Positions 1 to 64,000 of a DNA stretch of 64,000 bases are shown here, piece by piece. The position numbers and the translations under genes are program-made. The first letter of the stretch is position 1. Each line of letters opens with the position of its first letter. Location: assembly GCA_003134995.1 (NCBI GenBank), contig PLDC01000013.1, positions 1 to 64,000 on the forward strand, read 5' to 3'. The notes under the pieces are model-generated. The model saw only the letters and a list, made by a program, of their open reading frames with translations. It searched no databases and had not been told where the DNA came from. Source of the DNA: Acidobacteriaceae bacterium. GTDB lineage: Bacteria; Acidobacteriota; Terriglobia; Terriglobales; Acidobacteriaceae.

Positions 1-225
1 GACACTTCGCGTTCGCTGATTATTGATTTCAGCAACGTTCCTTATGTGGATTCAGCGGGCATCGGAGCGCTGGTCGGAGCCTACGTCACGCGCCAAAATA
101 GCGGACGAAGCCTCGCGCTGGTGGGCGTGAGTGAGCGCATTCACAATGCGCTCAAGGTTACGCATGTCGAACAGTTTTTCCGCTTCTTCGATTCTGTGAG
201 CGCGGCAGAGCAGGACCAGGGTTAA
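1..225 (+). CDS. STAS-domain anti-sigma factor antagonist, 3' part
   Basis: The window opens inside this gene; 74 codons remain, in frame from base 1 to TAA at 223-225. The product contains the STAS core: a hydrophobic strand, then the D-S-A-G segment (VDSAGIGAL) in which the serine is the usual phosphorylated residue of SpoIIAA-like antagonists, then strand LALVGV and a C-terminal helix. Proteins of this family bind anti-sigma kinases and free a sigma factor when unphosphorylated. The start and any upstream partner lie outside the window. It ends one base before a perfect hairpin and converges on the osmC-like gene. Confidence 0.85.
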   Translation, partial: DTSRSLIIDFSNVPYVDSAGIGALVGAYVTRQNSGRSLALVGVSERIHNALKVTHVEQFFRFFDSVSAAEQDQG

Positions 226-288
226 GGGGATAGGGATTAGGGGACTGCTCAGACATTCCCTGATCCCTGGCCCCTAATCCCTATCCCC
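226..288. terminator. Perfect 18-bp inverted repeat between convergent genes
   Basis: GGGGATAGGGATTAGGGG at 226-243 is exactly reverse-complemented at 271-288, with a 27-base loop. It fills the 76-base gap between the STAS gene (+) and the OsmC gene (-), so it may act as a bidirectional terminator or mRNA end protector. No T-run follows. The arms are built from a short degenerate unit (ggga-t-tagggg), like other intergenic hairpins in this window. Confidence 0.6.
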
Positions 289-301
289 TAGCCCCTGACA
301 A

Positions 302-799
302 CTACTTCCAGTTATTTTCAATCTGCGGAGGACGCTGCAGGGTTTGCATTACTACGCAGTACTGCTCGGTTTTTATCTTGAGCGCACTTAACTGTTCTGC
401 AGTTGCTTGCGGTGCGCGGATTTCGAAATTGACTCGGATTTTCTGAAATCCTACGGGCGCCTCTTTGGATATTCCTAGCGTTCCCTGCAGATCCAGATCG
501 CCCTCTACTGTTACGTCAATGCCTTCTGTTGGGATTCCCATGGCGGCCGCTACCATCTGGCAGGTGATCTGCGCGCAGGCTGCTAGTGCGCCTAACAGCA
601 AATCTCCGGAGCATGCGCCCGTGCCCGCGCCTCCGACTCCTTTGTGCGCTTCCGCCTTATAGATCGCGCGGCCCAAGTCCACAGAGCACGAGATCGGCGC
701 ATCGGTCTGGGTTCCGCGCGCCGTTAACGTGATGATCGAACTTGACGGATCCTGGCGGTAACGGTCTTTCAATGGGCGCTGCAATGATCGAATATCCAC
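302..799 (-). CDS. OsmC/Ohr-family peroxide reductase-like protein
   Basis: This 165-residue protein matches the OsmC fold: an N-terminal beta region, then the helix with GACSGDLLLGALAACAQITC (61-80) and the C-terminal EQYCVVMQ. The family uses two cysteines to reduce organic hydroperoxides; here they are best matched by Cys75 (in AAC) and Cys148 (in QYC). Extra cysteines at 63 and 80 are unusual. It is cytoplasmic, with no signal peptide. A role in peroxide or osmotic stress defence is inferred from the family; YhfA-like redox proteins of the same fold are an alternative. Confidence 0.85.
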   Translation of the reverse strand: MDIRSLQRPLKDRYRQDPSSSIITLTARGTQTDAPISCSVDLGRAIYKAEAHKGVGGAGTGACSGDLLLGALAACAQITCQMVAAAMGIPTEGIDVTVEGDLDLQGTLGISKEAPVGFQKIRVNFEIRAPQATAEQLSALKIKTEQYCVVMQTLQRPPQIENNWK

Positions 800-840
800 G
801 AATGCCTCCCGAAAGCTGAGGTATTATAAGCGCGCGAAGG

Positions 841-1113
841 CTAATCGGCAGTTGTCGGATCGATTACCGACCGAACTTGCGAGATTCGGTTAGCGGGGAA
901 ACCGGCCTGCTGGGCGTGCTTACGAACCGCTTCTTCATCGGGCGCCATGTACACGCAGTAGACTCTATTGTCCGTGACAAAACTCTCAACCCACTGAATT
1001 TCAGGACCCATCTCTCGCAGAATTCCGCGGGATTTCTGGGATATTGCGTGTAGTTGCCCTGGCGACAGGCTTCCAGCTTCGGGTATGTCTCTTTCGATCA
1101 CAAATTTTGGCAT
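841..1113 (-). CDS. DUF4242 small protein, copy 1
   Basis: The 90-residue protein begins MPKFVIERDIP and contains MGPEIQW, VYCVYMAPDEEAV and GFPANRIS, the conserved pattern of DUF4242 (SCO4226-like, reported as nickel-binding small ferredoxin-fold proteins). It is about 61% identical (55 of 90 positions, counted by eye) to the copy at 6558-6830, so the two are paralogues flanking the sigma/kinase block. It is monocistronic. Its function in this organism is unknown. Confidence 0.8.
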   Translation of the reverse strand: MPKFVIERDIPEAGSLSPGQLHAISQKSRGILREMGPEIQWVESFVTDNRVYCVYMAPDEEAVRKHAQQAGFPANRISQVRSVIDPTTAD

Positions 1114-1336
1114 GGTGGTTTCCCTTGTTTCCTAGTTCTTGCAAATTTGATTTGGAATCTCATCTTTCTTCTTCGACCCACCCGGCATGATGTGGAAAGC
1201 GCTCTGTGCCTCCCGAATCTGAGTTCATGAACCCATCTTCCCGGTCGCGGTCGGTCCCATCCCGCAGGCAAATGAGGAGGCGAACGCCAACGTCTTTTCG
1301 CGGCGCAGCCTCCCCTATTGTCGCTTCGACGTATAC

Positions 1337-1783
1337 CTACCTCTTAGCCAATACCAGCGGCAGCGTCTGGCGGCCTTGTGACTCCAAAAGAGCTTGCCGC
1401 GCCAAGGCCGGGTTGTAAATTAAGACCTTCCCCAGATCTGCGAGCACGAGGGAATACACCTGCATGCGACCATCTTTTTCTTTGAGCAGCAGCGTGTTCC
1501 TACGGTTGGTGGTGTCGTTCTGGCCGCAGTTCATCAGAAATACGACCGGGCTACCCGATGCCGTTCTGACAGAAGCCATGACGATGGAACCCGCAGTCGG
1601 GATGGTAATCACATAGTCTCCAGGCTGAAGGACGGTTGTGTTCCATTGAATCGGTTGTACCACTGTGAACCTTCCCTCGTATGCGGAAACGCCGGCTTGT
1701 GCATGTAAAGAAACGATTGACAAGAGGCCTACGAACAGCGCTGTAACCAAAACTTTACTTCCTGGTACTTTCGAATTCGTCAT
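1337..1783 (-). CDS. Exported protein of unknown function
   Basis: The product has 148 residues with a clear signal peptide: a basic N-terminus, a hydrophobic stretch VLVTALFVGLLSIVSL and a likely cleavage after HAQA near residue 30. The mature part is beta-rich (QPGDYVITIP, GRMQVYSLVLADL) with one cysteine (NCGQN). The style resembles small periplasmic beta-sandwich proteins common in Acidobacteriota, but I do not recognise a family. It lies just downstream of another exported protein on the same strand, with a terminator hairpin between them, so it is probably transcribed separately. Confidence 0.6.
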   Translation of the reverse strand: MTNSKVPGSKVLVTALFVGLLSIVSLHAQAGVSAYEGRFTVVQPIQWNTTVLQPGDYVITIPTAGSIVMASVRTASGSPVVFLMNCGQNDTTNRRNTLLLKEKDGRMQVYSLVLADLGKVLIYNPALARQALLESQGRQTLPLVLAKR

Positions 1784-1823
1784 GGGATTCTCCTTGCATT
1801 TGTCATTGAGCCGGGGTTACAGA

Positions 1824-1848
1824 AAGACCCCGCTTGAGTCGGGGTCTT
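1824..1848 (-). terminator. Intrinsic terminator of the 1859-2395 gene
   Basis: The stem GACCCCG/CGGGGTC with a 7-base loop is extended by AA/TT, and on the minus strand it is followed by TTTCTG. It starts about 10 bases after the stop codon of the upstream minus-strand gene. Confidence 0.7.
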
Positions 1849-1858
1849 CCTGGGCAAT

Positions 1859-2395
1859 CTACTCACCTGCGCAGGTGACGTGATTGTTCCAGTCCACGTA
1901 GGCGCCCTGAGGATTTGTCCTCCAGGCCCAGACGTGCAGTTCAAAGAACGCGGGAATGTTGAAGCGGTTAGGGCTGTCAACGAATTGGAAGACCTGGCCG
2001 TCCAGTACTGGAGGGGTGTTGTTATGAGCGGCCAGCCAGGCGTCTGAAAAGATTATGTACTCGACGCCCACCAGTCGCATGGCGCCGTTGGAAGGCTCGT
2101 AGATCAGGGCTTGCGGGGTCGAGACGTCGAGCACACCGTCGAGCAAAGCGCCATTGACATAGTGCACGCCCATGGCCCCATGGTCCGAACCGGTTACGCA
2201 GCCGAGGAAAGGCGCGTAGCCGGCCTTGCTGGCGGCATTGACGTCGATGTACTGCTGCGTGGCGGTGCGAACGAGCTGAACAAGAGGGGGCGGGCTGGTA
2301 GAGTCTGGTTGCATTTCATGCTGCGCCAAGGCAAAGGACGAGAGTGCCGCGGCAACGAACACCACATACGCCGGGAAGAACACTTTGGTTTTCAT
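1859..2395 (-). CDS. Exported protein of unknown function (178 aa)
   Basis: I chose the ATG at 2395 because AGGAG lies just upstream of it and a signal peptide begins there (MKTKVFFPAYVVFVAAALSSFALA, cut near AQH; segments given separately in the text of the family). An upstream in-frame ATG would add 30 unrelated residues. The mature part holds LVQLVRTATQQYIDVNAA, GCVTGSDHGAMGVHYVNG, and a C-terminal HVWAWRTNPQGAYVDWN. The many His and Trp residues suggest a periplasmic ligand- or metal-binding domain, but no family is assigned. A terminator follows directly. Confidence 0.65.
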   Translation of the reverse strand: MKTKVFFPAYVVFVAAALSSFALAQHEMQPDSTSPPPLVQLVRTATQQYIDVNAASKAGYAPFLGCVTGSDHGAMGVHYVNGALLDGVLDVSTPQALIYEPSNGAMRLVGVEYIIFSDAWLAAHNNTPPVLDGQVFQFVDSPNRFNIPAFFELHVWAWRTNPQGAYVDWNNHVTCAGE

Positions 2396-2629
2396 TTCAT
2401 TCTCCTTTATTCTGAGCGCAAATTGAAGACTGCTCCCGATGGGAACTTCTTGTGCTCTATCTCTAACAGCGCAATGACGGAGCAAATCTGATCATGGATT
2501 GAAAAAATTCTTTCTCGACGCAGAATCGCTTGCCAGGACCAGGGTCTGAGCGACCTCAGGTTGACTTTCGCTGCGGGCACCGCTACGCTAGCGCGCAACC
2601 GCTTGTCTTTTTCTCTTTGAGGCTTCTTC

Positions 2630-3217
2630 TTGGGGCAGACGTCCACCGACGGAATTACCAAGCTTTTGCAAGGCTGGCGGGGTGGCGACCGAGCCGCGCT
2701 CGATGCCCTGGTGCCGGTGGTTTACAAAGAACTGCATCGCCTGGCCCACTGCGAACTGCGCAAGGAGCGTCCCGACCATACCCTGCAGAGCACAGCGCTA
2801 GTGCATGAGGCTTATTTTCGGCTGGTCGGGCAGACGCTGCCGCAGTGGGAAAGCCGCACCCATTTTTTTGCCATTGCAGCCCAACTCATGCGGCAGATCC
2901 TGGTGGACTACGCTCGCCGCCACCGGGCCTCCAAACGGGGCAGCGGCGCCTGCATGCTTACCCTGGACGATGCCGTGGTCCTGCCCCAGCGCAAAGATGT
3001 GGATGTGGTCGCAATCGATGATGCCCTCAACGCGCTTGCTGAGGTCGATCCGCGGCAGAGCCGCATAGTCGAGTTGCGTTTCTTTGCCGGCCTTTCGTTG
3101 CAGGAAATTTCTGAGGTGATGGGGATTGCCACCGCGACCGTGCAGCGCGACTGGACCGCCGCCCGTGCCTGGCTGCATCGGGAGATTTCCCGGAGACCGA
3201 TTCCCGGAGACCCATGA
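2630..3217 (+). CDS. ECF sigma factor of the TIGR02999 (ECF43-like) type
   Basis: The 195-residue product has sigma region 2 (about 10-100; HTLQSTALVHEAYFRLVG, WESRTHFFAIAAQLMRQILVDYAR) and region 4 (about 125-185; ALAEVDPRQSRIVELRFFAGLSLQEISEVMGIATATVQRDW). This is the TIGR02999 pattern. The acidic motif usual in region 2.2 of ECF sigmas is replaced by STALVHEAY, as in the ECF43 group whose member EcfP is activated by threonine phosphorylation. The start is a TTG at 2630 with GAGG 7 bases upstream. The stop is separated by one base from the ATG of the kinase gene, so the two are probably translated together and function as a pair. Confidence 0.88.
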   Translation: MGQTSTDGITKLLQGWRGGDRAALDALVPVVYKELHRLAHCELRKERPDHTLQSTALVHEAYFRLVGQTLPQWESRTHFFAIAAQLMRQILVDYARRHRASKRGSGACMLTLDDAVVLPQRKDVDVVAIDDALNALAEVDPRQSRIVELRFFAGLSLQEISEVMGIATATVQRDWTAARAWLHREISRRPIPGDP

Positions 3218-3218
3218 C

Positions 3219-6200
3219 ATGAGTTCGGAACGCTGGGAACAAACCAAGGAAATTCTGGAACAAGCGCTGCGGCGCACGCCTCAGGAGCGACCGCCGTATC
3301 TCGACTCAGTGTGTGGGGCGGATGCCGATCTGCGCCGCGAAGTGGAATCTTTGATTGCTTCTCACGAGGAGGCCGGAAGCCAGTTTCTGCATGCGGCCGC
3401 GCCTGAGGTTCTGAAATTCGCGCCGCCGAGTGCCCTTGCCTCGGGCACGAACGTGGGGTCGTACCAAATTATCGAGTTACTCGGCGCGGGCGGCATGGGA
3501 GAAGTTTATCGCGCTAGAGATCCCCGTCTCGACCGTGAGCTTGCCATCAAGGTGCTTTCGCTGGCCCTGTGCTCTCATCCTGAAGCCTTATCGCGTTTTG
3601 AACGGGAAGCGCGGTCGGCCTCCTCGCTGAATCATCCGAACATCGTCACGATTTATGAACTCGGGCAATTCAACGACACGCGCTACATCGCGATGGAGTT
3701 GGTGAAAGGAGAAACGGTGCGGGCGATGCTTGCATCCGGGCCGATTCCATTTCGCAAGTCGGTCGCGATCGCGGCGCAGATTGCCGACGGTCTAGCCAAA
3801 GCGCACGAAATTGGCGTGATTCATCGCGACCTGAAGCCGGAGAACCTGATGGTGTCGGCCGACGGAACGGCGAAGGTGCTGGACTTCGGGCTGGCGAAAC
3901 TTCTGAAGGCGGAAGCTGCGGCCAGTTCGGATTCGACGACCGCGATCAGCGAGCAGGGAACTGTGATGGGCACGGTCGGCTATATGTCGCCGGAGCAGGC
4001 GATGGGCAGCGAGATTGATTTTCATTCCGATCAGTTTTCTTTCGGGTCGGTGCTGTACGAGATGGTTACGGGGTCGCCCGCGTTCCGGAGGAAGACTCAC
4101 GCGGAGACGATGGCTGCAATTTTGCGCGATGACATAGAGCGGCTGGGCGCGCGAATGCCGCAGGCGCCGGCTCCGTTCATCTGGATCGTCGAGCGCTGTT
4201 TGGCGAAAGATCCGAAGCAGCGCTATGGGTCGACGAGGGATTTGGCTCGCGATTTGGCTGCGGTGCGGGACCGGCTGGCCGAGGCTCCTGCGCGAGAGTT
4301 GGAGCCGCGCCCTAACAATTTGCCTGTGCCGCGGACTGCATTCATTGGGCGGGAAGCAGAAGCGGTTGCGCTCGGTCAGCTGCTGAGCCGCGAAGATGTG
4401 CGGCTGGTGACGCTTACTGGTCCGGGCGGCATTGGGAAGACGCGGCTCGCGCTGCATGTGGCGGGCGAATTGGCTGGACAGTTTCCGGGTGGGGTTTGTT
4501 TTGTGCCGCTGTCCGCGGTGGGCGAACCTGGATTGGTTGCTTCCGCGATTGCGCAAGCGGCGGGCGTGGGCGAGACCGGCAACCAGTCGCTGCAGGAAAG
4601 TTTGAAGGAGTACGTTGGCGTGCTGAGCCAGCCGATGCTTCTTCTGCTCGACAACTTCGAGCACCTGGTTGCGGCAGCGCCGTTTGTGGCGCAATTGCTA
4701 ACCGCCGGTGTGAAGCTCAAAGCTGTGGTTACGAGCCAGGCTCCGCTGCATGTTTATGGCGAACACGAATTTCCCGTGCCGCCGCTCGGGCTGGCTGATC
4801 CTAAGTCGATTCTGCCGATGGAAATACTTTCGCGCCTTCCGGCGATCGCGTTGTTTGTGGCACGCGCGCAGGCGGTGAAGCACGATTTTGCGCTGACCAA
4901 AGAAAACGCGCCTGCGGTCGCAGCGATCTGCGCGCGCCTTGATGGGCTGCCTCTTGCGATTGAACTGGCTGCGGCGCGGATTAAGTTGCTTTCTCCCGCA
5001 GCGATGTTGGCGCGGTTGGAAAGTTCTTTGAGCCTGTTGACGGGCGGAGCGCGCGATCTGCCAAGCCGGCAGCAAACTCTGCGCAGCACCGTGGACTGGA
5101 GTCACGGCCTGCTCAATGCCGCGGAGCAAACTCTTTTCCGGAGGCTCTCTGTGTTTGCCGGCGGGTGCACGCTGGAAGCTGTGGAAGCGGTGTGCGACGC
5201 CAAGGGCGATCTGGGCCTCGACATACTCGATGCGATGGCCTCGATGGTGGATAAGAGTCTGGTGCAGCAAAGTATGGTACAGCAAAGTATAGTGCAGCAG
5301 GCGGAGCAGGCCGATCAAGAGGCGCGATTCTTTATGCTCTCGACCATCCGGGAGTATGCTCGCGAACGCCTCGCCGGAAGCGAAGACGAATCTGTTAGTC
5401 GCCGGGCGCACGCCGCTTATTACCTTGTGCTTGCCGAAGAGGGATCTCAGGAGACGGCGGCGCATCCGGAATGGCTCGACCGTTTCGAGGTGGAGCATGA
5501 CAACTTCCGGATGGCTTTGGATTATCTGATCAAAACCGGTAATGCCGAGTGGGGTTTGCGCCTGGGCGCGGCTTTGTTTGGATTTTGGGAAGCGCGAGAG
5601 TATCTCTCGGAGGGCCGGGATGCCATTGCGCGGCTGCTCAGGCTGGAAGGGGCAGCGGCGCGTCCGAAACTGCGCGCGCGCCTGGTATTCGCGGGGGGCG
5701 TGCTGGCCAGCGAGCAGGGCGATTACGTCATGGCGCCACAAATGTTTAGAGAGAGTCTGCGGTACTCTCTCGATCTGAACGATAACCGCGGGGTTGCGGT
5801 AGCGCTCAACGCTTTGGGAGTGAATGCTCGCGACAATGGTGAACTCGGCGAAGCATCCTCGCTCTTCGAGCGATGTGTGGAGATCTGGAAGGGTCTCGGC
5901 GATTCTGCCGGCACTGCGCGCGCGCTGAGCAATCTGGCCAGCATGATGAAGTCGCAGGGAGAATATGCGCGCGCCTTCCTGCTGTACGACGAGTGCGTGA
6001 CGATGTTCAGGCAGGCCGGAGATGAGGCCGGCGTTGCGTGGACGCTGAACTGCCTTGGAGATGTGGCTCGCGAGAAAGCGGACTTTACGGCGGCGCGCTC
6101 ATTTTGCGAGCAGAGTCTGGCCGCGTTTCGGCAACTGCGGGATGGATGGGGAATGGCCGGCGCGCTTGCCGACTTGGCAGGCCTAAGTTCCGATCAGGGG

Positions 6201-6548
6201 AATCTTGTTGAAGCGCGGCGGCTTTATGGGCAGAGCATTGAGATGTTCCAGCAACTGGGGCACAAGCGCGGAATTGCACGGGCGCTGGAATGTCTTGCGG
6301 TAAGTGCGGCTGCGCAATCGCATGCCGAAGAATCGTTGCATCTGGCGGGGGCCGCTGCTGCGCTGCGCCAACGGCTGGGCGCGCCGCTCACTCCTAACGA
6401 GCAGCCCCGGCTGGAGAAGGCTTTGGAATTTGCGCGGCGAAGCCTGGGACATGCCGCGGGGCTGACGGCTTGGATGGAAGGATGGTCGATGCCGGTTGAA
6501 CAGGCTGTACGCGAGGCGCTGGCCGGCGACGCTGGGATTAAAACTTAG
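3219..6548 (+). CDS. Ser/Thr protein kinase with STAND-type ATPase and TPR tail
   Basis: The 1109-residue protein starts with the ATG at 3219, one base after the sigma stop. The kinase domain spans about 80-350: G-loop GAGGMGEVY (89-97), Lys111, HRDLKPEN (202-209), DFG (222-224), and an APE-like SPEQA. A STAND/AfsR-like ATPase follows, with Walker A GPGGIGKT near 401-408, Walker B LLLLDNFEHL and a winged-helix region. The last third (about 750-1070) is TPR repeats. There is no membrane segment, so it is cytoplasmic. The design suggests a sensor in which ligand or partner binding to the TPR/STAND half controls the kinase; the adjacent sigma factor is the obvious candidate substrate. A small 15-base tandem repeat (encoding VQQSM/VQQSI) lies at about 5264-5302. 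Confidence 0.93.
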   Translation: MSSERWEQTKEILEQALRRTPQERPPYLDSVCGADADLRREVESLIASHEEAGSQFLHAAAPEVLKFAPPSALASGTNVGSYQIIELLGAGGMGEVYRARDPRLDRELAIKVLSLALCSHPEALSRFEREARSASSLNHPNIVTIYELGQFNDTRYIAMELVKGETVRAMLASGPIPFRKSVAIAAQIADGLAKAHEIGVIHRDLKPENLMVSADGTAKVLDFGLAKLLKAEAAASSDSTTAISEQGTVMGTVGYMSPEQAMGSEIDFHSDQFSFGSVLYEMVTGSPAFRRKTHAETMAAILRDDIERLGARMPQAPAPFIWIVERCLAKDPKQRYGSTRDLARDLAAVRDRLAEAPARELEPRPNNLPVPRTAFIGREAEAVALGQLLSREDVRLVTLTGPGGIGKTRLALHVAGELAGQFPGGVCFVPLSAVGEPGLVASAIAQAAGVGETGNQSLQESLKEYVGVLSQPMLLLLDNFEHLVAAAPFVAQLLTAGVKLKAVVTSQAPLHVYGEHEFPVPPLGLADPKSILPMEILSRLPAIALFVARAQAVKHDFALTKENAPAVAAICARLDGLPLAIELAAARIKLLSPAAMLARLESSLSLLTGGARDLPSRQQTLRSTVDWSHGLLNAAEQTLFRRLSVFAGGCTLEAVEAVCDAKGDLGLDILDAMASMVDKSLVQQSMVQQSIVQQAEQADQEARFFMLSTIREYARERLAGSEDESVSRRAHAAYYLVLAEEGSQETAAHPEWLDRFEVEHDNFRMALDYLIKTGNAEWGLRLGAALFGFWEAREYLSEGRDAIARLLRLEGAAARPKLRARLVFAGGVLASEQGDYVMAPQMFRESLRYSLDLNDNRGVAVALNALGVNARDNGELGEASSLFERCVEIWKGLGDSAGTARALSNLASMMKSQGEYARAFLLYDECVTMFRQAGDEAGVAWTLNCLGDVAREKADFTAARSFCEQSLAAFRQLRDGWGMAGALADLAGLSSDQGNLVEARRLYGQSIEMFQQLGHKRGIARALECLAVSAAAQSHAEESLHLAGAAAALRQRLGAPLTPNEQPRLEKALEFARRSLGHAAGLTAWMEGWSMPVEQAVREALAGDAGIKT

Positions 6549-6557
6549 AACCTTGGA

Positions 6558-6830
6558 TTAGTTTGCGGTGTCCGGGTCCATGAGGCTGCGCACGGCCGAG
6601 ATGCGATTTGCCGGAAAGCCTCCGCGGCGGGCGTGTTCGCGAACTGTTTCTTCGTCCGGCGCCAGGTACACACAATAGACTTTATCGCCGGTGACGTAGG
6701 AGTGGAGCCACTTGATTTCCGGTCCCATGTCTTTCAATACGCTTACCGACTTTCTGGCAACTGCCTGCAATTCCGCATCGGATAATTTACCTGCGCCTGG
6801 AATTTCGCGCTCGATTACATATTGCGGCAT
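6558..6830 (-). CDS. DUF4242 small protein, copy 2
   Basis: The 90-residue protein starts at MPQYVIEREIP (ATG at 6830, with GAGGTG just upstream); longer upstream reading frame is not supported. It shares MGPEI-W, VYCVY-APDEE and GFPANRIS with the copy at 841-1113. It converges on the kinase gene with only 9 bases between the two stops. The function is unknown beyond the family's reported small metal-binding ferredoxin-like fold. Confidence 0.82.
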   Translation of the reverse strand: MPQYVIEREIPGAGKLSDAELQAVARKSVSVLKDMGPEIKWLHSYVTGDKVYCVYLAPDEETVREHARRGGFPANRISAVRSLMDPDTAN

Positions 6831-7039
6831 GGGACACCTCACTTCGCGTTTATGGTAGCAGAAGTTTATTGGGAAAGTGAACCCAGCGTGTCGCGCAGCT
6901 CGCGGCCTTATGATGGTGCATCGTCGCGTAATTCTGCGGATGGGCGGGCGTAGGCGAAAAGCGGCCTGCTCGTCAATCGTTAGAGTATTATTGTTAGCCA
7001 TCCGGCGGTGGTCACCGTTCGAGAGCAGAGGTGGGCGAG

Positions 7040-7984
7040 ATGCAGTTTTCCAAATCGACCGCCAGCTTCCAGCTTTCAATTGCCATTGTGACAATTGTCG
7101 CAATCGGTTGTTGCCTGGTCCCTGCCGCACACTTGGGCGGGGTTGAGGCGGCTCAGCCAGTGTTTCAGCAAGAAACTCAACTAGCACCCCTGGCCGCGAG
7201 GGTACCTGTGCTGATCGAGTTTTTCCCTTCAGCGGAATGCCCCACATGTTCGGCTGTCGATGCCGAGCTCGCCCATATTGAGCGCGAGCAGCCAGTTTCT
7301 GCCGCGCAGGTGATTGTGATGAGGGAAAACGCGGACCTCATGGAGGAGGCTGATCCAAACTTTCACTATGCCTCCGAATTATTTTCAGAGCGCCAGCGGG
7401 GCTACCAGGAAATATTTATGAAGGACAGCCTCGGCGCAGCACAGGTTGTGGTCAACGGAGCCGTGGTGGCCAAAGGGAGCAGCAATCGGCAAATTGAAGG
7501 CGCTATTGCGGAGGCGATCAAAGAGGCAAACGTTACCCCACTTCAGTTTGCAGGAGTTAGGCTCCAATCGCGTTCTGTAGGCTTTACTCTTCGGGATTGC
7601 CCAGAAATTTCCCATTACGTAAACGTCATTGCAGCGCTTGTCGATCCGGTGTCCTCCGAGGTGCGAGCCGTTGACGGCAGCGTAGGTCAGCAGGGGCAGT
7701 TGAGCGGCCCGCGCAGCTTCGGAATCGTTGGCAGCTCGTTTCGAACAAAAGCTGTGGTTGGAAATCATTTCAGTCTTCCCTTTTACCTGCGAGGGGCCGG
7801 TTCCAATTTGCGTGGAGTGGGCACGGCCCTCGAAGGGAAACGTCTCGTCGTCCTTGTGCAGACAAAGCAGGTTGGACCGGTGATAGGAATTGCTTCGTGC
7901 ACGATTCATCTGGCGACCTCCCAGGCTGCAGGCACTGACCGAGCGTTCCCAGCCGATCCGTGCCCGATCTCGGATTCGCTTTGA
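7040..7984 (+). CDS. Exported DUF1223 (thioredoxin-like) protein
   Basis: The 314-residue protein has an N-terminal hydrophobic signal or anchor (about 10-30) followed by VLIEFFPSAECPTCSAVDAEL, in which Cys67-P-T-Cys70 is the CxxC of the DUF1223 family. The rest (IEGAIAEAIKEAN, beta strands to 300) matches the usual two-part DUF1223 layout. I chose the ATG at 7040, placed 7 bases after GAGGT; the GTG at 7031 is the alternative. It is presumably a periplasmic thiol protein. It is followed by a kinase gene 118 bases downstream, with no clear operon. Confidence 0.75.
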   Translation: MQFSKSTASFQLSIAIVTIVAIGCCLVPAAHLGGVEAAQPVFQQETQLAPLAARVPVLIEFFPSAECPTCSAVDAELAHIEREQPVSAAQVIVMRENADLMEEADPNFHYASELFSERQRGYQEIFMKDSLGAAQVVVNGAVVAKGSSNRQIEGAIAEAIKEANVTPLQFAGVRLQSRSVGFTLRDCPEISHYVNVIAALVDPVSSEVRAVDGSVGQQGQLSGPRSFGIVGSSFRTKAVVGNHFSLPFYLRGAGSNLRGVGTALEGKRLVVLVQTKQVGPVIGIASCTIHLATSQAAGTDRAFPADPCPISDSL

Positions 7985-8102
7985 ACGGATGCAAAGGAGC
8001 GGGGTCCGAGAGCATTCTCTCGAAATCCCTCTTGTTCCTCCCACCTTCGTTTGACTGGTGTTCTCAACCCTCCTAAGATGAATTTCCGCGTTTAAAATTT
8101 CT

Positions 8103-10889
8103 ATGATTGGGCAGACCATCTCGCATTACCGCATTACCGGCCAGCTTGGCAGCGGCGGGATGGGGATCGTGTACGAGGCGCTGGATCTGGATCTGGGGCG
8201 CAAGGTGGCGCTGAAGTTTTTGCCGCCGCAGCTTTCTAGCGACCAGAATGCTCTCGACCGTTTTCTTCTGGAGGCGCGCACTGCCTCGGCGCTGAACCAT
8301 CCTAATATCTGCACTATTTATGCGGTCGAGAAGGTGCAGCTTGAAAACGTGGGCCAACAGAACAGCGTTCAGCAGTCGTTCATCGCGATGGAGTTGCTCG
8401 AGGGCGAGACGCTGGACCGGCGGCTCGGTGCCGGCGCGATGCCGCTGGATCGCTTGCTTGATTGGGTTATCCAGTTGGCGGATGCGCTCGACGCTGCGCA
8501 TGCCAAGGGAATCATTCATCGCGACATCAAGCCCGCAAATATTTTCATTACGCAGCGTGGGCAGGTGAAGGTGCTGGACTTCGGTCTGGCCAAGCTGGCG
8601 CGTCGTGAGATGGAGATGACAACCATCGGAGCGACGCAGGATTCACCGGCGCCGCTAAATCTCACGAGTCCGGGATCGACCGTGGGCACGATTGCGTATA
8701 TGTCTCCGGAGCAGGCGCGCGGGGAGGAACTCGACACGCGCACCGACTTATTTTCTCTTGGCGTGGTGATCTATCAAATGGCGACTGGACGCTTTCCGTT
8801 TACCGGCGCCACTTCTGCTGTTGTGTTCCACGCCATTCTAGAACTTGATCCGATTCCGGCGATGCAGTTGAATTCAGCGCTGCCGCCGAAGCTCGATGAG
8901 ATTATCGGGAAGGCTCTGGAAAAAGACCGCGACCTGCGCTACCAATCGGCTGCCGATCTTCGCGGCGATCTGAAGCGGTTGAAGCGGGATATAGAGTCGG
9001 GCCGAAAAGTTACCCCTTCGGCGGCGGGAATTTCGGAAAGCGGCGCGAGCGCGACGACTTCCGCTCCGGCCACAGTTTCAGTTGCGTCCGGGGCTTCGCA
9101 CAGTTCCAATCAAACCTCCGCGGTCGTTGCCGCCGCAGGCCGCCACAAGCTGGGGACTGGCTTGTTCGCGCTGGTTGGCCTGGTCGTACTGCTGGCCGCC
9201 GGCTACGGCGTTTACTCGCTGATTTCGGGCAAGCACGCGCGCCCCTTCGAGAATTTCTCGGTCACCAAGGTGACCGAAACCGGCGATGCGGTATACGCGG
9301 TGATCTCGCCCGACGGCAAGTACATCCTGAGCCTGGTGAGAGCCAAGAGCGACAACGGTCTGGCCAGCCTGTGGCTGCGCAATGTTCCCACCAACAGCAT
9401 GACGCAAGTGCAGCCTCCGGCCGACGTCTGGTACGCGCAAAGCGCTCTGAGCTTCTCGCCTGACGGCAATTATCTGTATTTTGTGCGCAGCGATCCGGGA
9501 ACGCCCGCCCTGAAGTTCCTGTATCGCGTGCCGCTGCTGGGCGGCACACCGGAGAAATTGGCCGAGGACGTGGATTCCAGCGTCACGTTTTCCCCGGACG
9601 GCCGGAAGTTGGCCTTCCTGCGCTACGGCAATCCCGATCCAGGCAAGTTCCGGCTGATCGTGCGCTCCGTCGATAATGGCCAAGAGACCGTGCTCGCCAG
9701 CGGTCCGAACAGCCAGGGACTTTCCGATCCCGCATGGTCACCCGACGGCGAGACGATTCTGTGTGTCGTATCTCAGCCCAGCGATGCTGTGGGCGGATTG
9801 ACGGCGGTGGACGTAAAAGCCGGGCAGCAACATTTGTTCCTGAGTTCCGCCGACTATGTCCTCTCGCCTGCCTGGATGCCGGATGGCCACGGCCTGCTGC
9901 TTCTGGATGTTGGTTCTGCTTCGAATTTCACACGACCACAAATCGTCTTCGCCTCCTACCCGGAAGGAAAGCTGAGTCCGGTTACGCGCGATACCAACAG
10001 CTATTCCTCCCTGAGCGTGGGCTCAAACGGCCAGGTGCTGGCCACCGTGCTTCAAGAAGACCATTGGAACCTCTCGATGATGTCAGCCACGCTGGACGCG
10101 GTCGAGGCACGGCCCATTGGTCCGGCAAACCCCACAACTAACTTCACCTGGACACACGATGGCCGGTTGGTCTACGACAAAGACGGCACTTTGAGTTGGA
10201 TCAATCCGGATTCGGGGGCCAAGGGCGTGTTCCCGACTGAGCCAGACTCGACCAGCGGCGATCCCTCGGCATGCTCGGACGGCCGCTATCTCGTCTTCGA
10301 TCACCACACCCGCGCGGCCAACGGCAGCCGGAACATCTGGCGCGCCGATGCCAGCGGTGGAAACCTCAAGCAACTTTCGAATGGGAAGCTCGCCGCGTAT
10401 CCGGTGTGTTCTCCGGATGGGCGATGGGTTTATTACCTCGATCTCACGACCGGACATGTGATGCGGGTTCCCATTGATGGCGGGGCGTCGCAACAGGTCT
10501 CCGACTTGCCCGCCCGTCAATTCGACATTTCTCCCGACGGCAGCACGCTTGCATTTGCGACCATCGATCACGCGAATGGTCATGAGGAAAAACTGGCGGT
10601 GGTCGAAGCCGACACGGGTAAAGTTCGCACGTTGCTCAAGTGCGACAAGACTACGTTCGAGCTGATTCGGTACACGCCCGACGGCAAGGCGCTGGTTTAC
10701 GTCTTCCGTGAGAAAGGCGTCGAGAACCTGTGGCAACAACCTCTGGATGGTTCGCCGGGAAAGCAGCTTACCTCATTCAAGTCGGAACACATCTACGACT
10801 TCCACTGGTCCTTCGATGGCAGCCGGCTGGCGCTGGTGCAGGGGCATACCGATTCCGATGTCGTGCTGATGAGGGACGCGAAGAATTGA
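8103..10889 (+). CDS. Membrane Ser/Thr kinase with extracytoplasmic beta-propeller
   Basis: In this 928-residue protein the kinase domain (8 to about 290) has [11 protein letters not shown] (G-loop), Lys38, HRDIKPAN near 139-146, DFGLAK near 158-163 and SPEQARG. A Ser/Ala-rich linker follows, then one transmembrane helix (about 353-374, [20 protein letters not shown]). The rest (385-928) is a chain of TolB/PD40 repeats with the typical SPDG turns ([44 protein letters not shown]). This is the common Acidobacteriota kinase design, in which the propeller outside the membrane probably senses a ligand and the kinase signals inside. The substrate is unknown. The gene has its own transcription unit. 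Confidence 0.93.
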
Positions 10890-10985
10890 GCGATTGAGTG
10901 ATCGGGCCATTGAGTGATTGGAAATCGGATTTCGACGCCGCTGTGATTTTCAATCGCTCAATGACCCAATCGCCCAATCTCTCAA
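10889..10985. repeat. Imperfect two-armed hairpin made of degenerate tandem units
   Basis: The left arm (10886-10923) is built from units such as gagcgattgagtgat and ccattgagtgattgg; the right arm (about 10950-10985) carries the complementary caatcgctcaatgaccc and caatcgcccaatctctcaat. It lies between the convergent kinase and cold-shock genes and can fold into a long imperfect stem. Similar elements occur at 40641-40744 and 226-288. Confidence 0.55.
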
Positions 10986-11014
10986 TAAAAAAGGCGGCCA
11001 TCGCTGGCCGCCTT
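10986..11014 (-). terminator. Intrinsic terminator of the cold-shock gene
   Basis: AAGGCGGCC and GGCCGCCTT form a perfect stem with a short loop (10991-11014). On the minus strand this is followed by a run of six T (10986-10991), 28 bases after the cold-shock gene stop. Confidence 0.88.
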
Positions 11015-11041
11015 AATTCGAATTGTTAGCTGCGAAGTGGT

Positions 11042-11242
11042 TTATGCACCCTTCACGTTCTCGGCCTGCCAGCCCTTGGGGCCTTTGACCACGTCAAACT
11101 GCACTTGCTGACCTTCCTGGAGGCTGCGAAATCCGCTGGCCTGAATGGCGGAGAAATGCACGAATACATCCTCACCGTTCTGGCGGCTGATGAAACCGTA
11201 GCCCTTGGCGTCGTTAAACCACTTCACTGTTCCTGTTTCCAT
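11042..11242 (-). CDS. Cold-shock domain protein (CspA family)
   Basis: The 66-residue protein is a single cold-shock domain with RNP1 (KGYGFI, about 13-18) and RNP2 (VFVHFS, about 26-31) and ends VKGA. It binds single-stranded RNA and DNA as a chaperone. The 278 bases upstream to the next gene are AT-richer than the surroundings and probably contain its promoter and a long leader, as is usual for csp genes; a TTGACT element on the minus strand near 11360 could be the -35, but I cannot place a convincing -10. Confidence 0.95.
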
Positions 11243-11520
11243 GGTGATGCTTTGTTCCTTTTTGTTGATGTAGCGCTGAAACTTTGGAAGGCTTCTTCTG
11301 CAGGCAGGTCACGCGCTGGTTAGCGGAGAAACTGGGTACTGCGAAAGAATTCTAAAGTCAAACGCAAATAAATTTTAAGAGAATTGCCCTAAAAAAGCTA
11401 CAACATTTCTTTACGTACAGATATAAGTGCGTTATAGATCAATCATTTAGGGGATGGTGGCCGCGTGCAGAGCGTCCCTTGGATTTGCCAGTTAGACGGG
11501 AAAAGATACATCATCTAGAC

Positions 11521-12441
11521 ATGGATTTTCGAAAGCTGCTGATTTTCATTGTGGTTGCGATTCCGGCTTGGGCGGGGATCGTTGAAGACGTGCGCACGAC
11601 GCTGGCGCAGAATAACTTTTCTGCCGCTGAGGCGCAACTGAGTTCTTACCGCGGCAAGAATGGCGTTACGCCTGAGTATGTCGAGGCCTACTCGTGGATG
11701 GGGCGCGCCGCCCTCAGCGCTCGCGACTACGATCACGCGGCGGCGTACGCGAAACAGACCAAGGTGCTTGCGCTGGAACAATTAAAGCAGCGCCCGCTCG
11801 ATGCTGAAACTCACTTGCCGCTTGCCCTGGGTGCGGCGATCGAAGTTGAGTCCCAGGTGTTGGCGGCTCGCGGAAAGCGTACCGAGGCCGTCGCCGTTCT
11901 GCAGGCGGCGTTGAAGACTTATGGCACGACTTCGATCCGCGCTCGATTGCAGAAGAATCTGAACCTGCTGTCTTTCGAAGGCAAGGTGGCGCCCGCGCTC
12001 AAGGGCGGCGAGCAGTTTCTTGGCTCGAAGCCGCCCGTGTTGGCCGAGCTTAAGGGCTCGCCCGTGCTGCTTTTTTTCTGGGCGCACTGGTGTGGAGACT
12101 GTAAAGCGGAGGCGCCCATCATCACGCAACTGCGGACAGAGTACGCAGCTAAGGGATTGACCGTGCTTGGCCCCACCCGGCTCTACGGCTACACCGCGCA
12201 GATTGAGAACGCTGCGCCTAACGACGAACTTGCCTACATTGACGCGGTGCGCCATCGCTTCTATGGCGGGCTGCTCGATATGCCGGTTCCTATCAGCAAA
12301 TACAACTTTGATGTTTACGGGGCTTCGACTACGCCTACGCTTGTGCTGGTTGATCGAACGGGCAAGGTGGCCATGTATCATCCCGGGGCGTTGCCTTATG
12401 ACCAGCTTAAGGCGGAGATTGAGAAAGTCGTGGCGCGCTAG
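11521..12441 (+). CDS. Exported TlpA-like redoxin with helical N-terminal domain
   Basis: The 306-residue protein starts at MDFRKLLIF (ATG 11521) with a signal peptide cut near AWAG. Residues 20-155 are helical and TPR-like (NNFSAAEAQL, ARDYDHAAAYAKQ, TEAVAVLQAALKTYG). The C-terminal thioredoxin domain has FFWAHWCGDCKAEAP with the redox pair Cys191-Cys194, and a cis-Pro region STTPTLVLVD. The active site places it in the TlpA/ResA group of periplasmic thiol-disulfide proteins. The partner is unknown. Confidence 0.87.
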   Translation: MDFRKLLIFIVVAIPAWAGIVEDVRTTLAQNNFSAAEAQLSSYRGKNGVTPEYVEAYSWMGRAALSARDYDHAAAYAKQTKVLALEQLKQRPLDAETHLPLALGAAIEVESQVLAARGKRTEAVAVLQAALKTYGTTSIRARLQKNLNLLSFEGKVAPALKGGEQFLGSKPPVLAELKGSPVLLFFWAHWCGDCKAEAPIITQLRTEYAAKGLTVLGPTRLYGYTAQIENAAPNDELAYIDAVRHRFYGGLLDMPVPISKYNFDVYGASTTPTLVLVDRTGKVAMYHPGALPYDQLKAEIEKVVAR

Positions 12442-12498
12442 CCGCGATTTCTAAATATCGCTACTTGCGGTAACTCTTCTGGTTAAGCGCAGCCGAAG

Positions 12499-12810
12499 TT
12501 AGCGAAAGCCCGGAGGAGGTGAGCCATAACGGCGCTTACGCTTTACGTCGAAGGGGTCGACGAAGTGCATAATCAGAGCAAGGCCAGCAAACAGGAACGG
12601 GAGCGCCACCCAGATTGTCACATTCAGGCGGTGTTCCCATCCGTTCATGTAGGTGTAATAGCCATGGTTGTTGAGGGCATAAACCCGCCCCTCGGCTGGA
12701 CTGGGCCTGGTTGGCATATCGGGCCACCAGTACATAGAAAAGCTAACAAGGAAAAAAGCCGCATAGGCTAGCGCCAAGGTGACCATCACGACTTTCCAGA
12801 AGAGGCGCAT
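12499..12810 (-). CDS. Small membrane protein of unknown function
   Basis: The 103 residues begin at MRLFWKVVMVT (ATG 12810); the longer frame upstream overlaps the carbonic anhydrase gene and is unlikely. There are two transmembrane helices (about 5-25 and 65-88) separated by a loop containing WWPDMPTRPSPAEGRVYALNN-type residues, with a basic C-terminus. No family is recognised. It follows the carbonic anhydrase gene on the same strand with a 53-base gap and might be co-transcribed. Confidence 0.6.
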   Translation of the reverse strand: MRLFWKVVMVTLALAYAAFFLVSFSMYWWPDMPTRPSPAEGRVYALNNHGYYTYMNGWEHRLNVTIWVALPFLFAGLALIMHFVDPFDVKRKRRYGSPPPGFR

Positions 12811-12863
12811 CCTCAATATCCAACGTGATGACCATTGTGCTGGCTTCTGCCGCCTAGTGCCAG

Positions 12864-13367
12864 TTACGTCGGTTCCACTTCCCTGAGCGCTCCGGTCTTC
12901 ACGTCGTAAATGAATCCACGCACCGGGATGTGCTGGGGAATCCACGGGTGTGATTTCACTTTTCTTACCTGCTCGCGCAGGTTCGCCTCTAGATCATCGA
13001 AGGCATAGAAGTGCGCGGGCTCGCTGGCGATTGCATTCATTTTACTGGTGAGGTGCGCGCGTAGTTCGTATTCCTTCACGCGCAGCAGGCCGCAGTCGGT
13101 GTGGTTGACGATGATGAACTCCTGCGTGTCGAGCAGGTGATGGGAGACAATCAGCGAGCGGATCGCGTCTTCGGTGGCAATGCCGCCGGCGTTGCGGATC
13201 ATGTGGGCGTCGCCGGGTTTTAATCCCAGGCAGCGCTCGAACAGGATTCTGGAATCCATGCAGGCCAGGACCGCTAGGCGCCGCTTCGGCTGGACAGCCA
13301 GGTCTCCAAGGTTAAAGTTTTTTACAAATTGCTGGTTGGCTAAAAGAAGTTCGTCGGCGACTGACAA
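12864..13367 (-). CDS. Beta-class carbonic anhydrase
   Basis: The 167-residue protein carries the zinc site of beta-carbonic anhydrases: Cys36-x-Asp38-Ser-Arg40 (ACMDSR) and His89-x2-Cys92 (NHTDCG), plus RNAGG near 58-62. It interconverts CO2 and bicarbonate in the cytoplasm. The length is short but normal for the bacterial clade typified by Rv1284-like enzymes. It is divergent from mnmE, with the two starts about 95 bases apart. If the oxalate locus is active it would meet the CO2 released, but no link is shown. Confidence 0.92.
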
Positions 13368-13462
13368 TTGTTTATTCCTCTGGTTCGATATGTTCGGGCC
13401 TCGTGCGTACTTCAGCCTTCGGCCGCTGGTTGTTCTTCCAGTTTAACCGCTACAATCGCCCG

Positions 13463-14926
13463 GTGAACCTTGACGATACGATTGTTGCTATTGCGACGCC
13501 ACCGGGGCGCGGCGGGATAGGAGTAGTGCGGCTTGCTGGAGCGCGGGCGCGTGAGACCGCGGAGCCGATGCTGCGGCTGAGGCACGAGCTTGAGCCGGGA
13601 CGTGCTGTGTTTGGGGAATTGATCGAGCCGGAACGGAGGGCGACGACGGATACTGAGGAAGTCAAAGCCCCCACCCTAACCGCAAAAACCGCGGTTAGGA
13701 TGGGGCACCCTCCAAGTCCCACCTGTGACGTGAGTCAGCGCATTGACGAGGTTGTGGTCACTTATTTTGCCAAGCCACATTCCTATACCACTGACGACAT
13801 CGTGGAAATCTCTGCGCACGGGTCTCCAGTGGTGCTGCGGCATATTGTCGAAATGTGCGTGGCCGCGGGGGCTCGACTGGCTGAGCCCGGAGAGTTCACT
13901 ATGCGCGCCTTTCTCAACGGCCGCATCGATCTTACGCAGGCGGAAGCGGTTCGCGACTTGATCGACTCGCAAACGCTTTACCAGGCGAAGATCGCGGCGC
14001 AGCAGCTCGAAGGAGCTCTGTCGCGGCGCTTGCAGCCGGTGAAACAGAAGCTGGTGGAGCTGATCGCCGTGCTTGAGGCAGGCATTGACTTTGCAGAAGA
14101 CGATGTTTCCGTGCTGCCCGATGCGGCCATTGTTGAACGCATCGCAGCGGTGCGCGAGCCGCTCGAACAGCTTGCCGCTTCGTTCGCTTACGGCAAGATC
14201 GTGCAGGAGGGGCTGACGCTGGCCATCGTCGGGCGGCCGAATGTTGGCAAGTCAAGCCTGTTCAATCGCCTAGTCGAACGCGAGCGCGCCATCGTTACTG
14301 CGACTCCTGGCACCACTCGCGATCTGGTCAGCGAAACCGTCGCCATTGGCGGCATTCCGATCCGGCTCGTCGACACGGCGGGAATCCGGCAGGCGCTGGA
14401 CGAAGCGGAAGCGATCGGCATTCGCAAATCCATGGAAGCATTGGCGGATGCCGACTTAGTCTTGATCGTGCTCGACGCGTCACAGCCAGCGACGGCGGAG
14501 GATGAAGAGCTTACGCGGCACACCGCGGGACGCCCGAGCATCGTGGTTGGAAACAAGTGCGACCTTGAAGGCAGTGCTCCGTGGTCAGCGGTCAGTGATC
14601 AGTCCATAGTTCCGGTGGTTCTCGCTTCTGCTCTTACAGGCGAGGGCATTGCTGAACTGCGCCGCGAGATTTTACGTCACATTGGCGGCGAAACTGGGGC
14701 GCAAGCCGAAGCTGGGTTTCTTACGAACGTCCGCCATCAGGGTCTGGTGAAAGACTCGCTGGCCGCGCTCGATACCGCTACTGGAGCCGTTGCGGCCAAA
14801 GTCCCGCACGAGATGCTGCTGCTCGATCTCTACAACGCGCTGCGGCCGCTTGATGCCGTCACCGGGGCCACCACGACGGACGACATCCTCAATCTGATCT
14901 TCAGTAAATTCTGCATCGGAAAATAA
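13463..14926 (+). CDS. mnmE: tRNA modification GTPase MnmE
   Basis: I chose the GTG at 13463 because the product then starts [28 protein letters not shown], as in all MnmE; the upstream ATG at 13403 adds 20 unrelated residues. The 487 residues hold the N-terminal folate-binding domain, the helical domain, the G domain ([10 protein letters not shown]1, PGTTRD G2, DTAG G3, NKCD G4) and the C-terminal FCIGK with the catalytic cysteine. With MnmG it modifies wobble U34 in tRNAs. About 35 extra residues (58-93) sit between FGELIEPE and IDEVVV and are partly encoded by a palindromic repeat (13669-13705). A second repeat-derived insertion lies in the G domain (14581-14603). Confidence 0.95.
13669..13705. 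repeat. Palindromic element inside mnmE reading frame
   Basis: CCCCACCCTAACCGC at 13669-13683 pairs with GCGGTTAGGATGGGG at 13691-13705 at 14 of 15 positions around a 7-base loop. It is in frame and encodes part of the extra segment [13 protein letters not shown] at about residues 69-81. The surrounding extra sequence has no counterpart in E. coli MnmE as I recall it. Confidence 0.7.
14581..14603. repeat. GGTCAG repeat element inside mnmE G domain
   Basis: The stretch reads as GGTCAG units (GTGGTCAGCGGTCAG, then TGATCAG). It encodes WSAVSDQS between the NKCD motif and the next strand VPVV of the G domain. The same unit in the opposite orientation (actgacc-actgacc) occurs in the intergenic region at 41302-41343. 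Confidence 0.5.
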
Positions 14927-14940
14927 ATTCGCGCGATGGA

Positions 14941-15522
14941 TCAGGCTTCCTGAATGGCTTGCCCGGCGCGGGCGGCGATTAGGCGCGCGACTTTTTTCGG
15001 GCGGAAAAATGTGTAAGACGAGAATCGGGCTTCGCTTCCGTCTGTTCCCAGAACCCAGTACTGTTGCGCGTTGCCCACGCGTTTGTGCTTGATTGCGGCG
15101 ATCTGGTCCCAGGTTAGAAACAGGTTTGAAGGCTGCTTCTTTGTGCCGAGGTTGAAGTCCGCGCCGCGGCTATCGAGCTTCACCCGGTAGTCCGCCATTT
15201 TGCGGCCCAGCTTCCACAGCCACGGGCACATGAGACCCATAGACAAGGCGGCTAGAGCCCATTGGAGGGCGGCAAATCCTCTCGCAACACTGAGAGCGCT
15301 GAGCGGAATAATCTGCGAAATCACGCCGAAGAACATGAGAACGGCGAAGGTCGCGGCAACCATGCTGCCGAACAGGGTGAGGCCGATCAGGATGCGGCTA
15401 TTGCGCAGGACCATGGCGTGAGCGCGATTGGTCGCGATTTGAGAATTGATACCCGCGCCCGGTCCTGAACTCGGAAACCCTGAATTCGGAAAACCTGGAT
15501 CCGGAAACTCTGTGGGACTCAT
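14941..15522 (-). CDS. Two-helix membrane protein of unknown function
   Basis: The 193-residue protein starts at MSPTEFPD (ATG 15522, GAGG 8 bases upstream). A Pro/Gly-rich N-terminus (FPDPGFPNSGFPSSG) is followed by two membrane helices (about 45-68 and 85-105) and then a beta-rich cytoplasmic domain (VKLDSRGADFNLG, WDQIAAIKHKRVG, YWVLGTDGSEARFSSYTF), which has the look of a PH-like (bPH/YcxB) domain. This is an impression only. It converges on mnmE with 14 bases between the stops. Confidence 0.6.
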   Translation of the reverse strand: MSPTEFPDPGFPNSGFPSSGPGAGINSQIATNRAHAMVLRNSRILIGLTLFGSMVAATFAVLMFFGVISQIIPLSALSVARGFAALQWALAALSMGLMCPWLWKLGRKMADYRVKLDSRGADFNLGTKKQPSNLFLTWDQIAAIKHKRVGNAQQYWVLGTDGSEARFSSYTFFRPKKVARLIAARAGQAIQEA

Positions 15523-15638
15523 TGGCACAGCCTCTTCATGGACTCAACGTGATCGCTGCGGAGCATCGCCACCCCGCACATCGGAGGAAGCCGCGCCAAT
15601 CGATCAGATTGCAATCTATCAGAAGGTGCTGTGCCGCG

Positions 15639-16994
15639 CTACGCCACGCCCCGCGCTTTGATGACGGGCGTGATCGGGTTTTCCACCCCCGGTGTTGGAC
15701 GCTCGGAATCCTTGACGATGCGTGCTGCCAGCGGCTTCAGCCACAGCAATGCCATGAACGCAGCAACCAAGTCGCAGGCAATCATCGCCCAGAAGACTTT
15801 GGTCCAGGAGCCGGTCCTTTCAAACAGCCAGGCGGCACCGGGAGCCGCGAACAGCGTGGCCAAGCCCTTCGCTGTGTAAACGATGCCGTAATTGGTGGTG
15901 GCCCATTTTCTCCCGTAGAGGTCGGCGGTGATCGAAGGGAACAACGAGTAGATATTGCCCCAGGCAAAGAAACACAGGCCGGAGAGCGCAATGAACCAGA
16001 TCGGGCGGCTGATCAGCTGCAGAAGAGCGAACACGGCAATCGCTTCCAAAATGAATGAGATGAATAACGCGTTCTCGCGGCCGATATGATCGGAGATCCA
16101 TCCCCAGAACGGCCGAGTCAGACCGTTTAAGATGCGGTCAAGCTCAATGGCAAGCACGAGCGCACTCATGCCAAACGCCACGATAATTTTATCGACGTGG
16201 TAAGACACCGCCATGGGGCTGAGCTGCACAGTCACCACGATGCCGCCGAAGGCCAGCATCGTCATCATCAAGTAAACGACGTAAAACGAGGGTTGGCAGA
16301 GCATCTCCCATGGCGTCAGGTCGATGGCCGATACCGTTAACTTGGATTTGATTTTCGCTTCTTTCTCTTTCCATCCCGGTGGTGTCCATCCCGCTGGTGG
16401 CTTAGCGAGGAATAAGGCTGCGGCTAAAACAACAACGCCTTGGATAGCTCCCCAAAAGATGAACGTGTGCTGGTAGCCAGAAGCTTTCAGCATGTTGGAA
16501 ATTGGAATAATCGTCAGAGCCGTTCCAACGCCATAGGCGCCCGCAGTCAGTCCGACGCACAAGCCGCGATAATCCGGGAACCACTTCAAGGCGTTGCCGA
16601 TCGTTCCGCCATAAACCATTCCGGCGCCCACGCCAGCTAATCCATACCAGAAGTACAAGCCGCCGAGAGTCTCAGACTGGCCAGAGCCTATCCAGCCTAA
16701 GCCCACGGCGATCGCGCCCACGCCGAGCATCAGGCGCGGCCCGACGCGGTCGACCAGATAGCCTTCGAATGGTACGAGCCAGGTCTCAAGCGCGATGAAC
16801 AGCGTGATCGTCCATTGCACATCGACCAGCGTGGCATGCAGGTGGGATTGAATGGGTTTGGTAAAGACGGTCCAGGCATATTGCAGGTTGGCGACCGCCA
16901 TCATGGCGAAGATGCCTGCGACTAACTGGATCCAGCGGTTCGGAATTCGGGAGGGATGGATCAGAGACTCTGGAGTTGCCGTGGATGCAGCCAT
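15639..16994 (-). CDS. MFS carrier of the oxalate/formate antiporter type (OxlT-like)
   Basis: The 451 residues start at MAASTATPESL (ATG 16994, GGAG upstream); 12 transmembrane segments are visible, beginning IQLVAGIFAMMAVANLQYAWTVF-type and with the MFS loop motif DRVGPRLM after helix 2. The layout and sequence (YSLFPSITADLYGRKWATTNYG, YTAKG) match the OFA family. Lys376 in YTAKG sits where I recall the substrate-binding Lys355 of OxlT. It would exchange oxalate for formate, or import oxalate, across the inner membrane. A 19-base palindrome shared with the gntR promoter lies 136 bases upstream, tying it to the 2-oxoacid oxidoreductase operon. The substrate is inferred from family and context. 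Confidence 0.85.
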   Translation of the reverse strand: MAASTATPESLIHPSRIPNRWIQLVAGIFAMMAVANLQYAWTVFTKPIQSHLHATLVDVQWTITLFIALETWLVPFEGYLVDRVGPRLMLGVGAIAVGLGWIGSGQSETLGGLYFWYGLAGVGAGMVYGGTIGNALKWFPDYRGLCVGLTAGAYGVGTALTIIPISNMLKASGYQHTFIFWGAIQGVVVLAAALFLAKPPAGWTPPGWKEKEAKIKSKLTVSAIDLTPWEMLCQPSFYVVYLMMTMLAFGGIVVTVQLSPMAVSYHVDKIIVAFGMSALVLAIELDRILNGLTRPFWGWISDHIGRENALFISFILEAIAVFALLQLISRPIWFIALSGLCFFAWGNIYSLFPSITADLYGRKWATTNYGIVYTAKGLATLFAAPGAAWLFERTGSWTKVFWAMIACDLVAAFMALLWLKPLAARIVKDSERPTPGVENPITPVIKARGVA

Positions 16995-17036
16995 TCTTTG
17001 GATCTCCGTGACGGCGCGTTTAACGTGGAGCGCTAC

Positions 17037-17059
17037 TGCCGGAACTACAGGGTCCGGCA
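17037..17059. promoter_or_regulatory. Small inverted repeat in the carrier leader
   Basis: TGCCGGA at about 17037-17043 pairs with the closing TCCGGCA near 17053-17059. It lies between the shared operator and the carrier start, so it may be in the mRNA leader. No function is assigned. Confidence 0.3.
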
Positions 17060-17129
17060 TAGTCGTACGACTGCACCCATGCGGGCGTGAACTCGAGAAT
17101 CTTTGGTTCGATAAAGGTGTCCTGTATAC

Positions 17130-17148
17130 TGGTCCACTCATCGAACCA
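17130..17148. promoter_or_regulatory. Predicted GntR operator, site 2 (carrier promoter)
   Basis: The sequence TGGTCCACTCATCGAACCA matches 17 of 19 bases of the site at 27044-27062 read on the other strand (TGGTCCACTTATCGGACCA), and the match continues into CTTG. It is a palindrome with TGG-CC half sites, as bound by FadR-type regulators. It sits between the divergent carrier gene (-) and the 17273 gene (+). Confidence 0.65.
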
Positions 17149-17272
17149 CTTGTCGGATACGGAATTTAACACGCTTATTTCGGGCTGTCAATGGCCAGAA
17201 AACCCTTGTGGAGAGCCGCATCCGGCCGCTTGAGCGCGGACATTAGCGGGAAGAGTTAGGGGACGCTATTTT

Positions 17273-18055
17273 ATGGATGACAGCCTTCGGGCTCAGATCG
17301 AGACTTACCTCACCCGCCTCGGAGGTTTGATCAGCCGCGGGCGTCAGCTTCAGGACAAATTGGCGGTCGACCCCTCGAACCCCTCGATCATTGCGGAGAC
17401 TCGCGCCTGGCAGGAAGATTGCGGGGTGACGATCAATCAACTATCTGGAGGCAGCAAAGCGCATTGGCTTGCGCGTTCGTTCAGCCAGGGGTTTCTGATG
17501 CGTTCAGTCGACGGGAATGCGGCCGAAGGCGCGGCGCCTGCCGAGATCGTCACGCGGCTGCTTGGCGTGCTTGAGCAGGCTGTTGCCTCGCTCACTCAGA
17601 CGGGAGAAGGAGCCGTCATTTCTGCATCTTCGGCGCAGCCGCCTCCGCGCCGGTTTGAATTCGTTCACAACGTCGAACTGCGGCCGGTGGTCGAGCAGGC
17701 TTTCATCGATAGCCGTCGCGCGCTCGAGCACGGAGAGTATGACCTGGCGATGCGCACTTCGTGCGGAATCCTCGAAGCTATAGTGACTGATGCGCTGGAG
17801 CACAAGGGACTGAGCGCGCTGATCGATTCAGGAGCGCCAGCAGACAAGATTGCCGATTGGTCGTTTGAGACACGGCTTACCGTTGCGGAGCGCGCGGGAT
17901 TGATTCGTGGTGGATGCGCGCGCCTGCCGGCTGTGGCGCGGGCTTATCGCGATGAGGCTGACGCGGATTCGAGCGTGGAGATTTCTGAGCGCGACGCCCG
18001 AACAACCGGGCAGGTGCTGAATGTTGTTATGAGGGATTTGGATCCGGGGCGGTGA
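17273..18055 (+). CDS. Cytoplasmic protein of unknown function (260 aa)
   Basis: This all-helical protein has an N-terminal region (1-110; LRAQIETYLTRLGGLISRGRQL), a linker (SSAQPPPRR) and a C-terminal helical part (ELRPVVEQAFIDSRRALEHGEYDLAMRTSCGILEAIVTDALEHKGL). The second half resembles the C-terminal helical domain of abortive-infection (Abi-C) or DUF4145-like proteins, but only weakly. The start ATG at 17273 follows AGGGGA. It is transcribed away from the carrier gene and shares its control region, so it may respond to the same regulator. Confidence 0.6.
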   Translation: MDDSLRAQIETYLTRLGGLISRGRQLQDKLAVDPSNPSIIAETRAWQEDCGVTINQLSGGSKAHWLARSFSQGFLMRSVDGNAAEGAAPAEIVTRLLGVLEQAVASLTQTGEGAVISASSAQPPPRRFEFVHNVELRPVVEQAFIDSRRALEHGEYDLAMRTSCGILEAIVTDALEHKGLSALIDSGAPADKIADWSFETRLTVAERAGLIRGGCARLPAVARAYRDEADADSSVEISERDARTTGQVLNVVMRDLDPGR

Positions 18056-18067
18056 TCTTTCGCTCCG

Positions 18068-18391
18068 TTAATCTTCCAGATCCTGGCGGAAAACTGGCTG
18101 TGAGGGATCGAGGCTTCCATCAATCACGGCCACGAGCAGGTTGCCGTAGGCGTTCGTGGCTTCGGGCAGCGAGGCGTAACCGCGCTCCCTTTGAAGCGCG
18201 CCGCTTTCAGAATAGACGAGTGTGAAATAACGGCCGGAGGAATACTGCAGTTCGAGCAACTTGTTCGGCATGTCGGGATCGCCTTCTTGTCCCAGCACAT
18301 CCATTAAAGCCACAGTCCAATGGCGGCCTTTGGGGTCGGTGACGACCTCGCGCTCAACGAACTGCCACTCGTCCATGCTCCACAACGGCAT
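18068..18391 (-). CDS. Small protein of unknown function, last gene of the oxidoreductase operon
   Basis: The 107 residues are mixed alpha/beta (WQFVEREVVTDPKGRHWTVALMDVLG, LLELQYSSGRYFTLVYSESG, ATNAYGNLLVAVIDG). No family is recognised. It begins 2 bases after the receiver-domain gene and is therefore almost certainly translated from the same mRNA. It has no signal peptide or cysteines. It converges on the 17273 gene with 12 bases between the stops. Confidence 0.65.
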   Translation of the reverse strand: MPLWSMDEWQFVEREVVTDPKGRHWTVALMDVLGQEGDPDMPNKLLELQYSSGRYFTLVYSESGALQRERGYASLPEATNAYGNLLVAVIDGSLDPSQPVFRQDLED

Positions 18392-18393
18392 AT

Positions 18394-18756
18394 TTATTCC
18401 AGCAACTGCGCCAGCGCTCTTGCAACCTGAGTCCCGGTGAATGGTTTTGGAACCAGCAACACTTTTTGCGCTTTTCTGGAACGCAAGCTGACATCCGCTT
18501 TTTCCGGAGTGTCGCTGATGATTACGACCGGAAGTTCGGCGTGACTGGGATGGCTGCGCACGCTGTCGAAGAGCGCCTCGCTCATCTCGAAGGCGGAGCA
18601 GTCGAGCACGAGCGCGTCGGCGCGCTGCTCCTGAATCAACTCGTTGACTGCCGTGCTGTATCCCGCCGAGAGCACCGCATAGCCGAGATCGCTCAGCGAA
18701 AAGGTGAGTAGCTCGGCGATCTCCGGCGTGTCGTCGATGAGCAGGATGCGGCGCAA
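18394..18756 (-). CDS. Stand-alone response-regulator receiver domain
   Basis: The 120-residue protein is a complete REC domain and nothing more: acidic pair Asp8-Asp9 (LIDDTPE), phosphoacceptor Asp52 (LVLDCSAFE), Ser81 (IISDTPEK) and Lys104 (VPKPF). Single-domain receivers act by protein contact. It lies 7 bases after the 130-residue gene and 2 bases before the next, inside the oxidoreductase operon; no histidine kinase is nearby. A regulator of one of the operon's enzymes or of the AAA+ ATPase is possible but unproven. Confidence 0.85.
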   Translation of the reverse strand: MRRILLIDDTPEIAELLTFSLSDLGYAVLSAGYSTAVNELIQEQRADALVLDCSAFEMSEALFDSVRSHPSHAELPVVIISDTPEKADVSLRSRKAQKVLLVPKPFTGTQVARALAQLLE

Positions 18757-18763
18757 TCGCGGG

Positions 18764-19156
18764 CTACTTCTTGCCGGGCCCGGTGCCGGGCAGTCGAGGC
18801 TTCTTGGCCGCGCACGGTTCCAGATCCATGACCCATATGCGCCCGCCGGCAGTGTAGTAAGCGCGTTGATCGTTCTCGATCATCGCACCCCAAGCCTCCA
18901 GCGTGCGCATGGCAAATGTGAAGCCTTCGAAGTTGTTGCGCGCGTGATCTAGCACTTCGTTGGTGTGCCAGTTGTTGGTGAGAATCGCGTCCCCCGGGTG
19001 CACGCGCAGCACAGTGTAAAAGCGATCGTAAGCCGCTTCCGGCCGCACGTCGCGCGTGGCGCCGCGCTTCTTGCCCTCAGTGACTATGTAACTTTCCTGT
19101 CCTTCGGGCTCGACTTCCGGGTCACCAGGATTAGTAGTGGTCGTTTCCTTGATCAT
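18764..19156 (-). CDS. Operon protein of unknown function (130 aa)
   Basis: The start ATG (19156) overlaps the stop of the beta-subunit gene as ATGA, so translation is coupled to it. The N-terminus is polar and disordered (MIKETTTTNPGDPEVEPEGQ), followed by a folded part with YDRFYTVLRVHPGDAILTNNWHTNEVLDHARNNFEG, AMRTLEAWGAMI and IWVMDLEPC, and a basic Pro/Gly tail. I recognise no family. Tight coupling to the catalytic subunit suggests an accessory or assembly factor for the oxidoreductase. Confidence 0.72.
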   Translation of the reverse strand: MIKETTTTNPGDPEVEPEGQESYIVTEGKKRGATRDVRPEAAYDRFYTVLRVHPGDAILTNNWHTNEVLDHARNNFEGFTFAMRTLEAWGAMIENDQRAYYTAGGRIWVMDLEPCAAKKPRLPGTGPGKK

Positions 19157-20217
19157 ACGGTCTCCGCTACGGCCGTGGCTTCTGCTGCCGAGGCCATGTT
19201 GACAAGGTTTTTCGCATCCGCGGCGTGGATCAATGCCTCGGGCAGTTCGACTCCCATCATGCGCCATTGCTCGTTGGCGAATTTCTGCAAGGTGGCGATG
19301 TGCTCGGCGTGAAGATGGCCGAAGCGTCCTTGCAACTTCAGGTACTCGGATACCGGGCGCATGCTCGCGGGACGGAAGCTGTAATCGAAAGCGCGCTTCT
19401 CAGGATTCCACTCCCACATAGGATAGAGCCCGCATTCGACGACCAGTCGGCCGAGATCGATCGAGCGCGGCGTCTCGTAGACGAAGCCCTTCTGGCAGGG
19501 CGTGTAGACCATCAGGTACGCGGCGCCTTTGTGATTGAGTCCCTTGCGAACTTTGTTCATCAAGTCGATGGGATAGCCCACGCTCGCGGTCGCCACGTAA
19601 CAGTGCGGATGGCCAGCCGCCATCATGCGCGCGAGATCTTTGGGGAACAGTTTTTTGCCTTCTGGAACTAGCGGGCCGGGAGGCGAAAAGGTTGTCATGC
19701 CGCCATAGGGCGTGCGCGACGACGCCTGGATGCCGGTGTTTGCGTATTGCTCGTTGTCGTAGCAGATAATCAGGCAATCGTGATTGCGATAGAGCGCGCC
19801 GGAAATCGACGCGAGGCCGATATCGGACGCGCTGCCGTCGCCGGCCTCACAAATAATATTTGGGAACTTGCCCTTCCACTTGCCCTTGCGGATCATGGCT
19901 TCATACGCCGCCGCCACGCCCGCTGTAAAGCTGCCGGCGCTTCCGATCTGCGTGTGCGCCCACGGCACGTTGTAAGGCGTGCACAAGTACGAACTGTTCG
20001 CGACATACATGCAGCCGGTCGGTCCGACGAGGATGGTGTTGTCGCCGGCGGCTTTGCTCGTCATCCGGTATTGGATGGACGGGCCGCAACCCGCACAAGT
20101 GCGGTGACCGGGGACAAACGGCTCGCTCGACGGTAGTTCAGGGTTAAAGAAACGCGCTCCCTGGTTCGGGCTGCCGAGAATCGGCAGCAGCTGCCGTTCA
20201 ACTTCTATGGTTGCCAT
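19153..20217 (-). CDS. 2-oxoacid:ferredoxin oxidoreductase beta subunit (predicted oxalate oxidoreductase)
   Basis: The 354 residues form a PorB-type subunit that binds thiamine diphosphate and a [4Fe-4S] cluster. Visible are GHRTCAGCG (Cys41, Cys44), Cys69 in GPTGCM, Cys241 in TPCQKGF, and the TPP/Mg motif GDGSASDIG (126-134) with YDNEQYANTG (153-162). This subunit performs decarboxylation of the 2-oxoacid and passes electrons to ferredoxin clusters. The start has GGAG 8 bases upstream. It sits 37 bases after alpha and overlaps the next gene. Pyruvate or 2-oxoglutarate enzymes share the fold; the oxalate assignment rests on the alpha subunit and neighbours. Confidence 0.92.
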   Translation of the reverse strand: MATIEVERQLLPILGSPNQGARFFNPELPSSEPFVPGHRTCAGCGPSIQYRMTSKAAGDNTILVGPTGCMYVANSSYLCTPYNVPWAHTQIGSAGSFTAGVAAAYEAMIRKGKWKGKFPNIICEAGDGSASDIGLASISGALYRNHDCLIICYDNEQYANTGIQASSRTPYGGMTTFSPPGPLVPEGKKLFPKDLARMMAAGHPHCYVATASVGYPIDLMNKVRKGLNHKGAAYLMVYTPCQKGFVYETPRSIDLGRLVVECGLYPMWEWNPEKRAFDYSFRPASMRPVSEYLKLQGRFGHLHAEHIATLQKFANEQWRMMGVELPEALIHAADAKNLVNMASAAEATAVAETV

Positions 20218-20254
20218 ATGAATTCTCCAATCGCGGGCCTAAGACCCTGAACTC

Positions 20255-21463
20255 TTATTCTTCGAACCCAACCCAGTGGGTGCGCTTTTCGATCTTCCCA
20301 CGCCGCTGCGCATCCAGCATTTTTTCCGTCATCCAATAAAATTCTTTCAACACGATGGCCTCACCGCCCATGCCAGCCATGAATGACATCACGAGCGGCC
20401 GCTGCTGGCTTTCATAGAGAGCGGCGGTGACCTCGCCATACAGCACGCCACCGCTGCTGACGCTGCCGAGGCCCATGTTGGTCTCGATCACGCCGACTAC
20501 TTTGAACTTGCTGAGAACTTCGCGCACGCGCTCGGTCGGATACGGCCTGATGGTTCGCAGCCGTACCAAGCCGACTTTCAAGCCGCGGTCGCGCATGTGC
20601 TGAATTGCGAACCGCGCTGTCACTGCATGGGCGCCTTGCAGGAAAAAAACCACTTCGGCGTCATCGGTCATGAACTCTTCGATCCACGGATCGTATCTCC
20701 GGCCGAAGATCTGCGCGAACTCTTCGTGCGCCTGCTCAATCACGGCCATGGACTCTTCCATGGCGCGCGCACGCTCGAGCTGCAGCGGCGGACCCTGCTC
20801 GGGCATGATCTGCGGGCCGTGCGACACAGGGTGCCGCGGATCGAGCGGGTACGGATGCTTGTACGGCGGCAGGAATTCGTTCACCTGGCCCTGGTCGGGC
20901 AATTCAACGTCACCCGTGATGTGCGAGACGAAGAAACCATCCTGACAAACCATCTGGGGCAGAAGCACGCGCGGGTCTTCGCCGATGCGGTAAGCGATGA
21001 TGTGGTTATCGAACGCTTCCTGCGCATCGCAGGACCAACCCATGATCCATCCCATGTCGCGCGTCGAGAGCGCGTCGGTGTGCTCGGAGCCGAAGTCGCC
21101 CGGAGGATCGAGCGTGCGGTCGGCGATCATCATCTGCACCGGCATGCGGCTGCCGGAGATCGGCGAATAAAGTTCGTAGGCGAACTGCACGCCGACTCCC
21201 GAGCTGCCGGTGAAGACGCGCGCGCCGCTCGACGAAGCTCCATGCGAGATGCTCAACTGCGAGTGCTCGCTGTCGGCGACAATATATTCGGCATCGAGTT
21301 CGCCGTTCGCAACCATCTGCGCAAGGGCCATCATCGTCGCCGTGTAAGGCCGAATGGGGTATGCCGCAATCACATCGACGTCGGCATATTTTGCGGCCTG
21401 CGCCGCGGCGACGCAGCCGTTGATTCGAACTGTTTTCTTTTTTCCTGCTGTAGCCGTTGCCAT
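20255..21463 (-). CDS. 2-oxoacid:ferredoxin oxidoreductase alpha subunit with oxalate-type motif
   Basis: The 402 residues start at MATATAGKKK (ATG 21463, GGAG 5 bases upstream; a GTG two codons earlier is possible). Domain I carries YPIRPYT (35-41): Arg38 replaces the Thr of the usual YPITP motif of pyruvate enzymes. Then come FTGSSGVGV and DRTLDPPGDFG (115-125), where pyruvate enzymes have a different loop. From memory both features match Moorella oxalate oxidoreductase alpha, in which an arginine and a mobile loop bind the second carboxylate. The C-terminal domain (about 260-390) has VFFLQGAHA and ETNMGLGSVSSGG. It pairs with the beta subunit. Predicted reaction: oxalate to 2 CO2 plus 2 electrons. 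Confidence 0.92.
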   Translation of the reverse strand: MATATAGKKKTVRINGCVAAAQAAKYADVDVIAAYPIRPYTATMMALAQMVANGELDAEYIVADSEHSQLSISHGASSSGARVFTGSSGVGVQFAYELYSPISGSRMPVQMMIADRTLDPPGDFGSEHTDALSTRDMGWIMGWSCDAQEAFDNHIIAYRIGEDPRVLLPQMVCQDGFFVSHITGDVELPDQGQVNEFLPPYKHPYPLDPRHPVSHGPQIMPEQGPPLQLERARAMEESMAVIEQAHEEFAQIFGRRYDPWIEEFMTDDAEVVFFLQGAHAVTARFAIQHMRDRGLKVGLVRLRTIRPYPTERVREVLSKFKVVGVIETNMGLGSVSSGGVLYGEVTAALYESQQRPLVMSFMAGMGGEAIVLKEFYWMTEKMLDAQRRGKIEKRTHWVGFEE

Positions 21464-21476
21464 ATTCACTCCGATT

Positions 21477-23309
21477 TTAAATGTTCTTTGCGGGCCGGTC
21501 TCCGAGGTTCATCAGTTCTTGCGCCTGCCGTCCATGCAATCCCGGCGAGATCGCGAACGCGGTATCCATTCGAACTACGCCAGTATCGAAGTCCAGCTCG
21601 GGCACGCCTTCAAGGCAGCCAGTTGGACACTCTTCGATGCATACGCGGCAACCCTTACAGTAGTCGACGAGAATCTTGTAAAGGCCGTTCGACCGCTCTG
21701 GGCGCGCGATGCACGGCTCGGGACAAACGAGATAACAGTTGTCGCAGGCATTACAGGTGCCGCAACTGAAACAGCGTCCGGCCTCCTCGACTGCCTGCTC
21801 TTCCGAAAATGCCTGGATCACTTCGTCCTGCGTCTTGCGTCGGCTGGTTGGCGGCAGAAGTTCCTGCTGCACGCGCGGGAAGTGCGGGAAGTACGTCATG
21901 TTCATGCGATTCAAATCGAAGATGACGTCGACGGGGATGGTGCGGGTCTGCAGCTTTTCACCGCGCATCACCTTATCCAGATTGAAGGCGACGCGCTTGC
22001 CATCGCCGACTGCGTTGACGACCATCAACGGCTGACCTGCACCGAGTTGCACGATGTCGCCTGCGGCAAAAAAGTTCGTGTCGCCGAGGCGTCCGAACTT
22101 GTCGATCTTGATGGTGCCGCGCTCGGTCTTGAATTCAGCGGGCAACCATGCGAGCGACGAATGCTGACCGACAGCGATAATCACGTTATCAACGGCGAAG
22201 CGCTGAGCGGGAGCCTGCCGATCGACTGTGATCGGCGAAGCATTGATTGCTCCAGAAAATTTCGCCGGATGCAGTTGCAGAGCCTCAACCTTGCCTTCAC
22301 CAATTACCGCGGTGACGGCCAGGCCGTGCAGCAGTTCCACGCCCTCTTCCATCATGTCGTGCAGGTCTTCGGGGACACACGGCAACTCTTGAGGGTTGCC
22401 TTCCACCGTGATCATCGTTACTTCAACCGCGCCTTGGCGCAGCGCTTCGCGGGCGCAATCGATAGCAGTGTTTCCTCCGCCGATCACGGCGACGCGAGCG
22501 CCGATCTTTACCTTGGACGTTCCCATGCCGATATCGCGCAGGAAGGGAAGTCCGTAAAGGACGCCGGTTTTATTTTCGCCTTCGGCTTTCACGCTGTTCG
22601 GTTCGGTGAGTCCAACGGCCAGCACGCAGGCGTCGTAATTCTTTTTCAGGTCGTCCCAGGTAACGTCCTTGCCGACTTCTACGTTGGTCTTGATTGTGAT
22701 GCCAAGTTGTTCGAGGCGCTCGATCTCGCGATCGAGAACGTCTTGAGGAAGAACCCAGTCGGGAATGCCGCCGCGATTGAGACCGCCGGCCTTCGGAGAT
22801 TTCTCCAGGATCGTCACTGCATAGCCGAGCCGCGCGAGTTGATACGCGGCGCTGTGTCCGGCGGGACCCGAACCAACGACCGCGACTTTCTTGCCGTTCG
22901 ATTTTCCGGCTTTGACGACATCGTTGGTGAGCGCTTGTCCCAGATCGCCGAGAAAGCGCTCGACTGCGCGAATCGAAATCGCCTCATCGTACTTCCCGCG
23001 ATTGCAAGCCTGCTCGCACGGGTGGTAACACACGCGGCCCGTGACCGAAGGGAACGGCATGTCTTCCTTGATGAGCGCGTAGGCGTCCAGATATTTGCCG
23101 CGCTTCACCAAGTCGAGATAGCCCTGAATTTTTTCGTTGGTTCCGCAAGCGTTGTTGCAGGGTGGAAGCTTGTCGCGATACACCGGCCGGATGGCGCGCC
23201 AGTTGCCGGTTGGGAACAGGTCTTGGCCTTTTTCCTGCGAGGGTGCTGGAGTGATCCCGGCGAATGGGACTTTAAGCCAATCGGGGATGTGTGTGTTTTT
23301 TGTCGACAT
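21477..23309 (-). CDS. GltD-like FAD/NAD(P) oxidoreductase fused to a two-cluster ferredoxin domain
   Basis: The 610 residues contain, in order, an N-terminal Fe-S helical domain (Cys51, Cys55, Cys94, Cys98, Cys102), an FAD site (GSGPAG, 146-151), an NAD(P) site (GGGNTA, 277-282), a second FAD contact (FFAAGDI, 413-419), and a C-terminal ferredoxin with two 4Cys sets (513-533, CFSCGTCNACDNC; 551-565, CKGCRVCIEECP). The first part is the glutamate-synthase small-subunit fold; the last is the delta subunit of oxoacid:ferredoxin oxidoreductases. Placed between gamma (10-base gap) and alpha (13-base gap), it probably moves electrons from the oxidoreductase to NAD(P)+ without free ferredoxin. No glutamate synthase large subunit is nearby. 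Confidence 0.92.
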   Translation of the reverse strand: MSTKNTHIPDWLKVPFAGITPAPSQEKGQDLFPTGNWRAIRPVYRDKLPPCNNACGTNEKIQGYLDLVKRGKYLDAYALIKEDMPFPSVTGRVCYHPCEQACNRGKYDEAISIRAVERFLGDLGQALTNDVVKAGKSNGKKVAVVGSGPAGHSAAYQLARLGYAVTILEKSPKAGGLNRGGIPDWVLPQDVLDREIERLEQLGITIKTNVEVGKDVTWDDLKKNYDACVLAVGLTEPNSVKAEGENKTGVLYGLPFLRDIGMGTSKVKIGARVAVIGGGNTAIDCAREALRQGAVEVTMITVEGNPQELPCVPEDLHDMMEEGVELLHGLAVTAVIGEGKVEALQLHPAKFSGAINASPITVDRQAPAQRFAVDNVIIAVGQHSSLAWLPAEFKTERGTIKIDKFGRLGDTNFFAAGDIVQLGAGQPLMVVNAVGDGKRVAFNLDKVMRGEKLQTRTIPVDVIFDLNRMNMTYFPHFPRVQQELLPPTSRRKTQDEVIQAFSEEQAVEEAGRCFSCGTCNACDNCYLVCPEPCIARPERSNGLYKILVDYCKGCRVCIEECPTGCLEGVPELDFDTGVVRMDTAFAISPGLHGRQAQELMNLGDRPAKNI

Positions 23310-23319
23310 GTAATCCTTC

Positions 23320-23967
23320 CTAAACGGCCACTGGATTCAGCGGCATGATCTGTAAGTGTTCGAGTGCCATATGAAATGCGGTCTTGTTCGCGATCATGGG
23401 CTCGATGGTTTCCACCTTCACGATGCCCGTAGTCTTGACGACCGCGGCGATGAGCGGAGCAGCGATATCGGGCGCAATCGATTTGTTGCGCTCGGCGGCG
23501 CCTTCGGTCGAAAGACGGTCGAGACCAAGTTCGCCCAGTCGGTAGTAGAGCCATTTGTGATCGGCTAAATGCGCGGCATCGACGCAGACAAGTTGCGCAA
23601 GCCGCTCCGCGCCGGGCACGAAGCGAATCATGTAATCGGGCGTGTAATGCGTGTTGATCACCAGCGTTCCGCCCGGAGGCATGCCGCGCATGTAATCCCA
23701 ACCCTTGACCATGGTGCCTTCGACGAGAACGACGATGTTGGGGTGGTCGTTTTCGTAAGTCAGTTCGTTCTCGAGGATCTGATCGCTCACGCGGCAATAT
23801 TTGCGCGTGGGAGCGTTCGTGCGGTCGGGATTATCAACGTAGTTTTCCATCGCCTGCGCGTACTTGCCCTCGATGCGGGCGGACGCGGAAATGGAATTGA
23901 CGATGTCGCGGCCTTCTTTGTCCATGATGATGCCGCGCGTCCAAACTGTGAGTTCCGTGTAAGCCAT
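23320..23967 (-). CDS. 2-oxoacid:ferredoxin oxidoreductase gamma subunit
   Basis: The 215 residues start at MAYTELTVW (ATG 23967, GAGG 7 bases upstream). The gamma fold is visible: WTRGIIMDKEGRDIVN at the place of the family's GRGGQG loop, KYAQAMENYVDNPDR, CRVSDQ, NIVVLVEGTMV, and LVCVDAAHLA. The usual glycine loop is replaced, as I recall for oxalate oxidoreductase gamma. It has no cluster cysteines; those are supplied by the fused downstream protein. It is the first of the four enzyme genes, 39 bases after the AAA+ ATPase gene. Confidence 0.85.
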   Translation of the reverse strand: MAYTELTVWTRGIIMDKEGRDIVNSISASARIEGKYAQAMENYVDNPDRTNAPTRKYCRVSDQILENELTYENDHPNIVVLVEGTMVKGWDYMRGMPPGGTLVINTHYTPDYMIRFVPGAERLAQLVCVDAAHLADHKWLYYRLGELGLDRLSTEGAAERNKSIAPDIAAPLIAAVVKTTGIVKVETIEPMIANKTAFHMALEHLQIMPLNPVAV

Positions 23968-24006
23968 AATCAAACCTCGTCGTTACAAAGTTGCTTAGAA
24001 CTTTAC

Positions 24007-26268
24007 TTAGTCAGATCCATCTGGGCACAAAGCCGCAGTCTTATCGGCCAAAGCGCTCGCTGATTTCAATTGCTCGTGATCACAATGCTCTGGATCGAGA
24101 ACCGCCAGGAAATCGTTTCGCAAAACCGTGAAGGGCGCGCGACGGCGGCCATTCTGAAATTCTACGATTGCAGAGAGCGTCGCCTTCTTGCACAGGCTTT
24201 CGATGTCGGCGCCCGTGCAGCCATCCATTCGGACGGCGAATTCTTCGAAATCGACATCGGGCGCGAGCGGTACACGGCGGCAACAAAGCCGCATGATTGT
24301 CGCGCGCTCTTCCGCGCTGGGCTTGGCGAACGGGAGTATATAGTCGAAGCGCCCGCTTCGCAACAGCGCTGGGTCGATGCGCTCGGCACGATTGGTCGCC
24401 GCCAGCAGGATCACGCCTTTGACATCGCGCAAGTTGTCGATCTCACGCAGAAGCTGGCTGAGAATTCTTTGATATATATCACTGCCGAATTGATCGGAGC
24501 CGAACTTCGGAGCGATCGCGTCAATCGTGTCGAAGAACAGGATGCAGGGCGCGGTCCGTCTCGCCTTCTTGAAAACTTCACGCAGCGCTCGTTCGGATTC
24601 GCCCAACCACTTCGAATACAGTTGCGGACCGTCGATAGCGATGAGCGGAACTTGTTTTTCACCGGAGAGAGCGCGCGCCATCGCCGTCTTTCCGGTGCCC
24701 GAAGGGCCGGCGAACAAGATGCCGCGGGGCGGAGCGAGGCCAACCTGCTCGTAAATCTCATCGTGCATGTGCGAGTGCTCGATTACGCCGTCGAGCAAGC
24801 GCTTCACCTGGTTGAGACCCCCGATGGATGCGAACGTCGAACTGCTCTTCTCGATAAAAAATTCGCGGGTCGCGCTGGGCTCGACTTCTTTTAAGCCGGC
24901 GAGAAAATCTTCGCGCGTGACCTGAAGCGACGCGAGATCAGCAGAGGCAGCGCCGTCTGCTGCGAACGGAACGGCTGAGAGAAAGCCGCGCAACGCAATC
25001 ATGCCAACTTCCTGGCCGAGCGCCTCGAGATCGGCTCCGACGAATCCGTGAGTATGCTCTGCGATCTCATAGAGGTCGACGTCGGGCGCCAGCGGCATGG
25101 CCCGCGTGTGGATTCTTAGAATTTGCAGCCGGGCTTGCGTGTTGGGAACGCCGATTTCTATTTCGCGATCGAAGCGGCCCGGACGGCGTAGCGCCGGATC
25201 CAAAACTTCGGGAATATTTGTCGCGCCGATTACGATGACCTGGCCGCGAGCGACAAAACCATCCATCAAACTGAGAAGCTGAGCCACGACACGCTTCTCT
25301 ACTTCGCCCGCCACATCGGTGCGCTTGGGGGCGACGGCATCGATCTCGTCGATGAAGAGAATCGCGGGGGCGTGCCGTGCCGCTTCCTCGAACACCTCGC
25401 GGAGTTTAGCTTCACTCTCTCCGTAAAACTTGCGCATGATCTCAGGGCCGTTGAGGTGAATGAAGTGCACACGGCTTTCGGCCGCGACGGCGCGAGCCAG
25501 CAGGGTCTTGCCTGTGCCCGGCGGCCCGTACAACAGCACGCCCTTGGGCGCGAGAATTCCCAGGCGCTCGAAGATGCGCGAATGCTTCAGCGGCAGTTCG
25601 ACCATTTCCCGCACTCTTGCGACTTCACGCTCCAGCCCACCGATGTCTTCGTAGGAAACTGACGGCGCGCGTGCCGCCGTTTGCTCGCCTTCGACAACGC
25701 GAATGTCGGTACGCGGCCCGATCACTACAGGACCCGACGGAATCGTGCGCACGACCTGGAAGTTCACCGCTTTAGCAAACGTTGGAACACGCACGACCGA
25801 GCCCGCAATGACCGGCACATCCAAAAGATCTTCGAGCATGCGGTCGGGTGCGATAGTCGCGGGCGCGGCTCCTATCCACAGCGGGGCGAGGCGCACGGCG
25901 ACGGCCTGCTCACGCTCGATCAGCGCTACCGTCACTTGTTCCTGTAATCCGGCACTGCAGTTGCTGCGGATCGTGCCGTCGATCTGAATCATGCCTTCGT
26001 GTTGTTCGTCAGAAACATCGACTCGCGCGACGCCCAGCGTTCCGCCGGTGATTTTCAGTACGTCGCCAGCCCGGGCACCGAGTCGCCGCAGATCGGCCGG
26101 CGCCAGCCGCGCGATGGCGTGACCCACATCTTCGACGCGCGACTCAGCCACGCGGAGCGTGAGCATTGCGCTGGAAGGCGTTGGAGTGGTTTCCGTCATG
26201 GCGTGACCAGCAACCTGCTTTTGGCGGGCGAATGCATCGACGAGCGTCACCGTGTTCTGCTTCTCCAT
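24007..26268 (-). CDS. CDC48/p97-type double AAA+ ATPase
   Basis: The 753 residues show the full CDC48 plan: an N domain (about 35-195; LTLRVAESRVEDVGHAIARL), D1 (Walker A GPPGTGKT 248-255, Walker B FIDEID 305-310) and D2 (Walker A GPSGTGKT 521-528). The D2 Walker B reads FFDTID, with Thr581 in place of the catalytic glutamate, so D2 may bind but not hydrolyse ATP. CDC48 proteins unfold or remodel proteins. In bacteria they are uncommon. It lies between gntR (54 bases) and the gamma subunit (39 bases), so a role in assembly or turnover of the oxidoreductase is likely. The start may be 26268 or the ATG at 26199; three TTGATC repeats adjoin the first. Confidence 0.93.
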   Translation of the reverse strand: MEKQNTVTLVDAFARQKQVAGHAMTETTPTPSSAMLTLRVAESRVEDVGHAIARLAPADLRRLGARAGDVLKITGGTLGVARVDVSDEQHEGMIQIDGTIRSNCSAGLQEQVTVALIEREQAVAVRLAPLWIGAAPATIAPDRMLEDLLDVPVIAGSVVRVPTFAKAVNFQVVRTIPSGPVVIGPRTDIRVVEGEQTAARAPSVSYEDIGGLEREVARVREMVELPLKHSRIFERLGILAPKGVLLYGPPGTGKTLLARAVAAESRVHFIHLNGPEIMRKFYGESEAKLREVFEEAARHAPAILFIDEIDAVAPKRTDVAGEVEKRVVAQLLSLMDGFVARGQVIVIGATNIPEVLDPALRRPGRFDREIEIGVPNTQARLQILRIHTRAMPLAPDVDLYEIAEHTHGFVGADLEALGQEVGMIALRGFLSAVPFAADGAASADLASLQVTREDFLAGLKEVEPSATREFFIEKSSSTFASIGGLNQVKRLLDGVIEHSHMHDEIYEQVGLAPPRGILFAGPSGTGKTAMARALSGEKQVPLIAIDGPQLYSKWLGESERALREVFKKARRTAPCILFFDTIDAIAPKFGSDQFGSDIYQRILSQLLREIDNLRDVKGVILLAATNRAERIDPALLRSGRFDYILPFAKPSAEERATIMRLCCRRVPLAPDVDFEEFAVRMDGCTGADIESLCKKATLSAIVEFQNGRRRAPFTVLRNDFLAVLDPEHCDHEQLKSASALADKTAALCPDGSD

Positions 26269-26300
26269 TTGATCTACGTTGATCGATCTAAGTTGATCTA
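26269..26300. repeat. Three TTGATC(T/G)A direct repeats before the CDC48 gene
   Basis: TTGATCTA occurs at 26269-26276 and 26293-26300 and TTGATCGA at 26279-26286. They fill the 54-base gap between gntR and the ATPase gene and abut its first ATG, leaving no clear ribosome binding site. They may be regulatory or simply slippage-derived. Confidence 0.5.
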
Positions 26301-26322
26301 TGCGGGACGCATTCGTGGCACT

Positions 26323-27030
26323 TCAAAACTTATCAAGCACGATCTCTTCAACGTCTTCAATATGTCGCCGCATCGCTGCTTTTGCAGCCTCGGCATCGTG
26401 GCGCTTGATCGCAGCCATGATGCGCCGGTGGCCAGCGAGCGACTTCTGCGCGCGCCCGTCCACTTGCAAAGAGCGTTCGCGGGTGTCGCGCAGCAGATCC
26501 ATGAGAATGTCAAGCACCTTCAGCACAACACTGTTGCCGGAAGCGAGCGCGACGCTATAGTGAAATTCGGCATCTTCGGCGACGGCAGCTTCGCCCTTCA
26601 TCTGCTTCTGTTCCTGCCGCCGCAGAATGTCTTCCATCTCAGAAATCTCGTCGGCAGAGGCGTTCTTAGCGGCGCGCGCGGCTAGCGGCGGTTCGAGCAT
26701 CTTTCTAAAATCCAGAAGTTCGCTTACCAGTTCGCGGCGCCGCTTCAGCGCGCTGGCAAAAGGATTGGTCACCAACTCGGAGGAAACTTCGCGAACGATT
26801 GTGCCTGCTCCCTGGCGAGGCTCGACGAGACCCATCAACTCAAGGCCACGAATCGCATCTCGAATGGAGCTGCGGCTCACGTGCAGCATCTCGGCCAGTT
26901 CCCGCTCCGAGGGCAGTTTGTCGCCGGGGCGCAGCTTTTTCAGGATCAGGCGTTCGATCTGCTGCGCGACTTCCTCGTAGACTTTGTTCCTGCGGATTAC
27001 GTCAAAGTCCGATTTGACCGCACCTATCAA
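26323..27030 (-). CDS. FadR-type GntR transcriptional regulator
   Basis: I chose the TTG at 27030 (GGAG 6 bases upstream), giving 235 residues; the longer frame upstream runs through the operator. The winged HTH (about 15-85) has KLPSERELAEMLHVSRSSIRDAIRGLELMGLV and the wing RQGAGTIV. The rest is an FCD ligand domain with the metal-site pattern (RKMLEPPLAARAA, AEDAEFHYSVALASGN, GHRRIMAAIKRHDA, MRRHIEDV). FCD proteins sense small carboxylates and usually repress. A palindrome lies 14 bases before the start and a near copy lies at the carrier promoter, so it probably controls itself, the oxidoreductase operon and the carrier. Confidence 0.9.
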   Translation of the reverse strand: MIGAVKSDFDVIRRNKVYEEVAQQIERLILKKLRPGDKLPSERELAEMLHVSRSSIRDAIRGLELMGLVEPRQGAGTIVREVSSELVTNPFASALKRRRELVSELLDFRKMLEPPLAARAAKNASADEISEMEDILRRQEQKQMKGEAAVAEDAEFHYSVALASGNSVVLKVLDILMDLLRDTRERSLQVDGRAQKSLAGHRRIMAAIKRHDAEAAKAAMRRHIEDVEEIVLDKF

Positions 27031-27043
27031 TGTGAACTCCAAG

Positions 27044-27062
27044 TGGTCCGATAAGTGGACCA
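27044..27062. promoter_or_regulatory. Predicted GntR operator, site 1 (gntR promoter)
   Basis: TGGTCC and GGACCA form perfect 6-base half sites with a 7-base spacer. The site lies 14 bases upstream of the proposed gntR start, so binding would block transcription or initiation of the whole operon. Read on the minus strand it matches the site at 17130-17148 at 17 of 19 bases. Confidence 0.7.
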
Positions 27063-27175
27063 GCGAGAGAAGTATACCCCCGCTGTCAAGCCTCTCGCAA
27101 ATATTTTGTGTGGCAGTGAGGAAGCGGCTCTGAATGCCGGCCAACTCGTGAAAGCGCGTGTCTCTCGTGCCGCTC

Positions 27176-28152
27176 TCACGCTTTTCGCTGCGACGCACGC
27201 TCCGCCAACAGCTTCGTGCAACTATACACAGTTCTTGTGTAGGGCATGGTCAAGCCGACGCACTCCCCCAACTCCACGACGGCGCCTACCAGAGCTTCCA
27301 ATTCGATCGGCCGTCCGGCTTCGAGATCCTGCAGCATTGAGGTTTTGTGTTCTCCAACTTTTTCCGCGCCGGCAATTCGCTGATCGATGGTCACCGGCAA
27401 CTCCATGCCTAACTTGTGGGACACGCCTTCCACTTCCTGCATGATGTTTTTGATCAGCGCACAAACTCCCGGATCGCGCACCATCTGAACCAGCGTGGCG
27501 CGAGTTAATGCACTGACCGGATTTAAGGAAGCGTTGCCCAGCACCTTTACCCAAATCTCGTGGCGAATGCGAGCAGTAATGGGAGCGCGCAAGCCGGACA
27601 CGACGAGCGCTTCCGCTATGCTGCGGCAGCGGTCGGAACGGCTTCCGTCCGGTTCGCCGAGTGAAATGCGATTGCCCTCGATGTGTTGAATCACTCCGGG
27701 CGCCGTAATCTCGGTCGAAAAATAAACGATCGATCCAAGCACGCGTTGCGCTTCAATGGCCGATGCAATCACGCCCGCGGGATCGACTCGCTCCAAACGT
27801 AATCCCTTCCATTCGCCGTCAAAATTCTGAAAGTACCACCAGGGAATTCCATTCTGAGTGCTGACGACTGTGGTCTCCGGACCTAACACGGGTCTTAACT
27901 GAGGCGCGAGTTGGGGCAAGCCGTGCGCCTTCACTCCGAGGAAGACAAAGTCTACCGGCCCAACTTCTTCGAGCGAACCGACGACTACCGGGCGCGCCAC
28001 GAAATCGCCTTCTGCACTCTTCACCTGCACACCATGATCCTGCATGGCGCGGAGGTGCGGCCCGCGCGCGAAAAGCGTGACATCGAATCCAGCTTGCGCC
28101 ATACGCGCACCGATGTAAGCTCCAATTGCTCCCGCACCCGCGATCAAAAATT

Positions 28153-28156
<4 letters not shown>
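27176..28156 (-). CDS. Ketopantoate reductase-like (PanE/ApbA family) dehydrogenase
   Basis: The 326-residue protein has the Rossmann NADP site GAGAIGAYIGARMAQAG (7-23), the family segment FVFLGVKAH, QNGIPWW, and the C-terminal helical domain with KVLGNASLNPVSALT (the usual catalytic Lys and Asn/Ser). Its start overlaps the ligase stop as ATGA. True PanE makes pantoate; here, coupled to an oxalyl-CoA-synthetase-like ligase, a role in reducing a 2-oxo acid such as glyoxylate or a derived semialdehyde is an alternative. A 145-base gap with the operator separates it from gntR. Confidence 0.85.
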
Positions 28157-29664
<1,508 letters not shown>

Positions 29665-29766
29665 TCGTTCATGCCTTTGGCGCGGCGTCCGGGCGTTCGC
29701 GCGATTCTCCGCACGGCGATTATAGCTTCCCCGCCGTAGAACATGTCGTGATCAAGCGCACAGTTG

Positions 29767-30555
29767 CTAGTGAACCGTGACAAAAAAATACGCGCTCATA
29801 AGGAGGCCCACGCCAATCACGACGGCTCGCATCTTTCCGGGCTCGGCCTTTTGCGCGTAGCGGGCGCCGAACCATCCCCCAACCAGGGAACCTGCGACCA
29901 TCACGGCACACTGCGGCCACAATACTGCTCCGGCCACGATGAAGGTGATCACGGCCGCAGCATTAATTGCGACAGCCAGAAGCGTCCTGATCGCGCCCAT
30001 GGCATGGATGTCACGCATCCCAAGCATCGATAGCATGGCGAGCGTCACAAAACCGATCCCGGCGCCAAAGTATCCACCATAGACAGAGAGTAGTAGTTCT
30101 GCGACGGAACTTACCACGATCGCCTGCCACGATATTTTTCGCAGATCATCGACGACCGCAGTCTTGCCAGCGAACGAGCGGATCGAATTGCCGAAGGCGA
30201 ACAGCAAAGTGCCACCCAGCAGCAACCACGGGACGAGCCGCAAAAAAGTGTGCTGCGGAGTCTTCAGCAGCAGCAGCGCACCGGCCCAACCTCCGGCAAT
30301 GCTCGTCACCAATAACGGGACTAATACCCGAAGCGGTGCGTTCAGCCGTTTCAAATAAGCGAGCGTGCTGGCCGCCAACCCCGGCCAGAGCGCGACCGTG
30401 TTCGTCGCATTGGCGGCCACGGCGGGGATCCGAATAAAAAGCAGCGCTGGGAAAGAGATGAAACTCCCGCCGCCCGCCACTGCGTTCAAGGCGCCGGCGA
30501 TTCCAGCCGCGATGAGCAGGAAGATGGCTTGGCCGAAGTGCAAATCCATACGCAT
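29767..30555 (-). CDS. TSUP (TauE/SafE) family anion transporter
   Basis: The 262 residues start at MRMDLHFGQ (ATG 30555, GGGAG 10 bases upstream). About eight membrane helices are visible, with the family signature GALNAVAGGGSFISFPALLF in the first half and GGYFGAGIGFVTLAML in the second. TSUP proteins carry sulfite, sulfonates or small organic anions. It is followed by a 102-base gap before the ligase gene upstream in the window order and shares its strand. A role with C2 acids is possible from context only. Confidence 0.87.
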   Translation of the reverse strand: MRMDLHFGQAIFLLIAAGIAGALNAVAGGGSFISFPALLFIRIPAVAANATNTVALWPGLAASTLAYLKRLNAPLRVLVPLLVTSIAGGWAGALLLLKTPQHTFLRLVPWLLLGGTLLFAFGNSIRSFAGKTAVVDDLRKISWQAIVVSSVAELLLSVYGGYFGAGIGFVTLAMLSMLGMRDIHAMGAIRTLLAVAINAAAVITFIVAGAVLWPQCAVMVAGSLVGGWFGARYAQKAEPGKMRAVVIGVGLLMSAYFFVTVH

Positions 30556-30928
30556 CAGCGACAAACTCCCGAGAAGAACCCGCACGCAGCGGCGGTGCAA
30601 ACGAGGAAACAATCTATCAGGAATTTGAAGAGGGAGTCTCCTGCCGCGGCCGTTCCCATGCACCTAAATTGCCACCTGTCCCGCCGCCCCGAAAATGCTA
30701 TAGGTATCGAACGCGTAGTGACGTGCATCAGAAAAATTTCTTGACAGTATGCATTTTTATGTGGTACACCCGCCCGGTCGAGGTAACTGGTCCGCTTTCC
30801 AGACCTCACCCAAATTCATTCGCAGATTTAGAAGTTTCGTCGCCCGAACGGACAGGGTAGCGCGCGGGCTGCTCGTTCGTGTGCCTTGAGGGAAGGCCCG
30901 CTATGCAGATTATTCCGGAGAAGACACA
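30556..30928. other. Divergent control region between TSUP transporter and porin
   Basis: This 373-base region has no convincing gene. It holds a TTGACA element at 30741-30746, without a convincing -10 at the right distance, a weak copy of the GntR operator at 30788-30806, and GGAGAA before the porin ATG. Confidence 0.5.
30788..30806. promoter_or_regulatory. Weak candidate GntR operator, site 3 (porin promoter)
   Basis: TGGTCCGCTTTCCAGACCT keeps the GGTC-N9-GACC framework of the two stronger sites and matches site 1 at 14 of 19 positions. It lies about 123 bases upstream of the porin start, comparable with the carrier site. Confidence 0.35.
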
Positions 30929-32542
30929 ATGCGCTCGCTAAGAACGGTTTTCCTGCTGCTGGTCGGTTTTATGGCGTCAGGTTGGTTCGCCCACGCTCAA
31001 GGCACGGAACCCGCGAGCAAGAACGATGGGTCAACCTCCGTGAGCGCCTCGAGGGGTGCGAGCGCCACCGAGGAAGAAGTCAACGAGTTGCGTCATGAGG
31101 TCGCGGAGTTGAAGGCGCAGATGCGGCGGCTCATCGAGGCGAGCGCGCAGACCCAAAGCGGCGCTCCACACCTCGCTCTGGTCAACGCAGTCGCGAACCC
31201 CGCTCCCGACGTCTCGCCGGCCGCTCCCGCTACCGTGGCGGAAGTCGAAGCTCTGGCGACGGAAGTTAGCGCATTGCAGGACAAGGCTAACACTGCCCCT
31301 CCGATCACCGCCGGTTGGAACGGTGAGCACTTTTTCCTGAAGAGCTCCGATGGCAACTTCACGCTTATGCCCGTCGGATACCTGGATGGGCAATACACTT
31401 TCTACAACGGCGACGGCGCGCCTCCTGACACCTTTGCCATCACGCGGGCGCGCTTCGGTGTGCAAGGCAACTACGGAAAACAACTCGACTACGCATTCCT
31501 GTTCGAGACGGCTTCCGCGCTTACCATCCGCGACGCTTACATGGATTTCAAGCCTTGGAGCGCCTTCAAGATCATGGCTGGCCAGTACAAAGTGCCGTTC
31601 TCTATGGAAGTTGGAACAGCCGATACCTCGGTCGAGTTTTATAACCGCTCCATCATTTCCGTGCTCTACCCGGATGCCGGAGGAGCTTTCCGCGCTCCCG
31701 GAATCGATGTTCATGGAGATTTGGCACACGGCGCTGCGGAGTATTGGGTCGGCCTTTTCAACGGACAGGGATTGCTGACATCGGGAACTACCAATGAGCC
31801 TGAAGTGGTTGGCAGAGTGCGCTTTACGCCCTGGAAAAATACCAAGAGCAACGAGATCAAGGGGCTGTCTTTTGGTGGTTCGTTCGAGCATAGTCGATCT
31901 AAAGGTTTGGCCAATGAACTTAGCTTCAGCGGCCTCATGAACGACAGCACCTACACGTTCTTTCCGCAGTTCAAGATCAACGGCGGAGTTGAGCGCTATA
32001 ACGGATTCTTCGCGTGGATGAGCGGCCCCTTGGGCATTCGCGGAGAATACGCTCACCTCTTGCAGAAGCGCAGCGATATCGGCTCATTAGCGCCCGGAGG
32101 CGTCGGCTTCAACACCATTCCCGGCGTTTTGGGCAACGGCGCCTACGTTTCAGCAACATACTTGCTGACCGGCGAGCGCGAACCGGAGAACGCCATCCCT
32201 CGCGTAAGGCACCCAGTGATCGGTCCCAATTCTCCGGGAGAGTCTGGAGCCCCAGGCTGGGGTGCGTGGGCTGTCAAGGCCCGCTATTCCTGGCTGGAAG
32301 GGAGAGCGAACGGCGCAACTTGCGATGCCACGACGGTGCCGGCCTGCCCGATTACGCCGGGAATCGTCCCATCGTGGAGCGACCATACCGATCAACTCAC
32401 TGTGGGCTTCAACTGGTACCTCAATTACTGGGTTCTTGTGAAGTCAGATTTCAACTTGAATCAGCTCAAGGATCCAAGTGTGCAGGGCATTCTGCCCCGC
32501 AATTACTTTGTGTTTCTTGAAGGTCTTCAGTTTCGGTTTTGA
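30929..32542 (+). CDS. Outer-membrane porin (OprO/OprP type)
   Basis: The 537-residue protein has a signal peptide (cut after AHA near residue 24), a short coiled coil (about 49-70, EEEVNELRHEVAELKAQM) as in trimeric porins, and then beta strands with alternating aromatic residues to the C-terminal phenylalanine (GLQFRF), the usual outer-membrane assembly signal. Family segments include ITRARFGVQGNYGKQLDYAFLFE, IRDAYMDFKPW and KIMAGQYKVPFSME. It belongs to the phosphate-selective porin O/P group, whose members pass various anions. Together with a weak operator copy it could admit oxalate; phosphate is the alternative, as a pstS gene lies 7 kb away. Confidence 0.88.
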   Translation: MRSLRTVFLLLVGFMASGWFAHAQGTEPASKNDGSTSVSASRGASATEEEVNELRHEVAELKAQMRRLIEASAQTQSGAPHLALVNAVANPAPDVSPAAPATVAEVEALATEVSALQDKANTAPPITAGWNGEHFFLKSSDGNFTLMPVGYLDGQYTFYNGDGAPPDTFAITRARFGVQGNYGKQLDYAFLFETASALTIRDAYMDFKPWSAFKIMAGQYKVPFSMEVGTADTSVEFYNRSIISVLYPDAGGAFRAPGIDVHGDLAHGAAEYWVGLFNGQGLLTSGTTNEPEVVGRVRFTPWKNTKSNEIKGLSFGGSFEHSRSKGLANELSFSGLMNDSTYTFFPQFKINGGVERYNGFFAWMSGPLGIRGEYAHLLQKRSDIGSLAPGGVGFNTIPGVLGNGAYVSATYLLTGEREPENAIPRVRHPVIGPNSPGESGAPGWGAWAVKARYSWLEGRANGATCDATTVPACPITPGIVPSWSDHTDQLTVGFNWYLNYWVLVKSDFNLNQLKDPSVQGILPRNYFVFLEGLQFRF

Positions 32543-32662
32543 TAGTTTCGGTTTTGATCCGGGCCTCGAGCGCTTGGGATGACTATCCAGGCGCTACAGA
32601 CCCAAGACCAATTGCTCTTGAACAGGCGGTTCGGCATGCTTCAGATCGACGGAGGAAATTCG

Positions 32663-34606
32663 ATGAAACCGAAATTATTTTCACTGCTGGCGCTCGTCGC
32701 GCTCTTTGGAGCGACTCTCATCCTGAACAGTTGCGGCGGCAGTCCCGCTGGCTGTCCCGTCTGCGGCACGGATAAGAACGGGACCATCGGATTGATTGAT
32801 GTGATGTACGTGCCCGAACACAACCCCAACGGCGAGCCCGGCGGCCCGTTCAATATTTTTGACATTAGCTGGGTCGATCCGGTCAACCGCCTGTACTACG
32901 TGTCGGACCGCATTGGCCTCGACGTTCCCGTGTTCAGCACCACCAGCGACATCGCTCTGTGGGCCATTGGCGGCGACAATTCCATTGCCGAGGCGGGCAA
33001 TAATGCCAGCAGTTGCTGGGTGGATGGCACGACCGGAGAGACTATTCCTCCCATCACCACCGCGCAGGGCAACTACACGCGGTTTGGATGCAAGACCAAT
33101 ACTTTCCGCCTTCCGGGTTTCTTCGGTCCTAACGGCCATTTCGGTGGATTTGTTGGCGGCCAATGCTGTGCTTCGCGCTCCAATAATCTCAACCCGCTTT
33201 CGGGTCCAAACGGCTTGGAAGTCTCGGGCGATGGAAATTTCCTGTTCGCTGGAAATGGCAGTTCGGCCATGTTCGTTTTTGACCTGCTACCAATGATCTC
33301 GAGCGGCTATGCGTCAGGACCCCTGTTGACCGCTGTCATACCCACCGGCACGTCTCCCGACTATGACGGTCCCACCGGCGTCACCGGGTGCATGGCGTCT
33401 GCTAATGGAAGAGCCTTCTCTGATCCGAGTTGCGGCGACCTGCGCGGCGATGAAATCGCGACTACCGGCAGCGTTGTAACTTTCCCGCAAGACGGTTCCT
33501 CGCGTTATCTGGTTTCGATCATCAACGGCGACCCGGGACTTCCCTTCGTCAGCATCATTGACGTCACGGGGGTGGTGACGCGAGGCGCGAACGCGCCGGC
33601 CGGAGCAACTCCCGCGCAGATCGACCAACTGGCGCATTGCCTGCCTTACGCGCCATTCACAACCGCCGGCTCTCAGCCTCCGTTCAGTCCTGGGGGCACC
33701 GGCACAACCTTCACCGCGAACTACGCTTCGTGCATTCTTGGCCAGATTTACTACGACAATGCCCTCCCAACGGACAACACGGTGTTAGTGGATGAGAACA
33801 ATGGTTTCGCCTGCCCCGATCCTTCTCTCCAGTTCTACGGTACGCCTGGCAACCCTGGCCCCCCTGTTCCTTCGGGCGCATCAGGCGACGCAGCTGGCTT
33901 TAACCCCGCCGTTTCTTGCCATCACGGGCCCATGCTGCGGAACTCGGCCCCCGGCACCCCCACGAACGGTATTTACTGCCCCACAGCTACGTCGTTCACA
34001 GACTGCTTCGGAGCCTTTGCGCCGGCAGGGCTGGGTGGGATGATCTATTATCCCGCTACAAACTCGTTCCTTTTGACCAACGGAAATGCGACTACCGACA
34101 TCACTGTCGGAAGTATCGACGTCATCAATCCTCTCACCCCCATCACTGTCGGCGGTGCTACTCAATATGTGCCGACAATCACCAACAGTTTTCCGATATA
34201 CAACTGCATGCCTACCGGCTTGAATCTCGGGCCTGGCACGGACGTCATGGTGGCTTGCGCTGACCATGACGGGCGCGCGTTCTCGCCGAACACCGTGATT
34301 ATTAACGGCACCACCGGCCAGGTTCTCGCTACGATTAACAATGTTGGGTTCGTGGACGAGACTTGGTATAACCCCGGAGACAACAACTACTATCTGGGAG
34401 CCAGGGACATGCCCAGCGGGCCAGTTCTCGGAGTTATCAATGCCGGGACCAGAGAGTGGCTGCAGAACGTTCCCACGAATGGCAATGCCCACAGCGTCGC
34501 GGCAGACCCGAAGAACAATCACATCTTCGTGCCACTGCCCTCGGGGGGCCAGAACTGCGAAACGATCGCCGCTGACGGTTGCGTGGGTGTGTACGCCGCG
34601 CAGTAA
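32663..34606 (+). CDS. Exported lipoprotein, possible beta-propeller
   Basis: The start is the ATG at 32663, preceded by GGAGG 7 bases away, giving 647 residues. The signal peptide ends in a lipobox (LILNSCGGS), so Cys is probably lipidated. The mature part is Gly/Asn/Pro-rich with repeated blade-like segments (DPVNRLYYVSDR, GLEVSGDGNFLFAGNG, NNYYLGARDMPSGPVLGVIN, HSVAADPKNNHIFVPLPSG), suggesting a seven-bladed propeller on the cell surface or in the periplasm. Many cysteines (about 18) suggest disulfides. It lies 120 bases after the porin gene and is probably co-transcribed. No enzyme motif is recognised. Confidence 0.75.
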   Translation: MKPKLFSLLALVALFGATLILNSCGGSPAGCPVCGTDKNGTIGLIDVMYVPEHNPNGEPGGPFNIFDISWVDPVNRLYYVSDRIGLDVPVFSTTSDIALWAIGGDNSIAEAGNNASSCWVDGTTGETIPPITTAQGNYTRFGCKTNTFRLPGFFGPNGHFGGFVGGQCCASRSNNLNPLSGPNGLEVSGDGNFLFAGNGSSAMFVFDLLPMISSGYASGPLLTAVIPTGTSPDYDGPTGVTGCMASANGRAFSDPSCGDLRGDEIATTGSVVTFPQDGSSRYLVSIINGDPGLPFVSIIDVTGVVTRGANAPAGATPAQIDQLAHCLPYAPFTTAGSQPPFSPGGTGTTFTANYASCILGQIYYDNALPTDNTVLVDENNGFACPDPSLQFYGTPGNPGPPVPSGASGDAAGFNPAVSCHHGPMLRNSAPGTPTNGIYCPTATSFTDCFGAFAPAGLGGMIYYPATNSFLLTNGNATTDITVGSIDVINPLTPITVGGATQYVPTITNSFPIYNCMPTGLNLGPGTDVMVACADHDGRAFSPNTVIINGTTGQVLATINNVGFVDETWYNPGDNNYYLGARDMPSGPVLGVINAGTREWLQNVPTNGNAHSVAADPKNNHIFVPLPSGGQNCETIAADGCVGVYAAQ

Positions 34607-34636
34607 ATGACATGCGGGATTTTATTTCCAATCGGG

Positions 34637-34666
34637 AGCCCGAGTTCGCATTCGTGAATTCGGGCT
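34637..34666 (+). terminator. Terminator of the porin-lipoprotein unit
   Basis: AGCCCGA at 34637 pairs with TCGGGCT ending at 34666, with internal extension (ttcg/gaa) around the loop, followed by TCTGCTTCT. It lies 30 bases after the lipoprotein stop and just before the convergent DUF4440 gene. Confidence 0.6.
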
Positions 34667-34686
34667 TCTGCTTCTCGTGGGGCTAA

Positions 34687-35202
34687 CTAGCGGACCTGCG
34701 TTTCCTGATAGCGCATCATTTTCCATTTACCGTCATGCTGAGTCCAAAGTTCGCCGATGAAAACTCTTCTGAAATGGAGGGTCGAGGTTCGTGGGAACTG
34801 CATACTACTCTCGTAGGTCACGAAAGCATAGTCCGGCCCGAGCGGCTGAACCTGGAACATCTGAAGCGTGTAATCGGTAAACATGCAATGTTCGACTTCG
34901 CCAAGAACATGAAGCTTGGCTCGCTCGCCGTCGCCATCGGATTCCACCGCCTGAAAGTCATCGGTGAGAAATTCCGCGTAGGCGTTTTTATCTTTTTTCT
35001 TGAACGCATCCCACGCGGCCCTCACCTTCGCTTCCAGCAAGTCAACCAGCTTGGGTTGAGCCGTTGAATTTTGCGATGGCGCGCTTTGTGATGGCGGGCT
35101 TGTGGAGGCTTTGTCCGCTGCCGCGGGTTGTTGGGCAAACGCGACGCAGGGCAGCACTAGAGCAACGCATGAACATAGCATCCAATTTTGCATCCTTCGC
35201 AT
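34687..35202 (-). CDS. Exported DUF4440/SnoaL-like protein
   Basis: The 171 residues begin with a signal peptide (MRRMQNWMLCSCVALVLPC, cut near AFAQ), a Ser/Gln/Pro-rich linker (25-50) and an NTF2-like domain (VRAAWDAFKKKDKNAYAEFLTDDFQAVESDG, YAFVTYESSM, LWTQHDGKWKMMRYQET). DUF4440 proteins are small cone-shaped folds with varied binding or enzyme roles. The start has GGAGAG 5 to 7 bases upstream. It is monocistronic and divergent from the next exported protein. Confidence 0.8.
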   Translation of the reverse strand: MRRMQNWMLCSCVALVLPCVAFAQQPAAADKASTSPPSQSAPSQNSTAQPKLVDLLEAKVRAAWDAFKKKDKNAYAEFLTDDFQAVESDGDGERAKLHVLGEVEHCMFTDYTLQMFQVQPLGPDYAFVTYESSMQFPRTSTLHFRRVFIGELWTQHDGKWKMMRYQETQVR

Positions 35203-35423
35203 CTGTTCTCTCCGTGACCGCGGGGAATCGTACTAGCCTTCAGACTGACAGTTCAAGCAGAGCTTACTATAGCCGCGGTGGGCTGTTTATCGAGAGCCTC
35301 TTTGCGAGTTTGCCGTTCGCCGGGCGCTCGGCTAGTATGAAACTCTGCCGCGAACGCGGATTTTCTCGAAACAATCGCACGCCTTATTGTGCGAATTCTG
35401 CCGAAGACTAAGGACACAGTCCG

Positions 35424-36011
35424 ATGAAAGCAAGCTCGCTGGCTCTACTCGTCCCCCTCGCGTTCACATCATTCGGATTCATAGCCATGGCGCAACAGCC
35501 CGCGGCGTGGCAGCAATCGCAAAAGACAGATGCCGCGGCTGGAACTGATTTCACACGCTTCACCCTGGCCGGAAAGTTCGTGAAATCGCCACAGGGTGAT
35601 GTCGCGAATGGTCCTACTCTCGCGCTGGATTGCGTCCCCGGCAAGGAATCTTACCGGCACAAGAGCAGGTTCGTCGGGGGGAATCTTGTGGTCGGTAGTC
35701 CCCTGAAGATTCACTACGTTGAGCCCGAAGAAATTCATGGAACGTCGTACTACCCGAAGGTTTCAATCCAATACCGCTTAGACGGTGCTAAGGAAGAAAT
35801 GGAAAAGTGGTCGCCGGGAACGGATAAAACCTCAGCCCCGGTTCCTACTTCTGCCTCTATTCCAGTAGATGCGGTGAAAAAAATGCTTCGCGCACACACC
35901 GTTGAAATAACTGCTGAGGACGCTGGGGGGGCGCCGGTCGTGATTCAGTTTGACATGCCTAACCCAGCGACCGTCGAAGAAGGCTGCAATGTAGATGAGC
36001 CTAAGAAGTGA
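35424..36011 (+). CDS. Exported protein of unknown function (195 aa)
   Basis: A signal peptide (MKASSLALLVPLAFTSFGF, cut near AMAQ) precedes a mature domain with FTLAGKFVKSP, LALDCVPG, LVVGSPLKIHYVEPEE, VSIQYRLDGAKEE and a C-terminal VEEGCNVDEPKK. The two cysteines could form a disulfide. The pattern of short strands fits a small periplasmic beta protein. I recognise no family. Similar small exported proteins are frequent around it. Confidence 0.65.
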   Translation: MKASSLALLVPLAFTSFGFIAMAQQPAAWQQSQKTDAAAGTDFTRFTLAGKFVKSPQGDVANGPTLALDCVPGKESYRHKSRFVGGNLVVGSPLKIHYVEPEEIHGTSYYPKVSIQYRLDGAKEEMEKWSPGTDKTSAPVPTSASIPVDAVKKMLRAHTVEITAEDAGGAPVVIQFDMPNPATVEEGCNVDEPKK

Positions 36012-36035
36012 GATGTGATTCTGGTCAACCGCAAT

Positions 36036-37061
36036 TTACACTAGCTCGAATTTCAATTCGCCCAGCTTTTCCAGGCTGCAAGCGATCTTGTCACCCGGCT
36101 TGAGCCAAACCTGCTGCTCTTTAGGCTTGCCCTGAATCACTCCCTGCGGCGTACCGGTGAAAATGATGTCACCGGGCTTCAACGTGATGACCCGGGAAAT
36201 GTAGCTGATCATCTTCCGTGTGCTGAAGATAAAGTCGTTTGTGTTCGAGGACTGGCGTGTCTCGCCGTTGACGCGGCACTCGACCTTCAAATTGTCGGGA
36301 TCAATCTGGTCAGCGGTCACCAGATATGGGCCGATCGGCGCGAACTGATCCGGAGTTTTGCCCACCATCCACTGCCCGCCGGTTTCGAGTTGCAGGTCGC
36401 GCGCAGTGAAGTCGTTACCGGTGGCATAGCCGGCAACGTAGGAGAGCGCGTCCGCCTCGCTTACGGCTTTCGCTTCGCGTCCGATCACCACTACCATCTC
36501 GGCCTCATAGTCGAACTTCTGGGCGAAATCTACGGGGAGCTTTATCGTGCCGTTGTGATGATTGAGTGTGGTGTTGAATTTGTTGAACAGCACCGGCTGC
36601 TTCGGAATTGGGGAGCCAATCTCAATGGCGTGCTGACGATAGTTCAAGCCCACGCAGATAATTTTTTCGGGTCGCGTCACCACGGGGCCGTATTGAATCG
36701 ACTCTTCCTTGAGGAACGCTTTTCGCGCCGCCGCCGACTTGAGCGCCGCTTCCACCAGCGCATTCAGGCTGGGCCCGTCTTCATTCTGAAGCAGGTCGTC
36801 GATAGTCGCCGGGGCATGCATGTGCAGGATCTTCGCAGCTTCGCTCACATCCAGTATCCCTTTTTCGGTCTTTACGCCTAGACGGTATTCGGTCCCCTGG
36901 CCAGACTTCTGCGAGATGTTCAGCACGGTGAGTCCGCGCGCCATGCCGCGGGCCTGAGGCGCGCCAGGCTTGGTTTCTGCAAGTGCCGGGAGTCGGCTCG
37001 TTGTTGCCAGGGCGCAAACCGCTCCTGTAGTTTTCATGAAATTCCTGCGATTCTGCTTCAT
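36036..37061 (-). CDS. Fumarylacetoacetate hydrolase-family enzyme with Tat-like signal
   Basis: The 341 residues start at MKQNRRNFMKTTG (ATG 37061, GGAG upstream); RRNFMK followed by a hydrophobic stretch looks like a twin-arginine signal, which is unusual for this family. The C-terminal FAH domain (about 130-340) has VGLNYRQHAIEIG, FNKFNT, FDYEAEMVVVIGREA (metal-binding Asp/Glu), TGNDFTARDLQ, and GDIIFTGTPQGV. Relatives split C-C bonds in 3-oxo acids or isomerise them. It lies next to a pstS gene (same strand, separated by a heptad repeat) and near a hydratase of a related fold. The substrate is unknown. Confidence 0.85.
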   Translation of the reverse strand: MKQNRRNFMKTTGAVCALATTSRLPALAETKPGAPQARGMARGLTVLNISQKSGQGTEYRLGVKTEKGILDVSEAAKILHMHAPATIDDLLQNEDGPSLNALVEAALKSAAARKAFLKEESIQYGPVVTRPEKIICVGLNYRQHAIEIGSPIPKQPVLFNKFNTTLNHHNGTIKLPVDFAQKFDYEAEMVVVIGREAKAVSEADALSYVAGYATGNDFTARDLQLETGGQWMVGKTPDQFAPIGPYLVTADQIDPDNLKVECRVNGETRQSSNTNDFIFSTRKMISYISRVITLKPGDIIFTGTPQGVIQGKPKEQQVWLKPGDKIACSLEKLGELKFELV

Positions 37062-37188
37062 TGAAGGCTCTCCTTCAACTTTCCTATTTTTTCTATGACG
37101 GGAATGCCGAGAAATTATAGAGCAAATCGGAGTTGAAGAGAATGCAGCGTATCTCCAAAAAGCGCAGATGTGGCGTGAGGCTAGGTTG

Positions 37189-37244
37189 CAGAACCGAGAG
37201 CCGAGAACTGAGAACTGAGAACTGAGAACTGAGAACTGAGAACC
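37189..37244. repeat. Heptanucleotide tandem repeat (GAGAACT)
   Basis: Five exact GAGAACT copies (37203-37237) are flanked by variant copies (CAGAACC, GAGAGCC before; GAGAACC after). It lies between pstS and the FAH gene, 4 bases from the pstS stop. Confidence 0.9.
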
Positions 37245-37248
37245 ACAC

Positions 37249-38307
37249 CTACTGCAGATCTTTAGCCCTCTTTCGCACCGAGGCGAGCAAGGCTGCGGGC
37301 AGTTCGGCATAGCCTTCCTGCACAGCAAATTGCTGACCGTCCGAGTATACCCAGTCAAGCAGATTGCCCAGGGCGATCGCACGAGCGGAATCCGACGGTG
37401 CACTTCGCAGATAGATCCAGGTGAAACTGGTGATAGGAAAAGAATCAGCCCCGGGTGCGTTGGTTAGTGAAGCGGAAAAGCTATTCCACCGTGGGGCTTC
37501 GGTCGCCTCGCACGCCGCAGCAATGCTTCTGTCGGAAGCCTTGACGAACTTTCCGGCGGGATTCAGCACCGCAGCCTGGGGAATGCTATTTTTCACCGCA
37601 TATTGATATTCGACATAGCCGATGGAACCTGTGCTGCTTTTCACCTTTTCAGCCATATCGGAACTTCGTTCGGCAGCCGTTCCTACGGGCCACTTGGGCG
37701 AAGGCGTGGTTCCAACTTCCGCGCGAAACTTTGAACTGGCCTTGGAAAGAAACTCAGTGAATACGTAGTTGGACCCTTTGCCTGCGGGGCGGTTCACCAC
37801 TTGTATTGGAAGATTCGGCAAATCCATCCCGGGATTGAGCTTCGCAATTTGCGGCGCGTTCCAAACCTTCAGATCGCCGAGAAAAATTCCAGCCAGCACT
37901 TCGCCAGAAAGCCGTAGCTCTTGGTGGACGTCAGGCAGGTTGTAGATGGGAACGATTCCGACAAGCACCACCGGCAATTCGACCAGCCCACCCTCTTTCC
38001 GTTCTTTGTCTGTGAGCTGAGCTTCCCCGGCGCCAAAATCACCCGCGCCATGAGACATCTGCTTGATTCCTTCGGTTGTGCCGACCGTCAGGTATCGCAT
38101 TTGAATGCCGGCGTTATGCTTGGCGTACTCCTGCGTCCAACGATTGTAAAGCGGTGCAGGGACGCTCGATCCCGATCCCACAAGCACAACTGCATTTTGG
38201 GCGTTGGCAGGAACACTGCGGAGGGCAAGAACGAATAACCCCAAGATCAAAAACGTCGAGACATTCCTCGATCGCTTGGACTTCGTACGTCCTGCAGTTG
38301 CGAGCAT
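37249..38307 (-). CDS. pstS: PstS-type phosphate-binding protein
   Basis: The 352 residues start at MLATAGRTKSK (ATG 38307 after GGGGG). A signal peptide ends near ANAQ (about residue 37). The mature protein has the PstS phosphate loop regions GSGSSVPAPLYNRW, GTTEGIKQMSHGAGDFGAGEAQ, VVLVGIVPIYNLP, VNRPAGKGSNYVFTEFLSK and GSIGYVEYQYA. It binds phosphate in the periplasm for an ABC importer, but pstC, pstA and pstB are not in the window, so it is a solitary copy. The nearby OprO/P-type porin could be a partner. No PHO box was recognised upstream. Confidence 0.85.
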   Translation of the reverse strand: MLATAGRTKSKRSRNVSTFLILGLFVLALRSVPANAQNAVVLVGSGSSVPAPLYNRWTQEYAKHNAGIQMRYLTVGTTEGIKQMSHGAGDFGAGEAQLTDKERKEGGLVELPVVLVGIVPIYNLPDVHQELRLSGEVLAGIFLGDLKVWNAPQIAKLNPGMDLPNLPIQVVNRPAGKGSNYVFTEFLSKASSKFRAEVGTTPSPKWPVGTAAERSSDMAEKVKSSTGSIGYVEYQYAVKNSIPQAAVLNPAGKFVKASDRSIAAACEATEAPRWNSFSASLTNAPGADSFPITSFTWIYLRSAPSDSARAIALGNLLDWVYSDGQQFAVQEGYAELPAALLASVRKRAKDLQ

Positions 38308-38527
38308 TACCCCCCCAATAGGCACATTAGTTGAATTCAAATCTATTCCATGAATACGAGAAGTGAAGATAACTATGGTAAGTAACCTTCTTTTCCACTG
38401 AACCAGGTCTTTTGACCAGCAACCATTGTCAGAGTTGGAACGTCCGAAGCTTGTAGGGTTTTGTTTGCGTCAGGACCGAAAATTTATGGTGTAAGATGCT
38501 CACGATCTAACTGGTCGAACGATATTT

Positions 38528-39355
38528 ATGCCACTTGATAAAGTCGAAAGTTTGGCGAGTGAACTTTTGTCTGCGTATGGGACGGGCCAGATGGTTTCTG
38601 TTATTCCCTCCGCGCGTCCCGGTTTCGACCTCAAAATGGCTTATGAGGTTGAAGCCACACTGAGGCGGTTGCGCGAAGCGGAAGGACATCGATCTGTTGG
38701 CCGCAAGGTTGGTTTTGCCAATAAGGCCATGTGGCGGGTGCTGAAACTCGAAACCTTGCTATGGGCCCACATGTATGACGACACCGTGCATTACAGCGAA
38801 GGCAACTCTGCATCGCTCACGCTGGCACATCCGCGTTCGCTGAAGATCGAACCAGAGATTGTCTTCGGCTTGAAACAGCCAGTGATGGAAGGTTCTGATG
38901 CCGCAGCCGCCCTCGCATCTGTGGATTGGCTGGCGATTGGATTTGAAATCATCGATTGCCCTTTTCCCGAATGGAAGTTCGAAGCCAGTGATTTCGTAGC
39001 GTCTTTCGGATTTCATGCGGCGCTCGTGGTTGGCGAGCGAATGCAAATTCAGCGTGATCTGATCCCAGGTCTGGTGACTGCCCTTCCGCAACTTAAGGTG
39101 CGGATTTTGAAGGGCGGAGAATTCGTAGAAGAAGGATCCGGCAAAAACTCGTTGAAGAGTCCTGCCTTGTGCCTTGCGGAGATGGGCACCGCCATCGGCC
39201 GGAGGTTCCCAAACGAGCCGTTGAGCGCGGGGGAGATCGTCAGCTCTGGAACCCTGACAGGCGGACATTCCACGGAATGGGGCGATGTTTGGACCGTGGA
39301 GGTTGAGGGGCTGCCTTTGCCGCCGTTGACCCTTACGCTTCTGCCGCCGCGATAA
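38528..39355 (+). CDS. 2-keto-4-pentenoate hydratase / oxalocrotonate decarboxylase-like enzyme
   Basis: The 275-residue protein fits the MhpD/DmpH group of the FAH superfamily: ARPGFDLKMAYEVEATL, GRKVGFANKAMW, EPEIVFGLKQPV, FEIIDCPFP, ASDFVASFGFHAALVVGE, and GEIVSSGTLTGG. The metal ligands E-x-E (IEPEIVF) and the later Glu are present. Relatives act in meta-cleavage aromatic breakdown, adding water to or decarboxylating 2-hydroxydienoates. No other pathway genes adjoin it except the FAH-family gene 1.5 kb away. The start ATG at 38528 has no strong ribosome binding site. Confidence 0.82.
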   Translation: MPLDKVESLASELLSAYGTGQMVSVIPSARPGFDLKMAYEVEATLRRLREAEGHRSVGRKVGFANKAMWRVLKLETLLWAHMYDDTVHYSEGNSASLTLAHPRSLKIEPEIVFGLKQPVMEGSDAAAALASVDWLAIGFEIIDCPFPEWKFEASDFVASFGFHAALVVGERMQIQRDLIPGLVTALPQLKVRILKGGEFVEEGSGKNSLKSPALCLAEMGTAIGRRFPNEPLSAGEIVSSGTLTGGHSTEWGDVWTVEVEGLPLPPLTLTLLPPR

Positions 39356-39359
39356 CTAT

Positions 39360-39878
39360 TTATCGATGGATGAGGTCAAACGTTACGGCCCCGGCCGAGG
39401 AACCGATGTTCGTCAAGGATACGAAGCGTTCCAGTTTGTGATGGCCGGTCTTGTGGAAGAAATAACTGAGAGCGACCACGCCCGCCGTCTCACCAGCGAA
39501 GTTCATTGCAAGCATAGGAGTACTGCCGGTGAAGACTCGAGTTACAGGGTTCAGCTCCTGTCCGCCGCCGCGCAGGTTGTCGCGCGTTACGACGAAGTCA
39601 GCCGCGTTGAAGGCGGCAGTAGTGGCAAAAAGAAAAGTGTTTTCGCGATCCCAGAATCGATGGCTGGGAGCTTCTGGCAGCGTCGCAGGTTGCACCGTGG
39701 TGATTGCGGGAGTCGGCGTGAATGCAGCGGGTTGCATCGCCGCGGGTTGAAGCAGCGCGGCCGAAACTTCCTGGCAGAGCGCCGGTTGACACAAGCCCAG
39801 AACGCCCAGCAAAAGTGCTGTCCGAGGGTCCAGAATCGAGCTCCAAGTTTTCCGCATGACTTTTGTGTATATCGGCAT
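39360..39878 (-). CDS. Exported or membrane protein of unknown function
   Basis: The 172 residues (start 39878, or ATG 39857) have a hydrophobic signal-like stretch (ALLLGVLGLCQPALC), a Pro/Thr/Ala-rich linker (45-75), then WDRENTFLFATTAAFNAADFVVTRDNLRGGG, and two weak membrane helices. The pattern RFWDRENTFLF...NAADF and FHKTGHHKLER occurs, as I recall, in small Acidobacteriota membrane proteins, but it has no assigned function. It converges on the hydratase gene with 4 bases between the stops. Confidence 0.6.
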   Translation of the reverse strand: MPIYTKVMRKTWSSILDPRTALLLGVLGLCQPALCQEVSAALLQPAAMQPAAFTPTPAITTVQPATLPEAPSHRFWDRENTFLFATTAAFNAADFVVTRDNLRGGGQELNPVTRVFTGSTPMLAMNFAGETAGVVALSYFFHKTGHHKLERFVSLTNIGSSAGAVTFDLIHR

Positions 39879-40035
39879 TGGCCACCTGTACCAGTACTAA
39901 CGCAAGGGCAGGGCCAAGCGGAATGGCCCCTCAGTGCTACTAAAGCGTTTAGAATGATTACTTTGGAGTTGGCCAGAGTTACTGGGGTTACTCTGCCGAG
40001 GTGCAAATAATTGCACAGAAGGCCGGATTCTGCAA

Positions 40036-40638
40036 CTACTTTGAGAGGGACGCCAGTGCCTCCCGGAACAGCGAATCGAATGATCCGCTTTTTTCTTTGC
40101 CCAAACCATTCTTGACCGCGCTTGCCAGCGCCTTCTCGGCCAAAGGGCGCTGGTAGCCTAGGTTCATCAGCGCCGAGAGAACATCTTCTTCTATAGCGCT
40201 CATCGCGGGCGCGGTTGGGGTCGAGATTCCTGTCGCCGGGGGCAACTTGTCTCGCAGCTCCAATACCATGCGCTCGGCGGTCTTCTTGCCTATGCCCGGA
40301 ATTTTCGTGAGGCGCGCCAGGTCATTGCCGCGGATCGCGCCGGAAAGTTCATCCGCCGCCATCCCGCTCAGAATGGTGATGGCCAGCTTAGCCCCGATGC
40401 CGCTCACGGTCATGAGCTTTTCGAACAGTTGCTTTTCAGCGGGACGCAGAAATCCGTAAAGCGCAATCACATCCTCGCGCACATGCGTGTGGATGTGCAG
40501 CGCGACCTCGGAACCAGCGGAAGGTAATTCGGAAAAGGTCGGGACGCTGATATTCACTTCGTAGCCGACGCCGCCAGTCTCAACCACAACTTGATTGGGA
40601 TGCTTGGCCAGCAATTTTCCGCGTAGGTGAGCAATCAT
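40036..40638 (-). CDS. ruvA: Holliday junction helicase subunit RuvA
   Basis: The 200 residues show all three RuvA domains: the N-terminal OB fold (MIAHLRGKLLAK...GVGYEVNISVPT), two helix-hairpin-helix motifs (VSGIGAKLAI near 78-87, IPGIGKKTAERM near 113-124) and the C-terminal RuvB-binding domain (EEDVLSALMNLGYQRPLAEKAL). It binds four-way junctions and loads RuvB. ruvB and ruvC are not adjacent. Its start codon is 3 bases from a long intergenic hairpin. Confidence 0.97.
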   Translation of the reverse strand: MIAHLRGKLLAKHPNQVVVETGGVGYEVNISVPTFSELPSAGSEVALHIHTHVREDVIALYGFLRPAEKQLFEKLMTVSGIGAKLAITILSGMAADELSGAIRGNDLARLTKIPGIGKKTAERMVLELRDKLPPATGISTPTAPAMSAIEEDVLSALMNLGYQRPLAEKALASAVKNGLGKEKSGSFDSLFREALASLSK

Positions 40639-40640
40639 GT

Positions 40641-40744
40641 CAGTACCTAGTATCGAGTACCTAGTACCAAGTAGCCGCGCGGTACCCCCGAAGTCAACGA
40701 TCAGGACTCGGCACTCGCTACTGGGTACTAGGTACTCGGTACTG
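40641..40744. repeat. Long imperfect hairpin of (G)TACC-TAG units upstream of ruvA
   Basis: The left arm (40641-40674) contains cagtacctag, gagtacctag and taccaagtag; the right arm (40713-40744) is its complement (ctactgggtactaggtactcggtactg). About 38 bases separate the arms. It lies in the ruvA leader, between ruvA and the HU gene. Confidence 0.75.
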
Positions 40745-40758
40745 TTCTTCAGACAACG

Positions 40759-40787
40759 AAAACGGCAGGGCCGACCCCCTGCCGTTT
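40759..40787 (-). terminator. Terminator of the HU gene
   Basis: AAACGGCAGG and CCTGCCGTTT form a strong stem with a 9-base loop, and on the minus strand it is followed by a short T-run (TTTTCG). It lies 27 bases after the HU stop codon. Confidence 0.8.
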
Positions 40788-40813
40788 CGAAGAGATCCCC
40801 TACTATCTGTTCG

Positions 40814-41092
40814 CTATTTCTTGTTGACGGTTTTCTTCAGTTCGGCCCCAGGGGTAAACTTCGCGACCTTGCGGGCGGCAATCTTGATAGTGGCGCCGGT
40901 TTGCGGATTGCGCCCGTTACGGGCCTTTCTCTGCGATACCGAGAAAGTGCCGAAACCTATCAGAGCTACGCGATCCCCTTTTCGCAATGCGCCAGTAATG
41001 CTGCTCACGGCGGTGTCAATCGCAGTTGTAGCTTGCGCTTTGCTGATCTCACAAGCGCCTGCGATCTTATCGACTAGATCGGCTTTATTCAT
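40814..41092 (-). CDS. HU-family histone-like DNA-binding protein
   Basis: The 92 residues start at MNKADLVDKIA (ATG 41092, with AGGAGAG just upstream); the longer reading frame is not supported. HU features are complete: the N-terminal helices, GDRVALIGFGTFSVSQRKARNGRNPQTG (the beta arm with the family signature G-F-G-T-F and R-x-G-x-N-P) and the C-terminal KFTPGAELKKTVNKK. It binds and bends DNA nonspecifically. It has its own terminator. Confidence 0.97.
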   Translation of the reverse strand: MNKADLVDKIAGACEISKAQATTAIDTAVSSITGALRKGDRVALIGFGTFSVSQRKARNGRNPQTGATIKIAARKVAKFTPGAELKKTVNKK

Positions 41093-41477
41093 TTGTCTCT
41101 CCTCGCAGGTCTCTTTCACTTGCATACACAGCCGCACTGGGATAACAAAAGCTCGCGGCTGAGTTGGGAAACCTGACGGGACGTATTCTCCTCTCTCTGC
41201 GGAGAATGTCAACTGTGAAAATCCGCGCCGGAAGCCTGTTTTGCACTCCCCCCTACCGGAATGCGGCTGGAGACGCCGGCTGCGGGCGAAGTATGTTCTT
41301 CGCTGACCACCAGCCACTGACTGTCACTGACCACTGACCAGTGTTTTTCCTCCTTTCTCCACAGCACCGGTGACGCCTTCACAGCTTGTGCACAGGCCGC
41401 CCTCGTTTCGCACTTGCAGGAAGCTGGCGTGCTGGTGCAAAGTCAGATAAGACACTCTCAAGGATCAAAGAAGAAGG
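41093..41477. other. Gene-free region between HU and DnaC-like genes
   Basis: In these 385 bases I see no gene. They should contain the HU promoter (minus) and the promoter of the DnaC-like gene (plus). At 41302-41343 there are degenerate tandem units (ctgaccac, actgactg, actgacc, actgacc), related to the GGTCAG element inside mnmE. Confidence 0.6.
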
Positions 41478-42305
41478 TTGAAGTTGATCAAGACAGCAGC
41501 AGAAGTTTGTCCGCTATGCGAAGGGACAGGATGGAAGACGCTTCCCGCCAATCCCGGCTCGCACAAGAATACGAATACGAGTACGAATGCGAGTTCCAAT
41601 AAAGACCGCCGAGTCACCCGTTGCGATTGCCAGTTGCGAGCGCGAGCCGGAACCCTGCTATCAGCTGCGAGAATTCCAAAGAGATATGAGCATTGTGAAC
41701 TCGCCAGCTACACGACGGATTTTCCCGGAGCGCACCCCTCGTTGGCCTTTGCCTATGTCTCGGCCGCGAAATTCGCGCAGGAGTACGATCCTCGCGCCGG
41801 GACAGGCCTTCTGGTTATCGGCAAGATCGGCACGGGGAAGACTCACCTGGCAGTTGCGATCATCAAGGAGTTGATTCTCAACAAAGGCATTGCCTGCTTG
41901 TTCTACGATTATCGCGAGCTCTTGAAAGAGATTCAAAATTCATATAATGCCGCAGTTCAAACCACCGAACTGGATGTTCTTCGTCCGGTCTTTGAAACCG
42001 ATGTTCTGGTTCTCGACGAATTGGGCGCGGTGAAACCTACGGAATGGGTTTGGGACACGGTGAGTCTGATCCTCAATACCCGCTACAACAATAACCGCAC
42101 CACAATCATTACAACGAACTTTGAAGATCAGCCTGCAGCCGGCGCCAATGGTTCCGGTTCTGCCGTCCGAGCTGCCACGCGTGCAGAAACCCTCGGCGAC
42201 CGCATCGGGGAACGCATGCGCTCGCGCCTGCACGAAATGTGCCGGGTTATCAAGATGGAGGGTGAAGACTTCCGCCAGAAGTTCCGCAGCGCCAGCTTCC
42301 GGTGA
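41478..42305 (+). CDS. DnaC/IstB-like AAA+ ATPase (putative helicase loader)
   Basis: The 275 residues (TTG at 41478, or TTG at 41484 after AGAAGG) start with a possible zinc site (CPLCEGTGW ... CDC), a low-complexity stretch (NTNTSTNASSN) and the ATPase core: Walker A GKIGTGKTHLA, Walker B VLVLDELGA, sensor-1 ITTNF and the arginine region LGDRIGERMRSRLHEMCRVI. It resembles DnaC/DnaI loaders of the replicative helicase. No transposase gene adjoins it, so IstB is less likely. The low-complexity part is encoded by imperfect hexanucleotide repeats (aatacg-like) at about 41568-41600. Confidence 0.85.
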   Translation: MKLIKTAAEVCPLCEGTGWKTLPANPGSHKNTNTSTNASSNKDRRVTRCDCQLRARAGTLLSAARIPKRYEHCELASYTTDFPGAHPSLAFAYVSAAKFAQEYDPRAGTGLLVIGKIGTGKTHLAVAIIKELILNKGIACLFYDYRELLKEIQNSYNAAVQTTELDVLRPVFETDVLVLDELGAVKPTEWVWDTVSLILNTRYNNNRTTIITTNFEDQPAAGANGSGSAVRAATRAETLGDRIGERMRSRLHEMCRVIKMEGEDFRQKFRSASFR

Positions 42306-42382
42306 GCTGCCATCGCGTGTTTGCTGGCAAGGAATCTTGAGCGCCTGCTACTATCTGCTTTTCTTACTAGAAGGGATCAATC

Positions 42383-42697
42383 ATGCGCTGGTACCACTAT
42401 GTCGCGTACTTCTTCGGCGGAGCTTTTCTGGCGAACGCCTTACCCCATCTCGGCAATGGAATTTCCGGTCACGCCTTCCAGAGTCCCTTCGCATCGCCGC
42501 CCGGGGAAGGTTTGTCCTCAGCGATGGTGAATGTCGCATGGGGCCTGTTCAACCTTGCCATCGGCTACCTGCTCGTCTGTCGAGTCGGCAACTTCAATCT
42601 GCGCGAGACCCGGCATGTGCTCATCCTCGGTGCGGGCATTCTGATCATGTCGTTCATGCTTGCACACTCGTTCGGGCGCTTCCATGGAGGGTTGTGA
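42383..42697 (+). CDS. Small membrane protein of unknown function (104 aa)
   Basis: Three membrane helices are predicted by eye (about 5-22, 47-66, 78-97) with MRWYHYVAYFFGGAFLANALPHLGNG at the start, split by a short loop, and HSFGRFHGGL at the end. The AGAAGGGATC before the ATG is a good ribosome binding site. It follows the DnaC-like gene by 77 bases. The N-terminal WYHYVAYFFGGAFLAN pattern recalls a conserved family of small bacterial inner-membrane proteins without known role. Confidence 0.7.
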   Translation: MRWYHYVAYFFGGAFLANALPHLGNGISGHAFQSPFASPPGEGLSSAMVNVAWGLFNLAIGYLLVCRVGNFNLRETRHVLILGAGILIMSFMLAHSFGRFHGGL

Positions 42698-42731
42698 GTT
42701 TGCCTGCCCGGTCAGACGATCCAAGACCATG

Positions 42732-42832
42732 GCCACGGATCTGCACGAATTTTCACAGGTCAAGAGGACTCCCTGCTCGAATGTTTCTCCTAGGATCTGA
42801 TTTATCCGTGAGAATCTGTGTTAATCCGTGGC
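42732..42832. repeat. Dispersed GCCACGGAT...ATCCGTGGC inverted repeat
   Basis: The left end GCCACGGAT (about 42732) and the right end ATCCGTGGC (ending about 42832) are complementary, and the inner parts (ttttcacagg, agaatctgtg) are imperfectly so. The motif ATCTGTGTTAATCCGTGG is, from memory, common between genes in several soil phyla. It lies upstream of the UvrC-like gene. Confidence 0.6.
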
Positions 42833-42873
42833 AAAACAAGTTCTCCTTGCTAAATCCGCACTAAAATGGCTTT

Positions 42874-44094
42874 GTGCTGACCGAGCGGGTAGAATTCGCT
42901 GCTGAACGCGATGCGGAAATCTTCGCCGCCATCCCTGCGGCTCCGGCGGTATTTCTGCTTCGCGGAGAGGACGCGCAAGCCGAGCCTTACGTCAGCAAGA
43001 CTGCCAACCTTCGCCGCCGTCTGCAACGCTTGTTGGGGCCGGTCGAAGAACGTACTAAGAAACTGAATCTGCGCGATCGCGTCCGCTCGATCGAGTACGC
43101 GCCGACCGGTTCCGACTTCGAATCCGGCTTCCTGCTCTATAAGGTTTTGCGCGAAACGTTTCCCAAGACCTACGGCAATCGCATGCGCTTTCGCTTCGCG
43201 CCGCTGATCAAGCTGCATCTCGAAAACCAATTTCCCCGTGCTTCCATCACCACGCGAGTGGGGCGCCTTAAGGGCCACAACCTTTACTACGGGCCATTCC
43301 AGTCGCGCACTGCCGCCGAGAAGTTCATGAACGATTCGCTCGACTTCTTCAAAATACGCCGCTGTGTCGACGACCTGCATCCCGACCCGCAGTTTCCCGG
43401 CTGCATCTATTCCGAGATGAAGATGTGCCTTGCGCCTTGTTTCAAGGGCTGCACGGACGATGAATATTCTGCCGAAGTAAACCGCGTGCAGGCTTACTTC
43501 GATTCCGGTGGCGAATCTCTGTCTCGCGAATTTTCCGCACAACGGGACGCCGCCTCGGCCAGTCTTGCATTCGAAGACGCTGCCGCGATTCACGTTCGCC
43601 TGGAAAAACTGAAGCCAATCCTGGGCCAGTTTCCGGAAATCGTCCGTCGCCTCGATCGCCTTTCGGCGCTCATCATTCAACCCAGCCATCTTCCGGACTC
43701 TGTCACTTTCTTCCGCATCGACAGCGGGGCGATTTTCGGACCGGTTGCGTTTTGCATCCAACCTGCCGAGCACATGAAATCACAATCCATGGAATCGCGT
43801 GTGCTGGCCGTTCTCGATTCGTTCCCCCCAGCGAAAGCCTGTCCCGCGCTCGAAACCATGGAGCACCTGGCAATTCTCAGGCGCTGGTACTATCGCGGCC
43901 GGCGCACGGGCGAAATATTCCTCGAGGATGACAAAGGTGTGCTTCCGATGCGCCGCATCGTGCGTGGGATTGCGCGTGTTCTGAGAGGCGAAAGGCCGGA
44001 AGAGGATTTACTCGAACAGGCAAAGGTTCGGGAGGGAATTATGGAGTTCCCAACTGAGACGAAAGAAGCTGAGCAAGAAGGGAAATCGCAATGA
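42874..44094 (+). CDS. UvrC-like protein lacking the C-terminal nuclease half
   Basis: The 406 residues start with a GTG at 42874. The N-terminal GIY-YIG-like domain (about 15-100; GVFLLRG equivalent [24 protein letters not shown]) is followed by the UvrC middle region ([36 protein letters not shown], with the conserved cysteines). The RNase H-like domain and HhH of full UvrC (about 600 residues) are absent. The canonical GIY and YIG triplets are altered (VFLL and YVSK), so catalysis is uncertain. It resembles Cho-type short homologues. The stop overlaps the DinB gene start as ATGA. Confidence 0.82.
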
Positions 44095-44597
44095 CGAAAG
44101 GCGCAACGAAAATCAAAGATCCAAACAGCAAACAACTTCGCGAACACGTGCTCTACCTTCTCAATGGCGGGGGTGCTCACGCCAGGTTTGATGACGTCGT
44201 GAAGAACATGCCAGAAGAATTGCGGGGCGCAAAGCCGAACGGGCTCCCGCACACCGCATGGATGCTGCTTGAACACCTTCGCTTGGCGCAGTGGGACATT
44301 CTTGAATTCAGCCGCAACGCAAAGTACACGTCTCCCAAATGGCCTGAGGGATACTGGCCGCAGAAGCAAGCTCCGCCGGGTGCCGCTGCGTGGAACAAGA
44401 GCATTCAACAATTCCGCAAGGACCTGAAAGCTATGCAGGATCTGGTTGCGAATCCAAAGAATGATCTGTACGCGCGCATTCCATGGGGCGATGGCCAGAC
44501 CATTCTGCGCGAGGCTTTGCTACTCGCCGATCACAACGCCTACCATCTCGGTCAGTTAGTCGACGTACGCCGACTGCTCGGAGCCTGGAAGGGATAG
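44091..44597 (+). CDS. DinB-family protein
   Basis: The 168 residues form a four-helix DinB/DUF664 fold with the three-histidine metal pattern: [11 protein letters not shown] (first His) and [20 protein letters not shown] (the H-x3-H pair). Members are metal-dependent thiol transferases or unknown. Its start overlaps the UvrC-like stop by 4 bases, so the two are translationally coupled, which hints at a shared DNA-damage or detoxification role. Confidence 0.85.
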
Positions 44598-44658
44598 ATC
44601 TGGCGGGGATAGAGAAGAGCCGCCGAGACGGCGGCGCCACGAAAAACTGCTCCACAAG

Positions 44659-44695
44659 AAAATCAAGCCGGCCCTTTCGGACCGGCTCGATTGCT
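44659..44695 (-). terminator. Terminator of the S53 peptidase gene
   Basis: AATC(A/G)AGCCGG and CCGGCTCGATT form a stem around a 10-base loop; on the minus strand CCGGCTTGATTTTC follows. It lies about 20 bases after the peptidase stop. Confidence 0.75.
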
Positions 44696-44715
44696 TCACC
44701 AAACTACTCAGCTCT

Positions 44716-47361
44716 TCAAGGTGCCACTGTTATGGTGACGGGTATCTCGTTAGTGAGAGATCCGGAAGTTCCGATCAGCTCGATGGTTGTGGTTCCGGTC
44801 GGCGCGCGTCTGGTAGCGCTCCACGTGATGGTTACGTTTACGCTGCCGTTGGCCGGAGGCGTCACGGGGTTGGCCGAGGCCGTCGCCGATACGCCGCTGG
44901 GGAACTCGTTCACGCTCAACGTGACTGCAGAATTAAATCCATTCACGCTGGCGACAGTGAGAGTGGTGGATTTGCTGCCGCTGTCATCGATAGTGAAAGA
45001 AGAAGGCACCAGTGACATCGTGAAGTTCTTCGTTCCCGAAGAAGCATTCACCGTCAGAGTGATTGTGGTGCTGTGACTGGTTGAGCCTGAGGTTCCGGTG
45101 ATTGTCACCGTCGCCGTGCCAACCGTTGCGCTTGCGGATGCGGTCAGCGTCAGAGTTGACGTCGCGCTGCCGTTCGCCGGAGGAGTCACAGGGTTTGTAG
45201 AGAACGCCGCAGTCACGCCCGAAGGCAGGCCGGATGCGCTCAAGGTGGTTGCGGAATTGAAACCACCCGTGCTTGTGACGGTGATGGTGCTGGTTCCGCT
45301 CGTGCCCTGAGTTACGGTCACTGACGTGGGCGAGGCGCTTACGCTGAAGTTCGGCGTCGCCGAAGAATTGACCGTGAGAGCCAGCGTTGTGGTTGCGGTC
45401 AGGCTGCCGGAGGTTCCGGTAATCGTGACTGTGGACGTTCCAGTGGTGGCTGTGGCGCTCGCCGTCAGGGTTAGAACGCTCGTCCCTGTTGTGGGGTTGG
45501 TGCCAAACGCTGCAGTTACACCGCTCGGCAGACCGGATGCAGCCAGCGTTACGCTGCCGCTGAATCCGTTCACGTCGTGCACCGTGATGGTGCTGGTGCC
45601 GCTGCTGCCTTGCGTAATCGTCAGACTGCTCGGCGAATCGGAGAGCGTGAAGCTCGGCGTCGCAGAGCCAGCCAACAGGTTGATGATCCCGGTCGTATTC
45701 GGACTGCCCCAGCCGGTGCAGAGATCGAAGCCCGTGGCTGCCGAATACTTGCCGCAGCTTCCGCTGGTTATGTCGTGGAAGTCGGTGCCATAGCCGGATC
45801 CTTCAGCGGCCGGGTAAATGATCGGATTGATGAATCCGATCGACTCGCCGTTGGATGCAGCCTGTTGATTCGCCAGAGCAAGGTAGCCGGCCCACATGGG
45901 CGCCGCAAAGCTGGTCCCGCCGTACTCGTTCGCCGTGCAAGTGGTTTGGTCAGCGCAAACGTAGAAGGTGAAGTTCGCGTTGGCGGAAACGTCCGGGCCG
46001 TTTCGGAGGGTCTTCGAACAACCGGAGCACCCATCCACGGGCGTTTGCCACGAGGGGATTGCGATACTGTCTGGGGAAACTCCGCCGCCGCTGTCTGCCC
46101 AGGCGGTTTCCGATGCCCAGGGGCCAGCTGCCTTGGTGGTGGTTAAGTCTGTGCCGCCGACCGAGACGATATTCGCATCGTCCGCCGGCCAGGCTTCATT
46201 CGACGAAGACCAGGCCGAACTGTCGCCAGACGCGGCGAAGAAGTTCTGGCCTTGCGACGCCATCTGCTCAAAGTATGGGTCCAGAGTGCTGGGGTCGGCA
46301 GGTGTCCAGCCCCACGAGCAGCTGATCTGCTTTGACAAGGGAGCATCCGTATCCGAAACCATCGCGCTGATGCAGTCCGTGTCGCTGATCGTCGATGCAT
46401 TACCGCAAACGTACATATAGAGCATCGTGGTGCCTGGGGCCATGCCCATCGCCTGCGTCATGTCGAGGGTCTGCTCGGTGTCATCGCATCCGCCGCTCTC
46501 GGTGCAGCTCGTGCTATATCCGCCGGTTGAGATGAGAGTTGGAGTGTAAGGTTTAGTTTGACCTACGTTGCTGTAATACGTGTTCAAGTCGGCCAAATCG
46601 GTGCCCAGAAATTCGAACAGGCCGATCATCTGGCCAGTGCCGGTGAGCGCCGTTCCTTCGTAGTAGGCCGCGCGCATGTCGCTGCCTAAGAAAGAGGCCG
46701 AGGGGCCGGAGCCGGTCGTGGCATGAGACACGACCTTGTCGGGATCGAGTCCATGCGCTTTGGCGTAGTCGCTCTTCTTTACGTAAAGAGGATGCGGCTT
46801 GGAATCATTGTCCAACCCGGTGATGTGCCAAAGCTGGAAGGGAAGATCCACGGTGGGCTCGCGGTCAATCGCGAAGAAGGTGCGGCTTTCCGTGAGGTCT
46901 TGATAAAGGCCCATGCTTACATGGAAGGCCTTCTCAACGTTCGCCACGGTGCCGGTCAGTCTTAAATCTCTGCCTTTGATGTCTCCGCCGACGATTTCAA
47001 AGCCGCTGGCTTTGGCGAAAGCAACCAAGGCGTCCCAATCTTGCTGGCTGGGGCCAAACCTCGCTGTGAATTCCTGCGGGGTAAGGAACTTGTGATAGAA
47101 GGGGCTTGTAGGATCCTGAACTTCCTGCACGAAATTCTGCAATCCTGCGCGATCACTCAGCGGTAGAACTATATCGAAGCGCAGGGTTTGGGTTGCCGGG
47201 AGTTTCCCAATGAGCTGCGCCTGTCCGTTGGTAACTGCGTCGCGCACATGACGCGTCAATAGGGGCTGCGGTTGGGCCTGTCCTGGGATGGTAAACAACA
47301 AAAACACGATCACGCAGACGAACGCGGTCTGCGTGAGCAGTGGGGAGGTATTTCTTCTCAT
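44716..47361 (-). CDS. Secreted S53 (sedolisin / pro-kumamolisin) peptidase with Ig-like repeats
   Basis: The 881 residues are: signal peptide (1-29), activation prodomain (about 35-190), catalytic domain (about 215-575) and three Ig-like repeats of about 90-100 residues (from 580; each with SLTITQGSSGTSTITV-like, GFS-SVTLAASGLPSGVTAAF-like and TVTITGTSGS-like segments). The sedolisin triad is visible: Glu296 and Asp300 (DDTEQTLDM), the oxyanion Asp380 (ASGDSS) and the nucleophile Ser484 (GGTSFAAP). Several cysteine pairs suggest disulfides. These enzymes work outside the cell at acid pH. It is monocistronic with a terminator. The repeats may anchor it to the surface or to polysaccharide. Confidence 0.93.
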   Translation of the reverse strand: MRRNTSPLLTQTAFVCVIVFLLFTIPGQAQPQPLLTRHVRDAVTNGQAQLIGKLPATQTLRFDIVLPLSDRAGLQNFVQEVQDPTSPFYHKFLTPQEFTARFGPSQQDWDALVAFAKASGFEIVGGDIKGRDLRLTGTVANVEKAFHVSMGLYQDLTESRTFFAIDREPTVDLPFQLWHITGLDNDSKPHPLYVKKSDYAKAHGLDPDKVVSHATTGSGPSASFLGSDMRAAYYEGTALTGTGQMIGLFEFLGTDLADLNTYYSNVGQTKPYTPTLISTGGYSTSCTESGGCDDTEQTLDMTQAMGMAPGTTMLYMYVCGNASTISDTDCISAMVSDTDAPLSKQISCSWGWTPADPSTLDPYFEQMASQGQNFFAASGDSSAWSSSNEAWPADDANIVSVGGTDLTTTKAAGPWASETAWADSGGGVSPDSIAIPSWQTPVDGCSGCSKTLRNGPDVSANANFTFYVCADQTTCTANEYGGTSFAAPMWAGYLALANQQAASNGESIGFINPIIYPAAEGSGYGTDFHDITSGSCGKYSAATGFDLCTGWGSPNTTGIINLLAGSATPSFTLSDSPSSLTITQGSSGTSTITVHDVNGFSGSVTLAASGLPSGVTAAFGTNPTTGTSVLTLTASATATTGTSTVTITGTSGSLTATTTLALTVNSSATPNFSVSASPTSVTVTQGTSGTSTITVTSTGGFNSATTLSASGLPSGVTAAFSTNPVTPPANGSATSTLTLTASASATVGTATVTITGTSGSTSHSTTITLTVNASSGTKNFTMSLVPSSFTIDDSGSKSTTLTVASVNGFNSAVTLSVNEFPSGVSATASANPVTPPANGSVNVTITWSATRRAPTGTTTIELIGTSGSLTNEIPVTITVAP

Positions 47362-47612
47362 TTTCTTACCCTCTTTCTTTGATTAACGTTTGTTTCGGCT
47401 GTCAAGCCGTACTACAGGCCAGAATGGGAGGCATAGTAACTCACAAGCGGGCAGGTTATCTAGACTTTTTGAAATCTGTTACGAAAATGGAATTCCAGGC
47501 TGGGAAAGGACGGCAAAGCGTAGCGCAGAGTAAGGTTTATACCTGATCTCGGGACGTTTGCGGAAAACGCGACGTGACGTGATTGTCAGACGCAAGCAGG
47601 GGGATTTTAAAA

Positions 47613-48632
47613 TTACCTTGCGGCGGCGGCATCGAACAGGTTTAGGAATTCCAGCTTTTTCTCTGCTGGCAGGAATGATGCTTCGAAGGAGTTGCGGGCT
47701 AGTTCACGCAGGTGCTCGTCGGTGAATCCGAAAGTCTGCTGGGCTAACTGGTACTCGCGCGCTAGCGTGGTTCCGAACATAGCCGGATCGTCGGTGTTAA
47801 GTGTGATCATTATTCCGTGGTCGAAATAGTTTTTAACGGGATGATCGTTGAGGTTGGGGCAGAGGCCGGTGCGGAAGTTGCTAGTGAGACAAATTTCGAC
47901 CGGAACCTGACGCTGCGCGAGTTCTTCGACCAGATCGGGATCGTGGAAGGCGGTCAGGCCGTGGCCGACGCGTTCGACTCGAAGATTGAGCGCTCCCCAG
48001 ACGGATTCAGGCGGACCGGTTTCGCCAGCGTGGGCGGTCAGCCGCATGCCGTGATCGGCGGACCAGGCGTAAGCGTCGCGGAAAAGTTCGGGCGGCGCTT
48101 TCTGTTCGTCGCCTCCGATGCCGATGCCGACGACTTCGCGATCATGATAGCGGACAGCAAGCTCGAAAACTTTCTGCGCTGCTTCCGCACCTAATTGGCG
48201 AACCGCGTCGAAGATCCAAAGCAACGAAATGCCGAAGTCGCGAGCGCCTCGGGCGCGTCCGCGATCCAGTCCTTCAAAGATGGCGGCGAAATCCTGCTTG
48301 CGCCAGAGGCAGACTCCGACCGAGACGTAGACCTCGGCGTGCAGCACATTTTCTTCTTTGAGTCGCTGCATCAGGCGGTAGGTGACGAGTTCGTAATCTT
48401 CTGGCGTGCGCAGGTGCTCGGTAATGTTCTTGAATGAGAGAAGAAATCCCTGAAAATCTTGGTAGCGGTAGAGCGCTTCGACCTCGGCCTGGGTGGGACG
48501 TTCGCCGCGGCGCTGGCGAATCTCGAACAGCGTGGCCGGCTCGATTGCGCCTTCGAGATGCAGATGCAACTCAGCCTTGGGCAGGAGTCGCAGGAAACTG
48601 CTCGGCGGCCGATCGGAGGCGGAGGGCGTCAC
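47613..48632 (-). CDS. Adenosine deaminase-family aminohydrolase
   Basis: I chose the GTG at 48632, giving 339 residues (usual for the family); an ATG 52 codons earlier would translate a dispersed intergenic repeat. The metal and catalytic sites are clear: KAELHLHLEGA, the helix with LMQRLKEENVLHAEVYVS, HAGETGPP (catalytic Glu), VGHGL, ICLTSNFRTGL and NTDDPAMFGT. It deaminates adenosine or a related purine (the adenine/futalosine deaminase clades are alternatives). It lies 205 bases after the amino-acid permease gene on the same strand. Confidence 0.88.
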   Translation of the reverse strand: MTPSASDRPPSSFLRLLPKAELHLHLEGAIEPATLFEIRQRRGERPTQAEVEALYRYQDFQGFLLSFKNITEHLRTPEDYELVTYRLMQRLKEENVLHAEVYVSVGVCLWRKQDFAAIFEGLDRGRARGARDFGISLLWIFDAVRQLGAEAAQKVFELAVRYHDREVVGIGIGGDEQKAPPELFRDAYAWSADHGMRLTAHAGETGPPESVWGALNLRVERVGHGLTAFHDPDLVEELAQRQVPVEICLTSNFRTGLCPNLNDHPVKNYFDHGIMITLNTDDPAMFGTTLAREYQLAQQTFGFTDEHLRELARNSFEASFLPAEKKLEFLNLFDAAAAR

Positions 48633-48733
48633 GTCTTGATTGTAGAGTCTTAGGGGAAGATTTGCGAGGAGCGGCAATTCGGCTGCACTAAGAAGAGCGA
48701 GGCCGAAATGGAAAATCCCTGACGAGGCTTTGG

Positions 48734-48815
48734 TGCCGAATAACTGAAAGGGGTCCTTCGACTGCGCAGACCGATTCGCTTCGCTCACCGGTCTGCTTCG
48801 CTCAGGATGACAGAG
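48734..48815. repeat. Dispersed TCATCCTGAGCGAAGC-type intergenic repeat
   Basis: The element contains ggtccttcgactgcgcag, cagaccgattcgcttcgctcaccggtctg (an inverted repeat CAGACC/GGTCTG) and cttcgctcaggatgacag. This wording is, from memory, widespread between genes in Acidobacteriota. It overlaps the possible extended start of the deaminase gene. Confidence 0.65.
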
Positions 48816-48837
48816 TGCTTTTGCTGACGGCTGATAG

Positions 48838-50442
48838 CTACTTCTTCGCGAACTCGCTGCGGTGACGGCTGTAGAAAAAGTAGATTGTCAGTCCGATGGC
48901 GAGCCAGGCAAAAAAACGAAGCCAGGTCAGGATGGGCAGACCGGACATCAAGAGAACGCAAAAGAGCACACTCAACACGGGAGCAGCTATGCCGCCTGGG
49001 GCGCGGAATCCGCGATGCCGACCGGGGTCACGATAACGCAGGATGATCACTCCGATGGAAACCAGGGCGAAGGCAAAGAGTGTGCCGATGTTTGAAAGAT
49101 CGGAGAGCGTGCCTATATCGAGAATGCCGGCTGGAATGCCGACGACGAAGCCGGCGATCCACGTCGCGGTGGAGGGCGTGCGAAATTTCGGATGGACACG
49201 GCCGAAAAGTTTGGGCAGCAGGCCGTCGCGAGACATGGAGAACCAGACGCGCGCCTGTCCGAGTTGAAACACCAGCAGCGACGAGATCATCCCCATCATC
49301 GCGCCGAAGAGAACGCCGAGCTCCACCCAGCGCAAGGTGTTTGAACCGGTGCGGGCTACCAGCAACTTTAAACTGTTGGCAACGGGGGCTGCGTCGTCAA
49401 GTAAGGATGCCCAAGGCACGAGACCTGTGAGAACCACCGCGACCGCAATGTAGAGCACAGTGCAAACAACGAGCGTGGCTATGATGCCGATAGGTAAGTC
49501 GCGCTGGGGATTCTTGGCCTCTTCGGCGGCGGTAGAGACGGAATCGAAACCAATGTAGGTGAAGAAGATAATCGAGCCGCCGGTGAGAATGCCCGACCAT
49601 CCTTGCGGCGCAAACGGGTGCCAGTTGGTGGGGTTGACGAAGTGCGCTCCGGCGATGACGAAGGCAAGGATGGCAGCGATCTTGAGGATCACCATGGTGT
49701 TATTGGCTTCGGTGGATTCGCGAATGCCGCGCACCAAGACGACAGTAAGAATCATCACGATCAGGAACGCAGGAACATCGAAGCCGAAGTGGAGACCCGG
49801 AGCATAAAGGACATTTCCCTTTAGATCAGTGAGGCCGCCCGGCAAATACGCTGGCGAAATCCAGCGCAGGGCAGGATGCCAGCCGAACCAATCGAATGCT
49901 CCGACCAGATGAGCCGCGAACCCGACACTCACCGCCATGTTGCTAACGGCGTATTCAAGAATCAAGTCCCATCCGATAATCCACGCGATTAACTCTCCCA
50001 TCGTCGCGTAGGTGTAGGTATAAGCGCTGCCTGCGATGGGGATCATCGACGCTAGTTCGGCGTAGCAGAGCGCAGTGAATCCACAGACGATCGCCACCAG
50101 CATCAGTGATAGCGCTAGGGCGGGCCCCGCGCCGGGCCTGCCTTGGGTTGCAGTGTGGCGGATGAGGTAGTCGAGCAGCGGCGCGTTGAGAATGGAAGAA
50201 GTATCGAACTTCTGCCCAGCGATCGCCGTACCGATGACGGTGAAAATTCCCGAGCCGATCACCGCACCGATGCCGAGCGCTGTGAGCGAAATGGGGCCCA
50301 AGGTCTTCTTGAGCCGACGCTCAGGTTCTTCCGAGTCCGCAATCAGCTTGTCGATCGACTTGCAGCAGAAAAGCTGGTTGTCGCTGGTTCGGACGGTCGC
50401 GGTGCGCGCCGTGGCGGTGGGGCCCGGAGGTGATTGGGACAA
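48838..50442 (-). CDS. APC-superfamily amino-acid permease (CAT-like)
   Basis: The 534 residues (TTG at 50442, GGAG upstream at loose spacing) have about 12-14 membrane helices. The family start LGPISLTALGIGAVIGSGIFTVIG and the helix-3 segment FTALCYAELASMIPIAGSAYTY are typical of cationic amino-acid transporters (CAT, YfnA-like). FFTYIGFDSVSTAAEEAKNPQRDLPIGI marks helix 8. It imports amino acids, probably by proton exchange; the exact substrate cannot be read from the sequence. It may form a unit with the downstream deaminase. Confidence 0.9.
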   Translation of the reverse strand: MSQSPPGPTATARTATVRTSDNQLFCCKSIDKLIADSEEPERRLKKTLGPISLTALGIGAVIGSGIFTVIGTAIAGQKFDTSSILNAPLLDYLIRHTATQGRPGAGPALALSLMLVAIVCGFTALCYAELASMIPIAGSAYTYTYATMGELIAWIIGWDLILEYAVSNMAVSVGFAAHLVGAFDWFGWHPALRWISPAYLPGGLTDLKGNVLYAPGLHFGFDVPAFLIVMILTVVLVRGIRESTEANNTMVILKIAAILAFVIAGAHFVNPTNWHPFAPQGWSGILTGGSIIFFTYIGFDSVSTAAEEAKNPQRDLPIGIIATLVVCTVLYIAVAVVLTGLVPWASLLDDAAPVANSLKLLVARTGSNTLRWVELGVLFGAMMGMISSLLVFQLGQARVWFSMSRDGLLPKLFGRVHPKFRTPSTATWIAGFVVGIPAGILDIGTLSDLSNIGTLFAFALVSIGVIILRYRDPGRHRGFRAPGGIAAPVLSVLFCVLLMSGLPILTWLRFFAWLAIGLTIYFFYSRHRSEFAKK

Positions 50443-50568
50443 GAGGTAGTTGTCTCCTGAAAACAAGCCTTTAGCCGTTAGCACTCAGCATTTAGCCGGT
50501 CTGGTTCCTATCAGGTAATTAAGAACTTTCCCGGCCAAATGCCAAGCGCTTATTGCCAATTGCTGCCT

Positions 50569-50730
50569 TTACCGTTTCGACTGGCCACGCGCCAGCTTTT
50601 TCACCTTGCGCTTCTTCGATCCGCGGGCGTAGTCGCGGGGCTTCTTCGGCTTTTCCGCCTTGGTCTTTTTACGCGAGGCGCGTTTTGATTTCTTGCGTTC
50701 TTCTTTGGTCAGCGATGCTGTGTTTGCCAT
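50569..50730 (-). CDS. Small lysine-rich basic protein
   Basis: The 53 residues start at MANTASLTKEERKK (ATG 50730, AAGGA 5 bases upstream). Almost half are Lys or Arg (KKSKRASRKKTKAEKPKKPRD-type, KKRKVKKLARGQSKR). This composition suggests nucleic-acid or ribosome binding, perhaps like histone H1-like tails, but there is no recognised domain. It lies between the permease and the helicase genes, downstream of the latter by 98 bases. Confidence 0.65.
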   Translation of the reverse strand: MANTASLTKEERKKSKRASRKKTKAEKPKKPRDYARGSKKRKVKKLARGQSKR

Positions 50731-50828
50731 GAATTCCTTTTGAATTAGATAATCGTTAAATTGGGTAATTGCGTAATTAAAGATCACGGGAAACTCCCCG
50801 CTCACTCAATTCCCAATTCTCCAATCTA

Positions 50829-53570
50829 CTACGCCCGCTCTAGTTGCGCATACTTCTCCACCAGCTTCTTCAATCCGAAGCGAGGGAATTGTACCGTAAT
50901 CTTGGCTTCTTCGCCTTCTCCTTCTCGCTGGTAGACCGTGCCTTCACCGTATTTAGGATGACGGACCTTCTGGCCGGGGCGGAATCCGCGCTTGCCAGTG
51001 GGTTCTTCTACCGGCGTTTTTGGGACGGTGAACTTCTTGCCACGGCTCGCGAAAAACTCGGCGATGTTCTCGATGGAGTTGTAGGGTTTGGCTGGGGCCG
51101 TTGGTTTTTGTCGGCTGGGTTGACCCCCATTGCGCCAGCTTGCGCTCTGGTCCTCATCTTCGTAGGAGTAGTGGACATCTGCCGCATCGTAGGCCGCGGA
51201 ACTGCGCCCTGCTTGACGGCCGAGGGCCGTTCCTACATGGCCTGTTCTCCCGTAGTCCGTCCCCGTGCGAGAGTTGCGGCGTCCCCCTAGTTCTTCGATC
51301 AACTGGATTGGGACTTCTTCCAGAAATCTCGAAGGGACGCTGGCTTCAGGCTGGTCTGTTCCGTACCTGCGGCGGTAGACGGCGCGAGTGAGGACGAGTT
51401 GATCCATGGCGCGGGTCATGCCGACATAGCAGAGACGGCGTTCTTCTTCCACGTCGTCCGGCTGGAGCATGGTGCGCGAGTGCGGGAACAATCCTTCTTC
51501 GAGGCCGCTGAGAAAGACCAGCGGGAACTCCAGGCCTTTGGCGGCGTGCAGGCTCATGAGCGTGATCTGAGAGCGCTCGTCGTAGTCGTCGGCGTCGGCG
51601 ATGAGCGCGGCGTGATCGAGGAACTGGTCGAGCGTTTCGCCGCGGTCGCGCGAATCGGCGGCGGCGTTGACCAACTCGCGCAGGTTTTCGATGCGGGCGA
51701 AGGCTTCTGGAGTGTCTTCAGCTTCGAGCAGCTTGATGTAGCCGGTTCGGTCGATCAGGAATTTGAGTAGGTCGGCGGTGCTCACCGTAGGAGCGGGGAA
51801 CGGACTTGCAGTTTCCGCATCGGCGGCGGCAAGTGCGCTTTCATTCTCGAATACCGCTGGCGGTTTGTTGGCTGCGCCTTCGCTGGCAATGCTTGCTTCG
51901 TCGTTCACACCGTACGCTCCGCCGAAATCGAAGGCCGTGTTTTCGAACTCGGAGGGATCGAATGCTGCTGCGTCGTCATCACTGGAGTTCGCCGAGATGG
52001 AATCGACAGATTCTGGCTCTTCTGCAAACTCGGGCGAAGAGGCCCTCGTCCCACTTGCCTCTGCGCTTTCTTCTGTGAGGTGCTCCGCAAAAGTTCCCGC
52101 TAACATCGCCTGCGCATCCCTGACCAACTGTTGAAAGCTCTTCAGCGCCGCTAGCGCCCGCTGCGGCAGAAGTTGGCGGCGAATCGCTTCGCCCAATGCG
52201 CCCCACAGAGACAATCCTGTCTCTAGCGCGAGCCGCTCGAGAGTATCGATGGTGCCTTTGCCGATGCCGCGCGTCGGAGTGTTGATGACGCGAAGGAGCG
52301 AGATCGAGTCGTCCGGGTTTTGGATGACTTTCAGATAAGAGATCATGTCTTTGATCTCGGAGCGTTCGTAGAAGGAAAATCCGCCGACGACTTTATATTT
52401 CAGTCCGTAGCGGCGCATGGCTTCTTCAAACAGGCGCGACTGGGAATTCGTGCGGTAGAGCACGGCAGCGCGCGGAGTTTCGCCGCCCGAGTTTTCAGCA
52501 CGACCGGCCTCGCGCAGATATTTTGCGATGTGATCGGCGGCGAAAAGCGCCTCGTTTTCTCCGTCGGGGGCCTCGTAGTACCCGAGCTTGGTGCCGCCCT
52601 GGCGTGACGTCCAAAGATTCTTGCCCTTGCGGCGGACGTTATTTGCCACGACCGTCGATGCCGCCTGCAAAATATTTTGCGTGGACCGGTAATTCTGTTC
52701 GAGGCGAATGATCTTGGCTTCGGGAAAATCTTTTTCGAATTCGAGAATGTTTCGGATATCGGCGCCGCGCCAGGAGTAAATCGACTGATCTTCATCGCCG
52801 ACCGCGCAAACGTTATGGCGCGTTCCAGCGAGCATGCGCATGAGTTCGTATTGCGGACGGTTCGTATCCTGATATTCGTCGATCAGCAGATATTGAAATC
52901 GGCGATTGTAATACTCACGCACCGGCGCGGCAGTTTTGAGCAGTCGTGTGGCCTCAAGAAGCAGGTCGTCGAAATCCAGCGCGTTGGCTTTGCGCAACTC
53001 CTTGCGGTATTCCTCGAACAGGTGCGCGATCTTTTCTGTCTTGGGATCGGCGGATTGAAGGTAAAGCTCCTGCGGATCAAGCATGTGATTCTTCGCCCAC
53101 GAGATGCGCGACAGCACGATGCGCGGCGTGAGTTGCTTGTCGTCGAGGCCGAGGCGTTTCATGATGCTTTTGACGACGGATTGCATGTCGCTCTCGTCGT
53201 AGATGACGAATTTCTTGGTGTGGCCGATTGGCGGTTTGCCGGGCGTGGCCGAGGGAATTTGCAAGGCTTCGATATCGCGGCGAAGAACTCGCACGCAGAA
53301 AGAATGAAACGTCGAGATGACCGGCTTGGCGATGCTGAGCCCGCCCACAAGTTTTTCGACGCGCTCGCCCATTTCGGCGGCGGCTTTGTTGGTGAAGGTC
53401 ATCGCCAGAATGGATTCCGGCATCACGCCCATGTGTTCGATCAGATAGGCAATGCGGTAGGTGATGACGCGCGTCTTGCCGCTGCCCGCGCCGGCGAGGA
53501 TGAGCACTGGGCCCTCGGTGGTTTCGACGGCCTCGCGCTGCTGCGGGTTAAGTTGATCGAGAAAAGACAA
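50829..53570 (-). CDS. pcrA: UvrD/PcrA-type superfamily 1 DNA helicase
   Basis: The 913 residues show SF1A motifs: Q-motif LNPQQREAV, Walker A GAGSGKT (26-35 region), TFTNKAAAEM (Ia), DEYQDTN (II), GDEDQSIYSWRGAD (III), LEQNYRST (IV), LMSLHAAKGLEFPLVFLSGLEEGLFPH (V) and EERRLCYVGMTRA (VI). A C-terminal Tudor-like domain (GQKVRHPKYGEGTVY, about 860-905) is as in PcrA, where it binds RNA polymerase. An extra acidic, Ser/Ala/Glu-rich stretch (about residues 497-595, nt ~51,780-52,080) is inserted in the 2B region. It unwinds DNA in repair and transcription conflicts. Confidence 0.95.
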   Translation of the reverse strand: MSFLDQLNPQQREAVETTEGPVLILAGAGSGKTRVITYRIAYLIEHMGVMPESILAMTFTNKAAAEMGERVEKLVGGLSIAKPVISTFHSFCVRVLRRDIEALQIPSATPGKPPIGHTKKFVIYDESDMQSVVKSIMKRLGLDDKQLTPRIVLSRISWAKNHMLDPQELYLQSADPKTEKIAHLFEEYRKELRKANALDFDDLLLEATRLLKTAAPVREYYNRRFQYLLIDEYQDTNRPQYELMRMLAGTRHNVCAVGDEDQSIYSWRGADIRNILEFEKDFPEAKIIRLEQNYRSTQNILQAASTVVANNVRRKGKNLWTSRQGGTKLGYYEAPDGENEALFAADHIAKYLREAGRAENSGGETPRAAVLYRTNSQSRLFEEAMRRYGLKYKVVGGFSFYERSEIKDMISYLKVIQNPDDSISLLRVINTPTRGIGKGTIDTLERLALETGLSLWGALGEAIRRQLLPQRALAALKSFQQLVRDAQAMLAGTFAEHLTEESAEASGTRASSPEFAEEPESVDSISANSSDDDAAAFDPSEFENTAFDFGGAYGVNDEASIASEGAANKPPAVFENESALAAADAETASPFPAPTVSTADLLKFLIDRTGYIKLLEAEDTPEAFARIENLRELVNAAADSRDRGETLDQFLDHAALIADADDYDERSQITLMSLHAAKGLEFPLVFLSGLEEGLFPHSRTMLQPDDVEEERRLCYVGMTRAMDQLVLTRAVYRRRYGTDQPEASVPSRFLEEVPIQLIEELGGRRNSRTGTDYGRTGHVGTALGRQAGRSSAAYDAADVHYSYEDEDQSASWRNGGQPSRQKPTAPAKPYNSIENIAEFFASRGKKFTVPKTPVEEPTGKRGFRPGQKVRHPKYGEGTVYQREGEGEEAKITVQFPRFGLKKLVEKYAQLERA

Positions 53571-53720
53571 TGCGGAAGTGGCTCCGGAGGTGATGGATCA
53601 ATTTTACAGGGGATTCGGAATTTGCGATTGTTCAGAGTTTGTCCCTTTTCGGAACGCACAGATTAGTATTTCACCTAAGGCTATGATCATTCCTACGAAT
53701 CGGGAATAGACTCGTTGTCA

Positions 53721-53792
53721 GGGCCCGTGGTGTAACGGCAACACAGCACCCTGCGACGGTGGCAGATGCGGGTTCGAGTCCCGTCGGGTCCA
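53721..53792 (+). tRNA. tRNA with anticodon GCG (Arg by codon table), unusual
   Basis: The 72-base cloverleaf: acceptor GGGCCCG/CGGGTCC (one G-U), D arm GTGT-AACGGCA-ACAC, anticodon arm GCACC-CTGCGAC-GGTGG, variable CAGAT, T arm GCGGG-TTCGAGT-CCCGT, discriminator A. CCA is not encoded. The anticodon read in the 7-base loop is GCG, which is rare because bacteria normally use ACG for CGN codons; the 27-43 pair is G-G unless one base bulges. The identity as Arg is by anticodon only, and D-loop position 20 is C, not the A typical of arginine tRNAs. An 18-base complement of its anticodon arm follows downstream. Confidence 0.75.
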
Positions 53793-53892
53793 CCTTCCCG
53801 TTTCTTGGGAGGCGGGTTCTGTGGGGAGCGAACGCAGGGATAGCTTCCCTACAAAAGTAACTTGACTGCAGCACTGGGTAACCTATACTGAA

Positions 53893-53910
53893 ACTGTCGC
53901 AGGGTGCTGT
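53893..53910 (+). repeat. Near-perfect complement of the tRNA anticodon arm
   Basis: Bases 53896-53910 (GTCGCAGGGTGCTGT) are the exact reverse complement of 53743-53757 in the tRNA; with one G-U pair the pairing extends to 18 bases (53893-53910 with 53743-53760). It lies 18 bases before a terminator stem. Confidence 0.7.
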
Positions 53911-53927
53911 AATGCCCAGATTCAATT

Positions 53928-53957
53928 GGCCCCGAGCAATCGGGGCCTTCGTTTGTC
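53928..53957 (+). terminator. Intrinsic terminator downstream of the tRNA
   Basis: GGCCCCGA (53928-53935) and TCGGGGCC (53940-53947) form an 8-bp GC-rich stem with a GCAA tetraloop, followed by TTCGTTTG. It separates the tRNA unit (+) from the convergent methyltransferase gene. Confidence 0.85.
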
Positions 53958-53966
53958 CGGAAGAAA

Positions 53967-54812
53967 TCACACCCACGCGCCCATCAGATGTCCAATGCTG
54001 CCGCGCACGAGCAGTCCATCTTTACGGTCTTTGAAGTAGCGCTCGTTGAGTTCCTTGCCTTGGAGAAAATCGGTACGGTGAAATCCCATCGCCTTCAGTT
54101 CGTCCTGTAATTTTTCAGGATTGAAGAATAGTTGGAACGGCTCGCCATATCTGGCCACACGTGCCGACAGAGCATCGAGCGCCTGTCTCTGCCCCGCGTT
54201 CAGCAGCACAGGGTCGACTGCAAAATCAAACACTACTCCGCTGCCTGCAGGCATCTTGGCGATGAAACTTAGAGTGGCCATGCACGCATCGCGCGTTAGA
54301 TAAGGAGTCACGCCCAGCCACGAGAAAAACGCCGCGGCTTTTGCGTTGAATCCCGAGTGCGCAAATCCATCAGCCAGGGTTTCTCGCTCGAAGTCGATTG
54401 GGACGAAGGTCAAAGATGGCGGGATAGCAATGCCTGCGCTCTCTAATTGTTCGCGCTTCCATGCCTGCGTTGCGGGATGGTCCACTTCGAAAACTCGGAG
54501 TTCCGCGTGAGGGTTGCGGTAGGCAAAAGTATCGAGCCCCGCGCCGAGGACAACATATTGCATCACCCCGTGCCCCACGGCACGGGCTAGCTCGTCTTCG
54601 GCGTAACGGCTGCGCGCCGCCATGAAGGCGCGGAATGCGCGAGAGAAAGCATGGTGCTCTTTTGGATTGGACCGAAGTTCTTCTGCGGCTTCTGAACCGA
54701 TGATGCGCAATGCAAAAGGGTCGTCGAACACGCGAGGCAAGTCGAGAAGTTGGTGGGCAGCCCGTCGGACTGCCACTCGCTGCGCGGTTCTGCTGAAGGT
54801 TCGCTCTTGCAT
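53967..54812 (-). CDS. SAM-dependent methyltransferase of the leucine carboxyl methyltransferase (TIGR00027) family
   Basis: The 281 residues have the family's N-terminal TAQRVAVRRAAHQLLD and DDPFALRI, the SAM loop VVLGAGLDTFAYR (about 88-100), FEVDHPATQAWKR (acidic ribose contact) and FFSWLGVTPYLT. These are putative O-methyltransferases of polyketide or unknown acids in bacteria. It probably forms an operon with the DUF971 gene 15 bases upstream. The substrate is unknown. Confidence 0.88.
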   Translation of the reverse strand: MQERTFSRTAQRVAVRRAAHQLLDLPRVFDDPFALRIIGSEAAEELRSNPKEHHAFSRAFRAFMAARSRYAEDELARAVGHGVMQYVVLGAGLDTFAYRNPHAELRVFEVDHPATQAWKREQLESAGIAIPPSLTFVPIDFERETLADGFAHSGFNAKAAAFFSWLGVTPYLTRDACMATLSFIAKMPAGSGVVFDFAVDPVLLNAGQRQALDALSARVARYGEPFQLFFNPEKLQDELKAMGFHRTDFLQGKELNERYFKDRKDGLLVRGSIGHLMGAWV

Positions 54813-54827
54813 TAGCGGGGTTAGGCC

Positions 54828-55223
54828 CTACTCCGAAGTTTGCGTCGGGGCAAGCCTGCATTCCTCACAAGGGCAAACTTCGCGCAGAAATTTCCACGAG
54901 TAAATGCCGAGGTCGTGATCGTCGTTCCACTTAAAACGGATGGCGTACTTGCCCATGCCTTCGGCAGAAACTGGTCTCGCCGCGGCTTTAAACATGGGCA
55001 ACGCGCCGGGCGCAAGTTTGGGTGGTTCGCCAGGCTTGCGTCCAGATTTGCCACGCTCTTCATTGCACATCGCGCAAGGGCAGGCATCGCGGAGGAACAC
55101 GAAATCGTAGTGCGAAATGTGACCGTCCGCCCATTCGATATCCATACCCGTGCCGGTGGTTAAGTTCACCTTCACTGATTTGGGGTCTGTGGCCGCGGTG
55201 GGCGACTGAAGCGGGGACTGCAT
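54828..55223 (-). CDS. DUF971 protein
   Basis: The 131 residues match the DUF971/GBBH-like N-terminal domain: DIEWADGHISHYDFVFLRDACPCAMCNEE, then a linker, then YAIRFKWNDDHDLGIYSWKFLREVCPCEEC. Two CPCxxC sites could bind zinc or an Fe-S cluster. Such proteins are often linked to Fe-S assembly or ubiquinone-like contexts. A downstream methyltransferase is the only partner here. Confidence 0.85.
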   Translation of the reverse strand: MQSPLQSPTAATDPKSVKVNLTTGTGMDIEWADGHISHYDFVFLRDACPCAMCNEERGKSGRKPGEPPKLAPGALPMFKAAARPVSAEGMGKYAIRFKWNDDHDLGIYSWKFLREVCPCEECRLAPTQTSE

Positions 55224-55270
55224 ACGTTCAGTATCGCATACGAACGCGGAGGGTTTGAGGAAGGATCGAG

Positions 55271-55408
55271 CTAGTGGGCGGCGGTAGAGGCAGACTTGGG
55301 ACTAGTCGCGACACCGAGGACGAAACCGCCGAGCGCCCCAGCGAGAATCCCCATCAAGGCCAGCACGAGCGCGCTTTCTACCAAAGTTACTTTCCCACGA
55401 CTAGCCAT
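55271..55408 (-). CDS. Small single-helix membrane protein (45 aa)
   Basis: ATG at 55408 follows GGGGGA at good spacing, and the frame ends with TAG at 55271-55273. The product MASRGKVTLVESALVLALMG continues with a glycine-rich hydrophobic stretch (GILAGALGGFVLGVA) and a polar tail SPKSASTAAH. It would be a single membrane helix with a GxxxG-like face. It is shorter than most annotation cut-offs. I judge it likely real because of the ribosome binding site and the hydrophobic pattern. Confidence 0.6.
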   Translation of the reverse strand: MASRGKVTLVESALVLALMGILAGALGGFVLGVATSPKSASTAAH

Positions 55409-55477
55409 AAGTTCCCCCTGTTTTCGCTCAAAGACAGCTCCATTCTACCTCACCCCGTCAACGCGGACGGCCTTACT

Positions 55478-55858
55478 TCAGACTCCCGACTTATTATTTG
55501 CGGTCTTGAAGAACGCCGCCAGGAACAGCAGGCCGAACAATACATCGACGCCGCCAAGCGCCAGATCCTGCGGGTGGAGCCGCCGTTGAAGATAGAGCAC
55601 GACCAGAGTAGCGCCGTAGCCAAACTTCTCGAGTACTGACGGAATCATTATCGGCCGGAGGCGAATTGGGTCTGTGGCGATTACGAAGAATACGATCTGA
55701 AAGGCGAGACCAACGCCGGCGAAGCCGTAGTAAAACGCGGGATGGGTGATCGGCGGCGGATCGTTGCGGCCGATCGTGTCGAAGATGAAATAGAGAGGCG
55801 TGAGAATCAACACGCCCCAGATGCCGGCGATGAAAAATACGATCCTGGCAAATTTCAT
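55478..55858 (-). CDS. Four-helix membrane protein of unknown function
   Basis: The 126 residues have four hydrophobic segments (about 4-25, 42-62, 75-90, 103-118) and short charged loops (DTIGRNDPPPITHP, TDPIRLRPIM). No motif of a known transporter or enzyme is seen. It is 22 bases downstream of the TldE gene stop on the same strand and may belong to that transcription unit. Confidence 0.65.
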   Translation of the reverse strand: MKFARIVFFIAGIWGVLILTPLYFIFDTIGRNDPPPITHPAFYYGFAGVGLAFQIVFFVIATDPIRLRPIMIPSVLEKFGYGATLVVLYLQRRLHPQDLALGGVDVLFGLLFLAAFFKTANNKSGV

Positions 55859-55880
55859 GTTCCGTCTATCTTCGTCGCGA

Positions 55881-57269
55881 TTATTCGCCGCCGACCGTTA
55901 GGCCGTCAATGCGCAGCGTTGGCGAGGCGACTGATCCGCGGAACTCGAGATCGTTCGCGATTTCGGAGATATTGAAAAAGATTTCCTTCAGGTTCCCGGC
56001 GACGGTGATTTCTTCGACAGGGTAAGCAAATTCTCCGCCGGAAATCCACAAGCCCGAAGCGCCGCGAGAGTAATCGCCCGTCACCAGGTTCGCGCCATGG
56101 CCGAGGAACTCGGTGACGTAGAGTCCTTCTTTGATCTCAGAAATCAACTGCTTCGGCGTTCGGGTTCCCGCTTGCAGAAAGTAGTTGCCGGGGCCGATGC
56201 CGGGTGTGCCAGCGAGTCCGCGGGACGCGTTCCCGGTCGTCTTCAATCCTAGCTTTTTCGCGGTGTAAGTATTCATCAGGTAAGAACTCAGCACGCCATT
56301 CTCGATGACCACCGTGCGCCGCGTGGGCACGCCTTCGCCATCGAACGGACTGGTGCCGAAGCCGCCGGGGATGGTGCCGTCGTCGATGATGGTGACGTTG
56401 TCGCCGGCGATTTTCTGTCCCAACTTGCCGGCTAGAAACGAAGCTCCGCGATACACCGAGTCGCCGTTGATGCCTTCGAAGATGTGTTCGAGGATCGATG
56501 TGGCAACCATGGGATCGAAGATGATGGGCACTTGCGCGGTCTTGGCTTTACGCGCACCGAGGCGGCGCAGCGTGCGTTCGGCCGCAACCTTGCCGACATG
56601 CTCGGGTGATTCGAGTTTCGAGAGCATGCGCGCAACCGAGAACCAATAGTCGCGCTGCATCGCTCCATTTTCGGTTTGCGCAATGGGAACGGCGGAGACC
56701 GAGCAATAAGACCGGCGGAACTCGCCAACGAAGCCATGCGAGTTGGCCAGGATTTTGTGGCCAGTAGCGGCGTCAAACGATCCGCCTTCAGAATTCTTGA
56801 TGCGCGGGTCGAAATCGAGTGCAGCTTTTTCGGCACGGCGCGCGTAATCGATGCGATCGGGACCGGGCAGTGAATAAACGTCTTCGTGATAGAGATCCAG
56901 ATCGCCGGTGAGCGAGCCGAGTTGCGAAGCTTCGGGGATCCCGCCGAAGGGATCTTCGGAGGTGATCTTCGAAAGTTCCAGAGCGGACTTCACCATGCGG
57001 TCAAGACTCTCGCGCGAGAAATCGCTCGAGTAAGTGCTGGCGGCGCGCTGGCCGTTGAAGACCCGCACGCCAATGGAACGCGAACCGGATTCCTTGAGGG
57101 TTTCGACCTGGCCGAGGCGCACCAGCGTGGAGAATTCATCGCCTTCGCGGACTACACATTCGGCTGCGGTTGCGCCACCGGTCATGGCACGGCGGACGAT
57201 ATCCTGGGCGAGTGATTTGAGATCGCTGCTTGCTTTCGGGCTCGGAGCTTCTACTTGAGTTGAGGACAT
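55881..57269 (-). CDS. pmbA: TldE/PmbA, metallopeptidase partner
   Basis: The 462 residues (ATG 57269, AAAGGTG upstream) carry the family's VREGDEFSTLVRLGQVETLKESGSRSIGVRVF, the central domain and the C-terminal GVPTRRTVVIENGVLSSYLMNTYTAKKLG, NYFLQAGT and SRGASGLWISGGEFAYPVEEITVAGN segments. TldE lacks the HExxH site and forms a heterodimer with TldD that cleaves unfolded peptides, as in microcin maturation and antitoxin CcdA turnover. Its TldD partner is 1.9 kb upstream, separated by inserted genes on the other strand. Confidence 0.93.
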   Translation of the reverse strand: MSSTQVEAPSPKASSDLKSLAQDIVRRAMTGGATAAECVVREGDEFSTLVRLGQVETLKESGSRSIGVRVFNGQRAASTYSSDFSRESLDRMVKSALELSKITSEDPFGGIPEASQLGSLTGDLDLYHEDVYSLPGPDRIDYARRAEKAALDFDPRIKNSEGGSFDAATGHKILANSHGFVGEFRRSYCSVSAVPIAQTENGAMQRDYWFSVARMLSKLESPEHVGKVAAERTLRRLGARKAKTAQVPIIFDPMVATSILEHIFEGINGDSVYRGASFLAGKLGQKIAGDNVTIIDDGTIPGGFGTSPFDGEGVPTRRTVVIENGVLSSYLMNTYTAKKLGLKTTGNASRGLAGTPGIGPGNYFLQAGTRTPKQLISEIKEGLYVTEFLGHGANLVTGDYSRGASGLWISGGEFAYPVEEITVAGNLKEIFFNISEIANDLEFRGSVASPTLRIDGLTVGGE

Positions 57270-57389
57270 AACACCTTTCACCACAGAGGCACGGAGGCAC
57301 AGAGAAAAGAGAGAATTAACTTTTCTCTGCTCCTTGACGCTCCAGCGTGCGCTTAAACTTCTATTATCTAATAAACGGCGGTCTTTCAC

Positions 57390-57599
57390 ATGAGCGGCGG
57401 CAAAGGGAAAAAGGGAACACAGCGTCTTCGAGCGGCCTCACGCAAGTCCGCTTCCAAGACGGACACTACGCGGACCGGCGACATCGGTGACTTCTTTGGC
57501 ATGCTCGCCGGCAAGACGAAGAAGGTGGCCATGATCGAAGAGATCAACGAGGCGGCGGCCGACGGTTGGGCAGGCCTGGTTAAGATGGATGAGAAGTGA
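57390..57599 (+). CDS. Small protein with AbrB/VapB-type antitoxin tail
   Basis: The 69 residues are basic at the start (MSGGKGKKGTQRLRAASRKSASK) and end with GDIGDFFGMLAGKTKKVAMI-EEINEAAADGWAGL, the kind of C-terminal toxin-binding tail seen on AbrB-like VapB antitoxins (from memory). The DNA-binding half appears to be missing or replaced. Its stop overlaps a GTG as GTGA, the layout of a toxin gene following its antitoxin, but the following frame ends after 20 codons. Confidence 0.45.
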   Translation: MSGGKGKKGTQRLRAASRKSASKTDTTRTGDIGDFFGMLAGKTKKVAMIEEINEAAADGWAGLVKMDEK

Positions 57600-57658
57600 A
57601 GGTCGTCGTCGCCTACGAAGGAATGTGGCTCGGCGCGGAGACATTTGTTTTCGTTTGA
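57596..57658 (+). pseudogene. Possible remnant of a toxin start
   Basis: GTG at 57596 overlaps the stop of the small gene and encodes MKVVVAYEGMW, then 9 more codons to TGA. PIN-domain toxins often begin MKVVVDTN; the match is short and the catalytic residues are absent, so this may be a truncated toxin or noise. Confidence 0.2.
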
Positions 57659-57858
57659 TAAGAAGGCGGTGGGCGCGTTGCAGGAGCAGGGGGTGGCGGC
57701 GGGCCGATCCAGTAGGCCTCGTCAGATCCTTTTTCTCCTTGCGCGTCGATTGAGATTCGAATACAGTGTCCTTACCACCAACGGGGCATTGGCCTCTTGG
57801 CTGGAATTCGAGCTCTCTTGAGGGGCCAGCAGCCTCCAAGCAGAAAGAGGAAAGCATA

Positions 57859-59082
57859 ATGGTACTAAGCATTCCCACCACGCAGGAGCAGATCCGCTCC
57901 TTTGAAGATCCCAACAGACGAAACTTTCGCATCCTCCATTCATTAATTCGCGTGCTTGACTGGCCAGACAACGTACCGCTGGGCCCCGATCCGCGGGTTC
58001 CGAAGGAGAAGGGGCCTGTTGTCAAGAAAATATCCGCTTCTCTCGCCACTGGTGACGGGCGGTTCCACCTCTTGAATCGCGGAATCACGCTGTCGGTTAG
58101 AAAGGCGGAGTTCGATAACAAAGAGCAGACTCTGAGACTGCAGATCCCAAACGAGGAACAATATGGCATCATCGACGGAGGGCATACAAGCTATGCGATC
58201 ACGCACACCGTCAGCTCGATGCGCGCGGCTGGGTTGGAAGACAAGCTAGGCAATCAATATGTTCACGTGGAAGTCTTGTCCAAGATTGAGAATGATCTTG
58301 CAGACATTGCTGAGGCGAGAAATTTTAGCGCCCAGCTGAAGCCGTGGACGCTAGCCTCGTATCGGGACAAGTTCAAATGGTTCTTAGACGCGCTGGGCGA
58401 GGATTACTGCAAGTACATAAAGGTGGCCGAGAACGACCCCGAGCCCGTTGGGATTCTCGACCTCATTCAGGTTATGTGTGCAATCAACCCCTCCCTTTAT
58501 GAATCCACGAGTTCCTCCGTCAACGAAGCTTACAAAAATGCGGGGAAATGCCTTCAGAACTTCGTTGAGGATGGGAACGGGCACGATCCCAACAGGCAAC
58601 CCAATTTCAAGGAAATGGAGCCCATTTGCCGGGATGTTATCCGGCTGTACGACTACATCCGGCTTAAATGGAAGGACGCCTACAACGCGGAAGACGAATC
58701 TGGAAAGCGGGGGAGAATCGGAGCCCGCGTGGAGATGCAAAAGCGAAGGCGGAATCGGTCGGCGCTGGCGACCTATTACTTCCTGGAAGAGAAGCCGGTT
58801 GAGGGCGACATTCCTGTTGAAAAGGGCTTTGCGATCCCGATGATCTCTAGTTTCAGAGCTCTAATGGAGCGAGGGAAGAACGGGAAGCTGAGGTGGTACG
58901 CTGATCCTTTCGAGTACTTCGATGAGCACGGGGCTCACTTGGTACGACTCGTCATGCAGGCGAGTGATCGCGCCGGAGGCGATCCGCACCAGGTCGGCCG
59001 TGATCCGCAGGTGTACACGTCGCTCTACTCTGAAGTGCGACGATGGTACCTAGAAGGACGTTTCAAGAATCAGTTAGCGTAG
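57859..59082 (+). CDS. AIPR-like (abortive infection / phage-defence type) protein
   Basis: The 407 residues start at MVLSIPTTQEQ (ATG 57859, AGAGG 8 bases upstream). Segments FHLLNRGITLSV (69-80) and YGIIDGGHTSYAI (102-114) resemble the conserved N-R-G-I and (V/I)-x-G-x-Q/H-T motifs of the AIPR family, whose members occur in phage-resistance loci. The rest is charged and helical with no membrane segment. A strong hairpin follows. It interrupts the tldE-tldD pair on the opposite strand, consistent with acquisition. The function is inferred from weak similarity. Confidence 0.65.
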   Translation: MVLSIPTTQEQIRSFEDPNRRNFRILHSLIRVLDWPDNVPLGPDPRVPKEKGPVVKKISASLATGDGRFHLLNRGITLSVRKAEFDNKEQTLRLQIPNEEQYGIIDGGHTSYAITHTVSSMRAAGLEDKLGNQYVHVEVLSKIENDLADIAEARNFSAQLKPWTLASYRDKFKWFLDALGEDYCKYIKVAENDPEPVGILDLIQVMCAINPSLYESTSSSVNEAYKNAGKCLQNFVEDGNGHDPNRQPNFKEMEPICRDVIRLYDYIRLKWKDAYNAEDESGKRGRIGARVEMQKRRRNRSALATYYFLEEKPVEGDIPVEKGFAIPMISSFRALMERGKNGKLRWYADPFEYFDEHGAHLVRLVMQASDRAGGDPHQVGRDPQVYTSLYSEVRRWYLEGRFKNQLA

Positions 59083-59088
59083 CGTTGG

Positions 59089-59124
59089 GGACTTCCCCGC
59101 CACAGCGGTTTAGCGGGGAAGTCC
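59089..59124. terminator. Perfect 12-bp hairpin between convergent genes
   Basis: GGACTTCCCCGC (59089-59100) and GCGGGGAAGTCC (59113-59124) pair perfectly around a 12-base loop. It starts 7 bases after the AIPR-like stop and ends 23 bases before the TldD stop; no T-run is present. Confidence 0.7.
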
Positions 59125-59147
59125 AATCCTAAGACCGTGGCGAAGCC

Positions 59148-60635
59148 TTACTGCATAAACCCGCCGGGATCCTTCTTCGCAGTCCCGCCAACAGTTAGCC
59201 GATCGATCTTAATAGTCGGAATGCCCACGCCTACCGGCACGGCTTGCCCATCTTTGCCGCAGGTGCCGACGCCTTCGTCCAGCTTCAAATCGTTACCCAC
59301 CATCGAGACTCGCGTCAGAACATCGGGTCCGTTGCCGATCAGCGTTGCGCCTTTGATGGGCGCGGTGATCTGGCCGTCTTCGATCATGTACGCCTCGCTC
59401 GCGCCGAAAACGAACTTGCCGTTGGTAATGTCGACCTGGCCTCCGCCGAAGTTTACGGCGTAGATGCCATGCTTCACCGAGCGGATAATATCTTCGGGAT
59501 CGTCCTGGCCCGCTAGCATGTAGGTGTTGGTCATGCGCGGCATGGGGATGTGTTCGTAGCTCTCGCGGCGTCCGTTGCCGGTGTTGGCCATTCCCATGAG
59601 ACGGGCCGAAAGCTTATCGCTTAGGTAACCTTTCAGAATTCCCTTCTCAATCAGCACGGTTTCCTGGGTGGAATTGCCCTCATCATCGACATTCAACGAC
59701 CCGCGCCGCCACGGCATAGTTCCATTATCGATGACGGTGCAGCCTTCACTCGCTACGCGCTTGCCGATCAGGCCGGCGAAAGCAGAAGTCTTTTTACGAT
59801 TGAAGTCGGCTTCGAGTCCGTGACCAACTGCTTCGTGCAACAGCACGCCGGGCCATCCCGGACCGAGAACCACTTCCATATCACCGGCGGGAGCTTCGCG
59901 GGCATCGAGTTGCAGAATCGCTTGCCGAGCTGCTTCTTTCGCAAAGAACTCAGGACCTTTGTCTCCGAAGAAGAAGTCGAGGGCGACGCGACCACCGCCG
60001 CCGGAACCGCCACGAGCCGAATTGTTTTCAGTCTTGGCGATACAAGAAACGTTCATGCGTGCGAGCGGCTGGGAATCTTCAGCGAACGTTCCATCAGAAG
60101 CCACGACAAGAATATTTCGCAGTTCGTCAGAGTAGCTCGCGCGGACTTCCTGAATGCGCGGGTCATACGCACGCGCCGCTTTATCGGCACGCATCACCAA
60201 CTCAACCTTAGCCGTGATTTCGGCATCGACCGAGGGCAACGTCACGGGATACAAGCTGCGCGCCGCCGTCTGCCGGAAGCCAGCCACGGGAGTTTTCGCC
60301 GGGGCGCTGGCGATCAATGCCGCGGTGCGCGCCGCGTGCAGAATGCGGCTGGCAGAAAGATCGTCGGTATAGGCGTAGCCGGTGCGCTCGCCTGAAACCA
60401 CGCGCACGCCGCATCCGGCTGAAATGCCCTGCGATGCCGACTTCACCATCGACTCATCCACCATCAGCGAGGTAGAAGACAGATACTCAAAATAAAGGTC
60501 GGCATAATCGCCTCCGGCGGAAAGAGCGGCCGCGAGGTAATGCTCGAGGTCGTTTTCGGTTACGCCGTAGTGGTCGAAGAAGAAGCGCTGCTTGTCTTTA
60601 TCCAGAACAGGCTGATGATTCAAGCTTTTACTCAT
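59148..60635 (-). CDS. tldD: TldD metallopeptidase
   Basis: The 495 residues start at MSKSLNHQPVL (ATG 60635). The zinc site HExxxH (LLHEAVGHGLEAD) is in the centre, with GWPGVLLHE before it, then SAFAGLIGKRVAS, GNSTQETVLIEKGILKGYL, GNGRRESYEH and GGGQVDITNGKFVFGASEAYMIEDG, and the final IKIDRLTVGGT. It works with TldE as a cytoplasmic heterodimeric protease. The two genes are often adjacent; here they are separated by the 57.3-59.1 kb islet. Confidence 0.95.
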   Translation of the reverse strand: MSKSLNHQPVLDKDKQRFFFDHYGVTENDLEHYLAAALSAGGDYADLYFEYLSSTSLMVDESMVKSASQGISAGCGVRVVSGERTGYAYTDDLSASRILHAARTAALIASAPAKTPVAGFRQTAARSLYPVTLPSVDAEITAKVELVMRADKAARAYDPRIQEVRASYSDELRNILVVASDGTFAEDSQPLARMNVSCIAKTENNSARGGSGGGGRVALDFFFGDKGPEFFAKEAARQAILQLDAREAPAGDMEVVLGPGWPGVLLHEAVGHGLEADFNRKKTSAFAGLIGKRVASEGCTVIDNGTMPWRRGSLNVDDEGNSTQETVLIEKGILKGYLSDKLSARLMGMANTGNGRRESYEHIPMPRMTNTYMLAGQDDPEDIIRSVKHGIYAVNFGGGQVDITNGKFVFGASEAYMIEDGQITAPIKGATLIGNGPDVLTRVSMVGNDLKLDEGVGTCGKDGQAVPVGVGIPTIKIDRLTVGGTAKKDPGGFMQ

Positions 60636-60737
60636 AGGGATTAGATGCCGCCGCGGTAGAGCAGACTCAGTTGGGCAGATTTGTTCATTATCCCACAGGG
60701 AGCAAGAAGGGGATGTGCGAAACATCCGCGAACGAAC

Positions 60738-60753
60738 TGTGACTATGGTCACA
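60738..60753. promoter_or_regulatory. Perfect CRP/FNR-type palindrome
   Basis: TGTGACTATGGTCACA fits TGTGA-N6-TCACA exactly. It lies 52 bases upstream of the ATG of the 60805 gene and in the divergent region shared with tldD. A further GTCACA lies directly after it. A regulator of the CRP family would be expected; it is not in the window. Confidence 0.5.
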
Positions 60754-60804
60754 TGTCACAGACATCGTCGGGGCCGTGACCACATAATCCTGTGGGAGAT
60801 TTTC

Positions 60805-62376
60805 ATGCCGACCGTGACGCCGCAGGCCTTAACTCGAACCGTGCAGGATTTTCTCAGCGAAGCCGCGGGCGCGGTGGTGCTGGAAAACGGCACTCTCGCT
60901 TTCGATCTGTCGCAATCCAAGTATTCGATTTCTGGTGAGTACAACCGGTGCCTTCTGCACATGTGGTCGGCCGAGCGAAACGCCGTGCGGCGTGTGCTTG
61001 ATGCGGAAGTCAAGAACGGCACTTTGCGCCTGGCGGTTCAGAAACTGGGGCAAGCGCGCCCCTCGAAGTTGGAAATTTGCCGCGAACGCGACCGCCGCTC
61101 CCCTACAGCTCGACGTGCGGCTCGCGTTGCGTACGAACAAAAGCTGCGCCGAACGCTGGAACGTCACTTTCCTGATTTCAAGATCATGAGACTGACGACC
61201 GGTACGGATCTGGAAAAATCCTTTGGGCCGGTCTATACGCGAGGGCTGGTAAAGCAGGGGCGCTCAGCCTTTGCGGTACTCGGGGTGAATGCGCGCGAAA
61301 CGCAATCTTCTATCGATGCGGCTCTCACCTTCGGAATTTTGTGGCTCGATGTGTGCCGGCAGTCTCAGGCGGCGAACGTGCTGGTGGAAGGGCTGAAGAT
61401 GTTTGTTCCAGCAGGGACATCCGCGCTGGTACAGGAGCGAATGGCGAACTTGAACCGCGATGCCGCCAAGTGGTCGCTCTTTGAGCTGGAAGAACGAGAC
61501 GACGCGCTGGTGGAAATCGACTGCGGCGATCGTGGCAATGTGGCAACGCGGCTGGTGCATGCCGCGGACGATGATGCGGCGCGCGAGCGCTTCAAAGATT
61601 CGGTTTCGAGAATTCAGAAGGTTCTGCCGAACTGCGAAGTCGGCGTCCTGTCAGGGGCGGAGATTGCTTTTCGCTGGCGTGGCCTGGAGTTTGCGCGGGC
61701 GCGGCTGGGATGCGCTCTTGGATCGTTTCGCAGCTCGGAGGAAATCGTATTCGGCGTGGGCGCGGAGGAGCGCGTTCTCGAGGAACGTAACGAAGCCGAA
61801 TTCACTGAGCTTGCCAACTGTCTGCGCGACACGCGCCATCCCTATGGACCGCGCCACCATCCGCTGTGGCGGCTTCGGCCCGAGAGATGGCTCGAGTCGC
61901 TGGTGGTGGGCGATGTGAGCGTGGTCGATGGGCGACTCGAACCGTCGTGCCAGTATTCACAGATTCCGGCTTTTTCCGCCAGCGACCGCGCCATGCTCGA
62001 CGTGCTCACGGCGACGCATGCGGGCCGGTTGGCGGTGGTGGAACTGAAGGCTGACGAAGACATCCACCTGCCGCTGCAAGGCTTGGATTACTGGTCGCGC
62101 GTGGAGTGGCATCATGCGCGCGGTGAATTTCAGCGCTTTGGATATTTCGAAGGCCGTGAGTTGTCCGCCGAGAAGCCTCTGCTATTTCTGGTGGCTCCGG
62201 CGTTGCATGTGCATCCGGCTACGGATACATTGTTGCGCTACCTTTCCCCTGAAATCGAATGGGAGTTCGTGGGGATTGACGAGCGCTGGCGCGAAGGAGT
62301 AAAGGTTGTGTTCCGTAAACGAGTTGACCGGAGCACGCGACTTGGACCCCAGTTACCTCACCGCGCAGCCAGTTGA
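60805..62376 (+). CDS. Protein of unknown function with nuclease-like C-terminal motif
   Basis: The 523 residues start at MPTVTPQALT (ATG 60805, GGGAG upstream). Residues 1-130 contain a basic helical part; the centre (150-330) is alpha/beta (FAVLGVNARETQSSIDAALTFGILWLDVCRQ, VLVEGLKMFVPAG); the C-terminal part has DVLTATHAGRLAVVELKADEDIHLPLQGLDYW, with E413-x-K415 preceded by acidic residues, resembling the D...ExK site of PD-(D/E)XK nucleases. I recall similar proteins in Acidobacteriota annotated only as hypothetical. A CRP-like site lies upstream. Its role could be nucleic-acid processing. Confidence 0.7.
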   Translation: MPTVTPQALTRTVQDFLSEAAGAVVLENGTLAFDLSQSKYSISGEYNRCLLHMWSAERNAVRRVLDAEVKNGTLRLAVQKLGQARPSKLEICRERDRRSPTARRAARVAYEQKLRRTLERHFPDFKIMRLTTGTDLEKSFGPVYTRGLVKQGRSAFAVLGVNARETQSSIDAALTFGILWLDVCRQSQAANVLVEGLKMFVPAGTSALVQERMANLNRDAAKWSLFELEERDDALVEIDCGDRGNVATRLVHAADDDAARERFKDSVSRIQKVLPNCEVGVLSGAEIAFRWRGLEFARARLGCALGSFRSSEEIVFGVGAEERVLEERNEAEFTELANCLRDTRHPYGPRHHPLWRLRPERWLESLVVGDVSVVDGRLEPSCQYSQIPAFSASDRAMLDVLTATHAGRLAVVELKADEDIHLPLQGLDYWSRVEWHHARGEFQRFGYFEGRELSAEKPLLFLVAPALHVHPATDTLLRYLSPEIEWEFVGIDERWREGVKVVFRKRVDRSTRLGPQLPHRAAS

Positions 62377-62446
62377 ACTCTGTGGCTCGCCCCGCCCTGG
62401 CGCGCTGCTGAAGCAGGTCTACACCATGCACGGGAGCCAGTGAGCT

Positions 62447-63139
62447 GTGCCTCGACACATCGGCATCGTCGCTTGCAGCGCGGAAGGCGCCGCACTCTGC
62501 TATCGCACCATCTGCCTCGAGGGCGCGGAACTGCTCGGCCCGCATGCTCACCCTGAAGTCTCCATGCACGGCCACAACTTCGCCGACTACGTGAAGTGCA
62601 TCGAGGCCAACGACTGGGCAGGCGTGGCCGAACTCATGCTCTCTTCCGCGGATAAGCTGGCCAAAGCTGGCGCAGACTTTCTCATCGCTCCCGTCAACAC
62701 CGTGCATCAGGCTTTCGACTTGGTCGAGCACCGTTCGCCGCGCCCCTGGCTGCACATCGCCATCGAGGTCGCGAACGAAGCCAAGCGCCACGGCTACAAA
62801 CGCCTCGGAGTTCTGGGCACGCGCGCGTTGATGGAGGGCCCGGTCTACGCAGAAAAACTGAAAGCCGCGGGCATCGATCATCGCATCCCGCGGGCCGAGC
62901 AGCGCGGACGCATTCACCGCATCATCTTCGACGAATTAGTGCAAGGCGTGTTCCTGCCACAAACACAGGCCTATCTCACCGAAGTCATCCGCACAATGAA
63001 AGATGAAGGCTGTGACGCGGTAGTCTTAGGCTGCACCGAAATTCCGCTGGTGCTAACGCAAGAGCAATCCCCGCTGCCAATGTTAGACTCAACGCGCCTG
63101 CTGGCAAGAGCCGCGCTACGCAAGGCAGTCGAAAGCTGA
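62447..63139 (+). CDS. Aspartate/glutamate racemase-family protein with an altered first cysteine
   Basis: The 230 residues start with a GTG at 62447. The fold is that of Asp/Glu racemases: IGIVACSAEGAALCYR at the start, FLIAPVNTVH (79-87) and VVLGCTEIPL (about 192-201). The second catalytic Cys (GCTE) is present, but the first (usual CNT-H) is Val83 here. Two-base racemisation is therefore unlikely; one-sided epimerase, decarboxylase or other activity is possible. It follows the nuclease-like gene by 70 bases and may share its transcript. Confidence 0.82.
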   Translation: MPRHIGIVACSAEGAALCYRTICLEGAELLGPHAHPEVSMHGHNFADYVKCIEANDWAGVAELMLSSADKLAKAGADFLIAPVNTVHQAFDLVEHRSPRPWLHIAIEVANEAKRHGYKRLGVLGTRALMEGPVYAEKLKAAGIDHRIPRAEQRGRIHRIIFDELVQGVFLPQTQAYLTEVIRTMKDEGCDAVVLGCTEIPLVLTQEQSPLPMLDSTRLLARAALRKAVES

Positions 63140-63270
63140 ATTTTTATTATGTAGGGACAGCCGCCTCGGCAGTCCAGCGAGCGCAGCGAGAGATGGTCTG
63201 GTGCCGGCACTCTTGTCCGCGAATTCTATCCGCGACGATGATGTAATAAGCTGATAAGTTCTTTGCATCT

Positions 63271-63651
63271 ATGCTCAAGTTCCGCCAGCTCCGGGATTAC
63301 TACGCCATACTGCGCCAATCTCCAGACGCACCGATCCCAGCCTGGGCCACAAACGGCGAGTTCACCTCAATCACCCGCACCCCAGAAGAACTCTCCATCG
63401 TCTGCCCCGCCGAAAACATTCCAAAAGATGTTGATCCCGGCCCGCGCTGGATCTGCCTCAAACTAGAAGGCCCCTTCCCCTTCTCCCAAACCGGAGTGCT
63501 GCTTTCCTTCATCGAGCCGCTCTCCAACAACGGCATCCCAATCTTAGCCATCTCCACCTTCGACACAGATTACGTTTTCATCCCACCGGAGCACATAAGC
63601 CGAGCGCTCGCCTTGCTGTGCGAAGCAGGGCACGAACGGGTGAATGGCTAG
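63271..63651 (+). CDS. ACT-domain protein
   Basis: The 126-residue protein fits the small family of stand-alone ACT (ACT_7/CASTOR-like) proteins: AWATNGEFTSITRTPEELSIVCP, WICLKLEGPFPFSQTGVLLSFIEPLSNNGIPILAISTFDTDYVFIP. ACT domains bind amino acids and usually regulate enzymes. The start ATG at 63271 has no strong ribosome binding site. It has no adjacent partner, so the ligand is unknown. Confidence 0.8.
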   Translation: MLKFRQLRDYYAILRQSPDAPIPAWATNGEFTSITRTPEELSIVCPAENIPKDVDPGPRWICLKLEGPFPFSQTGVLLSFIEPLSNNGIPILAISTFDTDYVFIPPEHISRALALLCEAGHERVNG

Positions 63652-63653
63652 AA

Positions 63654-63687
63654 AACAAAAAGCCGGAGAATCCCGCGATTCTCCGGC
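63654..63687 (-). terminator. Intrinsic terminator of the 63715 gene
   Basis: GCCGGAGAAT and ATTCTCCGGC form a stem around a short loop, and on the minus strand TTTTTGTTTTC follows. It lies 28 bases after the stop of the last, truncated gene. Confidence 0.88.
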
Positions 63688-63714
63688 CAGGCCTTTGCGA
63701 CCATCTGGCAAGTT

Positions 63715-64000
63715 TTATTGTTTTAAGTCGCTCGATGCCATATCGATCGTAATCATGAACCCGTTGGTTCCCTTGTACTCGAACGGTTTAGACCCGGTTT
63801 TGTAAGTCTCAACCTCATTCGGCATCATGATGAAGCCGTCGTTCCGGGGCGTGCCCCAATACTTGAGATTCTTGATTACAACTGGCTCGTCGGTGTTTCC
63901 GGGAAAGCGGTGCAGCTTTACCTCTGCGGTCTTGCCGCCGTCGATCGTGGCATGCGCTTCATCCTTTGTGTATTCCCAGGTGTCAATGTTCGCCACCGTA
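63715..64000 (-). CDS. Protein of unknown function, 5' end uncertain
   Basis: The visible part is about 94 residues (ANIDTWEYTKDEAHATIDGG onward), with strands KTAEVKLHRF, PVVIKNLKYWG and YKGTNGFMITIDMASSDLKQ at the end. A GTG at 63996 could be the start, but the frame is still open at the window edge, so a signal peptide or longer N-terminus may lie outside. I recognise no family. It has a strong terminator. Confidence 0.55.
   Translation of the reverse strand, partial: TVANIDTWEYTKDEAHATIDGGKTAEVKLHRFPGNTDEPVVIKNLKYWGTPRNDGFIMMPNEVETYKTGSKPFEYKGTNGFMITIDMASSDLKQ

Follow-up and report, generated by a model that had tools for sequence, protein, structure and literature searches.

A predicted NAD(P)-linked oxalate oxidoreductase locus in an Acidobacteriaceae genome

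Oxalate is a major product of plants and fungi in soil, and oxalate oxidoreductase (OOR) is a kind of enzyme that has been described from anaerobic bacteria. Here we describe a gene cluster from an Acidobacteriaceae bacterium (assembly GCA_003134995.1, contig PLDC01000013.1) in which the OOR subunit genes, all on the minus strand, are joined by a flavoprotein gene and are accompanied by genes for a putative oxalate carrier and a putative oxalyl-CoA route. The stretch of DNA analysed, called the window below, is 64,000 nucleotides long. With a probability of roughly two in three, we read the locus as an OOR that delivers electrons to NAD+ (or NADP+), with import of oxalate and its parallel assimilation to glyoxylate.

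In the route we propose, oxalate would enter the cell through an OxlT-like carrier and, together with ThDP, would be bound by the alpha and beta subunits, its two carboxylates held by Arg38 and the DRTLDPPGDFG loop of alpha. The conversion of oxalate into two CO2 would be CoA-independent. The electrons would travel from the [4Fe-4S] cluster of beta through the two clusters of a delta domain to the GltD-like flavoprotein fused to it, which would reduce NAD(P)+ for respiration. In parallel, an AAE3-type ligase may convert oxalate to oxalyl-CoA and a PanE-type reductase may convert the latter to glyoxylate for assimilation, a branch that would be controlled by an FCD regulator.

The catalytic subunits

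Among solved structures, alpha, beta and gamma have their closest relatives in the three chains of Moorella OOR (E = 8e-154, 3.4e-116 and 5.3e-43, respectively), a likeness that chance would not produce. The alpha subunit (20255..21469, minus strand) scores 516 bits against chain 5c4i_A, with the next solved structure at 237, and the beta subunit (19153..20217, minus strand) scores 391 bits against 5c4i_C, with the next at 203. The gamma subunit (23320..23973, minus strand) matches residues 14-210 of 5c4i_B at 151 bits and is without the C-terminal ferredoxin domain of that chain. The position 23967, previously taken as the end of the gamma gene, is an internal ATG.

Two motifs of alpha had been ascribed to Moorella OOR as well, and both are borne out by alignment. 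The YPIRPYT motif places Arg38 (counted from an internal ATG) opposite Arg31 of the Moorella enzyme, and the DRTLDPPGDFG loop with Arg109, Asp116 and Phe117 is identical there. Among 77 aligned alphas (the window plus 76 of 80 loci), IRPY and, in the loop, D-R and LDPPGDFG are invariant. PMC5020499 links YPIRP and the loop motifs to oxalate binding. In beta, a ThDP subunit, the four cysteines for its single [4Fe-4S] cluster are kept in all 70 of the aligned sequences.

Gene order and small genes

The original prediction had the gamma, delta, alpha and beta subunits encoded together between 18068 and 23967. The four do stand together, but its "delta" is a 610-residue GltD-like flavoprotein with a two-cluster ferredoxin domain at the C-terminus, and the extent it gave was too small: the genes continue to 29664 with a CDC48-like ATPase, an FCD regulator, a PanE-family gene and an oxalyl-CoA-synthetase-like ligase, and an OxlT-like carrier belongs to the cluster as well.

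Three small genes also lie within 18068..23967, all on the minus strand. The proteins named here hypB (18764..19156) and hypA (18068..18391) are kept in 34 and 32 of the 39 Acidobacteriota loci, respectively; their structural models (mean pLDDT 69.6 for hypB, 74.6 for hypA) gave no PDB match at E<=0.001. Between them is a single-domain response-regulator receiver protein (18394..18756), assigned from NCBIfam receiver-type matches that are all below cut-off.

The CDC48/VAT-like AAA ATPase (24007..26268, minus strand) scores 637 bits against the VCP-like ATPase 5g4g and is present as a single copy at E<=1e-60. It adjoins OOR in 52 of the 80 loci, Moorella included, and we think it may have a role with OOR. 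A search for papers on oxalate metabolism that involve an AAA ATPase found none.

Oxalate import and assimilation

The original prediction had placed an OxlT-like carrier and an oxalyl-CoA-synthetase-like ligase nearby, and both are there. The carrier (15639..17141, minus strand) scores 208 bits against OxlT (8hpj) versus 131 against the lactate transporter 6g9x. It exceeds the cut-off of TIGR04259 (454.2 vs 335) and also just reaches that of the lactate-carrier model (320.1 vs 320). It retains Arg272 and Lys355 of OxlT, which PMC10070484 describes as the oxalate-binding basic residues and as conserved across the whole family of OxlT. The ligase (28153..29664, minus strand) is of the AAE3 type, with 427 and 410 bits to the oxalyl-CoA synthetases 6qjz and 5ie0; the first non-oxalate ligase follows at 247. 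Next to it stand a PanE/ApbA-family reductase (27176..28156, minus strand; NCBIfam and Pfam), which is a candidate oxalyl-CoA reductase, and a GntR/FCD transcription regulator with both Pfam domains (26323..27198, minus strand). According to PMC9485241, the PanE of Methylobacterium extorquens interconverts oxalyl-CoA and glyoxylate. The likeness of our gene to that enzyme rests on the PanE/ApbA family and on gene position, the AAE3-type ligase gene overlapping the PanE-family gene.

There is perhaps one chance in four that the enzyme only detoxifies oxalate or burns it for energy, the AAE3 and PanE genes serving some other purpose. Such a division would fit their distribution, since the pair is found upstream in 7 of the 18 Acidobacteriota loci having at least 9 kb there and is absent there in the other 11, and outside this phylum neither gene turned up close to OOR at the thresholds used. 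Against it, in the window the ligase and PanE genes lie directly against, or overlap with, the regulator and OOR genes, and an 80% homologue of the aminotransferase encoded next to AAE3 in relatives is present elsewhere in this genome, with one TAG inside the match.

The classical frc/oxc route was considered for this genome and rejected: the search for frc gave no match, and the best match to oxc reached 157 bits, below the cut-off of 739.4. In this the genome differs from the oxalyl-CoA reductase route of M. extorquens.

The flavoprotein fusion and the electron acceptor

The flavoprotein-delta protein (21477..23309, minus strand) combines the Pfam domains Fer4_20 and Pyr_redox_2 of a GltD-like FAD/NAD(P) flavoprotein with a C-terminus that matches OOR delta, in which both [4Fe-4S] cluster motifs are intact. 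In Moorella OOR the ferredoxin domain sits on the gamma chain, as in 5c4i_B; here it sits on the flavoprotein, whose gene is locked between those of gamma and alpha. Of the 47 loci that are acidobacterial, actinobacterial or myxococcal, 46 have the fusion, against none of the 33 others, and it maps to one change on the alpha tree. PRK12771-type GltD-like proteins with a ferredoxin domain (NF009410) have the same domain order, and the protein scores 504.3 bits on that model, just under the cut-off of 516; the difference lies in its locked position between the OOR genes.

The fused flavoprotein probably passes electrons to NAD. All 39 flavoproteins carry Glu303 where five solved relatives have YRR, and this conserved Glu in place of Arg-Arg suggests NAD+ as the acceptor, a preference deduced from this single residue by way of a general rule. 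NAD linkage also has a precedent in the superfamily, since phenylglyoxylate dehydrogenase PadEFGHI is named NADH-dependent in NCBIfam, though its substrate differs. The cluster itself scores far below the cut-offs of the Pad models (PadG 259.8/700, PadI 175.6/700, PadE 38.2/300).

Among the solved structures closest to the flavoprotein are an NfnA and the GltD-type portions of large enzymes with several cofactors. This kinship lends something to the idea of electron bifurcation or sharing by the GltD-like subunit, in which ferredoxin as well as NAD(P)+ would be reduced, as happens in enzymes of the Nfn type and related ones. We consider it unlikely: no Nfn small-subunit partner gene was recognised in the cluster, and the nucleotide site carries an acidic residue, unlike that of the same relatives.

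Phylogeny, a sister family and the substrate

For the alpha tree, 104 rows were gathered, of which 78 entered a quick tree, mainly after Acidobacteriota rows that were almost the same had been thinned out; removal of two very long rows, the second hits in loci L072 and L075, then left 76. All 39 Acidobacteriota records bear MAG titles. The original prediction had offered phylogeny as a means of overturning it; in the tree, alpha and Moorella OOR share a clade (54 rows, support 100/99) that stands apart from 14 pyruvate-type rows.

YPIRP on its own does not suffice as proof of an OOR, as a sister family, here called OOR-II, carries it too. OOR-II, at 42-45% identity, keeps YPIRP, with Asp116 replaced by Ala; in relatives its gene stands between a regulator gene and a carrier gene of the kinds seen here, and its substrate may be oxalate. 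The existence of this family is one of the points that would speak for a complex working mainly on another small acid, such as glyoxylate or a related C2-C3 oxoacid. The others are that alpha shares just 57% identity with the Moorella alphas (L084 and L091) and that beta and gamma, in this respect departing from Moorella OOR, fall under the NCBIfam OOR cut-offs (443.1 bits vs 590 on NF045792; 174 vs 230 on NF045790). With the oxalate-site residues invariant, alpha in the OOR clade, and a carrier and ligase of the oxalate type on the flanks, we regard another main substrate as improbable, slightly more so than electron sharing. That the complex is an ordinary pyruvate:ferredoxin oxidoreductase in which YPIRP is a coincidence can be practically dismissed, for although it belongs to the same superfamily and alpha scores 345.8 bits on the PorA model, this is far under the cut-off of 550, OOR gives the higher scores for all three subunits, and the tree separates the two.

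There is good support for oxalate as the predicted substrate: on the OOR model NF045791 alpha scores 589.7 bits, above the cut-off of 500, and its motifs, its clade and the flanking carrier and ligase uphold what had been put forward as the best guess.

Relation to known systems and significance

With the OOR of Moorella thermoacetica (PDB 5c4i, 5exd, 5exe) the complex shares homologous alpha, beta and gamma subunits, the oxalate-site motifs and the beta cluster cysteines, and in M. stamsii and M. mulderi a CDC48-like ATPase and an FCD-type gene likewise lie near OOR. The host is another matter, as the acidobacterial genome has three haem-copper oxidase (COX1-family) genes. The view that an acidobacterial OOR would be new or little described agrees, as far as the search reached, with the literature on "oxalate oxidoreductase", whose titles, abstract beginnings and passages yielded no report from Acidobacteriota; a search on NAD-dependent oxalate oxidation gave one review and nothing new. 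Two surveys did not count OOR: PMC8062136 states that it was left out of consideration, and the word 'oxidoreductase' is absent from PMC10192776.

A broader picture can be drawn, to which we give somewhat less than an even chance. Respiring soil bacteria may oxidise oxalate through ThDP/iron-sulfur enzymes in two forms. One would be an OOR linked to NAD+, with a single origin in a lineage common to the Acidobacteriota and Actinomycetota enzymes, in which the delta ferredoxin became joined to a flavoprotein of the GltD type; the second would be the unrecognised OOR-II, with YPIRP and with Ala for the gating Asp116, in the same slot of the same cluster. OOR would further have a dedicated CDC48-like ATPase partner, conserved from Moorella to Acidobacteriota.

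If our reading of the locus is right, uncultured soil Acidobacteriota would oxidise oxalate by a route missed in such surveys, gaining NADH directly, and the fusion would represent a natural exchange of the electron outlet within this enzyme superfamily. OOR-II would provide a second enzyme family in which to test the Arg31/Asp116 bait-and-switch idea, and the conserved AAA ATPase would have a task in OOR biology that is testable in Moorella.

The catalytic core

Judged from its sequence, the enzyme in the window is an oxalate oxidoreductase (OOR) in its catalytic core, with an electron outlet that is new. The four subunits of a 2-oxoacid oxidoreductase expected by the original prediction are all found where it put them, on the minus strand, and against solved structures alpha, beta and gamma each match a chain of the Moorella thermoacetica OOR best (516, 391 and 151 bits, vs 237, 203 and 37 for the best pyruvate-type chain). 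Alpha exceeds the NCBIfam OOR cut-off (589.7 vs 500); beta (443.1 vs 590) and gamma (174 vs 230) stay under theirs.

A midpoint-rooted maximum-likelihood tree of 76 alphas joins the window's alpha, the Moorella chain 5c4i_A and 52 further OOR rows in a single clade (support 100/99), beyond which lie 14 pyruvate-type and 8 sister-family rows. The proposed check by phylogeny thus sets alpha with the Moorella OOR, apart from the pyruvate enzymes. Since some pyruvate-type rows are long and the root is set at the midpoint, splits alone are claimed from this tree. Inside the OOR clade, 13 Acidobacteriota-type rows group with 7 from Actinomycetota in one clade (99/99), and the alpha nearest to the window's comes from Candidatus Sulfotelmatobacter. 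The OOR of L079, a Myxococcales-labelled record, falls among the 13 Acidobacteriota-type rows, through either transfer or a mis-binned contig.

According to PMC5020499, the oxalate-binding site of the Moorella OOR is supplied by Arg31, within YPIRP, Arg109 is common to the enzyme studied there, and the plug loop acts by 'bait and switch' through Arg31 and Asp116. The resemblance of YPIRPYT and DRTLDPPGDFG to the Moorella enzyme, already pointed out for alpha, holds, and the loop is identical in the window. Every count on the loci from our database search (L016-L095) refers to the best 80 of 159 found. In 77 aligned alphas, being the window and 76 of these 80 loci (the others had less than 90% coverage), the motif residues I-R-P-Y and the loop residues D-R and L-D-P-P-G-D-F-G never vary, and all four cluster cysteines of beta are conserved in 70/70 rows. 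We put the probability that oxalate is the substrate at about 0.85.

OOR is described in PMC12654022 as found in certain anaerobic bacteria and passing electrons to ferredoxin; Acidobacteria are named in PMC10192776 by way of oxc sequences. Among the papers listed on oxalate or oxalotrophy in Acidobacteria, Acidobacteriota or Sulfotelmatobacter, titles and abstract starts mention nothing of this enzyme, and as far as such a search reaches, a soil Acidobacteriota version is, as supposed, new or little described. The homology has already reached databases: JGI annotates some relatives as 'oxalate oxidoreductase subunit alpha'.

The electron outlet

The Moorella chain 5c4i_B (315 residues) carries its ferredoxin domain at the C-terminus, whereas the window's gamma stops at 217 residues. 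Here the ferredoxin domain forms the C-terminal end of flavoprotein-delta, a protein of 610 residues that also has Fer4_20 and GltD/Nfn-like FAD/NAD(P) domains. Both CxxCxxCxxxCP motifs of this ferredoxin domain are intact among the 16 rows listed. Where five solved relatives have YRR, at the second nucleotide site, the window has ITVE, the Glu of which is conserved in 39/39 full-length fusions (best 80 of 159 loci). In such folds, an acidic residue at the nucleotide site usually means NAD+ over NADP+. Because of this rule and the conserved Glu, we lean towards NAD+ rather than NADP+ as the predicted acceptor; given oxalate as the substrate, NAD(P)+ would quite probably be the main one.

Among the best 80 of 159 loci, the fusion is present in 38 of 39 from Acidobacteriota, the one Myxococcota-labelled locus and all seven from Actinomycetota, and in none of the 33 from other or unplaced phyla; the lone Acidobacteriota exception (L037) starts at alpha. 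The fusion state requires one change on the 76-alpha tree. The contrast is not perfect, however, as a distant GltD-like gene (32-33%) lies kilobases downstream in three betaproteobacterial loci (L067, L072, L075). The downstream order there is a second alpha-like protein and the distant GltD-like protein, then a CDC48-like gene, and these genes perhaps encode another electron-transfer enzyme tied to OOR. All 39 Acidobacteriota records in this set are titled MAG; the sole flavoprotein-type record without that title is Actinomadura sp. NBRC 104412 (L063).

The gene cluster

From 29664 to 18068, eleven consecutive minus-strand genes overlap or lie at most 54 bases apart, in the order AAE3-type (oxalyl-CoA-synthetase-like) ligase, PanE-family reductase, FCD regulator, CDC48-like AAA ATPase, gamma, flavoprotein-delta, alpha, beta, hypB, receiver protein and hypA. 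Beyond hypA, with one plus-strand ORF between, lies an OxlT-like carrier (15639-17141), so that both the carrier and the ligase reported near the enzyme are present. Oxalyl-CoA synthetases are the top solved structures for the ligase (427 and 410 bits; first other-substrate ligase, 247). PanE of Methylobacterium extorquens AM1 has measured oxalyl-CoA reductase activity (PMC9485241), and the window's PanE is, by family membership and gene position, a candidate for this activity. The carrier exceeds the oxalate/formate model (454.2 vs 335), barely reaches the lactate-carrier model (320.1 vs 320) and keeps both OxlT basic residues that bind oxalate.

Among the best 80 of 159 loci, a carrier of at least 50% identity lies downstream in 18 of the 23 Acidobacteriota loci with at least 6.5 kb downstream, and AAE3 and PanE each lie upstream in 7 of the 18 with at least 9 kb upstream of alpha. 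The link between OOR and the carrier in Acidobacteriota is therefore strong, with the assimilatory link (AAE3/PanE) limited to part of the group. No match to frc turned up in the window's genome (5.62 Mb in 29 contigs, with a tool-estimated completeness of 100%), the oxc matches there all stay below the cut-off, and three COX1-family genes are present.

The CDC48-like ATPase (24007-26268, minus strand) is the single match at E<=1e-60 across this genome. Of the best 80 of 159 loci, 52 have such a gene close to alpha, those of Moorella (L084, L091) included: Acidobacteriota 23, Bacillota 15 (Moorella stamsii and M. mulderi among them), Pseudomonadota 5, Methylomirabilota 4, Thermodesulfobacteriota 2, unplaced 2 and Synergistota 1. 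In the other 28, absence can be judged in 10, with at least 6.5 kb upstream (5 Acidobacteriota, 4 Actinomycetota, 1 Pseudomonadota), and not in 18. In the same set, the second Walker-B Glu is replaced by Thr (20), Ala (1) or Asn (1) in the 22 site-covering Acidobacteriota copies and is Glu in 28/29 copies of other phyla. It is a guess that the ATPase remodels or activates OOR.

The hypB, receiver and hypA genes (18068-19156) follow beta in most Acidobacteriota loci of the best 80 of 159 and were not found in those of other phyla except L079; predicted models of hypB and hypA had no PDB fold match at E<=0.001. Directly upstream of AAE3 is a gene (29767-30663) which we take to be a TauE/SafE-type permease, with relatives (64-84%) near OOR or its sister family in L034, L038, L040, L120 and L121. 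In three loci (L118:2550-3704, L119, L136) AAE3 follows a class-V aminotransferase whose matches include glyoxylate-type relatives, and an 80% homologue stands elsewhere in the window's genome (G000:C29:210920-212023, L137), with one TAG within the match.

A sister family, OOR-II

An alpha match at E<=1e-90 occurs in 20 of 200 sampled genomes of the window's family, with the OOR cut-off passed in 6; in a phylum sample of 297 genomes, matches at E<=1e-100 occur in 11, and 3 pass it. The 21 sub-cut-off places in the family belong to a sister family, OOR-II; 20 of them were examined (L116-L135, 16 genomes; in L118 at 7311-10807), and the remaining one is within L022 (5007-7330). OOR-II also occurs at L029:3885-6206. 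All 20 have YPIRPYD and NRALDDPGAFG, retaining Arg31 and Arg109 with Asp116 changed to Ala, so that the loop reads GAFG where OOR has GDFG. Their genes run FCD regulator, gamma-ferredoxin fusion (about 390 residues, two cluster motifs intact), alpha, beta and OxlT-like carrier.

No close copy of the CDC48-like ATPase was found in the 20 operons; a distant AAA gene (32% to it) adjoins the regulator in two (L123:12567-14228, L135:12630-14297). The FCD regulator is present in 20/20, the carrier in 17/20 and AAE3 with PanE in 4/20; two of the three operons without the carrier are at contig ends, and in L127 it is truly absent within 7 kb. The alpha model scores are not decisive (379.4 bits for OOR vs 350.5 for PorA). 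Both enzymes are present in L022 and L029. L118, which comes from the window's genus, has its OOR-II surrounded by AAE3 (85%), PanE (74%), FCD (78%) and carrier (76%), just as the window's OOR is. This replacement of OOR in one gene slot is the best evidence that the substrate of OOR-II, too, would be oxalate.
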